This document shows, in pieces, positions 1-64,000 of a DNA stretch of 64,000 nt. Made by a program: the position numbers and the translations under genes. The notes beneath the pieces are model-generated. The model made no database searches. It was not told where the DNA came from and was given only the letters and a program-made list of their open reading frames with translations. The stretch is from Lophium mytilinum (taxonomy: Eukaryota; Ascomycota; Dothideomycetes; Mytilinidiales; Mytilinidiaceae). How positions within the stretch are numbered: position 1 is the stretch's first letter; the number at the start of each line of letters is the position of its first letter. The DNA is taken from assembly GCA_010093605.1 (NCBI GenBank), contig MU004189.1:1929834-1993833 (forward strand), in the 5' to 3' direction.

Positions 1-117
1 TTGGCGGTGGGTGGTGGAGTCGACGAAGCCGCTGTCTGCTCGATCCATTCTGGAACGGTGGCGGTTGGCCTTCTTGGGCTTCTGGGGAAGAGAGGGATTG
101 GGAATAGGACCGGCCAT
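1..117 (-). CDS. 5' end of an unidentified gene, cut by the window edge
   Basis: An ATG at 117 on the minus strand opens a frame that stays open for 39 codons to the left edge. The start context (ATCATGG) is favourable. The peptide begins MAGPIPNPSLPQKPKKANRH and is rich in Pro, Lys and Arg, like the disordered start of many fungal nuclear proteins. No domain is visible in so short a piece, so no function is assigned. A chance open frame in GC-rich DNA is possible. Confidence 0.4.
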   Translation of the reverse strand, partial: MAGPIPNPSLPQKPKKANRHRSRMDRADSGFVDSTTHRQ

Positions 118-2162
118 GATGGTAGATTCTTCACTATCGTGTCATTACTGTTGGAAGGTTAGATTTTGTATGCTCTTGACAGGTGTGCTCTTTCTCTACT
201 GCTTGTGGGGCATTAAAAGTTCCATGGTTCAGAATGAATCATAACCTCGGACTCTTGAATATAACTCAACGCACCACAAGCAGTGACAAACAAACATACG
301 CAGACGGATGTCACTCGACAGTATAAGCACAAGTGTAGAGACAACTTACAATATTCGCAACGAAAAGATTGGACAGGGTCTGGCCCTTGTCGAAACACAA
401 GCAACGTCGTTCGCCGGGCAGGTCCACTATATAGGATATGCCCAACGACTCGCCAAAGTACGGCAGTAGTCCTTAGCAAGCGGGCACGCGTGACGCCAAG
501 GGCTGCAGTGGGATAGAGACAAGGCCGATCGTGAAGCGGCGCGGTGCTAGGAATGCTCTACGCGCAGCGTGGTTGGTCGAGTAGTGGCGGCTGGACCCTT
601 TTACACTGGCCTTCTTTTCACCGCCAGCGCTTGCGCTATATTATTCAACACCACAGTCGTGCAGTTGAGCCGACGCTACGAGAGTGCCCGGAAGAATTGT
701 TGAGGATCGCGGTGCGGAGACAAGTGCGAGAACGAGCGGAGGCAGAAATGGGGAGACAAGCTGGTGACCAAGTGAGGTAGTGAGTAGATATGATGTAGGA
801 GGTCCGTCTTCACATGCGAGGCATGCAACATGGCCTTGATCTGGTGACGAGGGTGGATGGGCAGCGCTGTTGCAGTAGAAGGGGCGCCTTCAATAACAGC
901 AGACCACAGACCAGCGCCGTGGCTTGACTTGCAGCAGGTAGGTAGATGCAGCATTGGACGTGCGGCAGACGGCACTGGGCATGTCTCTTTTCGGTCTTCC
1001 TCACCGCCACCAGCCCGCCAACCGACTTCGGCGACGAGAGCAGATGGAGTCTGTCAGGGCCGCTGCATCGTGACGCCCGGCCAATCGTGAGCCGGCCGGG
1101 TGCGCAGTGGCAGCAGTGGGCACTGCAACGTGGAGACGGGCGAACCGACACGCCTGGGCTGCGAATGTTTCGGCGGCCTTCCCCCCTCGGCCCAGCGGTG
1201 GCGATGTCTGCAGCAGAAGGCGGGTTGCATCTCTTGACAGCTGGCACCGCCGATCTGAAACGGGACGGGAGGCGAATGTGAAGATGGGAAAGACGCCCCT
1301 CACGCAATCGCGACTCTCGTGGATGGAGGACGGGATAGGAGGGTGTCCAGCGCGCCAGCATGACAGCACCATCCAGCTCGGTACCTCGATAGCTATCCGC
1401 CGACGCCACTATGTAGCCAAGCATTTCGTATCCCTTGGCCATGCACCTCGTGAAACAGTTGGCGAATGACTGACCTCACGCGGTGCCGAGTCCCGTCTAA
1501 ACCTGGCTGCGAATGAGCATCGCGTGCTGGCCCTGCTCCCTGCTGTCATGCGGAGACGGCCTTCTGGAAGAAGCTGTAGAGAGGAAGGTTTCCTTTTCCA
1601 GCATGCCCATGCCTGCCCAGCTCTGGGGAATGTCTATTCTTAACATTAGAGAGTACGGAAAGACACCACTCTGGCACAGAGAGAGTAGGCGTATCAATAT
1701 ATCTTTTCTGCAGAGACCGCCTAGAAATTAGGTTAAGCATTCTTAGGCCTCAAACCCCTCAGAATTAGCCAATCTTGCGTGGATCAGATTGCGTCCAAAC
1801 CTCTAGACGATGCTGATGCCTCCAAGCTTCAACACTTCTAGACTGTACTGTCCATATACTTTCCATAAAACTTGCATTGTTGGTATACTCCCCCTGGAAT
1901 CCAGACACGGTCCATGGGCGGATGTATGCAGACATCTATCCGCGAGATCGCAAGTAGCATGTAGAAGGATGTAGTAACAGTTCATACCGATAACCTCATA
2001 CCGCTATCAATACAGCCCCGACAACCGTATATACGTCTACCAGTAACCGCGATAGATATGCACAAAAGCGCCAGTCCAGTCCAGCCCACCCAGCCCAAAC
2101 TGAACCCCAATTCATCAAGGACTCAGAAACGCCTCTTAGACTAGACTATAATGCCAACCATC
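118..2162. other. Intergenic, no gene recognised
   Basis: About 2 kb without a convincing gene. Several open frames exist, the longest 210 codons at 810-1442 on the minus strand. They overlap one another on both strands, are rich in Arg, Pro, Ser and Cys, and show no domain or plausible splice structure, as expected of GC-rich noncoding DNA. The left part is probably the upstream region of the gene at the window edge; the right end lies downstream of the FKBP-STIMATE gene. Confidence 0.5.
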
Positions 2163-3775
2163 CTATTTACCAACCTCTTTCCTCGCTGCCTCCCCGGTTG
2201 ACCGACTCCTCTCACTCCCCGAGCTCCGCGCCCCATCACGCTCAGGATCATACTCCTTCCTAATAGGCACAGCCGTCGGATTCGCCTCCTTCAACGACCC
2301 CACATTGCTCTTCTTCACCAACCCAGCCTCCTCGTCGCTCTCGTCCTCCGAATCGTCCTCAACCGTAAACGCGTCGTCCTCGCTTCCTCTCCTAACAGCC
2401 TCCGCATGCTCATCCCCTTCCTCGGCCTCGTTCTCCGCGGCTGTGTTCCGCTTATCGTCCTTGATGAAGCCGTCGATGATCCAGTACTGCATCGCGTTCA
2501 TGATCAGCGGGAACACGAGCATCACGAATGCTACTTGGAGGCGCTTGTTTCCTTCGGTCCAGCGCAGAGCCCAGTCGCCGACCCACGCGATCCAGGGGAG
2601 GAGCAGGAAGAGGGCGAAGACGCAGAGTTTCATGCCGAGGAGGCCGAAGAAGTAGATGAAGGATTGCTTTAGCCACCATGTCGCGCGGGGTGGGTTGCCG
2701 TAGTTGCCGGAGCGGAGAGACGAAGGGGGGTTGGCGAGAGGGGTGTAGGAGAAGGCGATGTGGAGGATACGGAGAAGGATGACCAGGATGGGGATACCGA
2801 GGGTGGTCTAGTAGAGAATGTGTTAGCTGGATTTGCTTTGAAAAGCCCAGGAGTTGGACAGACATTAGACTTACATCAACAGCTATGTTCAATAGGTAGA
2901 ACGAGCACGGGTTTGGCTTCTTTCCTCCATCGTCCTGCACCGCGTTCTTCGCTGCCGCCGCAACGTCAAAGCTGCCAGACGAAAGCATCGACATGAACAA
3001 GTTCGCAATATGTAGCAATACTGAGCCGAAAACTTGCTTCGAAGCGTCAAAGAACCAGATCTTCAGCGGCCGGCGGGGCGTCTCGCGCCATCTTTTATAC
3101 ACAAGGACCGAGATAGCAAGCAAGCCCAGCGCGCCCTGGATAATCAGCGCGAAAGGGCCCAAAAGATGGCATTCGCCATTATCGTCGCCGCCTTCGTCTT
3201 CTTTAGGGCCCTTCTCAGAGCCCGTAGGTGTCGGTTCAGGTACCGCAACCGACCCTGTCGCAGAAGCTGCAGAAGACGGCGACGGCGTCTCAGCCTTCAC
3301 ACCTTTGATTCCCATAAGCTCTGTTTCAAAAACTGCCAAACTGTTAGCTCTTGCCCAACTCTCCCCATTTGAGGCATGAGAACTCACCCAGCACAGCGTC
3401 CGGCCCAATCACCCCTCCCGCTCCACTATGCCCATACCCCAGCTCCGGCGGGATTGTTAATTTCCTCCCCTCCCCAATACACATATCCAGCAAGCCCTGA
3501 TCCCATCCCTTGATCACCTGCCCCGCCCCCAGCGTGAACGTGAACGGTGAACCGCGGTCGTAGGAGTTGTCGAACGGTGTGCCATCGGTGAGGGTTCCGC
3601 GGTAATTTACAGCGATCTTGTCGCCGGCCTGAGATTTACGGGTACACGTTGCAGGTTTCGTGACATCGATTATGAGGTCCGCGGCGATGGAGAGAGGCAA
3701 CGAGGTGAGTAGTAGGAGGGTCGTGAGGGAGGTGGAGATTGGGAGGGCGGCGAGGGCCCGAATGAGGGGACGCAT
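2163..3775 (-). CDS. Fused FKBP prolyl isomerase and STIMATE-type membrane protein
   Basis: Exons 3775-3388, 3332-2875 and 2807-2163 (introns of 55 and 67 bases, GT..AG) give a 496-residue protein. Residues 1-32 form a signal peptide. An FKBP domain follows to about residue 138, with [23 protein letters not shown] and a final strand VFETEL encoded across the first splice. A Pro/Ser/acidic linker (143-182) leads without a stop into [10 protein letters not shown], the start of a STIMATE/TMEM110-type domain (PF12400; yeast YPL162C relatives) with [21 protein letters not shown] and five hydrophobic segments, then an acidic/serine-rich tail. FKBPs catalyse prolyl cis-trans isomerisation, here presumably in the ER lumen; animal STIMATE acts at ER-plasma membrane junctions. 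Five membrane segments would place the FKBP in the lumen and the tail in the cytosol (inference). The only ATG near the junction, at residue 136, lies inside the last FKBP strand, so two separate proteins would need internal initiation. Confidence 0.85.
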
Positions 3776-5069
3776 TAAGGCGGCGGCGCGAGGGGAAAAC
3801 TCGCTATGGCGATATTATAGATTCTAGTATTGATGTTGAAGGGTCGGATCCCCAGGAGGTCGTGGTGAAGACGGGTCGTGTAGGCGGCGATAGGTGAAAC
3901 AAGACCTAGTTTAGGAAGTGTGGCACTGGGTGTGATGGCGCGACAGTTTGCTGTCCAGACAGCTATCACAGGGTGCGTGAAGCGAGAGATGGCAGAAGTG
4001 GAGGAGATGTCTAGAATGTATTCACAGTTGTGTCTGCTGCGACAAGGCGCAGCGTGGAGTTCGTGCAAGGTGGTGGGCGGTGCTGCAAGTGGTCATCATG
4101 ATCATCGGGTCGCGTGCGCCTAACTGCGATGGGCAAGCCAAGTTGATAGCTAATAGATATGACTTTGTTCACGTTCAGTAAACACTTGTATCCACGTAGC
4201 TAAGACTTCATCTTTGCACTTCTTATTGTGTTGATGCCATTCTAACGGCTTGCTGTTCCCTTTATGACTGTCGAATGCCAGGCACGAGTTCACGCCCTTC
4301 GTCCTCAATAAGACAACCAATCATATCACGACTAGTCAGCTAGTCAGCAGGCAGCCTTAATTGTACCATGTATTTTCATCGCACGCGTACCTACCCACCG
4401 TCAGGCAAGCAGGTAGAAATTATATTACACTTTTCCCTCTCTACTCTTCCTCTCCACTCCCTCCACATCCCACCAGTAGTAAGTTCACCATCTGTCATAC
4501 TTCCTTGACAAAGAAACGCCGAATGACACCGCCAACCCACTGTGTCGTTATCCATCCATCCTGTGTTCAGGGTAAGGTAAGTTCGCCGCACGCAATGCAG
4601 TCCATGCTTCAGTTCCATCCTAGACATTACGTAACCCATTCTCTGTCCCAAGTAGACCCAGAAACCGTGAAAAACAAAACGACCACGACCAAGGCCCACG
4701 CTCTTGAAGATACCTTCAGGAAGAGTATTCGCGGACCGAAGCCCAAATTTGTTGTTGGAGGAGAAATTAAGGAAGTCGTGTCAGGAAGAAGAGGAGAAAT
4801 TGTAGGAGGAGAAGCGGGCAGTAGCCGAACAGACGAGCACACAGCCTCCATTCCCTTCCGTGGGTTTTTCTTCACTCAATGCCACTCCAGCCAAACGCCA
4901 TGCCAGGCCCCGTCGTGGAAAAGAAAGACCGAGATGTATGCGCCGAACCGCTGATGCAGAAACTGGGCTCCGTCCAGAACCCCAAGAACCAGTATGCAAA
5001 CTGAAAACGTAGAAATGAAAATCAGCCTTACCTTAATATGTGTAAAAGTAGCGGCAGTAGCCCCCACCA
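3776..5069. other. Intergenic, no gene recognised
   Basis: Upstream region of the FKBP-STIMATE gene and downstream region of the histidine kinase. A 197-codon plus-strand frame (4361-4954) has no recognisable domain and lies downstream of the kinase stop, where untranslated sequence is expected. No tRNA or repeat was seen. Confidence 0.5.
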
Positions 5070-8000
5070 CTATTTATGCGGTTTGGGCACCATAAACTCA
5101 TGCGGCTTTCCTTTCTCCTTCGGATCCAAAAACTTGGTCAAGACCAGTGAGAGCTCTTTGAACTCGACCGGTTTAGTGACGTACGAGTTAAAACCAGCCT
5201 CGACGCACTTGGAGTAGACGTCCCCGAGGACGTTCGCCGAAAGAGCAATAATCGGGAGATGTGCATAGTTCATCTTATGTTCCCAGCGTCGAATTTCCTT
5301 GCAGGCTTGATAGCCATCTTTGTTGGGCATATGGAGATCACACTGCAACAAGTGTGAGCTTTTGACTGAAGTTGGGCTAGGAGTGGTGATACTAGGGGCA
5401 GTAGACGGCTTACAAGAATGATGGAATAGTATCCCGGGGGCTTGGAGAAGACGCTTTCTGTACATTGGACGCCATCAACGACCGTTTCGCTTGTGACGGA
5501 GACCTTGGACAGAAACTTCAATATAACCTGCGACGTTGTTAGCCTTTTGGAAGAGTTTCGCCGTTTCGAGTTTCCATACGGTCTGGTTGATATAGTTATC
5601 TTCCACGAGAAGTACCCTGAATCCCCTGTTGCCCAGTCTGTTCTTCAAATCCTCGAACACCAACTTTTGTGTAACCGCTACTTGCTGTGCACTGTCCTGA
5701 TTTCGATCTGTACTCAAATCGCGCTCCTTCTGAGGATCAAAGATGACAGCGAACTTCGATGGCTTCAGTGGCTTGTAGATAAATCGAAGTCGCCGATCCC
5801 GTACGAGCTTCTCATAGTCGTATTGTGGCGCATCTTTCATAATCTCACGCTTCTGCATAGTATCTGAGATTATGATCATTGAAGTTGACGAGTGGAAGGA
5901 CGGCTTGAAGACCAGATCCATGAAGGCAATGACGTCTGAAGAGAGAGATAGCACCAGAATAACGTGAGTAAAAAGGACGGGGTCCTCGCCGCCGATGAGT
6001 TCGCGCGCCTCTTCTAAGCTTGCCTTGGAAGTGACCTGGTGAGGTACAGCCTTCGGCAGCGTTCGCTTGACGTGCTTGACAGTTGCTTCTCGGCTATATT
6101 TCAAAGGGCATATGACCAAGATTGAGTACATTGGCGGTTGCAAAGTACTTCCAAGTGGAGAAAGACTTCGATTAATGGGCTTGGCGCGCACAGTCTCGGC
6201 GGAAACGTTGGTCTCAATAGACTCTTCCGAGTCTCCATGTCCACCTACACTCCCGCTGCGGTCTGGTAGAGCAAGCTCAATTGGTGAGTTTTTGATAGCT
6301 GAGTCTGGCATGAAAGATGATACTGAGGATCTCTCTGATCGAAGACTGGTTTTGCCAGTATAGATCGATGGGTCAGAGCTGCCAGACGACAGAGATGGAG
6401 AGTCGCGCGATCGCTCTGAAGAAGGCAGACTCGGAGCAGGGGACTTGAGGGATGGCGATTCGGTAAAGCCGGTGTGTCCAGGAGATTCGGCAGCGAAGCG
6501 CTGCATTCGTGCCACAGTATCTGTATGGGCTGCAGAAGGAGGCAAAGGTGTCCTAGCAGGTGTGGCCACCATACTCGTGCCTGGCGTGGCGATTGGTGTC
6601 GGAGGACGATCATCTCCATGTGGTAATCCGAAATTGATAGTGAAGGTGAAGTTCGAGCCTTCGTTTGGTACACTAGTAGCTTTCATCTTTCCTCCATGCA
6701 ATTCGACCAACTGCATGGAGATGGCCAGGCCAAGTCCAGTGCCACCGTGCTGTCGAGTGCTGCTGGCGTCAATCTGACTAAATCTTTTGAACAGGAATTC
6801 TGCCTCTTTCTTTGTGAAGCCGCTGCCTGTATCGATCACCTCAAATTGCACCACGGTTTCATGATCATCGCCATTCTTGGGCTGGTCGGCTGAGAGCTGG
6901 CATCTTACAAACACTTCGCCTTTCTCAGTGAATTTAATCGCGTTGCCGATAACGTTTAGTAGTACTTGACGTATTCGGAATCGATCGCCCTTGACCATCG
7001 ATGGTACTTCTTCCTCGACAAGATAGTTGAGTTCCAGTCCTTTCCCAATAGCTAGCGCCGAGGTAAGGTCGTTTACTTCTTCAATAAGTGACGGCAGATG
7101 GAGCCAGTCCACATTTAACGTAATCATGCCAGCTTCGACCTTTGACAGATCTAGTATGTCGTTTATAAGATCACGAAGTCCTTCGGTGCTGTTTCTGATG
7201 ATATTGACGTGTTCCATTTGCTCAGAACTTAAAGGACTGTCGAGAAGGAAGTTGACCATCCCAGTGATGCCGTTCAAAGGAGTTCGAATCTCATGGGACA
7301 TGTTGCTCAGGAATCTTGACTTGGCGTCCATAGTCTCTTTCAAAGTCTGTTCCAGCAACTTGTGATCGTTGATGTCCGTGCAAGTGCCATACCAAGTCTC
7401 CTCATTCCGGGGCTCTGAGGAGACTGAGTTTTCCAGTAATATTCGTACAAGATGCCATCGATAATTGCCGTCCTTAGAACGAAGGCGAACCTCGGTCGAG
7501 TAAGAAGGCCGCCCGTCAGCATCTTTCGTAATCTTTAGAATACCCTCGCTAGCTAGCTTAGAGAGTTTCGCTTGCGGCATTTCCATAGTTGCTGGATGCC
7601 CACCAGGGCTAGTGACGGTGTTGTCTGTCTCCGAGGAATTATCCGACGAAGATGAGTAACCACGAGCATGTTCAATGGGAACTGAGACTGGGACGTTCGC
7701 GGGCGCAGAGCCGTCTTCGTTCATGACTGGCAGTCTACACTTGACAATGTCATGGGGATGGACGTGTTCCAGGAACCCAATCCCTAATGTCTGCGCTTCT
7801 TCCTGGCCAGAATAAGACAACCATTGTGAGTTGCAAAAGGTGATACCTCGCTTGTTTGTTACGACGAAGACAATTTGGGGACTTGAGTTAGCAAGCGCTC
7901 GGTATTTGGCTTCAGAGGCAGCGGTTTCCTGTTGGCGAGCGGAGTTGGCCTCAGCAAGATGCTGTTCATGAAAGTCCATGTTTGTTCCAATCCAGTGAAC

Positions 8001-11000
8001 AATTTGCTGCTTCTTATCTTTTAAAGGAGCAACTCGGACGTAGAACCATCGGTATTGTCCATCGAACCTTAATAGGCGAACCTTTTGTTGAAGTTGCTGT
8101 CCGGTTCGAAGGGACTTGTTCCAGTGGTCAATGTAGGCCTCCCGTTCTTCGGGGTGTATGGACTCATAAGGGTCGCTGAGAGCGTGCTGTGAGTCTCCAC
8201 CTCTATAAACCATATACTTTGAATTGAACCAAGTCATTGCTCCAGTACTCGGTTGAGCTGTAAATATTTGTACCGGCAGGGAATCGATAATGGTTCTCAG
8301 CAACCGCTCTGACGGAGGTGGCATTGATGGTAGATCAATCGTATCGCTAACGGAGCCGCCTCTTGCGTGACCTGGTGTGTAAGTCGGCCCAGGCGTTTGT
8401 GGAATTCCTGGAACTGCTGCAGAAGGAAGCGACTGGAAGGAAGAGCTGAAGTCAGCCCCATACGAGTGCAAAAGGGAATGTGGCTTGCGGTCAGCTGTGT
8501 TTGGAGGCTGAAAAGACAGTGTACGAAGCCTGCGAGGAGACAAAGGCTGCGACTGGGCTGTGCTTTGGTCCTGCACATCAGATGAAATGGTCCTGGGCTT
8601 TGGCTTTGGGTCGCTCCTAGGAGTTGGAATGTCATCCTCTCCAATATCATGCGGTGTATTGCTAGTCGCTTTCTTTAACGTAGAGCGAGAATCGACCGCT
8701 GAGGAGACTTTCCGCAATATCTGTTCCTGTGGCGGTTGGCCTCCAGGTGTCTTCGCCGGGGTAGTATAAGCCGCACGTTTCTTGGAGTCAAAGTAACTGT
8801 CGACAAGCTCTGATCCTGTAACATGGCCAGGGGTACCTCCAACAGAATGCTTGCTTGAAAATCCCGCCGCAGATGGATCCCAGCCTGGTGTTCCCCCAAG
8901 TGATCCACCGGGACTTTGCCTTGATCGACCAGAATAATCTGACGGACTTGTGACGCTTCCAGCTTGTGAGCCGGCCACATCGTCAAGATCGAAACGCATG
9001 AGATCATCTAGACTTTCTGGGCCATGAATAGGTGCAAATCCCACTTGGTGTCCCGACATGTACCGACGATGGCGTATCCCAGTCGCTTGCTGATGCGCAG
9101 TCGTATATTGCCAAGCATTTGAGAAAGAAGTTGCCAGATGTGGCCCGAGAAGCTTTAGTGAATTGGTGAGGTTCTGGGGATACGGTACGGTGGAAGACAG
9201 TATCGAAAGAATCGCGATGGGAGCTTTCCGGAGCGGCTGTGGGTCTTGCAAAATGCTGCCGGTTGACCTACGAGACATGGTGGGGGTTTGCGACGGCGTA
9301 TTGGGATCAAGCGGTTGCATTGTCTGGGAGAGTATAGGATGTATGAGCGGAATGTGCGTGACCGTGCTGGCCTTGTCAACCCCAATGGCTTCCACTTGGC
9401 TAAACCGAGAATAGTCTTGCGTGGTTTCAGTGGGGTTGAAAGTATCGTCATCAACATTAGTTTCCGCAGCGAAAAAAGGGTTTTCCGAGGAATCTGTTTG
9501 GATGGCGGGCGAAGGGGCTGGTGATTGTGCCCATGGCGAGCTAGGAAACTGCTCGTACTCTTCATACTGCGGTAGCAATTTGTTCTCGCTATTGTTTGCG
9601 TGGCCGGGTTTACCGCGAAGAGCAGCCTTTTGGAACTCTCTTGATATGGGTGGATAAGGGGTAGTCCTGCTTCCGTGCTCTTCGGTATCTTCTGTAGAGT
9701 TTTTCCGAGAGTTTGGTGTCGACACTGAGTAATCTCTGGTTAACGTCACCAACTTGCCCCTCTCTAGAACTCTGTTGATGCCCGCAGTATCAATCAGAGG
9801 GTCCGACTCATGATCTAGAGCTCGCAGTACAGGGAAGACGATGGCATAGGGTTCCGTAGATGCGTCTCCTCCATGGTTAGAGAATTCAGGGTCGCTGAAC
9901 GAGGGGTCTCTGCTTGAAGGACTTTGAAAGAACGGCGATCCGTCGAGGGGAGAGGGCGTGATTTGGCGTAGGGGATGTTCTCCTCGCGGCGTCGTGTGTG
10001 GAGCGAGACTCGCAGTTCTGATAGGTCCCGGTGGTCTCGTTGGTGGGCCTGTCGCTTTCTCCACGGGTGCTTCCTTTCGTTGACGCTCATAACCAGCGAA
10101 CGAATGCCGGGTCTCTAGTTTGGGTCTGCCTGTAGGAAGAAATAGCGCTGAAGGAGCTTTGAGAACAGCCTCTAGACTCGCGGAAGTGTGACTTCCATAG
10201 CTATCTGAGCTAGACTTGGAATCCTGTGTTGATGAATGCGACGGTTTCAGAACTTCGCCGGCCTGGTTGAAGCTCGTCTTTTGTCCCCAGGGCACATTCT
10301 CGATGTCGGAGGCGTCGGCCGGTACCGCAAGCGTAGCTCTCTCTACGCCGTACCATTCCCTGAGAATTGATATGACAGTACTCCACCATGCTTTTAGGCC
10401 AGGCTCGGACCCTAGCTGTAGGGCCAAGTCGTAAAGGCTCGGAGAAGGATAGCGGGAGTCTTCTTCCATTGAGTACGCGCGGTAGATTCCGGTAGGTAGA
10501 AAGGTATCTGCGGTGGCGAGAGGCGTACTGGAAGCCGACGGGGATATGCGTTCGCGTGGCGCAGATTGGTCCTTTGCGTTGCTGGCGCCTACCGTGGGCG
10601 ACAGGCTAGTGAAGGGCTGGTGGAAGGCGTAATTCCATGGCTTTGGAGTGCCGGGCACGGTGGGAAACGGATATGAGGGCGTACGCAGAGGTTGCACGCC
10701 AGGTGTCGGTGGCACGCTGCCGCGGATGGTCTTGGCGGACTCTGTCGACTCGGACGATGAGGTGAGTCCAGTGGCCAACGGGGTGGCGAAGGAGGCCTCC
10801 AGCGTGGGCGACAGGCTCGATGCCGGCTCCTCTCTGATGGGCGAAACTCTGGTGCGCTGCCCCGGGGTGCCGCCGCGACTGTTTGCTGCACTCATCCGTG
10901 CGCGCTGTTCCTTCTGGAGCATTTTAGCAGCAATCGCCGCACGGAGACGTTGGAGCTCGACCTCGTCTGGCGAAGGCGCCTTGTCTGTCACTCCGCCGTC

Positions 11001-11270
11001 TGATTCACCACTCTCCGATTCCATCTGACTTGAATCCTCCGCAGCAGCGTCGCTCACTTCACTCTCGGTCCCACTTTCGTCATCGGGGCGAGGCTGGCGG
11101 GGGTTGGGCGACGCAGTGTCTTCCGGGTCGGTGATTTCGGGCGGGGTGGTTCGAGGCCAGCGGAACAGCAATGGGCGGTTTGGTGATGGATGCGAGGGGT
11201 TGGTGGGCGAGCCAGCGGGAGGGTCGTTGGTGGTGGAGAGTTGCCTCGAGGACTGAGATATCTCCTTCAT
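5070..11270 (-). CDS. Hybrid histidine kinase (PAS-PAS-HisKA-HATPase-REC)
   Basis: Exons 11270-5580, 5527-5414 and 5342-5070 (introns of 52 and 71 bases, both phase 0) encode 2,025 residues. Roughly the first 980 are low-complexity Ser/Pro/Thr-rich sequence. Two PAS domains follow (near 985-1100 and 1120-1290; GQYRWFYVRVAPLKD and GNYRWHLVR are typical ends). The dimerisation helix carries the phospho-accepting His1326 in NMSHEIRTPLNG. The ATPase domain has NVIGNAIKFTEKGEV and GGTGLGLAIS. A C-terminal receiver begins RVLLVEDNYINQ, with the phospho-acceptor Asp1937 in CDLHMPNKDG and the conserved Lys in VTKPVE. All residues for His-to-Asp phosphorelay are present, so it should signal through an HPt protein. 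There is no membrane segment, so it is likely cytosolic; its signal is unknown. Assignment to a numbered fungal HHK group was not attempted. The start is the first ATG of a very long open frame and could lie downstream. Confidence 0.93.
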
Positions 11271-13658
11271 CGCGAGCCCCCTGCTCCTCCCTCCTGGTCA
11301 AGCAGCACCAAAGTACAGAAGCAGGATCAAGCGGGCGAAGGCGACTGCCGTCACACGCCGCATGTAGAGAAGGATATGTGGAGAGATGCAGGGCGAGACG
11401 GCGGATTTGCAAGGCGGTGGGATCTCGGGATCGATCCGATGCGGTGACGTAGTTGGCGCTTCGTGGTGAAGAGCGTGCGAAATGGCATCGACAGCTTTTG
11501 AGGAGCGCAAGTCAAACGACGGTCATAGAAGAGGGTGCAAGAGAAGGGGTCGCGGCGGGCCACAGGAGGCAGAGTGCAGCAGTAGGGCTGGGCTGGCTAG
11601 GAGTGGAGGAGGATGGGATGGTTGCTAGTACTCCTGTTGAGGGTCTCCTTAGCGCACCTTGTCAGAGCGTGGGAGAGGCCTGGGGGGTGGGCCATGCACA
11701 AAGCTTCGAGAAACACCCTCCTCTCGTTTCGCTGTTGGCTGGCGCGCGCAATTTGCACGCTCCCGGCGCATCGAGCCAGCGGCCCTAATTATCACGCCGT
11801 GTGCGCCGCCATCGCGGGCGCCGCGTCTTGAAATGCGGCTGTAGCAAGCGGCGAGCTGGACGTCGTGGGAATTCCAATGCACAGCGACGTCATCTCGGGC
11901 GCTAGGCCGTAAGCAGTGCCGCTGGTTTTTAGGGCACACCGGATGCCCTTCTTGCACTCCCACACCGCAACTCGACGACATGGCAACAACAACTCTGTGC
12001 GCAAGAAGAGCACTTGAACTAGCTGTCTCGCGCGGGCGAATAGCTGGCTGGACCCGAAGCGCAGAACTGTCTGTAGCTAGTGGCGCAACAGCGGCGTTTC
12101 GCCCGTCCAGTCTTAGATGTGGTGAAACCATCGCAGCTTCGCCTCGTCTTCTCTATGTGGCTGGACAGGAGGCTCTGTGTACTTTCTCTCCTGGCGCTAA
12201 GCGTTTTGTCGATCGCTTCTTCTACCAGACCTCCGGTTCCATTTTTTCCGGGAGAGTCGGCAGAAGGGGTTCGCGGCATGCAGTAGCGGCTCGATCAGTA
12301 GGCATTCGGCATTGATGGTCGACGTGTGGAGGGCCTCGTGGACGTACATAGTATCTGTAAGTCATCGGAAAATTCCCATCTTCGGCTTAAGTCTGCATCT
12401 TCTTTCACGGCCAAGCCATTTGTGGCCTGATCAGGGTCCCAACGACTGTATCTTGAAACGGTGCAGAGTCCAAGTATGCTCAGTGGCTGGACGTGGAACT
12501 ACAATTGAGACGCTCAATACAACAGCGGGCAACAAACAGAGAAACAGGTCGAAATAAGGGTATAATTCGTCCCGTCTTATGCAAGCTGTCCGCGCCCAGG
12601 ACCCGCTTACCACATGGCACTCCACCTGGACCAAACTCCGCTCAAGACTACTGTCAGGGTCTCAAACCTTAACGCCAACCACCCAAACAAGCACCACCCC
12701 TGCAATGGTATAAGTACCAGAAGAAAGGCACTATTATATGCTGTTTCTATACTAGCAGATCCAACTACTTACTGTATATCTAGACGCTTATCTAAGGTAT
12801 AGTTATGCTTACAACACTCCAGAATTTAGAATTCTTGTACCGCAAATCGGTAATAACGTGAGCATAATTAGAGCAATATTCGTTTCTCATTCAGCATCTA
12901 ATACCGCATGATTGATTATTTCTATTCTTCAGCCAAGGCGCGATGTGATACCAAAGGGTTGCAACTCGCGCCTCGTCGCTTCTACCAATCGATGGCCTGT
13001 TGCCGCATTCTCCACACCCGCTGTTGCCGCATTCGTTATTTCCTAACCTCCGTTTTGCATCACTCTTTACGCTCTTCTGCTCTTCGTTTCATCTCCCACC
13101 ACCATGCTCGCAACTACGTGACCTGCCAGTCCATCAATCAACTTCCTTACTCCTCGTCACCTCCACCTATCCCGCCATCCTGCCCCGGTGTCGACTGCCA
13201 CAGCCTTAGCCATACTGTCCTCTTGCCCTGGTGTTGACCATCCAGCCCATCCCGCTATCTTGCCGCGGTGTCAAATGCCACAGCCTGTCCTCTAGCGTCA
13301 TGACTCCAGCTGTCTGTATAGCGCCACCCCGGGGAGACACTCTATGGCGAGATGTGTCTATCTTACAAGAGGCACATTTTGAAAAGAAGATGACAATTGA
13401 AGATATCATTGCGGGCGGGCTACTTAAGGGTATTCGGCAGATGAGATTAGGGAGCTTGCAACCCAACGGGGCCTCGATCCTAATCATCCGTCATTGCCTA
13501 CGGGGCGGAACTGGACACTATGGGAGGACAGTAGGCTACTTGGATCAGGCGCAGTGCCTGGCAGAACAAAAAGGGCATGTAAGGACCGATCGATCCAAAG
13601 TGTCTTAATGAGTTTTTGGAACGCCATATATATGGCAGGTGAGCACCTAGTAAACTGG
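11271..13658. other. Intergenic, no gene recognised
   Basis: About 2.4 kb upstream of the histidine kinase. GC-rich to about 12.6 kb, then more AT-rich (12.7-12.9 kb). Overlapping frames of 60-160 codons on both strands lack domains. A 125-codon frame at 13,231-13,608 (+) was inspected and not recognised. The right part holds a short imperfect repeat listed separately and ends at a MITE. Confidence 0.5.
13169..13288. repeat. Imperfect direct repeat, two copies about 75 bp apart
   Basis: A segment around 13,169-13,207 (containing TGCCCCGGTGTCGACTGCCA) is repeated at about 13,246-13,287 (containing TTGCCGCGGTGTCAAATGCC); both copies end in ACAGCCT. Just upstream, TGTTGCCGCATTC occurs twice between 13,000 and 13,040. 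These look like small local duplications with no known function. Confidence 0.5.
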
Positions 13659-13913
13659 CACGCGGGGGACACAAAAAGCCGTACACCAAAACCGCTTATC
13701 CTTTTCAGAACACAATTACACCCCAACGCTCTGAAGGAATAGCATCTTCAAAGACAACAATAATAATCTTTAGAAGTAGCTCTATCCGTTAGTCCAAGTT
13801 TTGTACACTTATACTAAGTAGTGGTGGCTAAAGACTGCTTTGCGTTAAGGTGTATTTCGCTGACCTAAGCGATTTTGGTGGTTTGGTGTACGGCTTTTTT
13901 TGTCCCCCGCGTG
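13659..13913. mobile_element. 255-bp MITE with terminal inverted repeats
   Basis: The two ends are inverted copies: the left arm at 13,659 reads CACGCGGGGGACA then CAAAAAGCCGTACACCAAA, and the reverse complement of the right arm ending at 13,913 matches it over 32 bases with one mismatch. More interrupted pairing continues inward (CGCTTA motifs). The same 5 bases, ACTGG, lie directly outside both ends (13,654-13,658 and 13,914-13,918), as expected of a target-site duplication. The interior has no coding capacity. This is a non-autonomous DNA transposon; the superfamily is not recognised from the ends, and no second copy was seen in this window. Confidence 0.8.
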
Positions 13914-14134
13914 ACTGGCTAGAGCAGCTTAGATAGTGCCACAGGGGTTTCGTAGATCGAAAACATCCTGGCACTTACACTTCCCCAACAACGTACACTT
14001 GTAAAGTAAGAAATGCTGGACACAACAAATTATCATTCTTCTTCAGCATTACTCCCCACATGACCTATCTACACAGAATCCAGAGTCCCCCAAAACGTCG
14101 TCCACCGCCGCGCTTACCCAATTGTATCACCGCT

Positions 14135-17100
14135 CTAGGTCGCGACATACGTCCCGCTCGAGATGCGTCGCACGCTCTGCACCTCCTTCCACACAGCCGC
14201 CGGGCTGGCTGGCGCCGCGCTCTCGTCTGCGAACGGGTCCGCTTCTACTTCCGTCTTGCCTTCGGTGTCCAGCTGGCTGACACTCAACCCACTGCCCATC
14301 GCTGCAGCGTGCTCGCCGCTAATCTCCCATCGCGCCTCTACGTTGCCAGGCTTCGCCTCTCCATCCGTGAAGAAGCGCGCGCGGATCTGATGTGCGGGTT
14401 GGTCAGGTGATAGCGTAACGTCGCCTAGTCGCCAGTAGATGAGTGCCTTGTCGCGGGAGAAAGTTCCGACGGGTTTAGATTGGCAGTGGGTTGTCTTGAC
14501 ACCGGGCTCGAGGCGCATGACTAGGACCACGTTGTGCAGGGTAATGCTGGAGGACGACCCGAGTGGGAAGGCTGGGTTGAGAGAATAGCTCAAAAGCGCT
14601 GATGTATGCGCTGTCTCCACTTTCCAAGCCGGGGAAAGCATTAGTGGAGCAAAGGTTGCCAGATTGGCGCTGTCGAGATGAACCTGGTAATGAAACGCCA
14701 CAGACGTCTTGGTGATCCTGGCCAGGTCGACGCTGTAATTGCCGGGACTATCGGCGACTTGCTCGATGAAGGCTGGATTCGGTGCTACTTTTTCGAGTAC
14801 TGGGAAGTTTTCCAACCGAATGCTCTCGGTGCCAAAGGGGCTGGACAGATCGAGTGGATTAAATGCCAGTGCAACTTGACCGATGACCATGGCCTTCGTA
14901 ATAGTGCCTTGCTCAAACCACGTGCTCACAGTCTCTACGAGCGACGAGTTCAATCCTGGGCCGTGCAGGTCTGGGTGTTTAATAGTCATGCTACCGGTGC
15001 TACTAAGAGAGCGGCCTGATCTGATAGACTGCGTATCCGAAGATGCATGGTCTTCTCCAAGGAATCTGTGGCCGAGTTTGAAGGGAGAATGCGGTGGCGC
15101 TATCGCTGTCGCTGTTGGTGGTGATCCTGGCAAAGACGATATGCTGGCGTTAGGTGTGACAATGGGCGCAGGGGCCGGCGCGGACGTTGGAACGGGAGGC
15201 GAAGCAACAGCGGGGATTGGCATAGGCGGAACAGAGCTTTCCCCAATGCTGGTGAGCTCCGGAGTCGGGGGGTTTGGAATGAAGATTGTGTTCCTAACAT
15301 CCCTACGGCCCCTTACCGTTCCGGTTTTCCTCGCTGGAATAGCTTGCTGTTTACTGTTAGTCGAGTCCGATAGATCGTGCTTCGATGGTCCTGACTCACA
15401 GCACGAAGAGTGTTGGCGACGTTGGCTAACGCTGCGTCCGCGTCGCCGTCCTCCTCTTGTATAGGGGCATTCCGTATGTCGACTTTGAATTGTGGAGTGC
15501 TGGCTTCATTCGCCCTGTAACGGTTATTAATACGCTGTTGTGGAATGTGCAGTCATTAACTAACAATTGAGCATCGTGCTCAGCCTGAGAGATTGCGTCT
15601 AATGTAGTTGGCGGTAATGAATACCCTTCTTCGTCCTTCTGGGGCTGTAACACTGATTAGCATGTTACTCTCTGGGCCGCGCTCCAGTGGAATTACCTCA
15701 GGTTGAACGGCGGAGCTGGTCATGGGCTGCAAAGGTTCCTGCAACTCTGGTATAGACTCGGGAGGGTTTCCGTTCGAAAAGCCAGCCGAGCTAGAGGGAG
15801 GATCATTGGCTAGATCAGGCGTTGTCCCATTTGGCTTATCGCTACTAGATCGTCGCGTCTGTACCGGGGAGCTCGAACCATCTGATGGACGCGGATTCGA
15901 CATATTTGTGGACAACCTTCGCAAGGGCGATGAAGGTCGCTCTGGTAGTGGCTGTGAACCTTCTTTGGCTTTACCCCTGTGTCCGAACAATGAACTGGTT
16001 CCAAGATTCGATGAAGACTTCCTCTCTGGAGAAAGACTACGGCCATAGGGATGATTGCTCTGTCTTCGGCGCCCTAGAACAGTACCAAATCTCTTGAGAC
16101 TACTTAAACCCCCGTGCTTCGCCTCTTGGACTAGCCGTATGATTAGCTGAGTGGTGGATGCACCGAGAGTTAAAAGCTGTTACCTGAGCCACTTCTTTGG
16201 CTTGACCCATCGTCTGTTTGAATAGATGGTGTCATGGGCGGAGGAGGGGGAGCGAGGTTTCTTGATGGGGAAGAAAAATTGCTCGTTTGTCGCGGAGTCT
16301 TTGGCTTCCCGCCTTGTGTTCTCAATGCATACGTCTTGATCTCGTCTGCCGTTTCGACATTTAGCAACACATTCAGTGTTTCCTCCGCGCTGACCCTGTT
16401 GCGTTCCACCTGGTCGACCTCATGGGTCTGAAACTGGGTAAGGACATCCCGCAGATGGTTGAGCCGGCTCTCATCCACAGCTTGTAGTTTCTCAAAGACG
16501 TATGGCGCTTGCGAGTCCCATTGGGAGGTGGCGTTCTCAACCTCAGTAATCGCATTGGCCACTTTGCCTGCCGGAGCCTTTGCGCCCTTGTCCCTCAGCC
16601 TTTCCGACTTCTTCCGCGCATTTTCGATTTCCTTCGCCATGGCTGACAGGTTACCGGAGATGTTCGACATGGCCTGCATTTCGCGATTGCTCGAGGCAAA
16701 TTCTCGGAGGGGGCGTTCGACATCGGCTTCAATCTTCTGCGCGAGCTGGTGGTGTGAGTCGGCGAGAGCTTCGGCGGACCCGACAATCTTCTGCCATGGT
16801 GTTGAGAAAATGCTGGGACAACAAGTCAGCGAGGCGTGGGGAGCGTAGTGGAAGCAACTGACCCGAGATCGGAGGAATCATCGGGAGGGTGTTTGTTCGC
16901 GAGCTTCCGCAGGCCTTGGACATAGAGCTCCTCCACCCGGCGTCGTTCCTATTGAAGCTTTAAGCGCCGACCGTCTAACACGGGCACGGGAAGCCACCCA
17001 CCTGAAGCCAATCCGCGATGTCGGAGTTCAGCTTGCTGACATTGCGGATCCGGTCGTGTAGTACATTCACTGCTTGGGCGGGCTGGAGGGACTCCTGCAA

Positions 17101-17183
17101 GGGCTGTGAGCGCATTCAACATAGAGGGTCATCGTGGGGTGACGTACCAGCATGGCCGGGTATTCTTTGCGCTGGAGATCCAT
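14135..17183 (-). CDS. SYP1: Syp1/FCHo endocytic adaptor (F-BAR plus mu-homology domain)
   Basis: Eight exons: 17183-17148, 17094-17002, 16948-16863, 16812-16184, 16130-15697, 15644-15565, 15514-15400 and 15346-14135, with introns of 50-53 bases, give 894 residues. The N-terminal F-BAR domain starts MDLQRKEYPAML and includes RIRNVSKLN, RRRVEELYVQGLRKLANKHP and the helical MQAMSNISGNLSAMAKEIE. A Ser/Pro-rich middle carries GGLSSLKRFGTVLGRRRQS and QFKVDIRNAPIQEEDGDADA. The last roughly 270 residues match a mu-homology domain. Syp1/FCHo proteins bend plasma membrane and mark early clathrin-mediated endocytic sites, binding cargo through the mu-homology domain. The exon 6-7 border was fixed by frame: a 50-base intron (15,564-15,515) restores the frame. 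The start is close to a divergent kinase gene. Confidence 0.9.
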
Positions 17184-17636
17184 GATGAGAGCTCGGAGGG
17201 GCACGCGGCCAGGACAGACGTGGGCAGAGACAGTCACATAGGAGGAGAGCTTGTGCAGGAGAGCTGCAGAGCTGTCGCGGCGACTTCGCTGTCGGTCGTT
17301 ACGGCGATGCGCTTGGGCGTTTTAGTCACCACGCGGCCGAGGCTGGCACGGCTGGCTAGGGCTGACGTAGGAGACAGCAACACCAGAGAGCCTGGGGATC
17401 CCGTGCGAGGAGGAGTTGGGATGGGATGGCGACGGCGAGGCAAAGGGGCAATGGAGACGACTGGCCTGCTGCAAGGGGGATCGATGGCCCTCCGTGGACT
17501 GTTTTAATTCGGCTGCGGCGTCGCGGGAGCCGTTTAACACATCTGGCCAAGAACGGAACCCTGCGGAAGCCCTATCCCTCTTCTCCACGGCAGTCTGTCC
17601 GTCGTCTTGTAGCTAGCTAGCTAGCTACCTATCACC
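17184..17636. promoter_or_regulatory. Divergent promoter interval (SYP1 / CDK-like kinase)
   Basis: 453 bases separate the start codons of two divergently read genes, so both promoters must lie here. A tandem run of AGCT (about 17,611-17,626) sits 11-26 bases before the kinase ATG. No TATA box or known operator was identified. Confidence 0.4.
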
Positions 17637-19295
17637 ATGTCCTCGCCAGATTGGCGCTCGACCGTGGGCTTCTCCGACAGGCTCGCCGCGGTCGTAAAAA
17701 TGTAGGCAGTGCACACGTCTCTTTTACATGATTCAAAGAGATTCAATTCAACACAAGTGCCTTTCTTCACTAAAGTACCATGTGTTTTGTCGTCAAATTG
17801 TTATGGCTGTGTTTACTGCGCACCAGCATGTGCTTTCTGTGTTCCTTTGATTGTCTCTCCACTGTCCCTGCCGCTCTCCTTCCCTTCAACAATGCGGCCT
17901 GTCAACTATGTGCCAATCAAGTCGTTTCTGACGTGTCTCGATTTGATAGAAGCTCTGCATACCGGACGCTGGATCCTGCCATTACGCCACTGGACGCCCG
18001 CCGAGATGCTACGACCCGGGAAACCGAAGCTTTCGACGCAGCGACATCCTTGGTGAGCGTCTAGCCATACTCATGGAGCAATCACACAGAGGCCCGACGT
18101 TCTAACATGACCCAAGGCTGTGTACCATTCGCGATGCGCAGAAACAGTCCACGAGCTTCTCTCAAAAGCTAAGCAGGGCCTTACCAACGAGGTACCGCAT
18201 TATCGTGTACCATCAATGCAATTCCACTCACTCACGGCCGTCAGGAGTCTAAAAGCGCGGATCAACCCTTGTCTCCAGTAGGCATTGAGATTGGAAAGTA
18301 CAAGAATGCCACTCACTACCAAGACGGTCTATTCTCAGCCGTGTACAAAGCTGCGTCTCCGGATAATAATGGCGTGTCTGGGCGTATAGTGGCTCTTAAG
18401 GTGACAGAGCCATCAGCCATGACCCCTCCTCATGATTCTGTTCGAGAGACATACATACTCAGGGAAGCGCAGTCCTCGAACGTACTACCGCTACTAGAGA
18501 CCTTCAAGCAGCCTGGCGGCCGCTTAGTGCTAGTGTTCCCATTCATGCCGTATGATTTCGACCAGGCTCTTCAAAAACGAATGCTGTCAAAAGAGCAAAC
18601 CAGAAGCTGCCTCAAAGACCTGTTTTCAGCTCTTGCTCATGTCCACTCCCAAGGCATCATCCATCGCGATGTGAAGCCTTCAAACATAATGCTCAAGTCA
18701 CTCTCTGGGCCTGCATACCTGGGTGATTTCGGGATTTCCTGGCAGGACAAGGCCCCCGCTTCCGAACCTGCAGACACCAAGATTACTGATGTAGGAACGA
18801 CGTGCTACAGACCTCCGGAATTGCTCTTTGGCAATCGCAAATACGGGAGTAGTCTAGACCTCTGGGCTGCAGGGTGCACAGCGGCTGAGGCCATGAGTTC
18901 AGACCATGAAACCCTGTTCGACGCAGGAGATCTTGGTAGTGAGCTGGCACTCATACAAAGTATCTTCAAGAAACTTGGGACCCCAGACCTGACCGTCTGG
19001 CCGGTATGATCTGCCCCACACATTATTCTGATCAACTACTAAAATGTTATCGTGATAGGAAGCTGAACAGTTCCACGACTGGGGTAAGATGCAATTTTAC
19101 GAGTATGAGCCGCAGCCTTGGTCAAAACTCGTACCTGGAGCTTCGGAGACCGAATTTGACTTGGTCAGCCAACTGGTGAAATACGAGAGTGGGTCGCGGA
19201 TGACTGCAGCACAGGTACGCGTATCCTCGCCAACAACCGCGTCTAAGGCTGACTTCCAATGACAGGCACTTAAACATCCTTACTTCATGGGATGA
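17637..19295 (+). CDS. CDK-like serine/threonine kinase (Csk1-type)
   Basis: Proposed exons 17637-17701, 17827-18052, 18117-18191, 18245-19003, 19059-19214 and 19266-19295 give 436 residues. The kinase domain has the glycine-loop region DGLFSAVYKA, the ATP-binding Lys in IVALKV, the catalytic loop IIHRDVKPSN, DFG in LGDFGISW, and the activation segment GTTCYRPPELLFG. It lacks a canonical PSTAIRE helix. The layout resembles S. pombe Csk1 and related CDK-activating kinases, which phosphorylate CDK T-loops; substrate assignment is inference. The last four introns are firm. The first intron (17,702-17,826) is uncertain: the available GT..AG choice leaves a Cys-rich, unconserved stretch in exon 2, and a longer intron ending near 17,950 is also possible. 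The N-terminal start MSSPDWRSTVGFSDRLAAV looks genuine. Confidence 0.8.
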
Positions 19296-20048
19296 CGGGA
19301 GCAAGACGCGAGTGAAAACTGTAATTAGAAAGTCGCATTAATCTTGCGGTATATATCAGCATGTGGTATCGGGAAGTGCCGTTAGAATGGACCCTTCTTT
19401 TCTCCACAGTTTCGAACCCTGGGATTTCTCAAGAGAAGATATGGTCCCCTGCTTTTAGACTAGGAGCGGACTTGAAAAGAAAACTGAAACCGAAATGTTG
19501 CTATGTTAGTCTACTCATAAACATCCATAAGCTTTACCACGGAGCTTCTAGATGTCTACTTGAAGGCGACTACACCGATTTTGAAGAGTACGTCTGTTGT
19601 TGAAGTTCTTCCGAGGTCTTGCACCACATTGCAAAGCTGAGGTTCCAGCCCTGTATATACTTATTAGTTGATTGATCCATCGAAGCGGTGACACCTACCC
19701 TAGAGAAAGTTAATTATGGACGGCACGGCTTGGTGCATTTTCCCCTTCCGCGACCTCATTGGCCCCCTGCGTGACCATTGAACGACGCCACAACGCTATG
19801 ACCCTGGGGCCAACAACACCTGCAAGGTTTCCATGTCAAAAGTGCAGCTGTCACAACAATTGCTCCAAACGATAACACCCCACGTCCTCCCTGTCTTACC
19901 CTTCGCCCCGAGAGACCAAGATTCAGAGTACATCGCATGTCTCGGTCTGCCAGGTAGCAGCTCGAGCGAACGGCTGCATTCACCGAACCTACCACCCTCA
20001 AATAACGCCCTCGAACCCCGCACCTCCTCCACAGCCTCGTCCGACACA
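19296..20048. other. Intergenic between kinase and Mo25 genes
   Basis: About 750 bases holding the 3' end of the kinase transcript and the Mo25 promoter. Two short frames here (80 codons at 19,361; one upstream of and in frame with the Mo25 start) have no recognisable content. No repeats seen. Confidence 0.5.
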
Positions 20049-21469
20049 ATGGCCTTCTTCTTCAGGAACAAGCAGAAGAGCTCGATAGAGTTGACGAGGT
20101 CAACGCGGGAGCTGGTGCTAAGGCTGGCGACGGAAGAGAAACCGAATCCCAAGGTGGGACTCCTGGCCGAAAGCTAGGAATGCGGGCTAATGTGAGACTG
20201 CAGACAGAGGAGGAGCTCGCTCGAAATCTGGCACAGATGAAGATAATGATCCAAGGCACGCCCGGTACCATACACAATATTTCATCATATCTGCCATTTA
20301 TTGCACTCCCCCTCATATTCCCAATCCCTTGCCCCGCTTACCCTTCGACGTACGCTAACAAACGCAGAGGCGGAAGTCAGCCCGGAAGTCCAAGAAGCCC
20401 TCGTTCGAGAAATCGAAAGTCAAGATCTCATAATTCTGCTGGCGGACAACATCTACAAGTTCCCCTTCGAGTCCCGGAAGGATACCCAAGTCATCTTCTC
20501 CACCGCCTTCCGATACAAGCCCCCCGGAGCCAACGCCCCTGAGCCCCCAGTTCTCCATAACGTCATAAGATACCGGCCCGAGGTCATAATATCACTGTGC
20601 AAAGGGTATGATCGGAGGGAAAGCGCAATGCCGTGCGGGGGCGTTCTCCGAGAGGCTCTCAAGTTCGATGCAATTGCTGCCCTCATACTTTACGACGAGC
20701 CTACTCCGGATGGAAAGGTCCGAGAGCTGAGCACTATAGACCCTGGTGTTCCGTCGACAGGACAAGGCATTTTTTGGAGGTTTTTCGATTGGATAGACAA
20801 AGGGGCATTCGAAGTCAGCGCGGATGCATTCAATACCTTCCGGGTAGGTTCCTTCGCCATTTCGACATTGGATCGCACAATTTCCACGCTAATCCGGTAT
20901 CCATTGCTAGGAAATTCTTACCAGGCACAAATCGTTGATTTCTAATTTCCTGCAAGTTAACTTCACCCTATTCTTCGAAAAGTACAACGACGTACTTGTC
21001 CAATCAGAAAGCTACGTCACCAAACGTCAATCTATCAAGTTGCTCGGCGAGATACTGCTCGATCGCTCCAACTACAATGTTATGACGACCTACGTCGACT
21101 CAGGAGACCATCTGAAAATCATCATGAAGCTCTTGCGAGACGATAGGCGAATGATCAACTACGAGGGCTTTCATGTTTTCAAGGTTTGTTTCTCCCTGAG
21201 ATATATTAAGACCTCTACCTTCTGGCAAACTTCCCCGGCCATGATTCCGCCTGCTTACACTCCCATAGGTCTTTGTAGCCAACCCGAACAAATCAGTTGC
21301 GGTCCAGCGCATCCTGATCAGCAATCGCGACAAGCTCCTACGCTTCCTCCCTACCTTTCTCGAAGATAGGACGGAAGACGATCAGTTCACCGACGAGAAG
21401 AGTTTTTTGATCCGGCAAATCGAGCTCATGCCCTCGGCTCCCGTACCCACTGCAGGGCAAGCATCGTAG
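20049..21469 (+). CDS. hymA: Mo25 family protein (HymA)
   Basis: Exons 20049-20153, 20204-20264, 20368-20843, 20911-21183 and 21269-21469 give 371 residues, the usual Mo25 length. The protein starts MAFFFRNKQKSS and carries ARNLAQMKIMIQGTPE, RYRPEVIISLCKGYDRRESA, CGGVLREALKF, EILTRHKSL, NFTLFFEKYNDVL, YVTKRQSIKLLGEILLDR and VFVANPNKS, hallmarks of the armadillo-like Mo25 fold. Mo25 is a scaffold that activates STE20/germinal-centre kinases and acts in the RAM/MOR morphogenesis pathway; in Aspergillus nidulans HymA is needed for conidiophore development. The ATG at 20,049 was chosen because it begins the conserved MAFFF sequence, although the frame is open further upstream. Confidence 0.95.
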
Positions 21470-22331
21470 GATAACTGCTGGCGGCGGGCAATGGCTTACG
21501 CGTCTGCAGATCGGTTCCTTACGTGCCTTTTGCAATTCCCTTTACTCTCGAGGCATAGAAGCGATACTTTTCATTGAGCATGGTTTGGCGTTTCGGAAAT
21601 CATTGATACGGTGAGAGGCTTCCGCATGTTTGGGTTCAGGCGCTAGTGTTGGATCGGTGCGGCATGTTCTATGTTTTATATGCAGTACTGGGAGTTTCAT
21701 AGTATTCACGGGGCCTAGGGCTCAGTCAGCACCTTACTACGCCACTAAAAATTCAGCCCTCACTATTGTGAAACTGATCATTACGAGCGGAAAAAGCACT
21801 GGCATCGACAACATCTAACAAACAAGCAAAACAAGAGAATCAATCATCACGTGAAAGTGCGATTCATAATTTAGGATTTGACGATATGCATGGGTGACGT
21901 GCAGGAAAGCGGGAGATTGTCATTGCCATGGCTCGGGATACACAAACCCAGAATCTGCAGGGCTAGCGGCTAGCAGTCTATTTGGAGTGCTAAAGGTCTT
22001 CCTAAAATAGCTATAAAAGTTCTTATAGCTGGCTCCAAGTTGTTGAATAACAGAGTTGTGAGGGGTCTTATGCACGCGCCAAGCAATCTCAGAATACCAG
22101 CTCCGGTTTCACGAGCACCTCGACTCCATCAACAGATCTTGTCGCAAACCACCTCAACTACGCGCCCCAACATGCGACCAGCTGCCTCGACGCCCGTCCA
22201 TGCCAATTCACTCCCGTAGCCTCGCCACTCCGCCGAAGTCGCGTCCTGCTGCCCGCGCCGTTGCTTGCCGTGCTCGATAGCTTCGCTGCTATATACACAG
22301 TACTAACCGGCAATTCTAATAGATCAGGCAG
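21470..22331. other. Intergenic, upstream of the Zn2Cys6 gene
   Basis: About 860 bases. The first part is 3' sequence of the Mo25 gene. The rest should be promoter and leader of the transcription factor; TTCTAATAGATCAGGCAG just before the ATG could be the end of a 5'-UTR intron. No gene or repeat recognised. Confidence 0.45.
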
Positions 22332-24696
22332 ATGTCATCCTACCCTCCTCCTCCCCAGGCCGAAGACACGCACTACGCGCCAATATATCCGGCGGCGCCG
22401 AGCTCCCAGCTGGAAAATGGTCACCAGGCGCAGATGCACTACAATTCCCAGCTCAACCAGAACATCTTCCCCAAGATCGAATCATTGAGCGATGTCCTTC
22501 AACAGCAAGCCAATCAAGCCAATCACGCCTTGACGGACCAGCGAAACATAGCCCAGAATGCAGCAGACGCGCACAATTCGAAGCCCAACAGGTTGCGCAA
22601 GGCATGCGATTCATGCAGCATCCGGAAAGTGAAGGTATGTCAGCTTTCCCCCCACACCATATTGCGAAAAGCCGCCGGAGCTATAGCACAAGTTATCTCT
22701 CCTCTCTATAGAGTAAATGCTGATGTGGCTGGCAGTGTGATGAATCTGGACCGCCATGTAAAGCTTGCGCAGCTCTGGAGATCCCTTGCACATTCGATCG
22801 ACCAAGCCGGAGGAGAGGTCCCCCCAATCGTCACGCCGAAGCAATAAAGAAGAGGCGCTTGGAGGGAGGAGGGTCGGAACACCTTTCGGGACCGTCGACG
22901 CCCTCGTCTCCCACAAATGCCGCCCACGCGTTGGCTCAGCTGTCTTCTCATCCACCCCACCTGTCAGCCGAGTCCATCTGCTCGCTCCCCACGGTTCATG
23001 CCTTGATAGATGACTTCTTCACTTACATCCATCCGCTCTGCCCGTTTCCACACGAGCCGTCGTTTCGAGAAGCCTGGGGACGGCGAGAGGACTACACGAA
23101 TCCAGCGTTTTTGGCGTTGCTGGCTTCAATGATCGCAGTCCTGGTAGCTTCCTTCCCACGGAAACCGCGATTACATCTCAAAACCCAAACGAAGGACCAC
23201 TTCCCCACCCATTTGACGCTCGTGGACAAGTGTCGGGAAGTATGTGCCCAGGCGCGGGGACCTGGATACTTGGATCGTCCTGGCCTAAGCGTCTACGACG
23301 CGTGCACCAGCTACTTCCTCGCATTGACGGGAGCGTATACCTTTCAGTGGAGGCCGTGTCGTCTTTACTTTGGAGAGTGTCTCACCATTCTTCGGTCGCT
23401 GGGGCTTCATAAAGCTAAAGGACCAGGGCAATCGGAGTTGGGGGCCCTTCCAGCAGTTCTAGGAGCGAATGGACAGAGTCCTGAGGGATCAAGAGATGAA
23501 TCGGTTGATAAGATCACAGAGCAGATGGGTCGAAGAATCTTCTGGACTATGTTTGTGGGCGTACGGTGAGAGCTCTCACGAACTTCTAATTTATAGAACC
23601 TTTACTAACATGACTACCTACTTCAGGACCATGCAGCAGTTTGGAGCTTCCTTTGGTGAGCTGACCATTCTACCACAAACCCCTAGTGAGGTACTTCCTC
23701 CCTTGCCCGCAGAGGTAGACGACCAATACATCTTCCCGGCCTACATATCACCACAACCGGAAGGCATCCCGTCGCTAATGACTGGATTCACCGCAAACGT
23801 GCGTATCTACAATTCGTATTCCGTCCTTTCGACCATGGAGATGGCCTTTGGTATGGGCGAGATATTCGACTGGGAACGACAGAAACGGATTATCGATCAC
23901 TCGTTGCAGACTTGCAAGCAAGCGCTAGAAGGAATACCCGATGTTCTACGAGTCTTAGCAAAAGACACCAAAGACGGGCGATTCGGTCAACGAAAACAGC
24001 CTTACTATCCCCCGATGCCGGAATACCTGAGCGCTAGAGATCGCGCGCTCATAGAATTCGACCACGAGGGGTCGGCTGAGGGAAGACGCACAATGCAGTT
24101 TGAGATCCAGAAGGCCAACATTTACGTTAGTCATCTGGCTACTCGGTCATACCTCGTAGAGAAGTACTTTGTCTACTTGGAGAACTCCCGCAAGCCGAGG
24201 AGCCAATTCAATTCGCCGGGCGTTCTGGCGTCGGGGTTCGATAGCCTGATGCCTGCTCCTACGGGGGAATATGATGCTCTAGAGCAAGACATGGCATCAG
24301 AGCGCGAGAGCGTCATCAAGGATTTGTTGCTAGTGCTTGGAAGCATTGATCTGGTCAATATGGAACCTAATGCGGATAGTTTCGTACGTGTTTCCCCAAC
24401 CATCCCCTTTCAGCTAAGCCTCCATTTGCTAATTCTGAATCTAGACGCAAAAGATCCGCCAGATCGCCTCAACGCTTCTTGACGTACCAAAAGATCGAAA
24501 AGGCTCCATTGCGCTTCAACACGAGGAGTATCTGTACAAATTCCTCGACGTTCTCAGTAAGCTAGAGCGTGTTGGGCCCCAGAGCGCAGACCCAAATCAG
24601 GGAGGGGACGATGAGACAGAGCTCAGGCATTGGGCGGACTTGAGGGAGTATCAATTGAAATTTCAGGAGCAAGGGGGTATTTACGGGTTCCAATAG
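22332..24696 (+). CDS. Zn2Cys6 transcription factor with fungal-specific domain
   Basis: Exons 22332-22634, 22736-23565, 23627-24383 and 24445-24696 give 713 residues. The binuclear zinc cluster lies near residue 90 with CX2CX6CX6CX2CX6C spacing (ACDSCSIRKVK, then CDESGPPCKACA, then CTFDRPSRRRGPPNRHAEA); the first intron splits it after RKVK. A fungal transcription-factor middle domain follows, including IDDFFTYIHPLCPFPHEPSF, LTGAYTFQWRPCRLYFGEC and MGRRIFWTMFVGVRTMQQ. The zinc-cluster surroundings recall regulators of plant-polysaccharide use such as CLR-1/ClrA, but that link rests on recall and is not proven, so no symbol is given. It should act in the nucleus on CGG-type half-sites. An N-terminal Gln/Asn-rich stretch precedes the cluster. 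Confidence 0.88.
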
Positions 24697-25173
24697 CATG
24701 ACAGGAAAGGGGCACGGTGTACGATTTGATCTTAAAGGAATGAGGCGAACGATTGGGATGAGATTAGGCTGGCTCTGGCGTTAGCTTGGGATATGTCTTG
24801 ATACTGCTCTAAGCTGGCATGATATGGGGGAAACACCTGTAGGTCACAGCTTCGGAGCTTTGCGAGCACTCTAGTTGCTGCTGCACATTGGGAGAAATGT
24901 TCGGAGCAACCAGAGAGATGCTTTCCAATCACAACAAAATATGGTTTAGATCTTTGAACTGTCTAACTATACGTAATTTGCGTCCTGTTTCCAAAACGTA
25001 TGAATAATAACACAGTAAGTCCTGGAAGTGCTCTAAAGTGTCAATGAGACGGGAGTCGGGAAAGATCACGTGCCGTCGGTCATTCTATTCTCCATGCGGC
25101 TCTGCTCCTCCGAACCTCTCCTCAAGCGCGACGAACGACACCCCATTGCTACTCACCCTACACACCCTTCACG
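24697..25173. other. Intergenic
   Basis: About 480 bases: 3' end of the transcription factor transcript and promoter of the mitochondrial ribosomal protein gene. TCACGTG near 25,065 is an E-box/CDEI-like palindrome upstream of the uL11m start, which could bind a bHLH factor (inference). Nothing else seen. Confidence 0.4.
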
Positions 25174-25879
25174 ATGGCGAAAAAAGCCCTCGCCAAAGAC
25201 CAGATTGTCAAGCTCATCGTGGGTGCAGGGCAAGCGTCGCCCTCGCCGCCCGTCGGTCCCGCACTAGGAAGTAAAGGTGTGAAGAGCATGGATTTCTGTA
25301 AAGTGTGTTCTCCCAATTTCAATTCATTTCCACTCACTCTGGGCTCGCTGCATATTATTCTCTTCCCCAAAATAATATAACTTCAAACACGATTGTCCAA
25401 CCATCAATTTCGTCGTCTCAACTTCCACCACTTTCTCAGCACTTTAAACTTTCTATTCCTAACACCACCCCTAGGAATTCAACGCCCGCACCGCCCACTA
25501 CACCGTCGGCACCCCGATCCCGGCCCGCGTCACCGTCCGCCCAGACCGCTCCTTCCACTTCGAACTGCGCACGCCGTCCACGGCGACGCTCCTCCTAGCC
25601 GCCGCGGGCGTGATGCCGACGAAAAACAAGATCAAGGGCGCCGGCAACGTGCCCGGGCCGATGAACAACGTGGAAGGCGCGCGGGGGAAGCAGACGTCGG
25701 CGTCGCCGACGGTCGGAAATGCGGTAGTAGGGACAGTAGGGAGCGTAAGCTTGAAGCACATCTTTGAGATTGCGAAGATTAAGCAAAGCGAGACGCGGTT
25801 GAGTGGGATGGGGCTGGAGAGTTTGGCGAAGTGTGTTGTGGCGCAGGCGGCCAGTATTGGGGTTGTGGTTGTGCCGTAG
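25174..25879 (+). CDS. MRPL19: Mitochondrial large-subunit ribosomal protein uL11m
   Basis: Exons 25174-25302 and 25475-25879 (172-base intron, phase 0) give 177 residues. The N-terminal domain starts [20 protein letters not shown] and has [14 protein letters not shown], the Pro-rich S-adenosylmethionine-radical/GTPase-centre segment typical of L11. After the splice [21 protein letters not shown] matches the usual linker. The C-terminal RNA-binding domain includes GAGNVPGP and [20 protein letters not shown]. The protein binds the GTPase-associated rRNA of the mitochondrial ribosome. No classical presequence is visible, which is common in this family. Confidence 0.93.
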
Positions 25880-26950
25880 GAGACTAGGGGGTGGGGAAAG
25901 GAAAGCATGGGATGGCGTTTTGTTTTGGGAATACCTGCTGTTCGGCTTGAGCTTTGGAGCGGCAGATGTAAGACCGGGTTGTGTAGATGGGTGTATTATA
26001 TGTACCATGTGTCAATGCGGCTAGAGGGATGAGGACGTCGTCATATATCTCAATGCTTCGTTACGGTGGCAAAGTATCCATTTTATGAGATCATTTTTGT
26101 GTTCACCTCTCGCAAAAGTCGTCATCGGTTTGATTTAGAGCACGACGGCCCTAGGCTACTAAACAAAAGTCGAGTTTGAGTAGACTGGCTTCTGTTCAGA
26201 CATCTTAGAGACGCCAACTTATCCCGATTCCAGGGCTCCATTCCCAGGCTATGTCAATAATATCCCAAGAACGACTGTAAATCGCATAGACTTGCTCCAC
26301 CTCATACATCTCAACGCTCCCAAGTATACCCAAGTCCGTAATTTAATACAGGATGTTCTAGAGTTTATGTTACTCTATCAGCCTACTTTGGAAGGTTATA
26401 GGATAAACATGATTTCGTGGTCTAATCTATGGTGTCTTCCAATAGTATGCCCAAATCGAGTTCAAATCGCACGGACTGGCTCCACTTCATACATCTCAAC
26501 ACCGCCAAATATACCCCAAATCCGTGATCTGATATGGAGTGTCCTCCAATAGTATGCCCAAATCGAGTTGAAATCGCACGGACTGGCTCCCGTTTGTACA
26601 TCTCGCCGTGGCGAGGTTTCACCTATGATGTCTTGGTACGATTCAGGGGGTTTTGGAATTCAGATACCAAAAGAGGTTGAAAATCAGGAATTACAGAGAC
26701 GAAAAGCAGGGAAGATGGATCAAGCTCACAGGAGATGGAATTGGAAAGCTCTACCGCTGTCGAAGGTTCACACTAGATCGCAAACAATGTAGTACCAGAG
26801 TGTGCATAATTAGATGTTATTTTGATTCCTGGATCAGTTCATCTAAAGCTTGGCCTTAACGCCCGCTGTCCAGTGCTATTCCGAGCCAAGCCATGTCTAT
26901 GTTACAGCGACTGCATCCATTACCGGCAGCATATCCTTTCCTGGGCCCCC
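25880..26950. other. Intergenic with degenerate tandem repeats
   Basis: About 1.07 kb between the convergent 3' ends of the uL11m and Rpn12 genes. It contains the three-copy repeat listed separately; short frames at 26,292 and 26,568 are read from that repeat and are not genes. Confidence 0.5.
26255..26612. repeat. Degenerate repeat, three copies of about 70-110 bp
   Basis: Copies lie at about 26,255-26,362, 26,439-26,544 and 26,545-26,612. The last two share CCAATAGTATGCCCAAATCG, GGACTGGCTCC and an intervening AAATCGCACG nearly exactly. The first is more diverged but keeps AAATCGCA, TTGCTCCACCTCATACATCT and the following CCAAGTATACCC pattern. Copies 2 and 3 abut directly; about 75 bases separate copies 1 and 2. 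Origin unknown; either an old minisatellite or a fragmented element. Confidence 0.65.
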
Positions 26951-27914
26951 CTACACGATCGTCTCCAACTCTCTTGCATATCCTAGTGTGTTCTCGATGA
27001 CTTGATCGCTTGTGACGAGGATATCCCGTTCTAGCCCTAGCATCTCCTCGGCCTGCTGGGGGAAGTATATCCGGCTGTCCTTGACGACCCAGCCAAGCTC
27101 GTGCGCGAACTTGACCACGCTGCCTTCACTGTCGAGGAAGAGGAGACTCTTTGCGTCTGAGACGGGGATGGAGGGGTAGGCTTTCTCGGAGCAGGAGGCG
27201 ATTTCTTTGCGAATTGTGCCGATCAGGACCTGTGAAACATAAACATTAGCTTTAGCCATAGTGAGAAACCACGCCTCTCTACCCGCCAGACCCAAACAGC
27301 GAATCGAGTCCACAGGAGGAGAGAGAGCTAAGCCTCATTGTACATACCTCAGAAAACAGGCCAAACTCCTCCGCTGGCACCCTCTCACTCTTCGTCTCGC
27401 CCCAAACCCGATCATAGCTGCCCTCCATAAGCGCCTGCTCCAGCCGTATCGGATACTGGATAAACACATCATCCTCCAGCCCCTTCCCGCCCTTGCCCCC
27501 CGTCCCCTGGATCCCCGCCGCGACCTCCAGCCCCTCCAGCGTCGTGTGGAACCCCGCGTAGTCCCCGTCGCTCAGCAGCAGCAGCAGATACAGCCCCGTG
27601 ATCTTGCTCGCCTGGCTCGACCCATCCTTCGGCAGCACCGACGTTGGCAGCGCGTAGAACGGCTGCAGCTGCTGGAAGTAGCGCGTGAAGCCCTCCGGGT
27701 CCTTGAGCCGGATGCTCAGCAGGGCGCCCAGCTCGAGGGTTTCGCGGGCGGCGATGAGGTGCGGCCGGGGGGTTGTGGGTGCGGGGATGAGGGCGTTGAG
27801 GTGGAGGAGGGCGAGTTTGGCGCGCGAAAGCAGCGATGGTGCGGAGGTGTATTTGTGGGATTGGAGGCAGCCGTGGAGTTGCTTGAGCGTCTCGCGGAGC
27901 TCGTGGTCGGCCAT
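26951..27914 (-). CDS. RPN12: 26S proteasome regulatory subunit Rpn12
   Basis: Exons 27914-27348 and 27229-26951 (118-base intron, phase 0) give 281 residues, close to the yeast protein. The ATG at 27,914 starts MADHELRETLKQLHGCL in a good context (GAAATGG); the frame is open upstream but that part is Ser/Pro-rich and unlike the family. The C-terminal part carries EVLIGTIRKEIASCSEKAYP, VSDAKSLLFLDSEGSV and WVVKDSRIYFPQQ, the PCI-like CSN8/PSMD8 module. Rpn12 is a lid subunit that helps join lid to base and take up Rpn10. Its 3' end faces the uL11m gene. Confidence 0.95.
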
Positions 27915-28473
27915 TTCGGCGGGTGTGTTGGGTTTCGGGAGTGTAGGAGAAGGGAGATGGGGAGTCGCAGTTGTAGAAGAAGACTGTGAAGCGGAGGGAG
28001 GAGGTGATGAAGCTGCTGTGGATGGGGGGTTTGGCGGAGCTTGAAGCGGACGTGGTGGTAACGAAGCAGTGATGCTCGAACGCTCGGACCTTGGGCTCAG
28101 CGAAATCCATGGCAAACCACAACCTTCGAATATACGGTGGCGAATAAATGGACTGTTCATTTTGCGATACTACATGGGGTGCAAGAAGAGGGTACTTCAG
28201 TCTTCTTGAAGGTCTTTTTCAGCTCAGGATCTGCCTAATCTAATGTTTCCTCGTTGTGACAGGCAGATGACATGGTCACAGGTTCTCAAAGTCCACCACT
28301 TGGATACTTCTATTCACCTTACACAGCCTCATCATAGGTCTGTCCGAAATTTTGTATCACGAAGGTGAAAGCATAGTGTAAGACTTCTGTTTGACCAGCC
28401 TGATGCCTAATGGACTATCCTGGGCATCACGGAGTACAACATAATACCGACTGAGCTCTATTCAACCTCTAGT
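27915..28473. other. Intergenic, Rpn12 upstream region
   Basis: About 560 bases between the Sld2 stop and the Rpn12 start, both on the minus strand. It should contain the Rpn12 promoter. Open frames over the Rpn12 leader (27,915-28,160) are extensions or overlaps. No PACE-type proteasome element was confirmed. Confidence 0.45.
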
Positions 28474-30117
28474 CTATCTCCTTCGTCCAAAGCGGCCTTT
28501 GCCTCCCTTCTGTTGATCTTTACCCTTGATCTTTAGCCTGCGATAGTTCGCGTTCATCGTAGCGCCCGCTTTACGGACAGCTTTACTGACAGCATTTGAG
28601 CTCTTCTGTGCTGTAACAGCCTTCGTCTCTGTTTTAGCTTCAGGTTTCAGTAGGTCCTTAGCTTTTGCGAGTTGAGTCTTCCGCTTTTTAGGGGTATGAG
28701 AGTCGTTACTGAAGTCTGAAGCAGCGCCGTCATCTGAAGACTCTTCTCTAAACTCATCCTCTAGGCTCTGGGTTTTTGGGCCTTCCTTCGTTTGTGTCTC
28801 TGCGATTGCATCTGGACTATCGGAGTCATCTTGTACAGCTGGCTCAGGAGACTTGGACTTGCGCCTGGCAGCGACTGGACGCACTGTTCGATGTTAGAGA
28901 AGCTTTCTGGGCATACACAATCATGAAACTTACTGTTCACTCTCCTCGTAGTCCGCTTCTGCCCCCTCTTCTTCCACACCTGTCGCGGATTCCCATTTCT
29001 GTCCAGTGCACCTAATTCTTGCTGTGTCTCATCTTGATCCGACTCTTCTAACGCATCCGGACCAAGCTTCATTGGAACCTGACTATCCTCCACTAAAACC
29101 TTCGGAGCCGGTTTCGCTTTAGGTATAGAAATGCCCGCAGCCTCCATCTCCATCTCCCGCATCATCTCTAACTCGTCGTCTAGCCTTTCGTCTTCTTGCC
29201 TCTCCGCCTCCTCTTCCTCCCTTCTCGCCTCCTCAACTCTCTCTTTCTCCTGATTCTTCAGATTCTGTATCATACTACTCAGACTCCTTCCAAGTCCTCT
29301 CCGCTTCCACGGTGCAGGTCGCGGCGTCGACTCATCCTCTTCAGCAATGATATCAAGCGGCCGAGTATCGCGCCGTAGGAACATTGGCGTCGAAAGATGC
29401 TTCATCGTCGAAGAAGGCGTGCCCTCCTCGTCTCGCTTCCGCTTTTTCGGCGTCGCGAACTTGTCCAGCAAGAATCTTTTCCCTGTGGAAAGTGGCGTTC
29501 TGCTTCCTCGCGCATGCTCCTCGACCGAAAGCCCATCTTCGGATCCACCGTGGTCCTTGCTCGGCGTCTGCATCACGTTTGTTCCCACATCACCCAACAC
29601 CGTCCTCTGCGCTTTGGTCGGCGTATCCGAAGGGAGAAGATCGAAGAGACCAAGAACCAGTCCATCTTTCTGCGGGGTGGGTCCAATCTTCGAACGCACA
29701 TGTACTGGCGTAAAAAGGATTGAGGCCGATCCAGGAACATTGGCAGGGTCTGCGTTCTCCGCTTGCTCGTGTCTTGCGGGGGTGGTGGCTAGTTTGAAGA
29801 GCGGTTTTGAAGGGGTTCGGACTTCATCGTCAATCGCTTTGCATTTTCGCGGTGCTTTCGAGGGCGTTTGTGGGCCGGCCTTGCCTGCAAGAACATCTCG
29901 GAGCTTATTGTACTCCTTGTATTTCTGTGCTATGACCTCGTAAGTGCATGTTTCGTGGGTATGTGCATGTCAACGTACAGATGCTGGCGTTCGCTTTTAT
30001 GTCCAGGCGGCCGGCTTTGCGTCCATTGTGTGCAGCAGCGAAATCCTTTTCCCACAGCTTCAGCTCCTGCTTTAGAGTACTACAGCGGTCATTCGGGTCG
30101 GCATTGGTGGTGGTCAT
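28474..30117 (-). CDS. SLD2: DNA replication initiation regulator Sld2/Drc1
   Basis: Exons 30117-29979, 29929-28934 and 28883-28474 (introns of 49 and 50 bases) give 514 residues. The conserved N-terminus is present: LKQELKLWEKDFAAAHNGRK, then across the first splice SQKYKEYNKLRDVL. A long middle contains many Ser/Thr-Pro sites (GPTPQK, TPTKAQ, TPSKDH, TPLSTG, TPKKRKR), expected of a protein that CDK must phosphorylate before it binds Dpb11. A coiled, Glu/Arg-rich stretch (EKERVEEARREEEEAER) follows, then a basic tail ending NANYRRLKIKGKDQQKGG and GRFGRRR, typical of the family. It acts in loading Cdc45/GINS at origins. A possible upstream ATG at 30,177 would add a short unconserved extension. 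Confidence 0.9.
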
Positions 30118-30452
30118 TTTGGTGTGGTATTGTCGGCTTGGAGGTCGCGTGTTTGGGAGAATCGCGAAGTCCACCACGCTGGGGAAAGAACGCCGGGGTC
30201 CCGACGGCGCGTTGAACGCGACTGCCCTGCAAGGTTGTGAAATATAATACGCGCCAAGGAATCACGTTATTTAAGCAAGCATTCTGCCACCGCTTCAACC
30301 ATTTAATGTGAATTCAAATCCAATGTATTTGCTGTTTCCTCCGCTGAAAAAGCCGCTGTCTATCGTACACGATTGATATTCACAAACTCCGTCCCGGAGC
30401 TCAGTAACAAGCGCTGATGCCAAAAATCGAAACCCCTGTTAAACCCAGCCCC
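30118..30452. other. Intergenic
   Basis: About 335 bases between the Sld2 start and the stop of the dihydrolipoamide dehydrogenase gene (which is read leftwards, so this is its 3' region meeting the Sld2 promoter). Nothing recognised. Confidence 0.4.
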
Positions 30453-32250
30453 CTAGTAGTGAATCGCTTTGTCGTAAGTCGCCATGGCTGCCTCCTTGAA
30501 AGCCTCGCTGAGCGTTGGGTGAGCATGTGATGTACGGGCGACATCTAGAAACAAGTTAGTAAGGACAAACACATACGTTGTGGAGTAGTCTTACCTTCGC
30601 AGCTTGCACCGTATTCAAGCGCAAGGGTGGCCTCAGCAATCATCTCTCCAGCGTTTGGTCCAACAATATGAACACCCAATATCCGGTCTGTCTCAGCGTC
30701 CGCAAGGAACTTCACAATACCCTCCGTGTCCAGGTTCGTCTTCGCTCTCGAGTTGGCGGAGAAGGGGAATGAGCCGCTCTTGTATTTTACGTCCGCAGCC
30801 TTTAGTTCTTGCTCGTTCTGGCCAACCCAAGCAACCTCGGGGTGAGAGTACATGACGGACGGGATAGCTCCATAGTTGACGTGTCCGTAGCCTTTCGTGA
30901 TAAACTCGGCAACAGCAACACCCTCCTCTTCAGCCTTATGTGCCAACATTGGTCCAAATGTGCAGTCACCAATGACTCGGATGTGGGGGATCTTCGTGCG
31001 GAATTCCTGGTCGATTACAAGGCGTCCCTTATCGTCAGCCTCCAAACCAATCTTCTCGAAATTCAGACCAGCAGTGTATGGGCGGCGACCAATGGCGACG
31101 AGGACAACGTCGGCATCGAGCTAATAGTTTCAGTCAGCTATGCATCTCGGAAAAGTAGGAAACGGTTCTTCTCACCAGCTCCTCTTTACCGCCCTTGGCA
31201 GCTTCAACATTGATCTTCACAGTCTCGCCGCTGTCGTCACCGCCCATGACCTTGGTGTTGAGCTTGAACTTCATACCCTGCTTGGTAAGAAGCTTCTGGG
31301 TCAACTTGGCGATTTCGTTGTCCATGCCAGGCCCTCCAATCTGGCCCAAAAATTCGACGACTGTAACTTCAGAGCCGAGTCTAGACCAAACCGAGCCCTA
31401 TCTAAAATTAGTACAGACTGTTCCCAGCTGCTCTCTTTCGTTACTCACCATCTCGAGACCGATAATGCCACCTCCAATGACGACCATCTTCTTCGGGACC
31501 TTTTGTAGTGCGATTGCGCCTGTGCTCGTGATAATCTTCTCCTCGTCAATCGTCAGACCGGGGAACGGTGTAGCCTCACTGCCGGTTGCAATGATGATGT
31601 TTTTGCCCTTGACTGAAGTCTCCCCACCATCGAGCAGATTGACTGCGATGGTGTGTTCATCCGTGAATGCTCCGGTGCCCTTGATGTATTCGACGTTGTT
31701 TTTCTTGAACAAGAATTCGATACCCTTGGTCAGACCCGACACTGAGGTCTCCTTCGCCTTCATCATCTGTGCCAAATTGAGCTTGACATCGCCGACATCA
31801 ATCCCGCGGTTCTTCGTGTCGTGGAGGATGGAATGGTACATATGCGAATTGTTGAGGAGAGACTTCGAGGGGATGCAGCCGACGTTGAGACATGTTCCTC
31901 CCAACGCGCCGCGCTTCTCTATACACGTAACCTACGCGGAACTATATTAGCTTGGCGAGGATGCATTATAAGCAGTGTAAATACCTTGAGGCCTGCTTGT
32001 CCAGCCTTGATAGCTGCGACGTATCCCGCGACACCTCCGCCGATGACGACGAGGTCTTTCTCCTCTGCAAAATGATCAGCCGTTGCACGTAGAGTAGCTT
32101 CGGAACATGCGCCTTACCAGCTTCTGTAGCATATCCCCTCCTTGAACGGTCCAGCACGTAAAAAGCTGAAGGGCGAATGCTGCTCTGGGCGCCACCGACG
32201 GGACGCAATAGCGACCTGGGGGCAGCCCGGGGAACCATGGCACGGAACAT
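30453..32250 (-). CDS. LPD1: Dihydrolipoamide dehydrogenase (E3), mitochondrial
   Basis: Exons 32250-32118, 32064-31985, 31931-31449, 31397-31176, 31120-30595 and 30544-30453 (introns of 50-55 bases) give 511 residues. A basic presequence ([18 protein letters not shown]) precedes the FAD-binding motif [15 protein letters not shown]. The redox-active disulfide is in [13 protein letters not shown]. The NAD-binding motif is [20 protein letters not shown], the second FAD contact is [19 protein letters not shown], and the C-terminal interface has the catalytic His-Glu dyad in [10 protein letters not shown]. The enzyme reoxidises lipoyl groups of pyruvate and 2-oxoglutarate dehydrogenases and the glycine cleavage system. 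An in-frame ATG at 32,313 could give a longer presequence. Confidence 0.97.
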
Positions 32251-32780
32251 GACGAGTGGAGACAGAGGATAGAGGCGGAGAGAGGAGAGGAAGGGCCGCG
32301 ATTTGTACGGCAAGTAAGTTGAGAGGGGTCAATTGATGGAGGTGGTGATCGTGGCTAAGTGTTTGGAGCTCCGGAGGACAACTTTTCGGAGAGCCGGCGA
32401 GATCGCCTTCAGCCGGGAGCTGGTAAAACAGCAGAGCTTAGCAAAACAATTCGCCTCAAGACTTTTGCGTTCTAAAGCTTTTAAATGAGCATTTAGTTAA
32501 GCTAGAATCAACTAGTAGTATTCTAAATTATATCATCCAAAGGTCAACATATTCTTCCCGCCGCAATACTTGTCTTCTTAACATTCAAACCAAACTTTGT
32601 TGAGGTAACAGGCTTGGACATTTTACCGTCCCCCGACTTGCGGCAAGTGGCGGCTGTAATTCACGCTCGCATTAGCCCGAATGATACTCCGTCTCAATCT
32701 TTATCAGTGCGTGACCTTGGAGCATCAGATTACTGATATAAGAATCTTTAATGGTATTTCCTACAAGTGATGTGACTCCG
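32251..32780. other. Intergenic
   Basis: 530 bases between the dihydrolipoamide dehydrogenase start and the stop of the next minus-strand gene. It should hold the E3 promoter. No repeat or RNA gene seen. Confidence 0.4.
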
Positions 32781-35475
32781 TCATTCCTCCACCTTCCCCG
32801 TGGCGAGATCTGTCAGCGCTTCGACTACCAGCCTACAAGCCCATCGAACAGTCTCCCTCTCTGACTTATTGCCGGCTATTTCGCCCTTGCTAACAACCCT
32901 CTTGAGGAAGTACTGGAGGCCGCGAGCCATCTGAGGAGCTTCTCCGACTTTACTGAATAGATCGAGCAGTCCCTTAGCGTCTCTTTGATCACCGGCATGC
33001 TTTTGTGATTGTAGGATGATGGTATTGAGCAAGACTTCTACAAATGTCTTTGTTTTCGGCTGAAGGTAGGTAAAGTTGAGAATCTGGGAAGATGTTAGCT
33101 GCTTAGCACACTTCGGGTTCGAACGATGAACTTACCTTCAGTGACGTGAGGGGAACTCTGCCGTTGGCAATAAGTTCCCCAAACATCCTCCCGAGATTAA
33201 CGATCTTCCTAGTCGTCATACCGTCGCTGTCTTCGTCCTCTTGATCAGACAAGGCTTCACCATCTTTCTTCTCACCTAGGCTCTTGAAGATGTCCCATAG
33301 AGCAAACTGGAACGACTTCTTCACACCACGGTCTGTGCACACTTTACGGGCGATTAGTGTGTAGTAAGGATTGTAGCTTTGTTCGCTCCCAGCGCAATGG
33401 ATTAGTACTCGTGCTATCTCGGGCTCCTGAGCTCGTTTCAGCCTCAGATTTAGTAATCTGACATGCGCATCTTTGAAGTCTGTTGCAGACATGATGGTCA
33501 CAAAGATAGCGCGCCGGATGTCGGTGTTCATCCGATGTTCCCTGGCGAGTTGTAGGAGCTTGGTAGTGCCATCTCCCTCCGAGGATATGATTTGCGTTGT
33601 GTCCTTGGATACCGGTGACTTCATGGTCTGGGAATCCGGCTGCTCGCCATCGTTCCTCCAGCTCGCGCCAACGAGCCACCACTTTCCCCTCTTATCGGTG
33701 TCTCTGATATCGGCCAGACCAATCCTTAGGGGCTCACTTGCTTTAATTGTGCCAGTATTCAACGATCCTAATGTCTTCTTCATTCGTATGGTGTGCTCGG
33801 AGATTACAGCAGAAGCGACAGCTCCAGTCTTGACTCGATTGTTTTTAAGGTTGTTGATGCTCTCTATCATGAACTTCGTACGGACCGAGAGGTTACCTTC
33901 TCCGCTATTGGCTACCGCTTTTTGAAGCAAAACGACGATATCTTTCAACGAAGAAGGATCATCTTGACGGAGCTGAGCTCCAGACACTAATTAAGGGTCA
34001 GTTTCTATCCAGCTATAAAGTCAAAGAGAAGAAAGGTTACTTTTGATGATCTTAAGAAGAAGCTCCGTGTTCAAGTCCGAGAGTTCATCAAGAAACAGCC
34101 GTATGTAGTCGAATACCAGATTGCTGCCAATCACATGAAAGTTGTACAATTGGGCCATGAGGGAGATCAAATTCGTAGTCTGCTTGCCTCCTGCATCCCT
34201 GCCCTGACTTCTTGAATATTGGCTGTCAAACTCCGACACAATTCGTTCCACAAGCTGAGCCCCGAAGTCTGTCCCAACTACTTTGTACACAGCTGTAATA
34301 AAGCCCGCGTGTAAGATCAGGAATGTATCGTTGAGCGTAGTCTCATCGGAGAGCAGTCCAAGAAGTAAATCCCTCAATGTGGTACTGACGTAGCTACGAG
34401 GGTTGTTCTCGTATATCTTTTCAACATCTCGTAGGATTGTGATCAGGTTTGCTTCGGACAATCGATTTAAGAGACCTTGAACTTGTCTACGTAATCGTGA
34501 TAGTGCTTCTGCGTCCGATGAAGGTGGTCCACGGAGTGAGGGTGGTATGTATTTGGCCGCTGGCAAACTACGACTGGCCACGGGAGCGACGTATGGGTTC
34601 TCCCGCACTCGAGGCTGTACAGGCTCTGGTAGGTCCTCGGAATCAGAACCATCGAAACCTTCCAAACTATCTTCGCTACCGTCATCAGATAGACCTTCTA
34701 GCTCGTCCTCGGTCGAGAAATCATCCCCATCTATATCCTCATCCATGTCCTCTTCGTCCAGGTTGCCGGAGTCGCTATCGCTCATATCTTGAGCAGCAGC
34801 ACCCAAAGCTTTCCGGCGCTTACTTGCAAGCCACTCATCATCTCCTGGTCTCTTTCTCTTGGTGGCGGGCTCCTCTACTGAATCTTCACCGCTGTCTAGA
34901 TCTCCAAATAGATCGTCCAGTCCGTCATCACCCGAACTCTTCCTCTTCTTTCCTTTCATCCCCAACTTCTTCTCCAATGCTGCAATTTCAGCATCATCCT
35001 GAGCGAGCCTTTCTTTTACTACACGAGGTACTCGAGGTGGTGGTGACGGAGAGCGTGCGGTATTAGAGGGATTCCTGACGACGTCCTCTTTTTTCGTGCG
35101 CTTTAGTATAGACTTGAGAGGTTTCTCGGTGGTGTCTGGCGTCTTCTGTACTGGCCTAGGTGGTGGTGCGGGCTCTTCTATGTCGCTCTCATCATCCTCC
35201 TCATCCTCGTCTGATTGAACGTGATGACGAGGCTGCGTGCTAGGCCTCCTCGAGCTCCCAATCTTCTTGTGTACTTTTTTCTGCGTTCGTTCGGCTTTGC
35301 GGCGTTCTTTTCGTCCACCAGGCCCATTGCGCCCGCGACCGCCATTCCCGGAAGTTCCTGATACTTTCCGTTGGTTAGCAGACAGTAGTAATGAGCGCAT
35401 GCATATGAAAATACCTCCAAACTGGTCTCTCAGTTCCTTTGGCAGTTTTGGGCCAAGAAACTCTCGTTGGCGCAT
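32781..35475 (-). CDS. SGD1: Nucleolar MIF4G/MA3 protein Nom1/Sgd1
   Basis: Exons 35475-35415, 35357-34041, 33986-33136 and 33083-32781 (introns of 57, 54 and 52 bases) give 843 residues. The start MRQREFLGPKLPKELRDQFG and the basic GRKERRKAERTQKKVHKK fit the family. Acidic, Ser-rich and Lys-rich stretches follow. A MIF4G domain begins near YIPPSLRGP and includes RRQVQGLLNRLSEANL and YNFHVIGSNLVFDYIRLFL. An MA3 domain follows, including IARKVCTDRGVKKSFQFALW and TSLKILNFTYLQPK. Yeast Sgd1 is a nucleolar protein needed for 18S rRNA maturation. Intron 1 is inferred: its 57 bases are open in frame, but its translation is unlike the family and it has donor, CTAAC branch motif and acceptor. Confidence 0.9.
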
Positions 35476-35685
35476 TGCGAATGTGGTGTTGAAGGGACCC
35501 AAAAAAGTCGACGTCGGAGGTGCACGAGTTTCTACCGCTGCTCTTTGAACTCCCCGCAATAATCCCACCCACCTCGAAGTCGAATTTCCAGTACAATTCA
35601 CCAGCGACCGCAAAAAACCCCTGCTCTATAGAGCTTCACGGATAGAAATTTAGGAGATTGTCTCATAGCGTCACACCACTAAATC
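35476..35685. promoter_or_regulatory. Divergent promoter interval (SGD1 / SRP14)
   Basis: 210 bases separate two divergent start codons, so this short interval must serve both genes. No named element was identified. Confidence 0.4.
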
Positions 35686-36166
35686 ATGGCGGAAGGCCAC
35701 CTCACCAACGCAGAGGTACGTTTCGATTCCAGCCCGCATCGAGTATCATTAAGTTAATACAGCCCAGTTCTTCACAAAGCTCGCAGCCCTCCTAGACACC
35801 AACCGCGACAAAGGCCATGGCTCGGTTTATCTCACACAAAAACGCATGACCTACTCCTCCGACGTCGCGCCCTCACCCACCAAAGTCGCTGACGACCCAC
35901 TATGGGATACGCACCCCGAGAACCCTCTCCCCGTAATCGTCCGAGCAAGCAACACCAAGGAGGATAAGGCGAAGGATGGCAGTAGGAGGGACAAGCCGAA
36001 GGAAAAGTTCTCGACGATAGTTCAGCCAGATGAGTTAGATCGGTTTTATGTGCGATATGCGGAGACTTGCAAGGCGGGCATGTCGGCGCTGAAGAAGAGG
36101 GACCGTACGAAGAGGAAGAAGGATAAGCGGAAGAAGGCGAAGACGGATGGTGAGAAGAAAGGATGA
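35686..36166 (+). CDS. SRP14: Signal recognition particle subunit SRP14
   Basis: Exons 35686-35715 and 35768-36166 (52-base intron, phase 0) give 142 residues. The start MAEGHLTNAE joins across the splice to FFTKLAALLDTNRDKGHGSV, followed by YLTQKRM. The C-terminal half has the RNA-binding KEKFSTIVQPDELDRFYVRY and a basic tail rich in Lys and Arg. SRP14 forms the Alu domain of the signal recognition particle and slows elongation of signal-peptide-bearing chains. The 10-codon first exon was found from the splice signal. Confidence 0.93.
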
Positions 36167-36527
36167 GGTCGGCATGAATGCCGTTCTTTTGCCTAGGTCA
36201 CGTGCGGATTGCTATTGAGCCAGCATAGCATCAAAGAAGGAGAAGAAACGGCGGATTCTCTACAAGGTCATGATTGAATGACCACATAATGCCACACAGA
36301 GGGGGCTAGATCACAAGAGAGGCGCCATTTGGTCAAATCGACTGGCTGCAAGGGGACGCGTATCCTGCGGGTATATTTGAAAGCATATCCCGCACTGTGC
36401 TAGACAATACAAGAAGAAGTGAAGCCATCCACACGCCTCCAAGTATGCTGCCTTCAGTTCAAGAAGACTTTGCAAATTAGTCACCCGCTCAAGTCATCTG
36501 ATCCCCTCTCACATCCATTTTCTCCGT
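36167..36527. other. Intergenic between convergent genes
   Basis: 361 bases between the SRP14 stop and the stop of the dioxygenase-like gene. Only 3' sequence is expected; nothing recognised. Confidence 0.4.
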
Positions 36528-37224
36528 CTAATTCAAGTTTCTCTTCATTCTCTTGAATAGAGCGAGATGCAGTGGCACTGGTTGACCCATCCAAGTGGCT
36601 CGTTGCGTGTGATCGCGTTCGTCCTCACCAGTGTTTGGATGAATGAGTGCAGAGAGAGGTCCCCGGTTTATCACCAACCAAGGAATGAAGGCCCCAAACT
36701 GCTCCGGCGTGAATATATTGACCTCGAACATTCCCTTTTACAGATGGTCAATGCCCACTTTGTTGTCAGAAGATTCTCTATCACATACCGTTATATGTGG
36801 GCCAAGGGGCTTCTCCCAGACCTGGTAAATGCGCAACTCGGGAACTTTGAAGGTTTCAGATTAGTTGAAGTAGCATTCTAGCTGAATTGGCATCCATACA
36901 CTCTCGCCGAATACGTTCCCACAGCTCCTTCGCAAACTTCAGTTGCTCCTCGTCGGTATGTAGGAAGTAAATATGGACATCGAAACCAGCCCGGATCCCT
37001 TTGGTGATCGGGTCAGGGAAAGCTTCATATGCAGCACTTTTCTCCTTTGCTGGTGGATTGACGAATGACTTTCCATCTTCGGCTCTCTCCCTTTAAGTGA
37101 ATGAGTAAGCGTCGCGATCCAATCAACCATAAGAGAATGATCAGAGTGCATACGTGGGAAGAGGAGGCAAGTCTCTAAAGCCTTCCAATGGCGACGGAAA
37201 TTGGTAGAGGCTTGGATCTGCCAT
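36528..37224 (-). CDS. DOPA 4,5-dioxygenase-like protein
   Basis: Four exons, 37224-37154, 37090-36900, 36844-36789 and 36734-36528 (introns of 54-63 bases), join to 174 residues. The protein starts MADPSLYQFPSPLEGFRDLP. It has the family's metal-site-like histidines in AGFDVHIYFLH, KPLGPHITGMFEVN and ALIHPNTG, followed by DHTQRATWMGQPVPLHL. EQLKFAKELWERIRREFPEL fits the conserved helix. The family (PF08883) includes extradiol-type enzymes that open the ring of DOPA or similar catechols (betalain-type pigment chemistry in Amanita); many ascomycete members have no known substrate. No signal peptide, so cytosolic. Every splice keeps the frame and family order, so the gene looks intact. It is divergent from the asparaginyl-tRNA synthetase gene. 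Confidence 0.87.
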
Positions 37225-37838
37225 TCTGCAGTATGTGCTATGGCCTAATTTTAGAGGAGCAGATCGAGGATTATTAGATCGAGGATGTCTTTTGAGGCTT
37301 TTGAATGTGACGGATCCTTATTGCTACCATGAAGAGGCTGTTTGTCAGCGCGGAACCGGCTGGGAGCGGGCTCCTTCTACTTTGTGTCATCAACAAATGT
37401 TGCAATGCTCGCGTGACCATGCCGCGAATTGCGAATGCGTGGGACGTACATAGGCTCAGGGTGTTTGAGGATTTGATGTCTTTTAGCCCACTCAACTAAA
37501 GATTTTGTTCACATATGAATATCAAAAGGAGGGGCAACGTGAGATGGCGGGGTACTTCTCGGATTGCTCTGCATTCACTGTACTGCTGCCAGATCTTGAG
37601 CACTCGTCTCCACTTACCATCGCTTCTGCTCGGATAAGTAGTTTCTGTCATCTTTCAGAGGGAACCAAGAGGAAAGCGCTGAGCAGCCTCTAACTCGCAG
37701 CGTGTCACCTTGAACCTGAGGCCGTAATCTAATCACAGAGGCGGTCCGAGCGCCCTAGTGACTCCCACCACTTCAGCGCCGTCGTAAATATTTCGCAAAC
37801 ACACGACAGCACCGAAAACCCACGTCAATTGCTCCAGA
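37225..37838. promoter_or_regulatory. Divergent promoter interval (dioxygenase-like / AsnRS)
   Basis: 614 bases between divergent start codons. It should contain both promoters. Short frames on both strands (60-73 codons) lack any domain. No specific element identified. Confidence 0.35.
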
Positions 37839-39637
37839 ATGGCCGAAGCTACCTTCTACATCGACGAAGACGTCGGCGAAGACACCCCCTCCCAGCAAGG
37901 CACTGAGTCCTCCCCATACAAGACCCTCGGCTTCGCTGTCCTGACCCACGGCGACTCACCCAAATTCCTCGCCCGCAAATCCACCTCCGGCCACGTCCCC
38001 GAAGGCTCCGATGCTTCTGCCAGGCTAGAATGGAAGCCTGCAGCCAAGGCTGCGCTTAAGAAGGCGAAGAACTACGCAGCTCAACACCAGAAGAAAGCAG
38101 CCCGAGAACAAGAGCTACTCGTGCAGAGGTCGAAAGAGGATGCAGACCGGAAGAAGGTGCTTGATGATGCCAAAAAGATTGTGCTCGAGGAAGACAAGAG
38201 CCTACCAAAGGCAATCCGGATCAAGCTGGACAACACGGACCCAGACACAGTGAAACTAGGCGACGGCAAGGATGTCAAGGGCACAAGGGTGAGAATCTTT
38301 GGAAGAGTACACCGAGAGAGGCGGCAGAAGGAGAACATGTTCATAACGCTGCGCGATGGCTATGGCTTCATGCAGGTCATCCTCACGGGACAATTGGCCA
38401 AGACCTACGATGCCTTAACCTTGACCCGCGAGTCGAGCATGGAGATCCTGGGAGAGCTGCGCGCGGTCCCAGAAGGAGCGCATGCCCCCAACGGCCGTGA
38501 ACTTCATGCCGATTACTACAAGATCGTCGGGAAGGCTGCTGGCGGCGACGAGGCCATCACTAACCGGGTCTCAAAAGATACGGAACACGCAACACTTCTC
38601 GATCTGCGACATCTCACTCTTAGAGGTGAAACCGCTTCGAAGGTTATGATCGTTCGCGATGCCGTCGAGTTTGCATTCAACTTTGTCTACAAGGAACTGC
38701 GGATGCGCAAAGTCAGCCCTCCGGCCCTCGTCCAGACTCAGGTGGAAGGTGGAGCGACACTCTTTGGTTTGCCTTACTACGACGAGACCGCATACCTTAC
38801 CCAGTCTTCGCAACTTTATCTAGAGACTTGCCTACCGTCCATGGGAGATGTCTTCTGTATTGAGAAGTCTTTCCGCGCAGAGAAGTCCTTGACGCGCCGA
38901 CATCTCGCCGAGTACGCCCACGTTGAAGCGGAACTCGACTTCATCACCTTCGACGACCTCCTAGAGCATCTTGAGCACGTCATGTGTCGAGTCCTCGAGG
39001 TCACGCTCTCAGATCCGACCATCAAGCAACACATCCTCGACCTCCACCCTGAGTTCAAGATGCCCGAGCGACCTTTCATGCGCATGAGATACAGCGAGGC
39101 GATCGATTGGCTAGTGGAACACAACATCGATTTCGAAGAGGAAGACAAAGACAAACCGCCGCGACCACACAAGTTCGGCGACGATATCGCTGAAGCAGCT
39201 GAGCGCAAGATGACTGATATTATCAACCGCCCCATCTTCCTCACCCACTTCCCTGCAGAGATCAAGGCTTTCTACATGCCTAAAGACAAAGAAGATCCGC
39301 GTGTCACGGAGAGTGTTGACTGTCTAATGCCCGGCGTTGGTGAGATCGTGGGTGGGTCTATGAGGATGTGGGACTACGACGAGCTTATGGCGGCGTTCGA
39401 CCGAGAGAAGATCGACCCGGCGGCGTACTACTGGTACACTGATCAGAGGAAGTATGTGCCACATCCCCTGCAAGCATGTAATGGAATCGTAGCTAATCTA
39501 ACAACTCTAGGTACGGCACCTCTCCCCACGGCGGTTATGGTCTCGGCTTAGAGCGTTTCTTGGCTTGGCTATGCAAGCAGCACACCGTCAGGGACTGTTG
39601 CTTGTACCCTCGTTACTTCGGTCGCTGCAAGCCCTAA
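37839..39637 (+). CDS. DED81: Asparaginyl-tRNA synthetase, cytosolic
   Basis: Exons 37839-39451 and 39511-39637 (59-base intron) give 579 residues. An N-terminal extension of about 140 residues, Lys/Ala/Glu-rich, precedes the OB-fold anticodon-binding domain ([20 protein letters not shown]). The class II catalytic core has [12 protein letters not shown], motif 2 in [20 protein letters not shown], and motif 3 [13 protein letters not shown] in exon 2. The C-terminus [10 protein letters not shown] is the form found in AsnRS rather than AspRS. It charges tRNA-Asn in the cytosol. The splice near the C-terminus is required: reading through the intron loses motif 3. Confidence 0.95.
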
Positions 39638-40244
39638 GTCACTAGTGCGTTTCTTACAGCGTCTTAATGACGACTGCATTCTGTACCGAGTTCAACTATT
39701 ACGAAGTTCCCTCAGACTTATGGCTTCAAGGGTTTGTATGTCCACTTGGCGACAGACGTATTTCGAAACGAAGCGAAGACGACAGATAGATTTCATGTCC
39801 CAGTAGGTGGCTAGGTGCCTGTCTTGAAGATACCGAAAAGACTTTATATACCCCAGTTCTCAGTCTGTGCTGATCTGTGAGTTCAAATTTGGCTGGTACT
39901 TGCTTGACTTGCTTACAGAACCCGAGAGGCACCAAATATGTGAGTTGGCTACCTTCTTGGGCGACTCTACATAGGGTATAACGGTCCAGAGTATACAATG
40001 AAAGAACACCTATGCTGAACAGAGCGACTCTTAGTCACGGACCAAAGCGCAGGCATAACCACGATTGCATATATCACACTGGGAGTACCAGCATCAGGGT
40101 GTATATGACACTACTAGGATCCAAAACAGGTGCCGCTGTGACATGCACTCATCAAATCGCTCACTTCTTATATCGCTCGCTACGTACGGTACTAGGAAAC
40201 CTCTCTCTCTACAATCCCTCTACCAAATCTCAGATTCTCCTGAT
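39638..40244. other. Intergenic between convergent genes
   Basis: 607 bases between the stop codons of the AsnRS and the first MFS transporter. Expected to hold 3' untranslated sequence only. No repeat or RNA gene recognised. Confidence 0.45.
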
Positions 40245-41863
40245 CTACAGCACGTACCTAAAGCTTGGCCCATAATTCTCCAGTCCAGCCCCCTCATCCG
40301 CCCCTGCCTTAGAATCCTCGTTCCTCACCGCCATCTCTGTCGCCGCCCTCTGCTCCTCCAACGTCCCGAATTGGCGATCCAGCTTCCGGTTCTCCCACAC
40401 CAGTAGCGTCCGCAGGCTGATGACAAGAAGCGTAGTGAAGAACATGAACGCCGCGCACACGGCCTGGCCTTTAACGTAAAAGGGGCCTTCGTTCGAGGGG
40501 TATAGGCGCGTGCCGAGCAGGGGCCCGCATTGGCCGATGAGGTTGAGCAGGACGATGCCAGCGCCGCGGCGGGTGTCGGAGCCTTGGTTGTCTAACGGAG
40601 AAAAACAGTAATTAGCTTCCGAGTTGTAACTTCAGGGGCGTGTCAAGAGAAAAAGAGAGAGGAGGTGGCGTACTCAACACCCACGGCAAGATATTGGCAA
40701 TCGCAGGAAAGATGCCCGCGGCAGCCAGAAAGACACCGAAGTACCGCGCGCCCACGTTATGCGCGGTGGCTAGAATCACGTAGCCGATGCCGCCGACCAC
40801 GGTCAGCACCATGAGCACGTATCCGCGCTGCTGCGTGCGGTCCGCGATGTACGTCGTGCCGACGGTCAGCAGGAAGGAGACGAAGAAGGGAGGCGCTGTG
40901 AGACCTTGCGCGTTTACGGAGGAGAAGCCCATCTCTTTGAGGATGGTGGGCAGGAAGACGGGGAGGGAGGAGAAGCTGACGTTGCAGCTGAAGTACATGA
41001 GGCCGGTGAACCAGGCTTTGGGGTCGAGTAGGACGGCACCGATGTCGCTCCAGACGATGCCGCCGATGCGCTCGGTGGAGCCGACTTGTGATACCCCCCG
41101 CGCTTTGGCGACACGCTTCTCGTCTTCCGTCAGGAAGCGGGCTTTTTCGGGGGAGTCGGGGAGGAAGAAGAATGCGACTGCGGCCATGACGATGGTGGGG
41201 AGGCCCTCGACCAGGAAGAGGACGCGCCAGTTTGCGATGGCCGAGTGGCCGGATGTGATACCGTACGCGAGAGCGCCGGCAAAGGTGTTGGCGAGGGGAG
41301 CGGCGGCGAGGAAGATGCCGCAGCGGAAACCGACTTCGTGGCGGAGGTAGAAGAAGCTGAGTAGGTAGGGGATACCAGGGCCGTAGCCTGCTTCAGTTGC
41401 GCCCATGAAGAAGCGGAGGGTCATTTCGCCGCCCCAGGAGTGTACGGAGGCTTGGAGGGTTGAGACAAGTCCCCTAGCGGTGTTAGCGGAGAAGAGAGTC
41501 TGTAGAGAGAGGCGGTTACCATCCGAAGACGACGAAGGCGCACCACATGTGTGGAGGGACGATCTTCCACATCATCGCCAAGAACTCGAAGATGATATAC
41601 GGGATGTAGAAGATGGTCAATAGCCAGTCGTATTTGTCGCCTGTCAGGTTCAAGTCTGTACTCATCCCAGCGATTCGAGCATTCCCAATGTTTGACCGAT
41701 CGAGGAAAGCCAGAAGATACAACGCCATGACTAGAGGAATAATATGCCGATCAAACTTCCTCACAACCCTCCTCTCCATGTCAGGGTCAATAACAGGCCG
41801 CGCATTCTCGGTGGGCACATCTTCGTTTCTCCAGGCCTCGGGAGCTTTCTCTGTGTCGTCCAT
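40245..41863 (-). CDS. MFS transporter, allantoate permease/ACS-type
   Basis: Exons 41863-41520, 41473-40674 and 40591-40245 (introns of 46 and 82 bases) give 496 residues. The first loop region DRHIIPLVMALYLLAFLDRSNIGNARIAG is the hallmark of the anion:cation symporter family that includes yeast Dal5 and Tna1. Later features are RFFMGATEAGYGPGIPYLLS, the R-rich loop WRVLFLVEGLPT, LPDSPEKARFLTEDEK and a 12-segment hydrophobic pattern. The tail ends SFRYVL. Such permeases import carboxylates such as allantoate, nicotinate or vitamins by proton symport at the plasma membrane; the substrate cannot be read from sequence. An in-frame upstream ATG (41,926) would add 21 residues. Confidence 0.9.
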
Positions 41864-44318
41864 TTTTGCCCAAATGAGGTCGAATCGGGGAATCGGGGGA
41901 TTGATGTGATTGGAGTCAGAGAGCAAGGCTCGCCTATATAAACTTTGAGACTCGTCTCGGGGTTGCGGGGTTTCGCGCTAGTAAAGTGAACTGAGTTTTC
42001 CGTCGGCCGTTTGAAGAATGGGGTACTCCGGATTACCCGATTGAGGTAGCGGTGGTGAAACGCTTGCTGACCGCACTTTTAGAATTCAAGTAAACAAGAG
42101 ATGGGTTCCCGGCGGGCATGCACTTCTGCGGAGGGGAGGACGGTGCAATTTGACCTGGATTCCGTCACGGAGAATTGATCCGTGTAGCATGAAAGGACGG
42201 CAGAGAGGCGTGGAGGGATGAAGGGGTGTCAGAAGACTAAATAACTCGTTTACATCCTCGCGTCGGGCTTTTGATCTGCCGAACAGCGTGTGGCATGAAA
42301 AAGGCGGGGATCGTGAGGCCATGACCAAATGATCGTCGAAGTGCACGAGGCTAGCTCCCAATATGGTCAAGAGCACCTCTTGATTTCGACAAGCATCCAG
42401 GCGCAGCTTGGCGAGGCTGAACAGCTAAGATCGCGACATTGGGTACTATGTGTTACTAGCTATCACGTACCAGCCTTGTCTGTTATAGAGCTAGAGATTG
42501 ATACTGACGGTCTAGGCTTTGATCAGCAATGGCCCACTGACCTATACACCCTATACGCTCAATGGCCGGTGATACTTCGGAATGGTACCCTGCTGTTATC
42601 CGGGAGCTATATTAGTCGGCGGGGCCCTGCGGCCCTATCACTGAGAGAGCGTTACGATGGGATTGAGTTGAGGTTTTAGTGGGCACCACGGAGATACAGT
42701 GACAGCCGTAAGTTTGGGCACACTGGTTCGCCACTGCAAGGGGCACCCTCTAGAGATTTAGAATATCTTTAGTCGATGTCAAGTTTCGAACAGTACAGAA
42801 CAGACTGCCTCTTGACTAATCAGCTGCTTACCAGCCAGACTACCCCCTGTAGTGGTATTGAGTGAGCAATATTAGAGCCTAGTAGTAATAGATCCATGTG
42901 TTATAGGATTCTAAAGATCTAAAGGCGATGTCGAGTTTAAAGCAGTGCAGGTCAGACAGCCTTTTGACTACATAGCTCCGTAGCAGCCAGGCTACCCCCT
43001 ACAGTAGTGTCGAGTGAGCAATGTTAAAGCCAAGCAGTGACAATTCAGCGTTCCCGGACATGCAGTAACGCAGAAGAGATAGATGACACAAATTCCTAAG
43101 TTAGAAACAACAACCAGGGAGGAAATTAAAACTCGGAAATTAGCATTTCGCTCATTGTTGAGAGCTGTGTTGGAAACACATACGATATCGACGCCTCCAG
43201 AGGATGTCTGGCAAACTACCGCAATCAGTTTTCCAAAACTAGTGCCTGTAGCCCAGAAAGACCGCATGCCAAAGTCAGTTTTTCGCAAGCCACAGTCTGT
43301 TCGCGAAGTACGCAACTGCCTGGTTGTTCCATGCTCTTTCAATTCAACCGCCGTTTCTTTCCATTATCAACGGCTGAACACCGCATCCACATACCTCGTC
43401 ACGTCCGTATCATCCTCCTATATAGAGCAAATCTAGGGAAGGGCAGTGCCGCAAGGCTACACGTCGAGGATATCGGTGGGATCGAAGGAGGTCGAGTTGG
43501 CGGCAATCTTCGATTACAGCATCGGCTGTGTAGTTCTCCGCTCTTGAATCAACAGGAGACATTGAACAATACGCGAGCTAGATTCGTAAAGGAGTGCGCT
43601 ATGCATAGGGGTCCCGTCTCATCTAGGCATGATAAGTGAACTGTTACTCAGCAACGAGATGCCGGCAAGTATAGCCAATCTAGAGGCGTTCATGGTCGCG
43701 CTCAGAGCTACTTGCCACGGTGCATCTGGTGTACCATGAAGACAAGAACAAAACGCGTTATCCTAGATGCTGGTAAGGGTATCGGGGCGTTGGGGATGGC
43801 ATGGAAGTGGAGCTAGAGGTCGCGAGAAACGTGTACCTATGCTCTCTCGAGCCCCACGCTAAACCAAATTCATTCTAACATTCTTCAAAACCTTTTGGCA
43901 ACAGCTCGCCACTCAAATATCACTGGCGGCGCACGAACTTCAATCCTAGTGAGCTAAAGCGGAACGAGCAGATACACCTTGGAAAAATGGCTTCATGTAA
44001 GCAGACCAGAAGATAAGGTAATCCAACCCCGCAGTAGTAGTGCACTCCCCTCTTGCCTTAGAACACAAGCTTTCCACCAAGCTTTCCCAGGGCTCACGTT
44101 GAGTTGGGGGCCGGAATGCAAGCTAGGTCTTAACTATCCAATATAAGAGCGGAATTAAAGCGACAACGACGATTTGACCTAGATAAAGAATAGATATAAG
44201 TATTGGTTCACACCTTCACCTCCTCCTCATCACACACCACATGAACATTTTGAATTCATCAAAAAGACTATCACAATCATCAAAACACCTTGACTCATCT
44301 CGTCGTTATCATCCCAAA
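41864..44318. other. Gene-poor interval of about 2.45 kb
   Basis: Between the divergent MFS and oxidoreductase genes. Frames such as 42,329-42,679 (+, 116 codons) and 43,083-43,436 (+, 117 codons) show no domain. The middle holds the duplicated segment listed separately. AT content rises between 42.7 and 43.1 kb. No transposase remnant or RNA gene was recognised. Confidence 0.5.
42757..43045. repeat. Degenerate direct duplication, two copies of about 140 bp
   Basis: Copy A (about 42,757-42,894) and copy B (about 42,903-43,045) share, in order, a GCGATGTC/TCGATGTC motif, CAGTRCAG, CTTTTGACT/CTCTTGACT, CAGCCAG, CTACCCCCT, AGTG and GAGTGAGCAAT. Differences are mostly C/T and A/G transitions. 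This could be a RIP-marked local duplication or the ends of a decayed element; the identity is unknown. Confidence 0.6.
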
Positions 44319-45514
44319 ATGTCCACAATGAAAGCAGCCACCATGTCTGCCCCTGGCGGTCCCGAAGTCCTCAAGATCACAACCCTCCCCATCCCCACTC
44401 CCAGAACCGGCGAAGTCCTCATTCACGTCCACGCTCGCGGCCTTAACCGCTCCGGTGAGCAAATCCGCGATACATATACGTCATTCCCAGCTCTCAGCCT
44501 TCCTGAAGTGCTTCCCATGTAGTGTTTTAGCACCTCGAGTAGCGTCTTAGACCCTACTTAGTAGTATTTAAAGAATCGTACATGCTCGCAGGGCCTAATA
44601 GCTGTCAATCCATTGCCTCTAGAATTTTGCCAACAGTAACGTCTTCTTCTTTAGAGCTCTTCACCCGTCAAGGTCACTCCCCAGGAATCCAGTTCCCACG
44701 CGTCCTAGGCATCGAAGCCGTCGGCGAGGTAGTCTCCGCCCCAGGTAGTGCATTCAAAGAGGGCGACGTCGTAGCGACTGCTATGGGTGGGATGGGGCGG
44801 CAGTTCGACGGTGGCTACGCTGAATATACGTGCGTATCTGCGACACAGGTACAAAAGATTGATGCGGAGGTAGGAGAGGGGAAGAAAGTCAGCTGGGAGG
44901 TGTTAGGCGCAGTGCCAGAGATGCTCCAAACGGCGTATGGATCGTTGTTTCGGGCACTGAGGCTGAAGAAGGGAGAGAAGCTGCTGGTGAGGGGTGGCAC
45001 GACGAGTGTAGGGCTGGCGGCGGCGGCGATTGCCAGAAATTTCGGGGCGGAGGTGGTGAGCACGTCGAGGAGCAAGAGTCGCGATGGGTTGCTGAAGGAG
45101 AGTGGTGCTACGGAGGTGGTAATTGATGGGGGTAGTGTGGCTGAAGAGGTGAGGAAGATTTGGTCGGAGGGTGCGGATAAAGTGTTGGAGTTGATTGGAG
45201 TGACGACGCTTGAGGACTCCATGGCATGTGTCAAAGAGGGAGGAGTGGTTTGTATGACTGGGATTGTGGGGAACAAGTGGTCTTTCGAAGACTTTAACCC
45301 CATGGAGAAGATTCCGACTGCGGTGTATCTGACCGCGTACTCTGGAGGACCGGAGGACTTCATGAACACACCTTTAAACGATTTAGTGCAGCAGATTGCA
45401 GCTGGGAAGCTGAAAGTGCAGCTAGGGACGGTTTTCAAGCTCGATGACATCGCAGCAGCTCACACACTGATGGAAGAAAACAAAGCTGGCGGAAAGGTCG
45501 TGGTTGTGAATTAG
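44319..45514 (+). CDS. MDR-family oxidoreductase (quinone/enone reductase-type)
   Basis: Exons 44319-44454 and 44655-45514 (200-base intron, the longest confidently placed one here) give 331 residues. The GroES-like half has [40 protein letters not shown] and [13 protein letters not shown]. The Rossmann half has [20 protein letters not shown], a nucleotide-binding motif with Thr-Ser in place of one Gly. The catalytic and structural zinc cysteines of classical alcohol dehydrogenases are absent, so a zinc-independent NADPH-dependent quinone or enone reductase is likely. A small VOC gene ends 44 bases away on the opposite strand. An upstream in-frame ATG at 44,241 would add 26 residues. Confidence 0.88.
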
Positions 45515-45558
45515 AGCGTGTCTACGGTCATTCCAAACAATGCAAAGCACCCAATCTC

Positions 45559-46005
45559 TCAAATATCCCATGCCGCGTTTTGCAACACCATCCTCCACCC
45601 GTCCGGATCCTCGAAGGTCTTCCCTTGCACGTCCCAATACGGGTTGAAACTCGTCACCGCCCCAAACCCAGCCTTTTTCATTCGCGTAACCGCTTCTTTC
45701 CACTCAGTCTCGTCTGGAATATAGAATACTAGCAGATTATCCTGCGTGGGAGCTCGTCCTGCATCATGACCATCCTTTGTCGTGATTTCAAGATGGTATG
45801 GTGCCCCAGGATGCCCAAGCATGACACCATCGAACCCGGCATGAGCAGTGAAGGATGATAAGATAGTGAAGCCGAGGCCTTCGGTATAGAATGGAAGGAT
45901 TGCAGAAATATCGTTTGTCGGACGAGCTATGCGGAGGTGGGATTTCGATATTGGTGGTGCGGGAGAGCTTATGGAGACTGACGATGGAGGCATTGGCGAC
46001 GCCAT
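45559..46005 (-). CDS. Small VOC/glyoxalase-like protein
   Basis: A single-exon 148-residue protein. One betaalphabetabetabeta module is visible: HLRIARPTNDISAILPFYTE, GLGFTILSSF, GAPYHLEITT and KTFEDPDGWRMVLQ, as in the YycE-like branch of the vicinal oxygen chelate family. The usual final metal-binding Glu of glyoxalases is not obvious in GWRMVLQ, so it may act as a binding protein or a non-classical enzyme. It is convergent with the oxidoreductase at 44,319, with stop codons 44 bases apart. Catalytic role unknown. Confidence 0.87.
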   Translation of the reverse strand: MASPMPPSSVSISSPAPPISKSHLRIARPTNDISAILPFYTEGLGFTILSSFTAHAGFDGVMLGHPGAPYHLEITTKDGHDAGRAPTQDNLLVFYIPDETEWKEAVTRMKKAGFGAVTSFNPYWDVQGKTFEDPDGWRMVLQNAAWDI

Positions 46006-46267
46006 GGTAGAACAGATTCCAGAGATCTGGCTTTCGAGATGCGTTGCAATAGTTTTGTGATGGTTCCTGACAGCGGGACCGCTGTACCGCTCATATATAC
46101 CATAGTTCGAGGTCTTACAAATCCGAGGAATCTAGATTGTTGCCAATTGAATTCCTCTATACTCGGTCATGTGGCCCTTGAATGTGGAATCGTCGTTGCA
46201 CTCTTCAAGTTACAGCTCAGGTTCTTGGTATTACAGGAAGCTTTTTAGTTTTCTCGACCGTCCCGCC

Positions 46268-47633
46268 TCATCTTTTCATTGCCTCAAACTCCTTCTTCAC
46301 CTCATCTAATAGCCCCTTTCGCGTCAACACATCTATCGCCGTAGCCGCTAACCCTTTTCCAACGTTCAAAGCGAGTTCAAATGCCTCTCGCGTTCCAGAA
46401 ACTTCCGTAAACTCGGGGCTGTGCGGGCCACTCCCTATATTCCCTGGCCGGATCCAAAACCCAGGACTCAAGCTTGGCATGGCATAGCTGATGTTGCCTT
46501 GGTCAGAACTGGCCATCGATCTATGCTCAATCTCATCTATATCAGCTGTTGGGATAGCTCCACCCAGTCGGTTGAAAAAGTGGCGATACGACCGTCCCAG
46601 CGCACGATTCGGGACATGGTCGTCATAAGACTGCTCGAAAGTAACCTTCAAAGTCGCACCTGTCGCCGCTGCTCCAGCTTCGAAGCACGAATCCACCTTC
46701 TTTTTCAGCACCGCCAAACGATCGCGCGTGTTTGCGCGGACGATGAAGACACCGGCGGCGTACGCGTGGATGATGTTAGGTGCGAGACCACCATCCGTGA
46801 TGTGCCCTTGGATGATGTCTCCTGGCATGGTTTGCTGACGGAGGACAGAAAGGCCGTTATACGCAGTAATGAGGGCGTCGAGAGCATTGATTCCTAGCCA
46901 TGGACTGGCCGCCGCGTGGGCTTCAAGACCAAAGTATTCCACTTTGAAGCGGATGTACGCAGCTGTACGGACGAGAGCGCCATCTTCGACGATTCCAGGA
47001 TGCGAAATCAAGTTGATATCACATTTGTAGTCCTTGTATGCACCGGCTTCAAGAAGCTTGATCTTGCCGCCTCCACCTAGGTTCAATTGAGCGTCTGTCA
47101 CGCGAATTTGGATGCTAAGAGTAGATTGTGGTACCTTCTTCCGCTGGAGTTCCAAAAAGAACTACTTTTCCGGGTATGTCACACTCTTTCATACACTCTG
47201 CGGTTGCTAGAGCTCCGGATAATGAGGCCGTAGCGATGAGGTTGTGGCCACAAGCGTGGCCAATGCCCGGGAGAGCATCTGCGTCTTTTGTTAGCATGAC
47301 GTCTTGTAAAATAGCGAAGCCCGTACCCATTTCAGCATTGAAAGAAATGACTGGTCCCTTCTTGCCACTGTCATACACTGCGACAAATGCAGTTTCGAGT
47401 CCATATGCCGACGGCGTGACTTTCCATCCTTTCCTCGTCTTTAGAAATCCCGTAAGTGCGGCATGTGCAATCTTCTCTTCGTACCCAAGCTCCGGATTAT
47501 CATGTATCTTCTTGTTGATGGGCCAGAGAGTGTCCGCGATGCGGTCAATGTAGGAGCCGACGGAGTCGAGGTGATCTTGCTCGGCCGACGCCACATCATC
47601 CATCTCCACCACAACAAACTCATCAATTCCCAT
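46268..47633 (-). CDS. M20 family amidohydrolase (ACY1L2-like)
   Basis: Exons 47633-47135 and 47076-46268 (58-base intron) give 435 residues. Metal-binding and catalytic motifs are visible: PELGYEE, GIGHACGHNL, the Glu pair in GTPAEEGGGGK, and SHPGIVED; FGLEAHAAASPWLG belongs to the dimerisation domain. M20 amidohydrolases hydrolyse N-acyl amino acids or similar amides; ACY1L2 relatives act on dipeptide-like or aminoacyl substrates. No signal peptide, so cytosolic. The start is divergent from an ACS-type permease 452 bases away, a layout suggesting coupled uptake and hydrolysis (inference). An alternative ATG lies 11 codons in. Confidence 0.93.
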
Positions 47634-48085
47634 CCTTAGTATCGTTCCTTCTTTTCGACAAGCTTTCTAGGTCAAAATTCATTCGCAATGGGATGCATAG
47701 ATCCTGCATGTTTGAGCAGCGGTCGGCTCCGTCCATGGTGATTCGTATTACACCCCCGCATCATGAACCCGACCTTCGGATCGATGAAGCCGATCACCAT
47801 CCCCAACTCGGGACTCTACCGCCTTATCATCGCAACCAGATATTGCGAAAGTGGGATTCTGGCCGAAAGCACTCATTCTTCCCGATTTTCGCCTCGGCGT
47901 ACAGCGTATGGGTCCTTGTCACGACGGCTTAAAGGCCGTTAGACAGGACCCGAAGATACATAAATGCACGTCCTGGGATCCCTTGCTGCCTTCCACGTGG
48001 AAACCCATCTTGCAAAGAGCTTGGAAACCTGGGGTCTCATAGCTGTGGGTATTAGCTGAACATCGTCTTACCATACCTCATTCCC
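47634..48085. promoter_or_regulatory. Divergent promoter interval (amidohydrolase / MFS permease)
   Basis: 452 bases between divergent ATGs. Co-regulation of the two genes from this interval is plausible. CGG-containing stretches occur but no paired Zn2Cys6 site was established by eye. Confidence 0.4.
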
Positions 48086-49812
48086 ATGTCGATCATGGAC
48101 GAAGTCAAGACCTCCCACGGAACTCAGGGCCAGAGCGGCGAGATTGAGAAAGAAATCGCAAAAGTGGACACCATCAACCTCGAGAAATCAACGCTTCACA
48201 TCGACGATGAAGCAGGAGACCTTGCAGCACAGGCTCTCGCCAGTGGGCCGTTGGACGAGGCTGCCTCGAAGAAAGTCCTGAGGAAAATTGATCTCTACAT
48301 TCTCCCATTCCTCTGCATTACGTACGCCCTCCAATTCATCGATAAGACTTCTCTGGGTTACTCCAGTGTCTATGGAATTTTCAAAGACACCAAACTCGTT
48401 GGCCAAGACTACTCATGGGCGAGCTCAATCTTCTATTTCGGATACCTCATCGCCGAGTATCCCGGTGTAGCTATTATCCAGAGGTTCCCAGTGGCCAAGT
48501 TCCTCGCCGTAAACATCATCCTCTGGGGTGGTGTATTGATGACAACCGCCGCATGCCACTCTTTCGCTGGTCTCGCTACAGTTCGATTCTTCTTGGGTAT
48601 TACAGAAGCTACCATCTCGCCGGGGTTCGTGGCCATCACTGGAATATGGTGGACGCGACAGGAGCAAGCCGGCCGTTCCGCTCTCTGGATTTCCTTCCTC
48701 GGCGTTGGATCTCTATTCGGAGGCCTGATCGCATTCGGAATCGGCCATATCAGCGGCAGTCTCTCGCCCTGGAAGTACATCTACCTCATCCTCGGCGCCG
48801 TAACTATTATCTGGGGCACAATATTCTTCTTCGTTGTTCCAGGTATGCACTAATCCATCCATTCTATACGCGCGCAATTCCTAATAACATGCAGATAGCC
48901 CAACGCAAGTAAAATGGCTCTCACAGGAGGAAAGGGTTATCGCCGTGCAGCGTGTCATCGGGAACAAAACCGGCACGAAGTCTCGAACCTTCGTCAAAGC
49001 ACAAGTCGTGGAGGCCGTCACAGATCCTAAGATCATCGTGCTGGGCCTAATTTCGTTCGTGAATGCTCTTGCATCTGGCGGCCTTTCATTTGGATCCTTG
49101 ATCATCGCCGGGTTTGGGTTCAGTCCCATTGAAACGACGCTGATGAACATGCCTCTTGGAGCCGTTCAGACAGTGGCCCAGCTGAGTGCCGGCTTCCTCT
49201 GCACGAAGATAAAGGGTTCACGTTTGATCATCGCTTCAATCGCTATGGTACCACCAGTAAGCATCATGCTCCATGAGTAACCCTAGAGTCATTCTGACAA
49301 CGGCAGATAATTGGTACTTGTCTCATCAACCAGCTTCATCCAACGCAAAAATGGGGTCGGCTCGTCGGCGTCTGGCTTCTAGGCTCCTACCCCGTCGGCT
49401 TCATGGTGATCCTTGGCCTTCTTAGCACTAACATTGCTGGCTCTACGAAGCGATCAGTAGCGTCGGGCTGGGTTTTCGTCTGCTATTGCGTAGGTCAGAT
49501 CTCGGGACCGCAATTCTTCAAAGCCTCCCAAAAGCCAGCGTATCATAGTGGTATTGTGGCTATGCTCTGCGGTTTTGTATTGAACTTGGTGCTCAACCAA
49601 GTTCTACGTTACTTGTATGTTCGTGAGAATACCAAGAGGGATAAGATGATCGAAGGGAAAGGTGAGGAGGAGCTCGCGGAGTTGCAGATGGAGAGTAACA
49701 TCAAAGGATTTGAGAACACGACAGATACGCAGAATGTAAGTGGAATAGATGATCGCGCTATAAGTTCTTACACTAATCTTACTTTTAGATGATGTTCCGA
49801 TACGTCTTGTAG
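48086..49812 (+). CDS. MFS transporter, allantoate permease/ACS-type
   Basis: Exons 48086-48842, 48895-49256, 49307-49735 and 49789-49812 (introns of 50-53 bases) give 523 residues. KIDLYILPFLCITYALQFID then KTSLGYSSVYGI is the family signature. Also present are RFFLGITEATISPGFVAITG, LSPWKYIYLILGAVTIIWG, and VVPDSPTQVKWLSQEER across the first splice. The 24-base last exon encodes MMFRYVL, matching the SFRYVL tail of the other MFS gene in the window. Substrate unknown; the neighbour points to an amide or acyl amino acid (inference). Plasma membrane, proton-coupled by family. Confidence 0.92.
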
Positions 49813-50122
49813 AGTCATATGTTTGGGTACCTTGATGAATAACTAGGAAGCTTCTCCTCGATCGGGATTCTAAATCACATATATCTATATCAATATTATA
49901 CGTTTATTTGGCTTTGGGGAGTGTTAGCGAGTTTCTTTTCGCCGTAATGAGACACTAGAGCGGATGTATGCATACTTGTCAAGTCGTGTCACCCTGTGCA
50001 GGGAGCCGTTCCCACAAACATGAAATACAGCAGTCTCCAACTTGGAGATCGGCAGCATCCATCATGCGATGGCGCCTCCCGAGAAGGACGTTTTGATTTC
50101 GCGGCGTTTGATAGTTAGGGCA
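49813..50122. other. Intergenic between convergent genes
   Basis: 310 bases of 3' sequence between the MFS permease and the DUF7730-like gene. Nothing recognised. Confidence 0.4.
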
Positions 50123-51106
50123 CTAATTGGGCACGAACTGCCACATGTCCCAAGGGCTCCGCTCTTTGAGCCACTGCCAATCCATAACCGAGTGCACCTC
50201 GAAAGGCGCCTGATGCATCCAGTCATGAACCAAAACTCCGACCGGCAAATACAGCCTCGTCCTAGGGAAGTGCTCATTTTCCACCGCCATTTCCCGCAAC
50301 AAATCAAGTCCTTTCTCTTCCCTCGCCGCACGAAGTCCCTGATAGCAATGGACCCTGATTTCCAGCTCACGTAAACCTGGTAACAACGGCAGCATATCCT
50401 GAATACTCTTCCAGCCATCCTTCGGCGCCCCCAACGAGGGCAACTTCAGATCAAGATGAAAAGCCCGCACGTCATCACGGCTCTGCGGGGTAAGCCCATC
50501 CACGAACCGCTCCAAGGTGTAAGGCGACCGGAAACTGAAAATGTTCGACGAGTAGAGGAATTCAATGGATTCGGCGTACACTTCTCGGCAAGTGCGCAGC
50601 AGCTGCGGCGACACCCGGTCGCCGCCCCAATCGTACTTCGCGGTGTCGCAGTTCCAGTCGCGCTGCCAGGAACTCATCCCGCGCTCCGGGTACGTGGCGG
50701 CGCCGGGGCAGGACGCGCAGATGCAGCGGGTATGGCGCACAATCTGATTCCCATGTCTGAGGACGATGTGGACGTTTGAACATCCAAGAACTAGTTCGTA
50801 TATTTCTTGGCGGAGCTCGATTGGGAGGCGGAAGAAGGGGGATTGGGGCTGGGGAGATGGCTCTTTGGATAATAGAGACGTTGAAGCGTGTGGTGGGATA
50901 GAGACTTGGTTCCTTCCATCGGTTCTTGGTCTGTTTGGGGACTCATTGTTTTCACTACCAGAAAATAGCCGCCGGAGTGGATTGACGGTTTTGCGGGCCA
51001 CCTTTCGGTAAGAGGATATCTGGAGATCGACGGGAGCCATCCCGCCGATGCCTGGGTGCTGCCTTTCATAGTTCCGGCGGGCCTCAATTGAGTGATCGAG
51101 CCGCAT
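50123..51106 (-). CDS. DUF7730/2EXR-like protein of unknown function
   Basis: A single-exon 327-residue protein. FFRLPIELRQEIYELVLGCS is the F-box-like start shared by many Pezizomycotina proteins of this group, followed by a histidine/cysteine patch (HIVLRHGNQ, RHTRCICASCPG) and LLRTCREVYAESIEFLYSSN with FSFRSPYTLERF. These proteins form large lineage-specific families in plant-associated fungi and have no established biochemical role; an adaptor role like an F-box protein is conjecture. No signal peptide. The start at 51,106 is the first ATG; MAPVDLQ 22 codons in is an alternative. Confidence 0.82.
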   Translation of the reverse strand: MRLDHSIEARRNYERQHPGIGGMAPVDLQISSYRKVARKTVNPLRRLFSGSENNESPNRPRTDGRNQVSIPPHASTSLLSKEPSPQPQSPFFRLPIELRQEIYELVLGCSNVHIVLRHGNQIVRHTRCICASCPGAATYPERGMSSWQRDWNCDTAKYDWGGDRVSPQLLRTCREVYAESIEFLYSSNIFSFRSPYTLERFVDGLTPQSRDDVRAFHLDLKLPSLGAPKDGWKSIQDMLPLLPGLRELEIRVHCYQGLRAAREEKGLDLLREMAVENEHFPRTRLYLPVGVLVHDWMHQAPFEVHSVMDWQWLKERSPWDMWQFVPN

Positions 51107-51532
51107 TGCTCTTGAGGAAGGAAAATGATGGTTGAGTTGAAGATGGCAAAGGGCAGGTATAGTCCGTAGGGCGGAGAGCGTGCATAATATAAGGTACGAG
51201 CGAGGCGGAGTAGGGAGGCTCGCTGGAGCTCTAGCCTCAACCGTGACGCCTTGCTGCCTTACGTGAGCAAGGGTGGTCGGAGAATACGAATCAGCCCCGA
51301 TTTTGTACGATTGAATTATGTAAGCAAAGATCGAGTCACGGGCAGTTCTGATATGATCTCCAGGGTGCAGTTACTTATTAACATCAGGGTAATGGAGATT
51401 ACGAGTATTGATTGTTTGCTATGTACAGCTTCTCTCGCGGGTACTCTTTGCACTAATTGTAAGAGAATTCAATCAGGGTCTGTAGCCTGCAAGGGCTTCA
51501 TGAGACAGACACGCGACGCTACGGGGAAGTCC
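51107..51532. other. Intergenic
   Basis: 426 bases between the DUF7730-like start and the esterase stop, both on the minus strand. Should hold the promoter of the former. Nothing recognised. Confidence 0.4.
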
Positions 51533-52845
51533 TCACGGCTTTGAAAATTGGTCGAAGAACTTCATGATAATCTCGCTCGCCTGGATATGAGTAGGACCCT
51601 CTCCAACAGAAATCTGTGAAAAGTTGATTTCGGTGGAAGCCCAGCAGTGACCTGAAAGCAGTGCATGTTAGCTACACATGCTTTCTGGAATGAGGGCTTG
51701 AGAACACGTACCCATGTCGTCGACTTTCCAGTGCTGCAAAGCCTCGAGGCCGTCGCACGTTAAGGTAATATGATGCACATCGCCGTGGAAGCTATCATCC
51801 TGTTTCTGGCTTGTGCATGCATTCCGTTTAGCCCACCAAGTCAACCTAGGTCTCATTAGCATTGCCAGCGCAGATTTGTTTGATGTGGCACAATCTGAGG
51901 AACGATCGAAGGGTGGTGTATTTTTGAAGATACTCACCAATCAAGAATTGCTGGTTCATCTCCACCTTCACCTTCCCCGCCATCGTAGTGAACGCTTTTG
52001 TCGCTACCACCATGGATCTCCAGGAGGGGAAGCGGGCTTCTCGCGGGTTTGCATTCATCGTGGTGTTTATTGTTGTCAGTGTAGTAAGACCCTGACGCTG
52101 GAGCGAAAGCGGCAAATTCTCCTCCAATCTCGTTGCAGGCAATAGTATTAACAAAGCCACCGCCGTTGGACATACTTCATTCGGTTAGTCTAGGAGCAAA
52201 GGTAATGAAAGAACACCGTCGGTATAAACGTTGAATGGCCAAGACTTACCCAGTCGCATAAATTCGGTCGTTGTCAATGCAGTAGTCACCCCTGATTTCG
52301 TCAAGTAGGTCGGCTACAAACTGCAAGTCTTCTACCACAGAGACCTTGGAGTAGTTGGCTCCAGCCCATGCGCCCTGGTCTCATTAACACGTGCTTGTCG
52401 AGTGTCATAGCATATGTGCAAAGCGTGACGTACCCCGATACCGTCTGGATAAACCATGATCTTCTAGAGCATCGTTGATGATTAGCAGTGTTCTTCCTCT
52501 CCTCAGGAAAGGAGCGGCAAAGCTTCTTACATCGCCACTGAACCGAGGCTCGCTCATCTTGGTATCTGCCTCAAAGAACAGGCCCACGCTATCAGATCCA
52601 TGAAAGCCTATGACGAGAGGGTATGGTTTCGCTTTGTGGTAATCGACTGGTAGATGGATCGAGTACTTCCGATCGCGGCTACTGCTCTTCAAGTCGTGAT
52701 ATTGTGTGATGCCATTGAAGTAATGAGTTTTCCCGCATCCCTTCGTTCCCGATGCTGTTGCTACGCGCTGTGGGGTAGTTGCCGGCCATGCATGAGCAGC
52801 TGCGGCTATGCAGGTTACGGCGATGGCGGCAAGGCTGAGGCGCAT
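51533..52845 (-). CDS. Secreted CE1-type esterase (feruloyl esterase/LpqC-like)
   Basis: Six exons, 52845-52531, 52463-52434, 52374-52250, 52174-51938, 51845-51712 and 51651-51533 (introns of 59-92 bases), give 319 residues. A signal peptide (MRLSLAAIAVTCIAAAAHAW) is followed by YSIHLPVDYHKAKPYPLVIG with FHGSD, MVYPDGIG from a 30-base exon, and GAWAGANYSKVSVVEDLQFV. The nucleophile Ser159 lies in ATGMSNGGG, the acid Asp215 in IHGGSDKSV and His282 in MGHCWAS, completing a catalytic triad. Relatives are feruloyl or acetylxylan esterases and polyhydroxybutyrate depolymerase-like enzymes that release phenolic acids or acetyl groups from plant cell walls. The protein should be extracellular. It is the last intact gene before the AT-rich block, about 500 bases away. 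An in-frame ATG at 52,866 would extend the signal peptide. Confidence 0.9.
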
Positions 52846-53360
52846 GATGATACGGGCTGATAGCACACTTTACAATGTTAAGGATGTCGTGTCAGGATGT
52901 TAGGAGGCATGAGGGTCAGTCTTGCACAGTAAAAGGAGAAACTCGCTCTTCACCTCCAAGAGCACTCGAGGCAGGCACGGCCTTGGGAGACTCTCATCCT
53001 CCCGTGCCTCTATGCTTGAGAGGGAGTGGCAAATCCTCGCCTAAAGAGGCATGTCGGGAGCAGTAAATTGATTCGGTGGTTGCACTTGAAAGGGGCGACA
53101 GATCCGAAACGCCATTGGCGGCCATTTAATGAGGTCTGCGTCGTCCACCGCCATGTGTGGTTTGACTGGCCTGCATTATAGTGCGTAGACGCGGCCTAGG
53201 CCTCTGTAAACATGTTATTTCTGCGTGTTCAATGCAAGACGGAGGAGTTTTGGAGACAGAATGCGAGGAGGACACATGGATGCTAAGCGCCCTAATTATG
53301 TAACATTTCCCAGCACCACTCGGGACTGATTTATCGGGTGCGAAATAGCGTAGAATCCTT
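52846..53360. other. Intergenic, esterase upstream region up to the compositional border
   Basis: About 515 bases of normal composition containing the esterase promoter. Short frames have no domains. Composition changes sharply at its right end. Confidence 0.45.
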
Positions 53361-53399
53361 AGCACATTTTTCTTAGCGTTCCTTACTAAACTTTATATA

Positions 53400-54975
53400 A
53401 GGATTATAGGGAGCACTATCTATTTAAATGTTAGCCTTTTAATATCCCCCTAATAATAATAAGTAAGGTTTCTTACCTATACTATATAGTTACTTACTAA
53501 TATTTTCTTAGTATTTTAGTACCCCTACTAACTACCTATACTAATAGAAGATATATTTTCTTTATATCTAGTAACGCGCCTACTAATACCCCCCCTATTT
53601 AAATAAGCCTAAGAACTACTACTATAGTAAGTATAGTAACGGGTAGTAGAAAGTCTACTACTCTAAAGGTAGCGTATAAGCCTTTAAAGCTAAAGGCTAC
53701 TATACTAAAGAAAATACTACCTCTAGTATATATATAGATACCTTTTATAAAGGCTAGAGTATTAGTATAGTAGAATAAGTTACTAGATATACTAAGTAGC
53801 TCTTTAAGAGTTAAGAGGGGGCCTATAAAGATAGCTATAAGTAGTAAGAAAAGCTCTAAAAAGGTAGCTATAAGTAGTAAAAAGAGCCCTAAAAAGGGCT
53901 CTAAGAAGGTAGATCTAATAGCTATTAGTTCTAGTAGTATTAAGAGTACTACTAGTACTAGTAGTACTATCTAGTACTATATTAAAAAGAAGAAAGAGAA
54001 GAAAAAAAAGATTAATAACTTTTTAGTTACTCTATTCTATATTCTCTATATTAATAGAAAGAAGGTTAGTAATAAATAACTAGAGAACTCTATATACTTT
54101 ACTCTTAATATAAAGAATCTAAAGTTTAAGCTAAATATAATAGTATTAATAGCGCAGGTTAATAGTAACTATAAGAAGAAGTATAAGATTATCTAGTATA
54201 CTACTATTATTTATATAATAAAGGGGACTAGAGGCTTTCTTAGCTATAATATAGCTAACTTTTTACTCTTAGAGTTCTAGCGGGTATTCTATATACTTAA
54301 TTTAAAGTAGAAAGACTATCTAAAGGCTACTATTTCTACTATATTTAAGTATAAGTTAATTTATAAGCCCCTGCCACCACTATTAAAGAAGAGAAAGAAA
54401 GTAGAGGTACTATTATTCTTACTAGCTAGTACGCTATCTATAGATAGGTTCTATACTAGGTATTATAGTAATTATAGCGGAAAGCTATTAAAGTAGTAGG
54501 TAGTCTATTTAGAGTTACTTTTAGTATCTAGCTACTAGTAAGTTAGTATAATATTAGTATATAAGTATACTAATAATACCTATACTAATATAGGTAACCT
54601 ATACTTTATTAATAATAATAAGTAGTACTATATAATACTCTTTAAATACTATAAGTTATAGATAGATATAATTACTTAGAGGAATACTATAATCTCTTAG
54701 CTATCTAATAAGATATATAAGAACCTTATAAGAGAGGGTCTAGTTAAAAGTAACTACTAGCGCACTATAAAGTTAACTTAGGTATAAAAGTCTAAAAATA
54801 AGATAGCTAGAATATTTAATATAATAGAGCACTTAATAAAGCTCTAGATATAGTAGAAAGATATAGAGATAGTAGATTAGATAGTATTATAAAGCGCTTC
54901 TTCTTAAAGCGCTTTTTCTTCTTCTTCTTTTTTTTTTATTTAGCCTTAGTATAGCCTTTCTCTATAGGCTCTATA
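53400..54975. other. Unidentified RIP-degraded relic left of the LTR element
   Basis: About 1.6 kb of highly mutated sequence of unknown origin. A 33-bp direct repeat lies at 53,832-53,864 and 53,865-53,897, and Lys/Arg-codon-like A/G runs cluster at 53,800-54,010. A short palindromic AAAGCGCTT motif occurs twice at 54,893-54,925, followed by a long T/C run. No family assignment was possible. It may be part of an older element into which the LTR retrotransposon inserted. Confidence 0.4.
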
Positions 54976-55197
54976 TATTATAGCATAAACCTAGAATTAT
55001 AGTAATTATATACTAAGATTACATGTAGCCCCTTATATAACCTAAGTAAGACGCTAGCCCGAGGCGCTAGGCCGCGGCCTATACGCTGGCGTTAAACTAT
55101 AACCTCTTAAGAGCTCCTAGCTCTCTCTCTTCTTCTTAGCTTAGATTTTTATAATAGTTAATATACCTTATTACTTATATTATATTAGCCCCCTATA
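54976..55197 (+). repeat. 5' LTR of the Gypsy-type fossil
   Basis: 222 bp, starting TATTATAGCATAAACC and ending AGCCCCCTATA; it matches the 3' LTR at about 95 percent. It is preceded by CTATA at 54,971-54,975. Confidence 0.85.
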
Positions 55198-55646
55198 TAA
55201 TCTAAGCTTACTCTTCTATACTTAGAATCTTATTAATTTTTTCTAGAACTCTATTATAAGATCTAGGCGTTTTTACTAAAATAACTTAAATACTAGCCAG
55301 CCTAGCTGTATAGCTACGCGCGGCACCTAAATCTAACCTAGTAGATAATCTAGCACCGCCTCCTTTAAATAAGCTAGTTAATCTAATAGCTAGGCTTTAA
55401 GATAATTTAAAGACTCTAGGCGCTATAAGTAGCGCTAACCTAAATACTTTAGAATATACTTCTATAACTCTATTAACCGCTAGCAATAAGAAAGCGCGCT
55501 GCACTACTTAACTTGCGCGCTTTTAAGGTATAGTAAAAGGCTCCTCTATTCTAGCTATTATTTCTAGCTTCTAGTATAGAACTAGAGGACTAATTTTAAA
55601 TATCTAAGAAGAAACCTAAGCCTTCTTATAGACTATAGATAATACT

Positions 55647-55705
55647 TAGCGCGCTAACACCTAGCGTGCTAATGCCTAGCGCGCTAATACCTAGCGCCCT
55701 AAACG
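55647..55705 (+). repeat. 15-bp tandem repeat inside the LTR element
   Basis: Four consecutive units of the form TTAGCGCGCTAACAC, CTAGCGTGCTAATGC, CTAGCGCGCTAATAC and CTAGCGCCCTAAACG. The units contain GCGC palindromes, which survive RIP because they lack CA context. Probably a coding minisatellite of the gag-like region. Confidence 0.6.
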
Positions 55706-58230
55706 CTTAGTAGATAATTAAGTTAATACTACTAGAACCTTAAACTAAAACATTACTAATAAGCTTAACCTAGACTATAACTCTAATAATAAAGGCAGCT
55801 TTATAACGCCTAGCGCTAATATATTAGGTAAGCGCACTATCTAATTTATTATAGAAGATAATATATATAAGCCTCTAATATAAAAAGATAGTAAGCTGCA
55901 CCCTATACATTACTAAGTATTTATAGTAGACTAATAAGCCTCTATCTTAGTTATATATTATAAGACTAAATAGATTCTAGATACTAAACCTAAGTATATA
56001 GATATTCTAGAGAAACTATAAGAAACTAATCTATAGCGCTATATATAGCTACTAGTCTAGCTTCTTAACTATTATAGTAATAGTACTATAACTATTAATA
56101 CTATAGTTACTAATAAGACTAAGTTTACTATAGCAGTAAATAAGAATAACCTAGTATAGTAGAAATTCTTCTAGAAGCTCTATATAGAGTATAAAGTAGG
56201 CTTTAAAGAAGCTAATAATAAAGATAAGCTCTATAATAAACTTTAGAATAAATACTAAAAGTATAAATAGAATACTGCTAATAATACTACTATAGTAGAA
56301 TAAGAACTAAAGGCCTATTATACTAAGTAGCTCTAGCAAGTTATAATTAGTTAATAGGCTAACCTTAAGCTTAACTAGATGCGCCTACGCTATAATTACT
56401 AGTGTAGTAAGTACTAGACCCTTAAAGAGATATATAAGAAGCTTACTACTTATATTAAGAAGCTTAAATAATAGCTTTATTAGTAGAGCCTATAGCCCTT
56501 AAACCCTAATTATAACTCTAATAATAATAATAGTACTTATTCTCCTACGCCTATAGTTCTACTTTGCTATTATTCTATTAGCTAGCCCCTGCAGTTTAAA
56601 CCTATTAAGAGTAAGTCCGCCACTCTATTTACGCCTATTTAGAATCTTAGCGCATATATAGTAATATCTTATTACCCTAATCTAGATAAGTTTAGTAGTA
56701 GTAATAAGAATAAGCTATTCTACTAGTAATAGCGCATATAGATACTTAGTAAGCTAGATATCTACGCACTACTATACGCTACCGCGCATTATTATATAAT
56801 ATATATTTATAATAGGCTTAAGAGAAAAGCCTTTAATATAATCTTCTATTGCGCTAAACCTAATAGTAATAAGCTATACCTCTCTATAGAAAAACTAATT
56901 AATAATCTAGATAAGGTCTATAGACCTTTTAATAAGGCGGCTAATATATATACTAATTTATATAATAGTAAGTTTATATAAAAGAAAGATAAGCGGGTTA
57001 TAACTTAGGTAGGGCGCTTTAATACTAGTATAGCTTTCCTCTACTTTAAAGACCCTAAGAAGATCTACTATATATAATATAATCTTGCTAATAGCCTTAA
57101 GTATAAGGTAGCTAATAGATAAGATACTAATATAATAACCTTTATTACGTTTCTATAAACCTTAGAATTCTAGCTTAATATTATTAAGCTAAATAGGGAT
57201 AACTATAAGAATAAGAATAAGAACGCCCCTAAGTCTACGCGTAATACCTATAAAGCTACCGGTGCTAGATCTACCTCTACTATACCTCGCCGCCTGCTAC
57301 TTACTAACGCGGAGCATATATCTAAAAATAATACTAGTAACGCTACTTTAAGTACTAGTGTAAATAACTTACTAGGGCCTTTTAGTTATAATTACCGCAC
57401 TATTACTTATCTTAAGTAGCTAGGTTACTACTAGAACTATCTTAAATATAGATATATAGCTAATAGCAACGCCCTATATATTAGCTAATAGCTAGTTCTA
57501 ATCTATAAGGTTAGCGGCCTTATAAATAAGATTAGCCTCACTAGTATTAACATTAATATTAGCGCTATAAATACTAGCTCTACCTATAATAAGATAATAG
57601 AAAATACTTAGTTTTTAGTAATAGTTACTACTAAGAACCCCTAATAGTCTTTAATAATAAGAAACTAAAAGCAATTATAGATAGAATTGCTATTTTAGAA
57701 TAAGAAATTAAGCTAGTTATAGTATATATATCTACTCTTATACTCTAGCTAGTTAATAGTAAATAATTTAGCTTTTTAGGTAGCATCCTCTAATCTAATT
57801 TATTTACTACTAAAATTCTTTCTAATATAGAATTAGGCTCTTAATTTCTTTATTTAAAGACCGCGCGCCTTTATAAGATACCTACTTAACTCTTTTTATA
57901 ACCTGTTATTCTTAAGCTTATAAATAGTAAGCCCTCTATTATATTAGACCGCGCTATAGATATTACCTTCTATATAGGTAACTACTATAATATAGTTACT
58001 TACTATATTACTAATACTAGATAATATAATATAATTTTAGATATACTCTAGCTATAGCTTTATAACCCTACTATTAGCTTTAGAAAGATACAACTTATCT
58101 TCTAATCTAACTACTATATATCTAACTACCTATAGTATAGTAGGCTAGTTATTATAAAGAGCCTTATCTATTTAAAATATATTAAAATTAAACTATACTA
58201 GAACCTAGGCGATTTCTATAGCTCTTAATA

Positions 58231-58282
58231 TAACCCTAACTCTAACCCTAACTCTAACTCTAACCCTAATTCTAACCTTAGC
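58231..58282 (+). repeat. 6-bp tandem repeat (TAACCC/TAACTC) inside the LTR element
   Basis: About nine hexamer units alternating TAACCC and TAACTC. TAACCC equals the fungal telomere repeat (complement TTAGGG), but the units are mixed and lie within the element between the protease and reverse transcriptase regions, so a degraded coding repeat is more likely. Confidence 0.55.
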
Positions 58283-61200
58283 CCTATTATTAAAGGGCCT
58301 AATAATACTAAAGACTCCCCTTAGCTTAACTATAATAGGAAACCTCTTCCTTCTAAACTAGTTCTACCGGATAAACTACCTAAATATAATATTTAGTTTA
58401 TCTCTATATACGCCTGTTCTACTATAGTAAAATAAGATAAGAACGCGGTAATAACTATTACTTTATAAGACTTTAAGTAATTAGACTAACTAGATAAAAT
58501 AGATAAGTAATACGCCTACGGGCGCTAGATAGTAAACCTTATAGGCGTTACTATAGAAGATTACTATTAATTTAAGAAGAAGATAACTAAATTACCTTAT
58601 ACTAAAGATTAGCTATAGTAGAAAGTTCTACTTTTCTTCTATTAGATTCTAGACGCTTTTAATCTATAAGCAGCTAATAAACTACTACTATATAGGCATA
58701 GTATAGACTATACTATTAACTTTAAGAATCTAAATATAAAACCCCCTATTCTGCGCTAATATAGCCTCTCTTATAATAAGCTATATACTATTAAAGCCTA
58801 TATTAATAAAATACTTAGAAAGAGCTTTATTTACCCTAGCACATTACTATTTACGGCGCCCGTTATTATTATCTATAAGCTAGGTAAAGAACTCTATATC
58901 TATATTAATTACTACTTACTAAATAAAATTATAATTAAGAATAGAAATATATCTTTTTTCTTATATAATATAATTATACAGCTTTATAAAGCTAAGATAT
59001 ACTCTATCTTTAATATTATTACCGCATTTAATAATATCCGCGTTAAGAATAGTAACTAGTATAAAATAGCCTTCCGCACTTAATACAGCGTCTTTAAATT
59101 TAATATTATGCCCTTTAGCCTATATAATGCTCCCGGTATATTTTAATTATTTATTAATTCTATACTATATCTATACCTAGATATCTACTATATAGCTTAT
59201 ATAGATAACGTTCTTATCTATAATAATAATAAAGAAGATTATAAAAAGAACTATATAAACGTTCTTATAGTACTATATAATATAGGACTCTTTCTTAATA
59301 TTAATAAGTGTTATTTCTTAGTTAAATGCGTAAAGTATCTTAGACTTATTATTACGCCTAATAGCATAGAAATAGACCTAACTAAGGTTAGCGCTATTTA
59401 AGACTAGAAGCTGCCCCGTAATATTAAGAATATTTAATTATTCCTTAGCTTTTATAATTTCTATTAGTAATTTATTACTAGTTATTTATAGATTGCCGCC
59501 CTACTAACTAAGCTTACTAAGAAAATAATAGAATAAGGTAACTTTCCCTTACTTACTAATAGTCTAGTAGTATAAGCCTTTAAGAAGCTTAAAGCCTTAT
59601 TTCTATCTATACTAGTTCTAGCCTACTTTAATCTAGATCTAGACTATATACTAGAGACTAACACCTTAAATTATATTATAGCCGCAATCCTCTCTTAATA
59701 AGGCCCGGATAGAATCCTCCGCCCTATTGCCTTTCTATCTAAGAAGATAACTCTAGCGGAATACAACTATAAGATATATAATAAAGAGTTACTTACTATT
59801 ATCCGCGCCTTTAAAGAATAGCGCCCTAAACTTACTAGTATTATTAACCCTATACTTATATAAATAGACTATAAAAACCTAGAATACTTTATATCTTCTA
59901 AATAGTTAAATTGCTAATAAGCCCGTTAGGCTAAATATCTTTCTTAATTTAACTTTATTCTAAACTAGCAACTAGGCAAGCAGTTAACTAAGCCTAATAG
60001 CCTTACTTATAGGCCTAGCAATATTCTAGATAATCTAAATAACTCTAGAACTATGTATTAAATATAGATAGTATTAAAGAAGAGAAACCTACTAGAAAAA
60101 ATATACTAAGCTCTATAGCTTGCTAGCATGCTCCTTAATAAATAGAAAGTATCTATTATCTAGCTTACTAAGCTAATATATAAAGTTATAGAGTAACACC
60201 CTATAAATATTCTATATATTATTCTAGTAGCTAATAGAATAAGAGAAATAAAGAAACACTTAACTAAGATTGCAGCTAATTATAGTAAGTTAGATAAAGA
60301 TCTATAGAATACTACCCCTAATATTATTATATCTACTATGCCTTAACCTACGCCTACGCCTACAGCTACTAATAATCTATCTAGTAAAGGAGCGCCGGAA
60401 GTATCTAAACCTAGTAATAAGTTAGATAAGGACTTACTAGGGAACTATACTAATAACGCTACTATCTAGTAGATTAATTAAGCCTATATAGAGGATAACA
60501 TCCTCTAGCATATTATATATACTAAGAAAACTAGTAAATAATATATTCTACTTAAACTTATTTAGAAATAAGGTATTAAAATTAAGCTTAGTAATTATAA
60601 AATCTATAAAAATAGACTATTTATTAACAGCCGCCTATATATTCTATATAACGTAAAGCTCTATACGCAATTAATTAAGGAAGCCTATAACTCTCTCCTA
60701 AAAGGCTACGCTAGAAGAAACTCCCTCTACTATTGCCTCTTCTTCTAGTACTACTAGCTAGGTATTATAAACTCTATTACTATATATATTAACGCCTATT
60801 TAATATATAGATATACTAAGGTCTATAAAAATAGTAAATATAGCTTACTTAAGCTACTACCTATTCTAAATTAATACTAGATAGATATCTCTATTAACTT
60901 TATTACTAAGCTACCCTCTTATACTATTAAGGGCTATACATACTAATATATTATAGTAGTTATTAACTAACTATCTAAAAAGCGTAAGTTTATCCCCCTA
61001 GACTCTATAGAGCTAGAGAATATTACGTAAGCCTTTATTAACTAGATCTAGCGTAAGGAAGGCTATCTAGACTATATTATATCTAACTATAGCGCGTAGT
61101 TTATATTCTTCTTTTAGAAGCACCTCTATAAGTATATAGAAATATACTTAAAGCTATCTACTATAGCCTATCTAGAAATAGATAGATAAACTAAAATTAT

Positions 61201-62269
61201 TAATATAGGTTTAAAGTAATACCTACGCGCGTATATCTACTACCTATAGAATAACTAGGTAAATCTAATTATATTTACTAAATTTAAGGCTAACACTAAT
61301 ATTAATTAGTCTACTAGCGTGTTACTATTTAAAGCTACTAAGGGCTATACACCCTATAGTAGCTTAGAGCCGTTATTTTAAGATATTATTATTCTAGGCC
61401 CTAAGCGCTAAGGAGTTAACGCAGCTAAGAAACTTATTACGCGTATTTATAATCTATAAGAGTTCCTTAAAGAAGAACTCTATTAGAATTAGTCTAAGAT
61501 AAAGGAGCTAGCTAATTAAAATTAGCTGCCCGCCTTTAAGTTTAAAGTTAATAATATAGTTATACTAAATACTAAGAATATTTATACTATATAACTAAGT
61601 AAGTCCCTTAACTATAAGAACCTTAGTCCCTTCTATATAATATAAGTTATTAATAATATAGCCTATAAGCTAGAACTTTCTAAGTCTATAAAGGGAATCT
61701 TTCTAGTATTCTACCCCTAGCTACTTTATTAAATTAATAAGACGCCTCTTCTAGAATAATATCTAGAACCCCTACCTACGCTTAAGATAGAAGAAGATAG
61801 CTTTATAGGTTAGTTCTATATTAATAAAGTCCTTAACTTCTAGTTTAATAGCCGCTAACTAAATCTATATATAGGTAAGAAGCCTTACTTAGTCTATAAG
61901 ATAGCCTAGACTAGATATAATAATACCTAGCCTAAATAGAAGCCCTATTAGAACGCTAATAGATGTAATAAACTCCTTATAGAATACTACGCAAAATATA
62001 GTCTTAAAGTAGAACCTTATCTAATATTTAGCACGTCTAAATAGAAGGTCGCGAAAATAATAGGTAAAAGTATAAGCGCTACTACAGCAATAGTAGGCCT
62101 ATAGAATATTCTTAGCACTAGCCTAAGTAAGTATAAATAGTAACCTTATTAGGTAGCTAAGTTATCTTATAAGAAGGCTATTCTATATAGGTAACCTAAA
62201 GTAGAACTCTAATAGGTAGAAGCTAATAATAAGCCTTAGGTTAATTTATATAGCCCGCTTATAGCGCTT

Positions 62270-62350
62270 AAGAATAAATATAAGAATAAATATAAGAATA
62301 AAAATAATAGAAATAATAGAAATAATAGAGATAATAGAAATAATAGATAT
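62270..62350 (+). repeat. Short tandem repeats near the element's 3' end
   Basis: Units of AAGAATAAATAT (three, from about 62,271) are followed by repeats of AATAATAGA (about six). They lie upstream of the 3' LTR in the element's terminal coding region. Confidence 0.5.
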
Positions 62351-62487
62351 AGTAAGACTATAGATAATAGTAAGTATATATATAGTAAGGCTGCATAAGT
62401 AGCTTAATAGAAACGGGATAGAAAGAATAGAGAAGCTATAATATATTATAAGCCTTATAGAACTTTAGCTTTTAAAGAGGGGGGTAG

Positions 62488-62709
62488 TATTATAGTATAA
62501 ACCTAGAATTATAGTAATTATATACTAAGGTTATATGCAGCCCCTTATATAACCTAAGTAAAACGCTAGCCTAAGGCGCTAGGCCGCGGCCTATACACCG
62601 GCGTTAAACTATAACCTCTTAAGAGCTCCTAGCTCTCTCTCTCCTTCTTAGCTTAGATTTTTATAATAGTTAATATACCTTATTACTTATATTATATTAG
62701 CCCCCTATA
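62488..62709 (+). repeat. 3' LTR of the Gypsy-type fossil
   Basis: 222 bp, starting TATTATAGTATAAACC just after the polypurine tract and ending AGCCCCCTATA. It is followed by CTATA at 62,710-62,714, the same 5 bases found before the 5' LTR. Confidence 0.85.
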
Positions 62710-62714
62710 CTATA

Positions 62715-63360
62715 GATATATATATAGCTCTTCTTCTCTCTACTACTTAGGCTATAGAGTTATTACTAGCCTATATTTATATTTTAGCCTTTAATACTAC
62801 TATAGCTATAGTATACTCTTTTCTCTAGCTAACTATTACTAGCGTACTATTCTTATAGCTTAAGCCTAGTATATATAGAGAAAGACGCTAATATACTTAA
62901 GTTCTTCTTCTTCTAGAAGGTTAGAGTAATTATAAATGCGGGTATAAAGTAGTAGTAGTAGTATACTATATAAGTTATTATTAATTAGATATAGAATATT
63001 AATTTTCTTTAGTAGATATAGAATAGATTCTTAAAGATATACTATATAGCTCTAGCTCTAGAGCTATTAAATAGAATAGTAATATAGTTTATAAGAGAGC
63101 TATATAACTTTAAGAATCTATATAGATAGAAGAAGGCCGTGTTAAAGGCACTAACTATACTAGAAGAAGGCGGAGTAGATTAGAACGGGCGTAGAATATA
63201 TAAAGGAGTTAGAATGCAGTTAGATATTAAATAGCTAGTTAAATAGAGTAATTAGTATTATTCTATATTATTATAGTTTTATATATATTATATATAGCCT
63301 ATATAGCCTTACTATTTAATATATAGTCTATATAGCCTTTCTATTTTAAATTAGAGGCTA
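62715..63360. other. RIP-degraded sequence right of the LTR element
   Basis: AT-rich relic with no recognisable family. A slightly GC-richer patch (63,130-63,210) holds a GAAGAAGGC motif twice. It may be the other half of an older element split by the LTR insertion, but no matching halves were established. Confidence 0.35.
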
Positions 63361-63370
63361 TTTATAAAGT

Positions 63371-63594
63371 AAGGCTTAAGTATTAGTGCGGGCAAAATAT
63401 AAAAATATATCTTAATATTTTATAGCTTAAGTATTAGTAGTAAGAATCTTAATCTAATATTTTAAGGCTTAAGTATTAGTAGTAAGAATCTTATTTTAAG
63501 GCTTAAGTATTAGCGCAGGGTAAATTTCCTCTATGCTAATACTTAAGCCTTAAAATATTAAAATAAGATTCTTACTACTAATACTTAAGCCTTA
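63371..63594. repeat. Direct and inverted repeat cluster forming a long hairpin
   Basis: A unit beginning GCTTAAGTATTAG occurs four times in the plus direction (from about 63,373, 63,425, 63,465 and 63,500) and twice inverted (63,534-63,594). Units 3-4 pair with the inverted copies as arms of about 60 bases around a loop of only a few bases near 63,530, allowing a small gap. Between units, AGTAGTAAGAATCTTA is also repeated and inverted. This could be the end of a foldback-type element or a RIP-modified satellite. Confidence 0.75.
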
Positions 63595-64000
63595 GGTTAG
63601 ATTATATATAGAGTATAAAATAGAAAGGCTATATAGAAATATAATCTATTACTTTATTATATCTTAGTAAATATAAGTCTAAATTATATAAATAGATAGC
63701 TAAATTACGCATCTAGATATATATATTTACATCCGCGTACTAGATATATAGAAATATTAATTAGTAGTAATAATCTTTTAAAGTTATAGTTATAGTTTCT
63801 AAATGCATAGTTAAATAGGCTTAATTCTCTACTTCTTTCTTCTAGTATAACTAGCCCTAGGCTTTAGAGCCTACTTAAACGCTACTATATCTTCTATAGT
63901 ATTAATCTAAGTATAGTACTTACTTTTAACTCTATATATACTATATTTACTATCTAGATTATTATTAGTATAGAAATTAATATTATACTAATAATAGCCC

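Follow-up and report, generated by a model that had tools for sequence, protein, structure and literature searches.

We describe a gene in which an FKBP domain and a STIMATE domain are joined in one continuous reading frame. It occupies positions 2163..3775 on the minus strand of the window (the whole 64-kb stretch of DNA analysed here), comprises three exons, and has a spliced frame that stays open throughout its 496 codons up to the stop. As judged from the sequence, the joint between the two parts looks real and the locus is a credible fusion gene; we consider it reasonably probable that it encodes one fused, membrane-tethered protein with a luminal FKBP.

Gene structure and the two domains

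The start ATG lies at 3775 and the stop codon at 2165-2163, and all features of the gene are on the minus strand. Exon 1 (3388..3775) carries the N-terminus and, by the Pfam FKBP_C match, the FKBP domain minus its last strand; exon 2 (2875..3332) carries that strand (VFETEL), a linker, membrane segments 1 and 2, and the start of segment 3; and exon 3 (2163..2807) carries the remainder of segment 3, segments 4 and 5, an acidic tail, and the stop. Intron 1 (3333..3387; 55 bases, phase 1) reads GTGAGT...GCTAAC...CAG and intron 2 (2808..2874; 67 bases, phase 0, within membrane segment 3) reads GTAAGT...GCTAAC...TAG, with the branch-point-like GCTAAC sites 12 and 16 bases before the respective intron ends. 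When intron 2 is kept, the frame ends after 422 residues. The RNA of intron 1 shows no unusual fold (z -0.23). One more potential intron with GT...AG ends and a branch-like site (3302-3136, 167 bases, GTGTGA donor) was rejected because splicing it out would delete the bulk of the linker and put the rest out of frame. The claim of a first-pass annotation that an FKBP is fused in frame to STIMATE across a 55-base intron is thus borne out by an open spliced frame with Pfam matches to both domains, and the size that it expected, about 54 kDa, agrees with the 53.6 kDa calculated for the predicted 496-residue protein.

The protein begins with a signal-peptide-like stretch (residues 1-31, 3683..3775), which has hydrophobic windows within residues 4-38 and a putative cleavage site, placed by eye, after S-I-A. 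Residues 44-135 match Pfam FKBP_C over profile positions 1-93 of 94 (E 3.9e-34; 117.3 bits against a cut-off of 21.1), and the 496-residue protein has no Pfam family beyond FKBP_C and STIMATE at E 0.001. On sequence grounds the domain is FKBP2-like, as the first-pass annotation had it, a label that we give chiefly because of its cysteines, its secretory N-terminus, and its identity to FKBP2: it shares 46 of 75 aligned residues with entry 4nnr (human FKBP2), and Cys44 and Cys99 coincide with both cysteines of that entry. In the FKBP2/FKBP13 class, the two cysteines form a disulfide. In a ranking of solved structures by summed domains, the wheat multi-domain FKBPs 3jym and 3jxv come first (41/70 identical residues with the first wheat domain), followed by bacterial FKBPs, with FKBP2 (4nnr, 2pbc) close behind these over the whole domain (109.8 bits for 4nnr vs 113.6 for 4dz3). 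FKBP2 moves ahead of the bacterial FKBPs only with a shorter query of 79 residues, beginning upstream of the first cysteine, for which 4nnr is the best single stretch (93.1 bits).

The core pocket residues of the FKBP fold are found as motifs in the domain, at positions that presumably correspond to Y26, F36, D37, R42, F46, V55, I56, W59, Y82, and F99 in FKBP12 numbering; two further pocket positions appear, by eye, to be altered (H87 to A and I90 to V). The domain may act as a prolyl isomerase. The resemblance to FKBP2 (FKBP13), the soluble isomerase of the ER lumen, thus takes in the FKBP_C domain, both cysteines, and the signal-peptide-like start. FKBP2, however, is soluble and ends in a C-terminal ER-retrieval signal, whereas the fusion runs on into five hydrophobic segments and terminates in RKEVGK, without a C-terminal retrieval signal.

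The second Pfam match, to STIMATE, spans residues 272-398 (2460..2907, with intron 2 inside) and profile positions 1-123 of 124 (E 1.4e-43; 148.8 bits against a cut-off of 22). It is this nearly full-length match that relates the protein to STIMATE/TMEM110 and to yeast Ypl162c (PF12400), the latter counted as a member of the family, as in the first-pass annotation; the fusion differs from both in its added N-terminal FKBP domain. Hydropathy places membrane segment 1 at residues 190-208 (3097..3153) and segment 2 at residues 230-248 (2977..3033), where a single-sequence model of the exon 2 frame has helices at 187-213 and 219-248, and places segments 3 to 5 at about 276-294, 333-351, and 373-393, the last from the overlapping windows 372-390 and 375-393. 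The STIMATE domain had been called complete, with five segments: five hydrophobic segments are indeed present, but the Pfam model spans only the last three; segments 1 and 2 may belong to the same family, since animal STIMATE has two further membrane segments ahead of the Pfam domain. Among solved structures, the STIMATE part had no relative in the 10 rows with E values of at most 10; the best row, vitamin K-dependent gamma-carboxylase (E 0.38), was taken as chance. The window contains no second FKBP or STIMATE, the best other tblastn rows having E values of 0.089 and 0.31.

The linker and the reality of the joint

The FKBP and STIMATE parts are only 138 bases apart. The linker between them, whose bounds we chose ourselves, consists of residues 137-182 (46 residues, 3175..3312), with 8 D/E and 4 K/R; its frame is open and its codon usage resembles that of genes. 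No stop codon closes the FKBP domain itself, the last strand of the domain shares exon 2 with the first membrane segments, and the first in-frame stop downstream of the domain is the one that ends the STIMATE part, so that the earlier description of a linker without a stop stands. An open frame of this length is in itself unremarkable: 3376 of 20000 composition shuffles (17%) are also open, and among 1752 intergenic 138-base stretches the share is about 22%. The low-confidence single-sequence model of the exon 2 frame (mean pLDDT 58.3) gives the linker neither helix nor strand.

Codon usage is more telling about the linker. The codon score contrasts the codons of 14 ORFs of the window (6166 codons) with their other frames; 27 ORFs were of at least 180 aa, 20 were scanned in Pfam, 15 matched, and 14 were used, 27279-28160 being excluded. 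These ORFs are mechanical and may extend into introns, and the five intergenic regions used for comparison were picked by eye. In the FKBP frame, the score of the linker is 0.18 nats per codon, higher than that of 86% of 558 in-frame stretches of the training ORFs. Only 1 of the 1752 intergenic stretches attains this score; as the regions were hand-picked, two of the five share sequence, and the stretches overlap one another, this fraction should not be read as a probability. The other parts of the same spliced frame score similarly (0.12 for FKBP exon 1, 0.10 and 0.15 for the two STIMATE pieces, and 0.18 for the tail). On the plus strand, two of the three frames of the linker are also stop-free and one scores coding-like (0.13), and third-position GC is 0.50 in the linker vs 0.68 in the FKBP part, 0.76 in the STIMATE part, and 0.69 in the tail.

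These data bear on whether the locus could consist of two neighbouring genes, with an error of sequencing or assembly, or else a local mutation, having erased the FKBP2 stop and hidden the STIMATE start. Open frames of this length are not rare among the shuffles, and the analysis of the locus covers one sequence. However, 138 bases should be too short to hold a normal 3' end, a promoter, and a 5' leader, there are no N runs anywhere in the 64-kb window, and the linker has gene-like codon usage in the same frame. We therefore regard two separate genes as very unlikely.

A different question is whether the fusion would be the sole output of the locus. Several products could be made from it, namely the fusion, a 361-residue STIMATE protein starting at Met136 (3313..3315), and a short soluble FKBP produced by retention of intron 1, with Met136 reached either on transcripts whose 5' ends lie within or below intron 1 or by leaky scanning past the main ATG. 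The linker codon evidence fits this arrangement as well as it fits the fusion alone, no in-frame ATG other than Met136 lies between the domains, the context of the main ATG is weak, with a T at -3, and a kept intron 1 ends the frame after 143 residues. Yet Met136 has a C at -3 and stands directly after the last FKBP strand, leaving no room for an ordinary 5' leader or an intergenic promoter, and the retained-intron product should fold poorly because it lacks that strand. A single-sequence fold of this 143-residue exon 1 frame was uninformative (mean pLDDT 40.5). On balance we think it unlikely that the locus works through several products, and we favour a single fused protein.

Topology and destination of the predicted protein

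With the ends trimmed to 16 residues, the K+R flanking the membrane number 14 on the face that includes loops 1 and 3 and the tail, vs 6 on the N-terminal side; with whole end regions counted, the numbers are 28 vs 19, and each end region is net acidic. Under the positive-inside rule, this charge bias speaks for an N-terminus in the lumen and a tail in the cytosol. A luminal N-terminus is also what the first-pass annotation proposed, and it agrees with the signal-peptide-like start of the protein. The presumed cytosolic tail (residues 394-496) is acidic, with 30 D/E vs 17 K/R, and does not end in a basic stretch, its last 20 residues having 5 K/R and 3 D/E. In this it differs from mammalian STIMATE, an ER-resident protein that works through STIM1 binding and has a polybasic tail (PMC8944985).

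The annotation had further proposed an ER membrane protein, and this leads to a reading in which an ER-resident isomerase is tethered at contacts between the ER and the plasma membrane and couples protein folding to calcium control. FKBP2 is ER-luminal in other organisms, which speaks for such a siting; on the other side, the tail has no polybasic stretch, and to our knowledge fungi lack STIM and Orai. Contacts and calcium control are traits of mammalian STIMATE, a multi-segment ER protein that is reported to help activate STIM1 where the ER meets the plasma membrane (PMC8944985, PMC4835918, PMC7796502). In yeast, however, the authors of PMC8176713 picked Ypl162c as a protein that in log phase displays a vacuolar rim and no other pattern. 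The ER assignment thus finds no support in the yeast relative, and we give the contact-site reading very little credence; the mammalian calcium role should not be transferred to the fungal STIMATE family.

By analogy with yeast Ypl162c, the vacuole membrane is instead the destination that we would propose for the fused protein, though with slightly less than even confidence. Ypl162c is also among the proteins listed with microautophagy-dependent turnover in PMC12934144, and PMC2864564 names YPL162C. The tail of the fusion contains a loosely acidic-dileucine-like motif, EEAGLV (residues 441-446, 2316..2333), which fits the pattern [DE]xxxL[LIVM]. It was found after the fact, and the looser pattern also occurs in 492 of 10000 shuffled tails, so that as a sorting signal it is a lead only. 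The strict pattern [DE]xxxL[LI], which AP-3 uses in yeast according to PMC4649669, has no match in the tail, and neither has YxxO. Against vacuolar siting, a luminal FKBP in the protease-rich vacuole would need to resist degradation.

Putting these elements together, we infer a single gene whose one product would enter the secretory pathway, have its signal peptide cleaved, and consist of a luminal FKBP2-type domain, a flexible linker, five STIMATE-family segments, and a cytosolic tail that is acidic. The STIMATE part would stand where an ordinary FKBP2 has its soluble end and would supply both an anchor and an address; as a tether, it would therefore hold the isomerase at the luminal face of the membrane to which it is sorted. 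The protein might travel via the ER and Golgi to the vacuole membrane, and the isomerase, if active, could aid the folding or holding of a luminal partner there or en route. As to whether it would act in the ER in transit or at the vacuole, we lean to the vacuole.

By the Rosetta-stone argument, the joining of a folding enzyme to a STIMATE-family protein in nature suggests that both parts share one process. It is tempting to speculate that a lineage of filamentous ascomycetes fixed the fusion and that a STIMATE-family vacuole protein thereby became a receptor-like immunophilin, in which the isomerase either serves vacuolar or transiting proteins or senses a luminal state that is relayed through the five segments to the tail. 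We consider this a long shot. Were it true, it would tie fungal Ypl162c-type function to luminal protein folding and would predict that the ordinary FKBP2 and Ypl162c of other fungi act together.

The nearest design known to us is FKBP11, an anchored luminal FKBP of animals, which is alike in how it would work only. The order of FKBP domain and then anchor is common to both, but FKBP11 has a single C-terminal anchor and no STIMATE domain. PMC12804085 describes FKBP11 as a transmembrane FKBP able to bind secretory translocons, where CCDC134 buries its nominal catalytic site, and its authors argue against isomerisation of nascent chains. This buried site calls for caution, since an anchored FKBP may therefore act as an adaptor.

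Relatives and genomic surroundings

Searches of viral and prokaryote contigs returned no relatives of the STIMATE part: one scan gave no pattern match, and in the other 36 stretches fitted the pattern with none confirmed by tblastn. A degenerate DNA pattern for RP...WF[FL]D.SKQ, which as a control finds the window itself once, had 0 matches in genome contigs and 0 in viral contigs. These absences are uninformative for fungi because the collections are bacterial, archaeal, or viral. Going by titles and abstract openings, we met no report of an FKBP-STIMATE fusion, and the fusion may already be present in public fungal annotations. In a literature search conducted largely at the same level, we saw no function assigned to Ypl162c-type proteins of fungi. 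PMC5627428 covers 69 chordate genomes only.

The upstream neighbour of the gene (5070-11270, minus strand) is a long hybrid histidine kinase, with PAS, HisKA, and HATPase_c in a 1931-residue ORF and a receiver-like stretch that, by eye, seems to continue in the ORF at 5070-5465. At the far end of the window (53001-64000), G+C falls from about 0.51 to 0.24-0.38, and per kilobase the TpA/ApT ratio is 1.53-1.97 and the (CpA+TpG)/(ApC+GpT) ratio 0.08-0.51. Repeat-induced point mutation typically leaves such a signature, so that the DNA probably comes from a filamentous ascomycete with AT-rich blocks. Adjoining this AT-rich block is a DUF7730/2EXR protein (50123-51106, minus strand). Elsewhere, the window holds ordinary eukaryotic genes or gene parts, encoding a muniscin mu-homology domain (14135-15223, minus strand), Mo25 (20301-20945, plus strand), Sld2/Drc1 (28761-29699, minus strand), and an asparaginyl-tRNA synthetase (37839-39551, plus strand).
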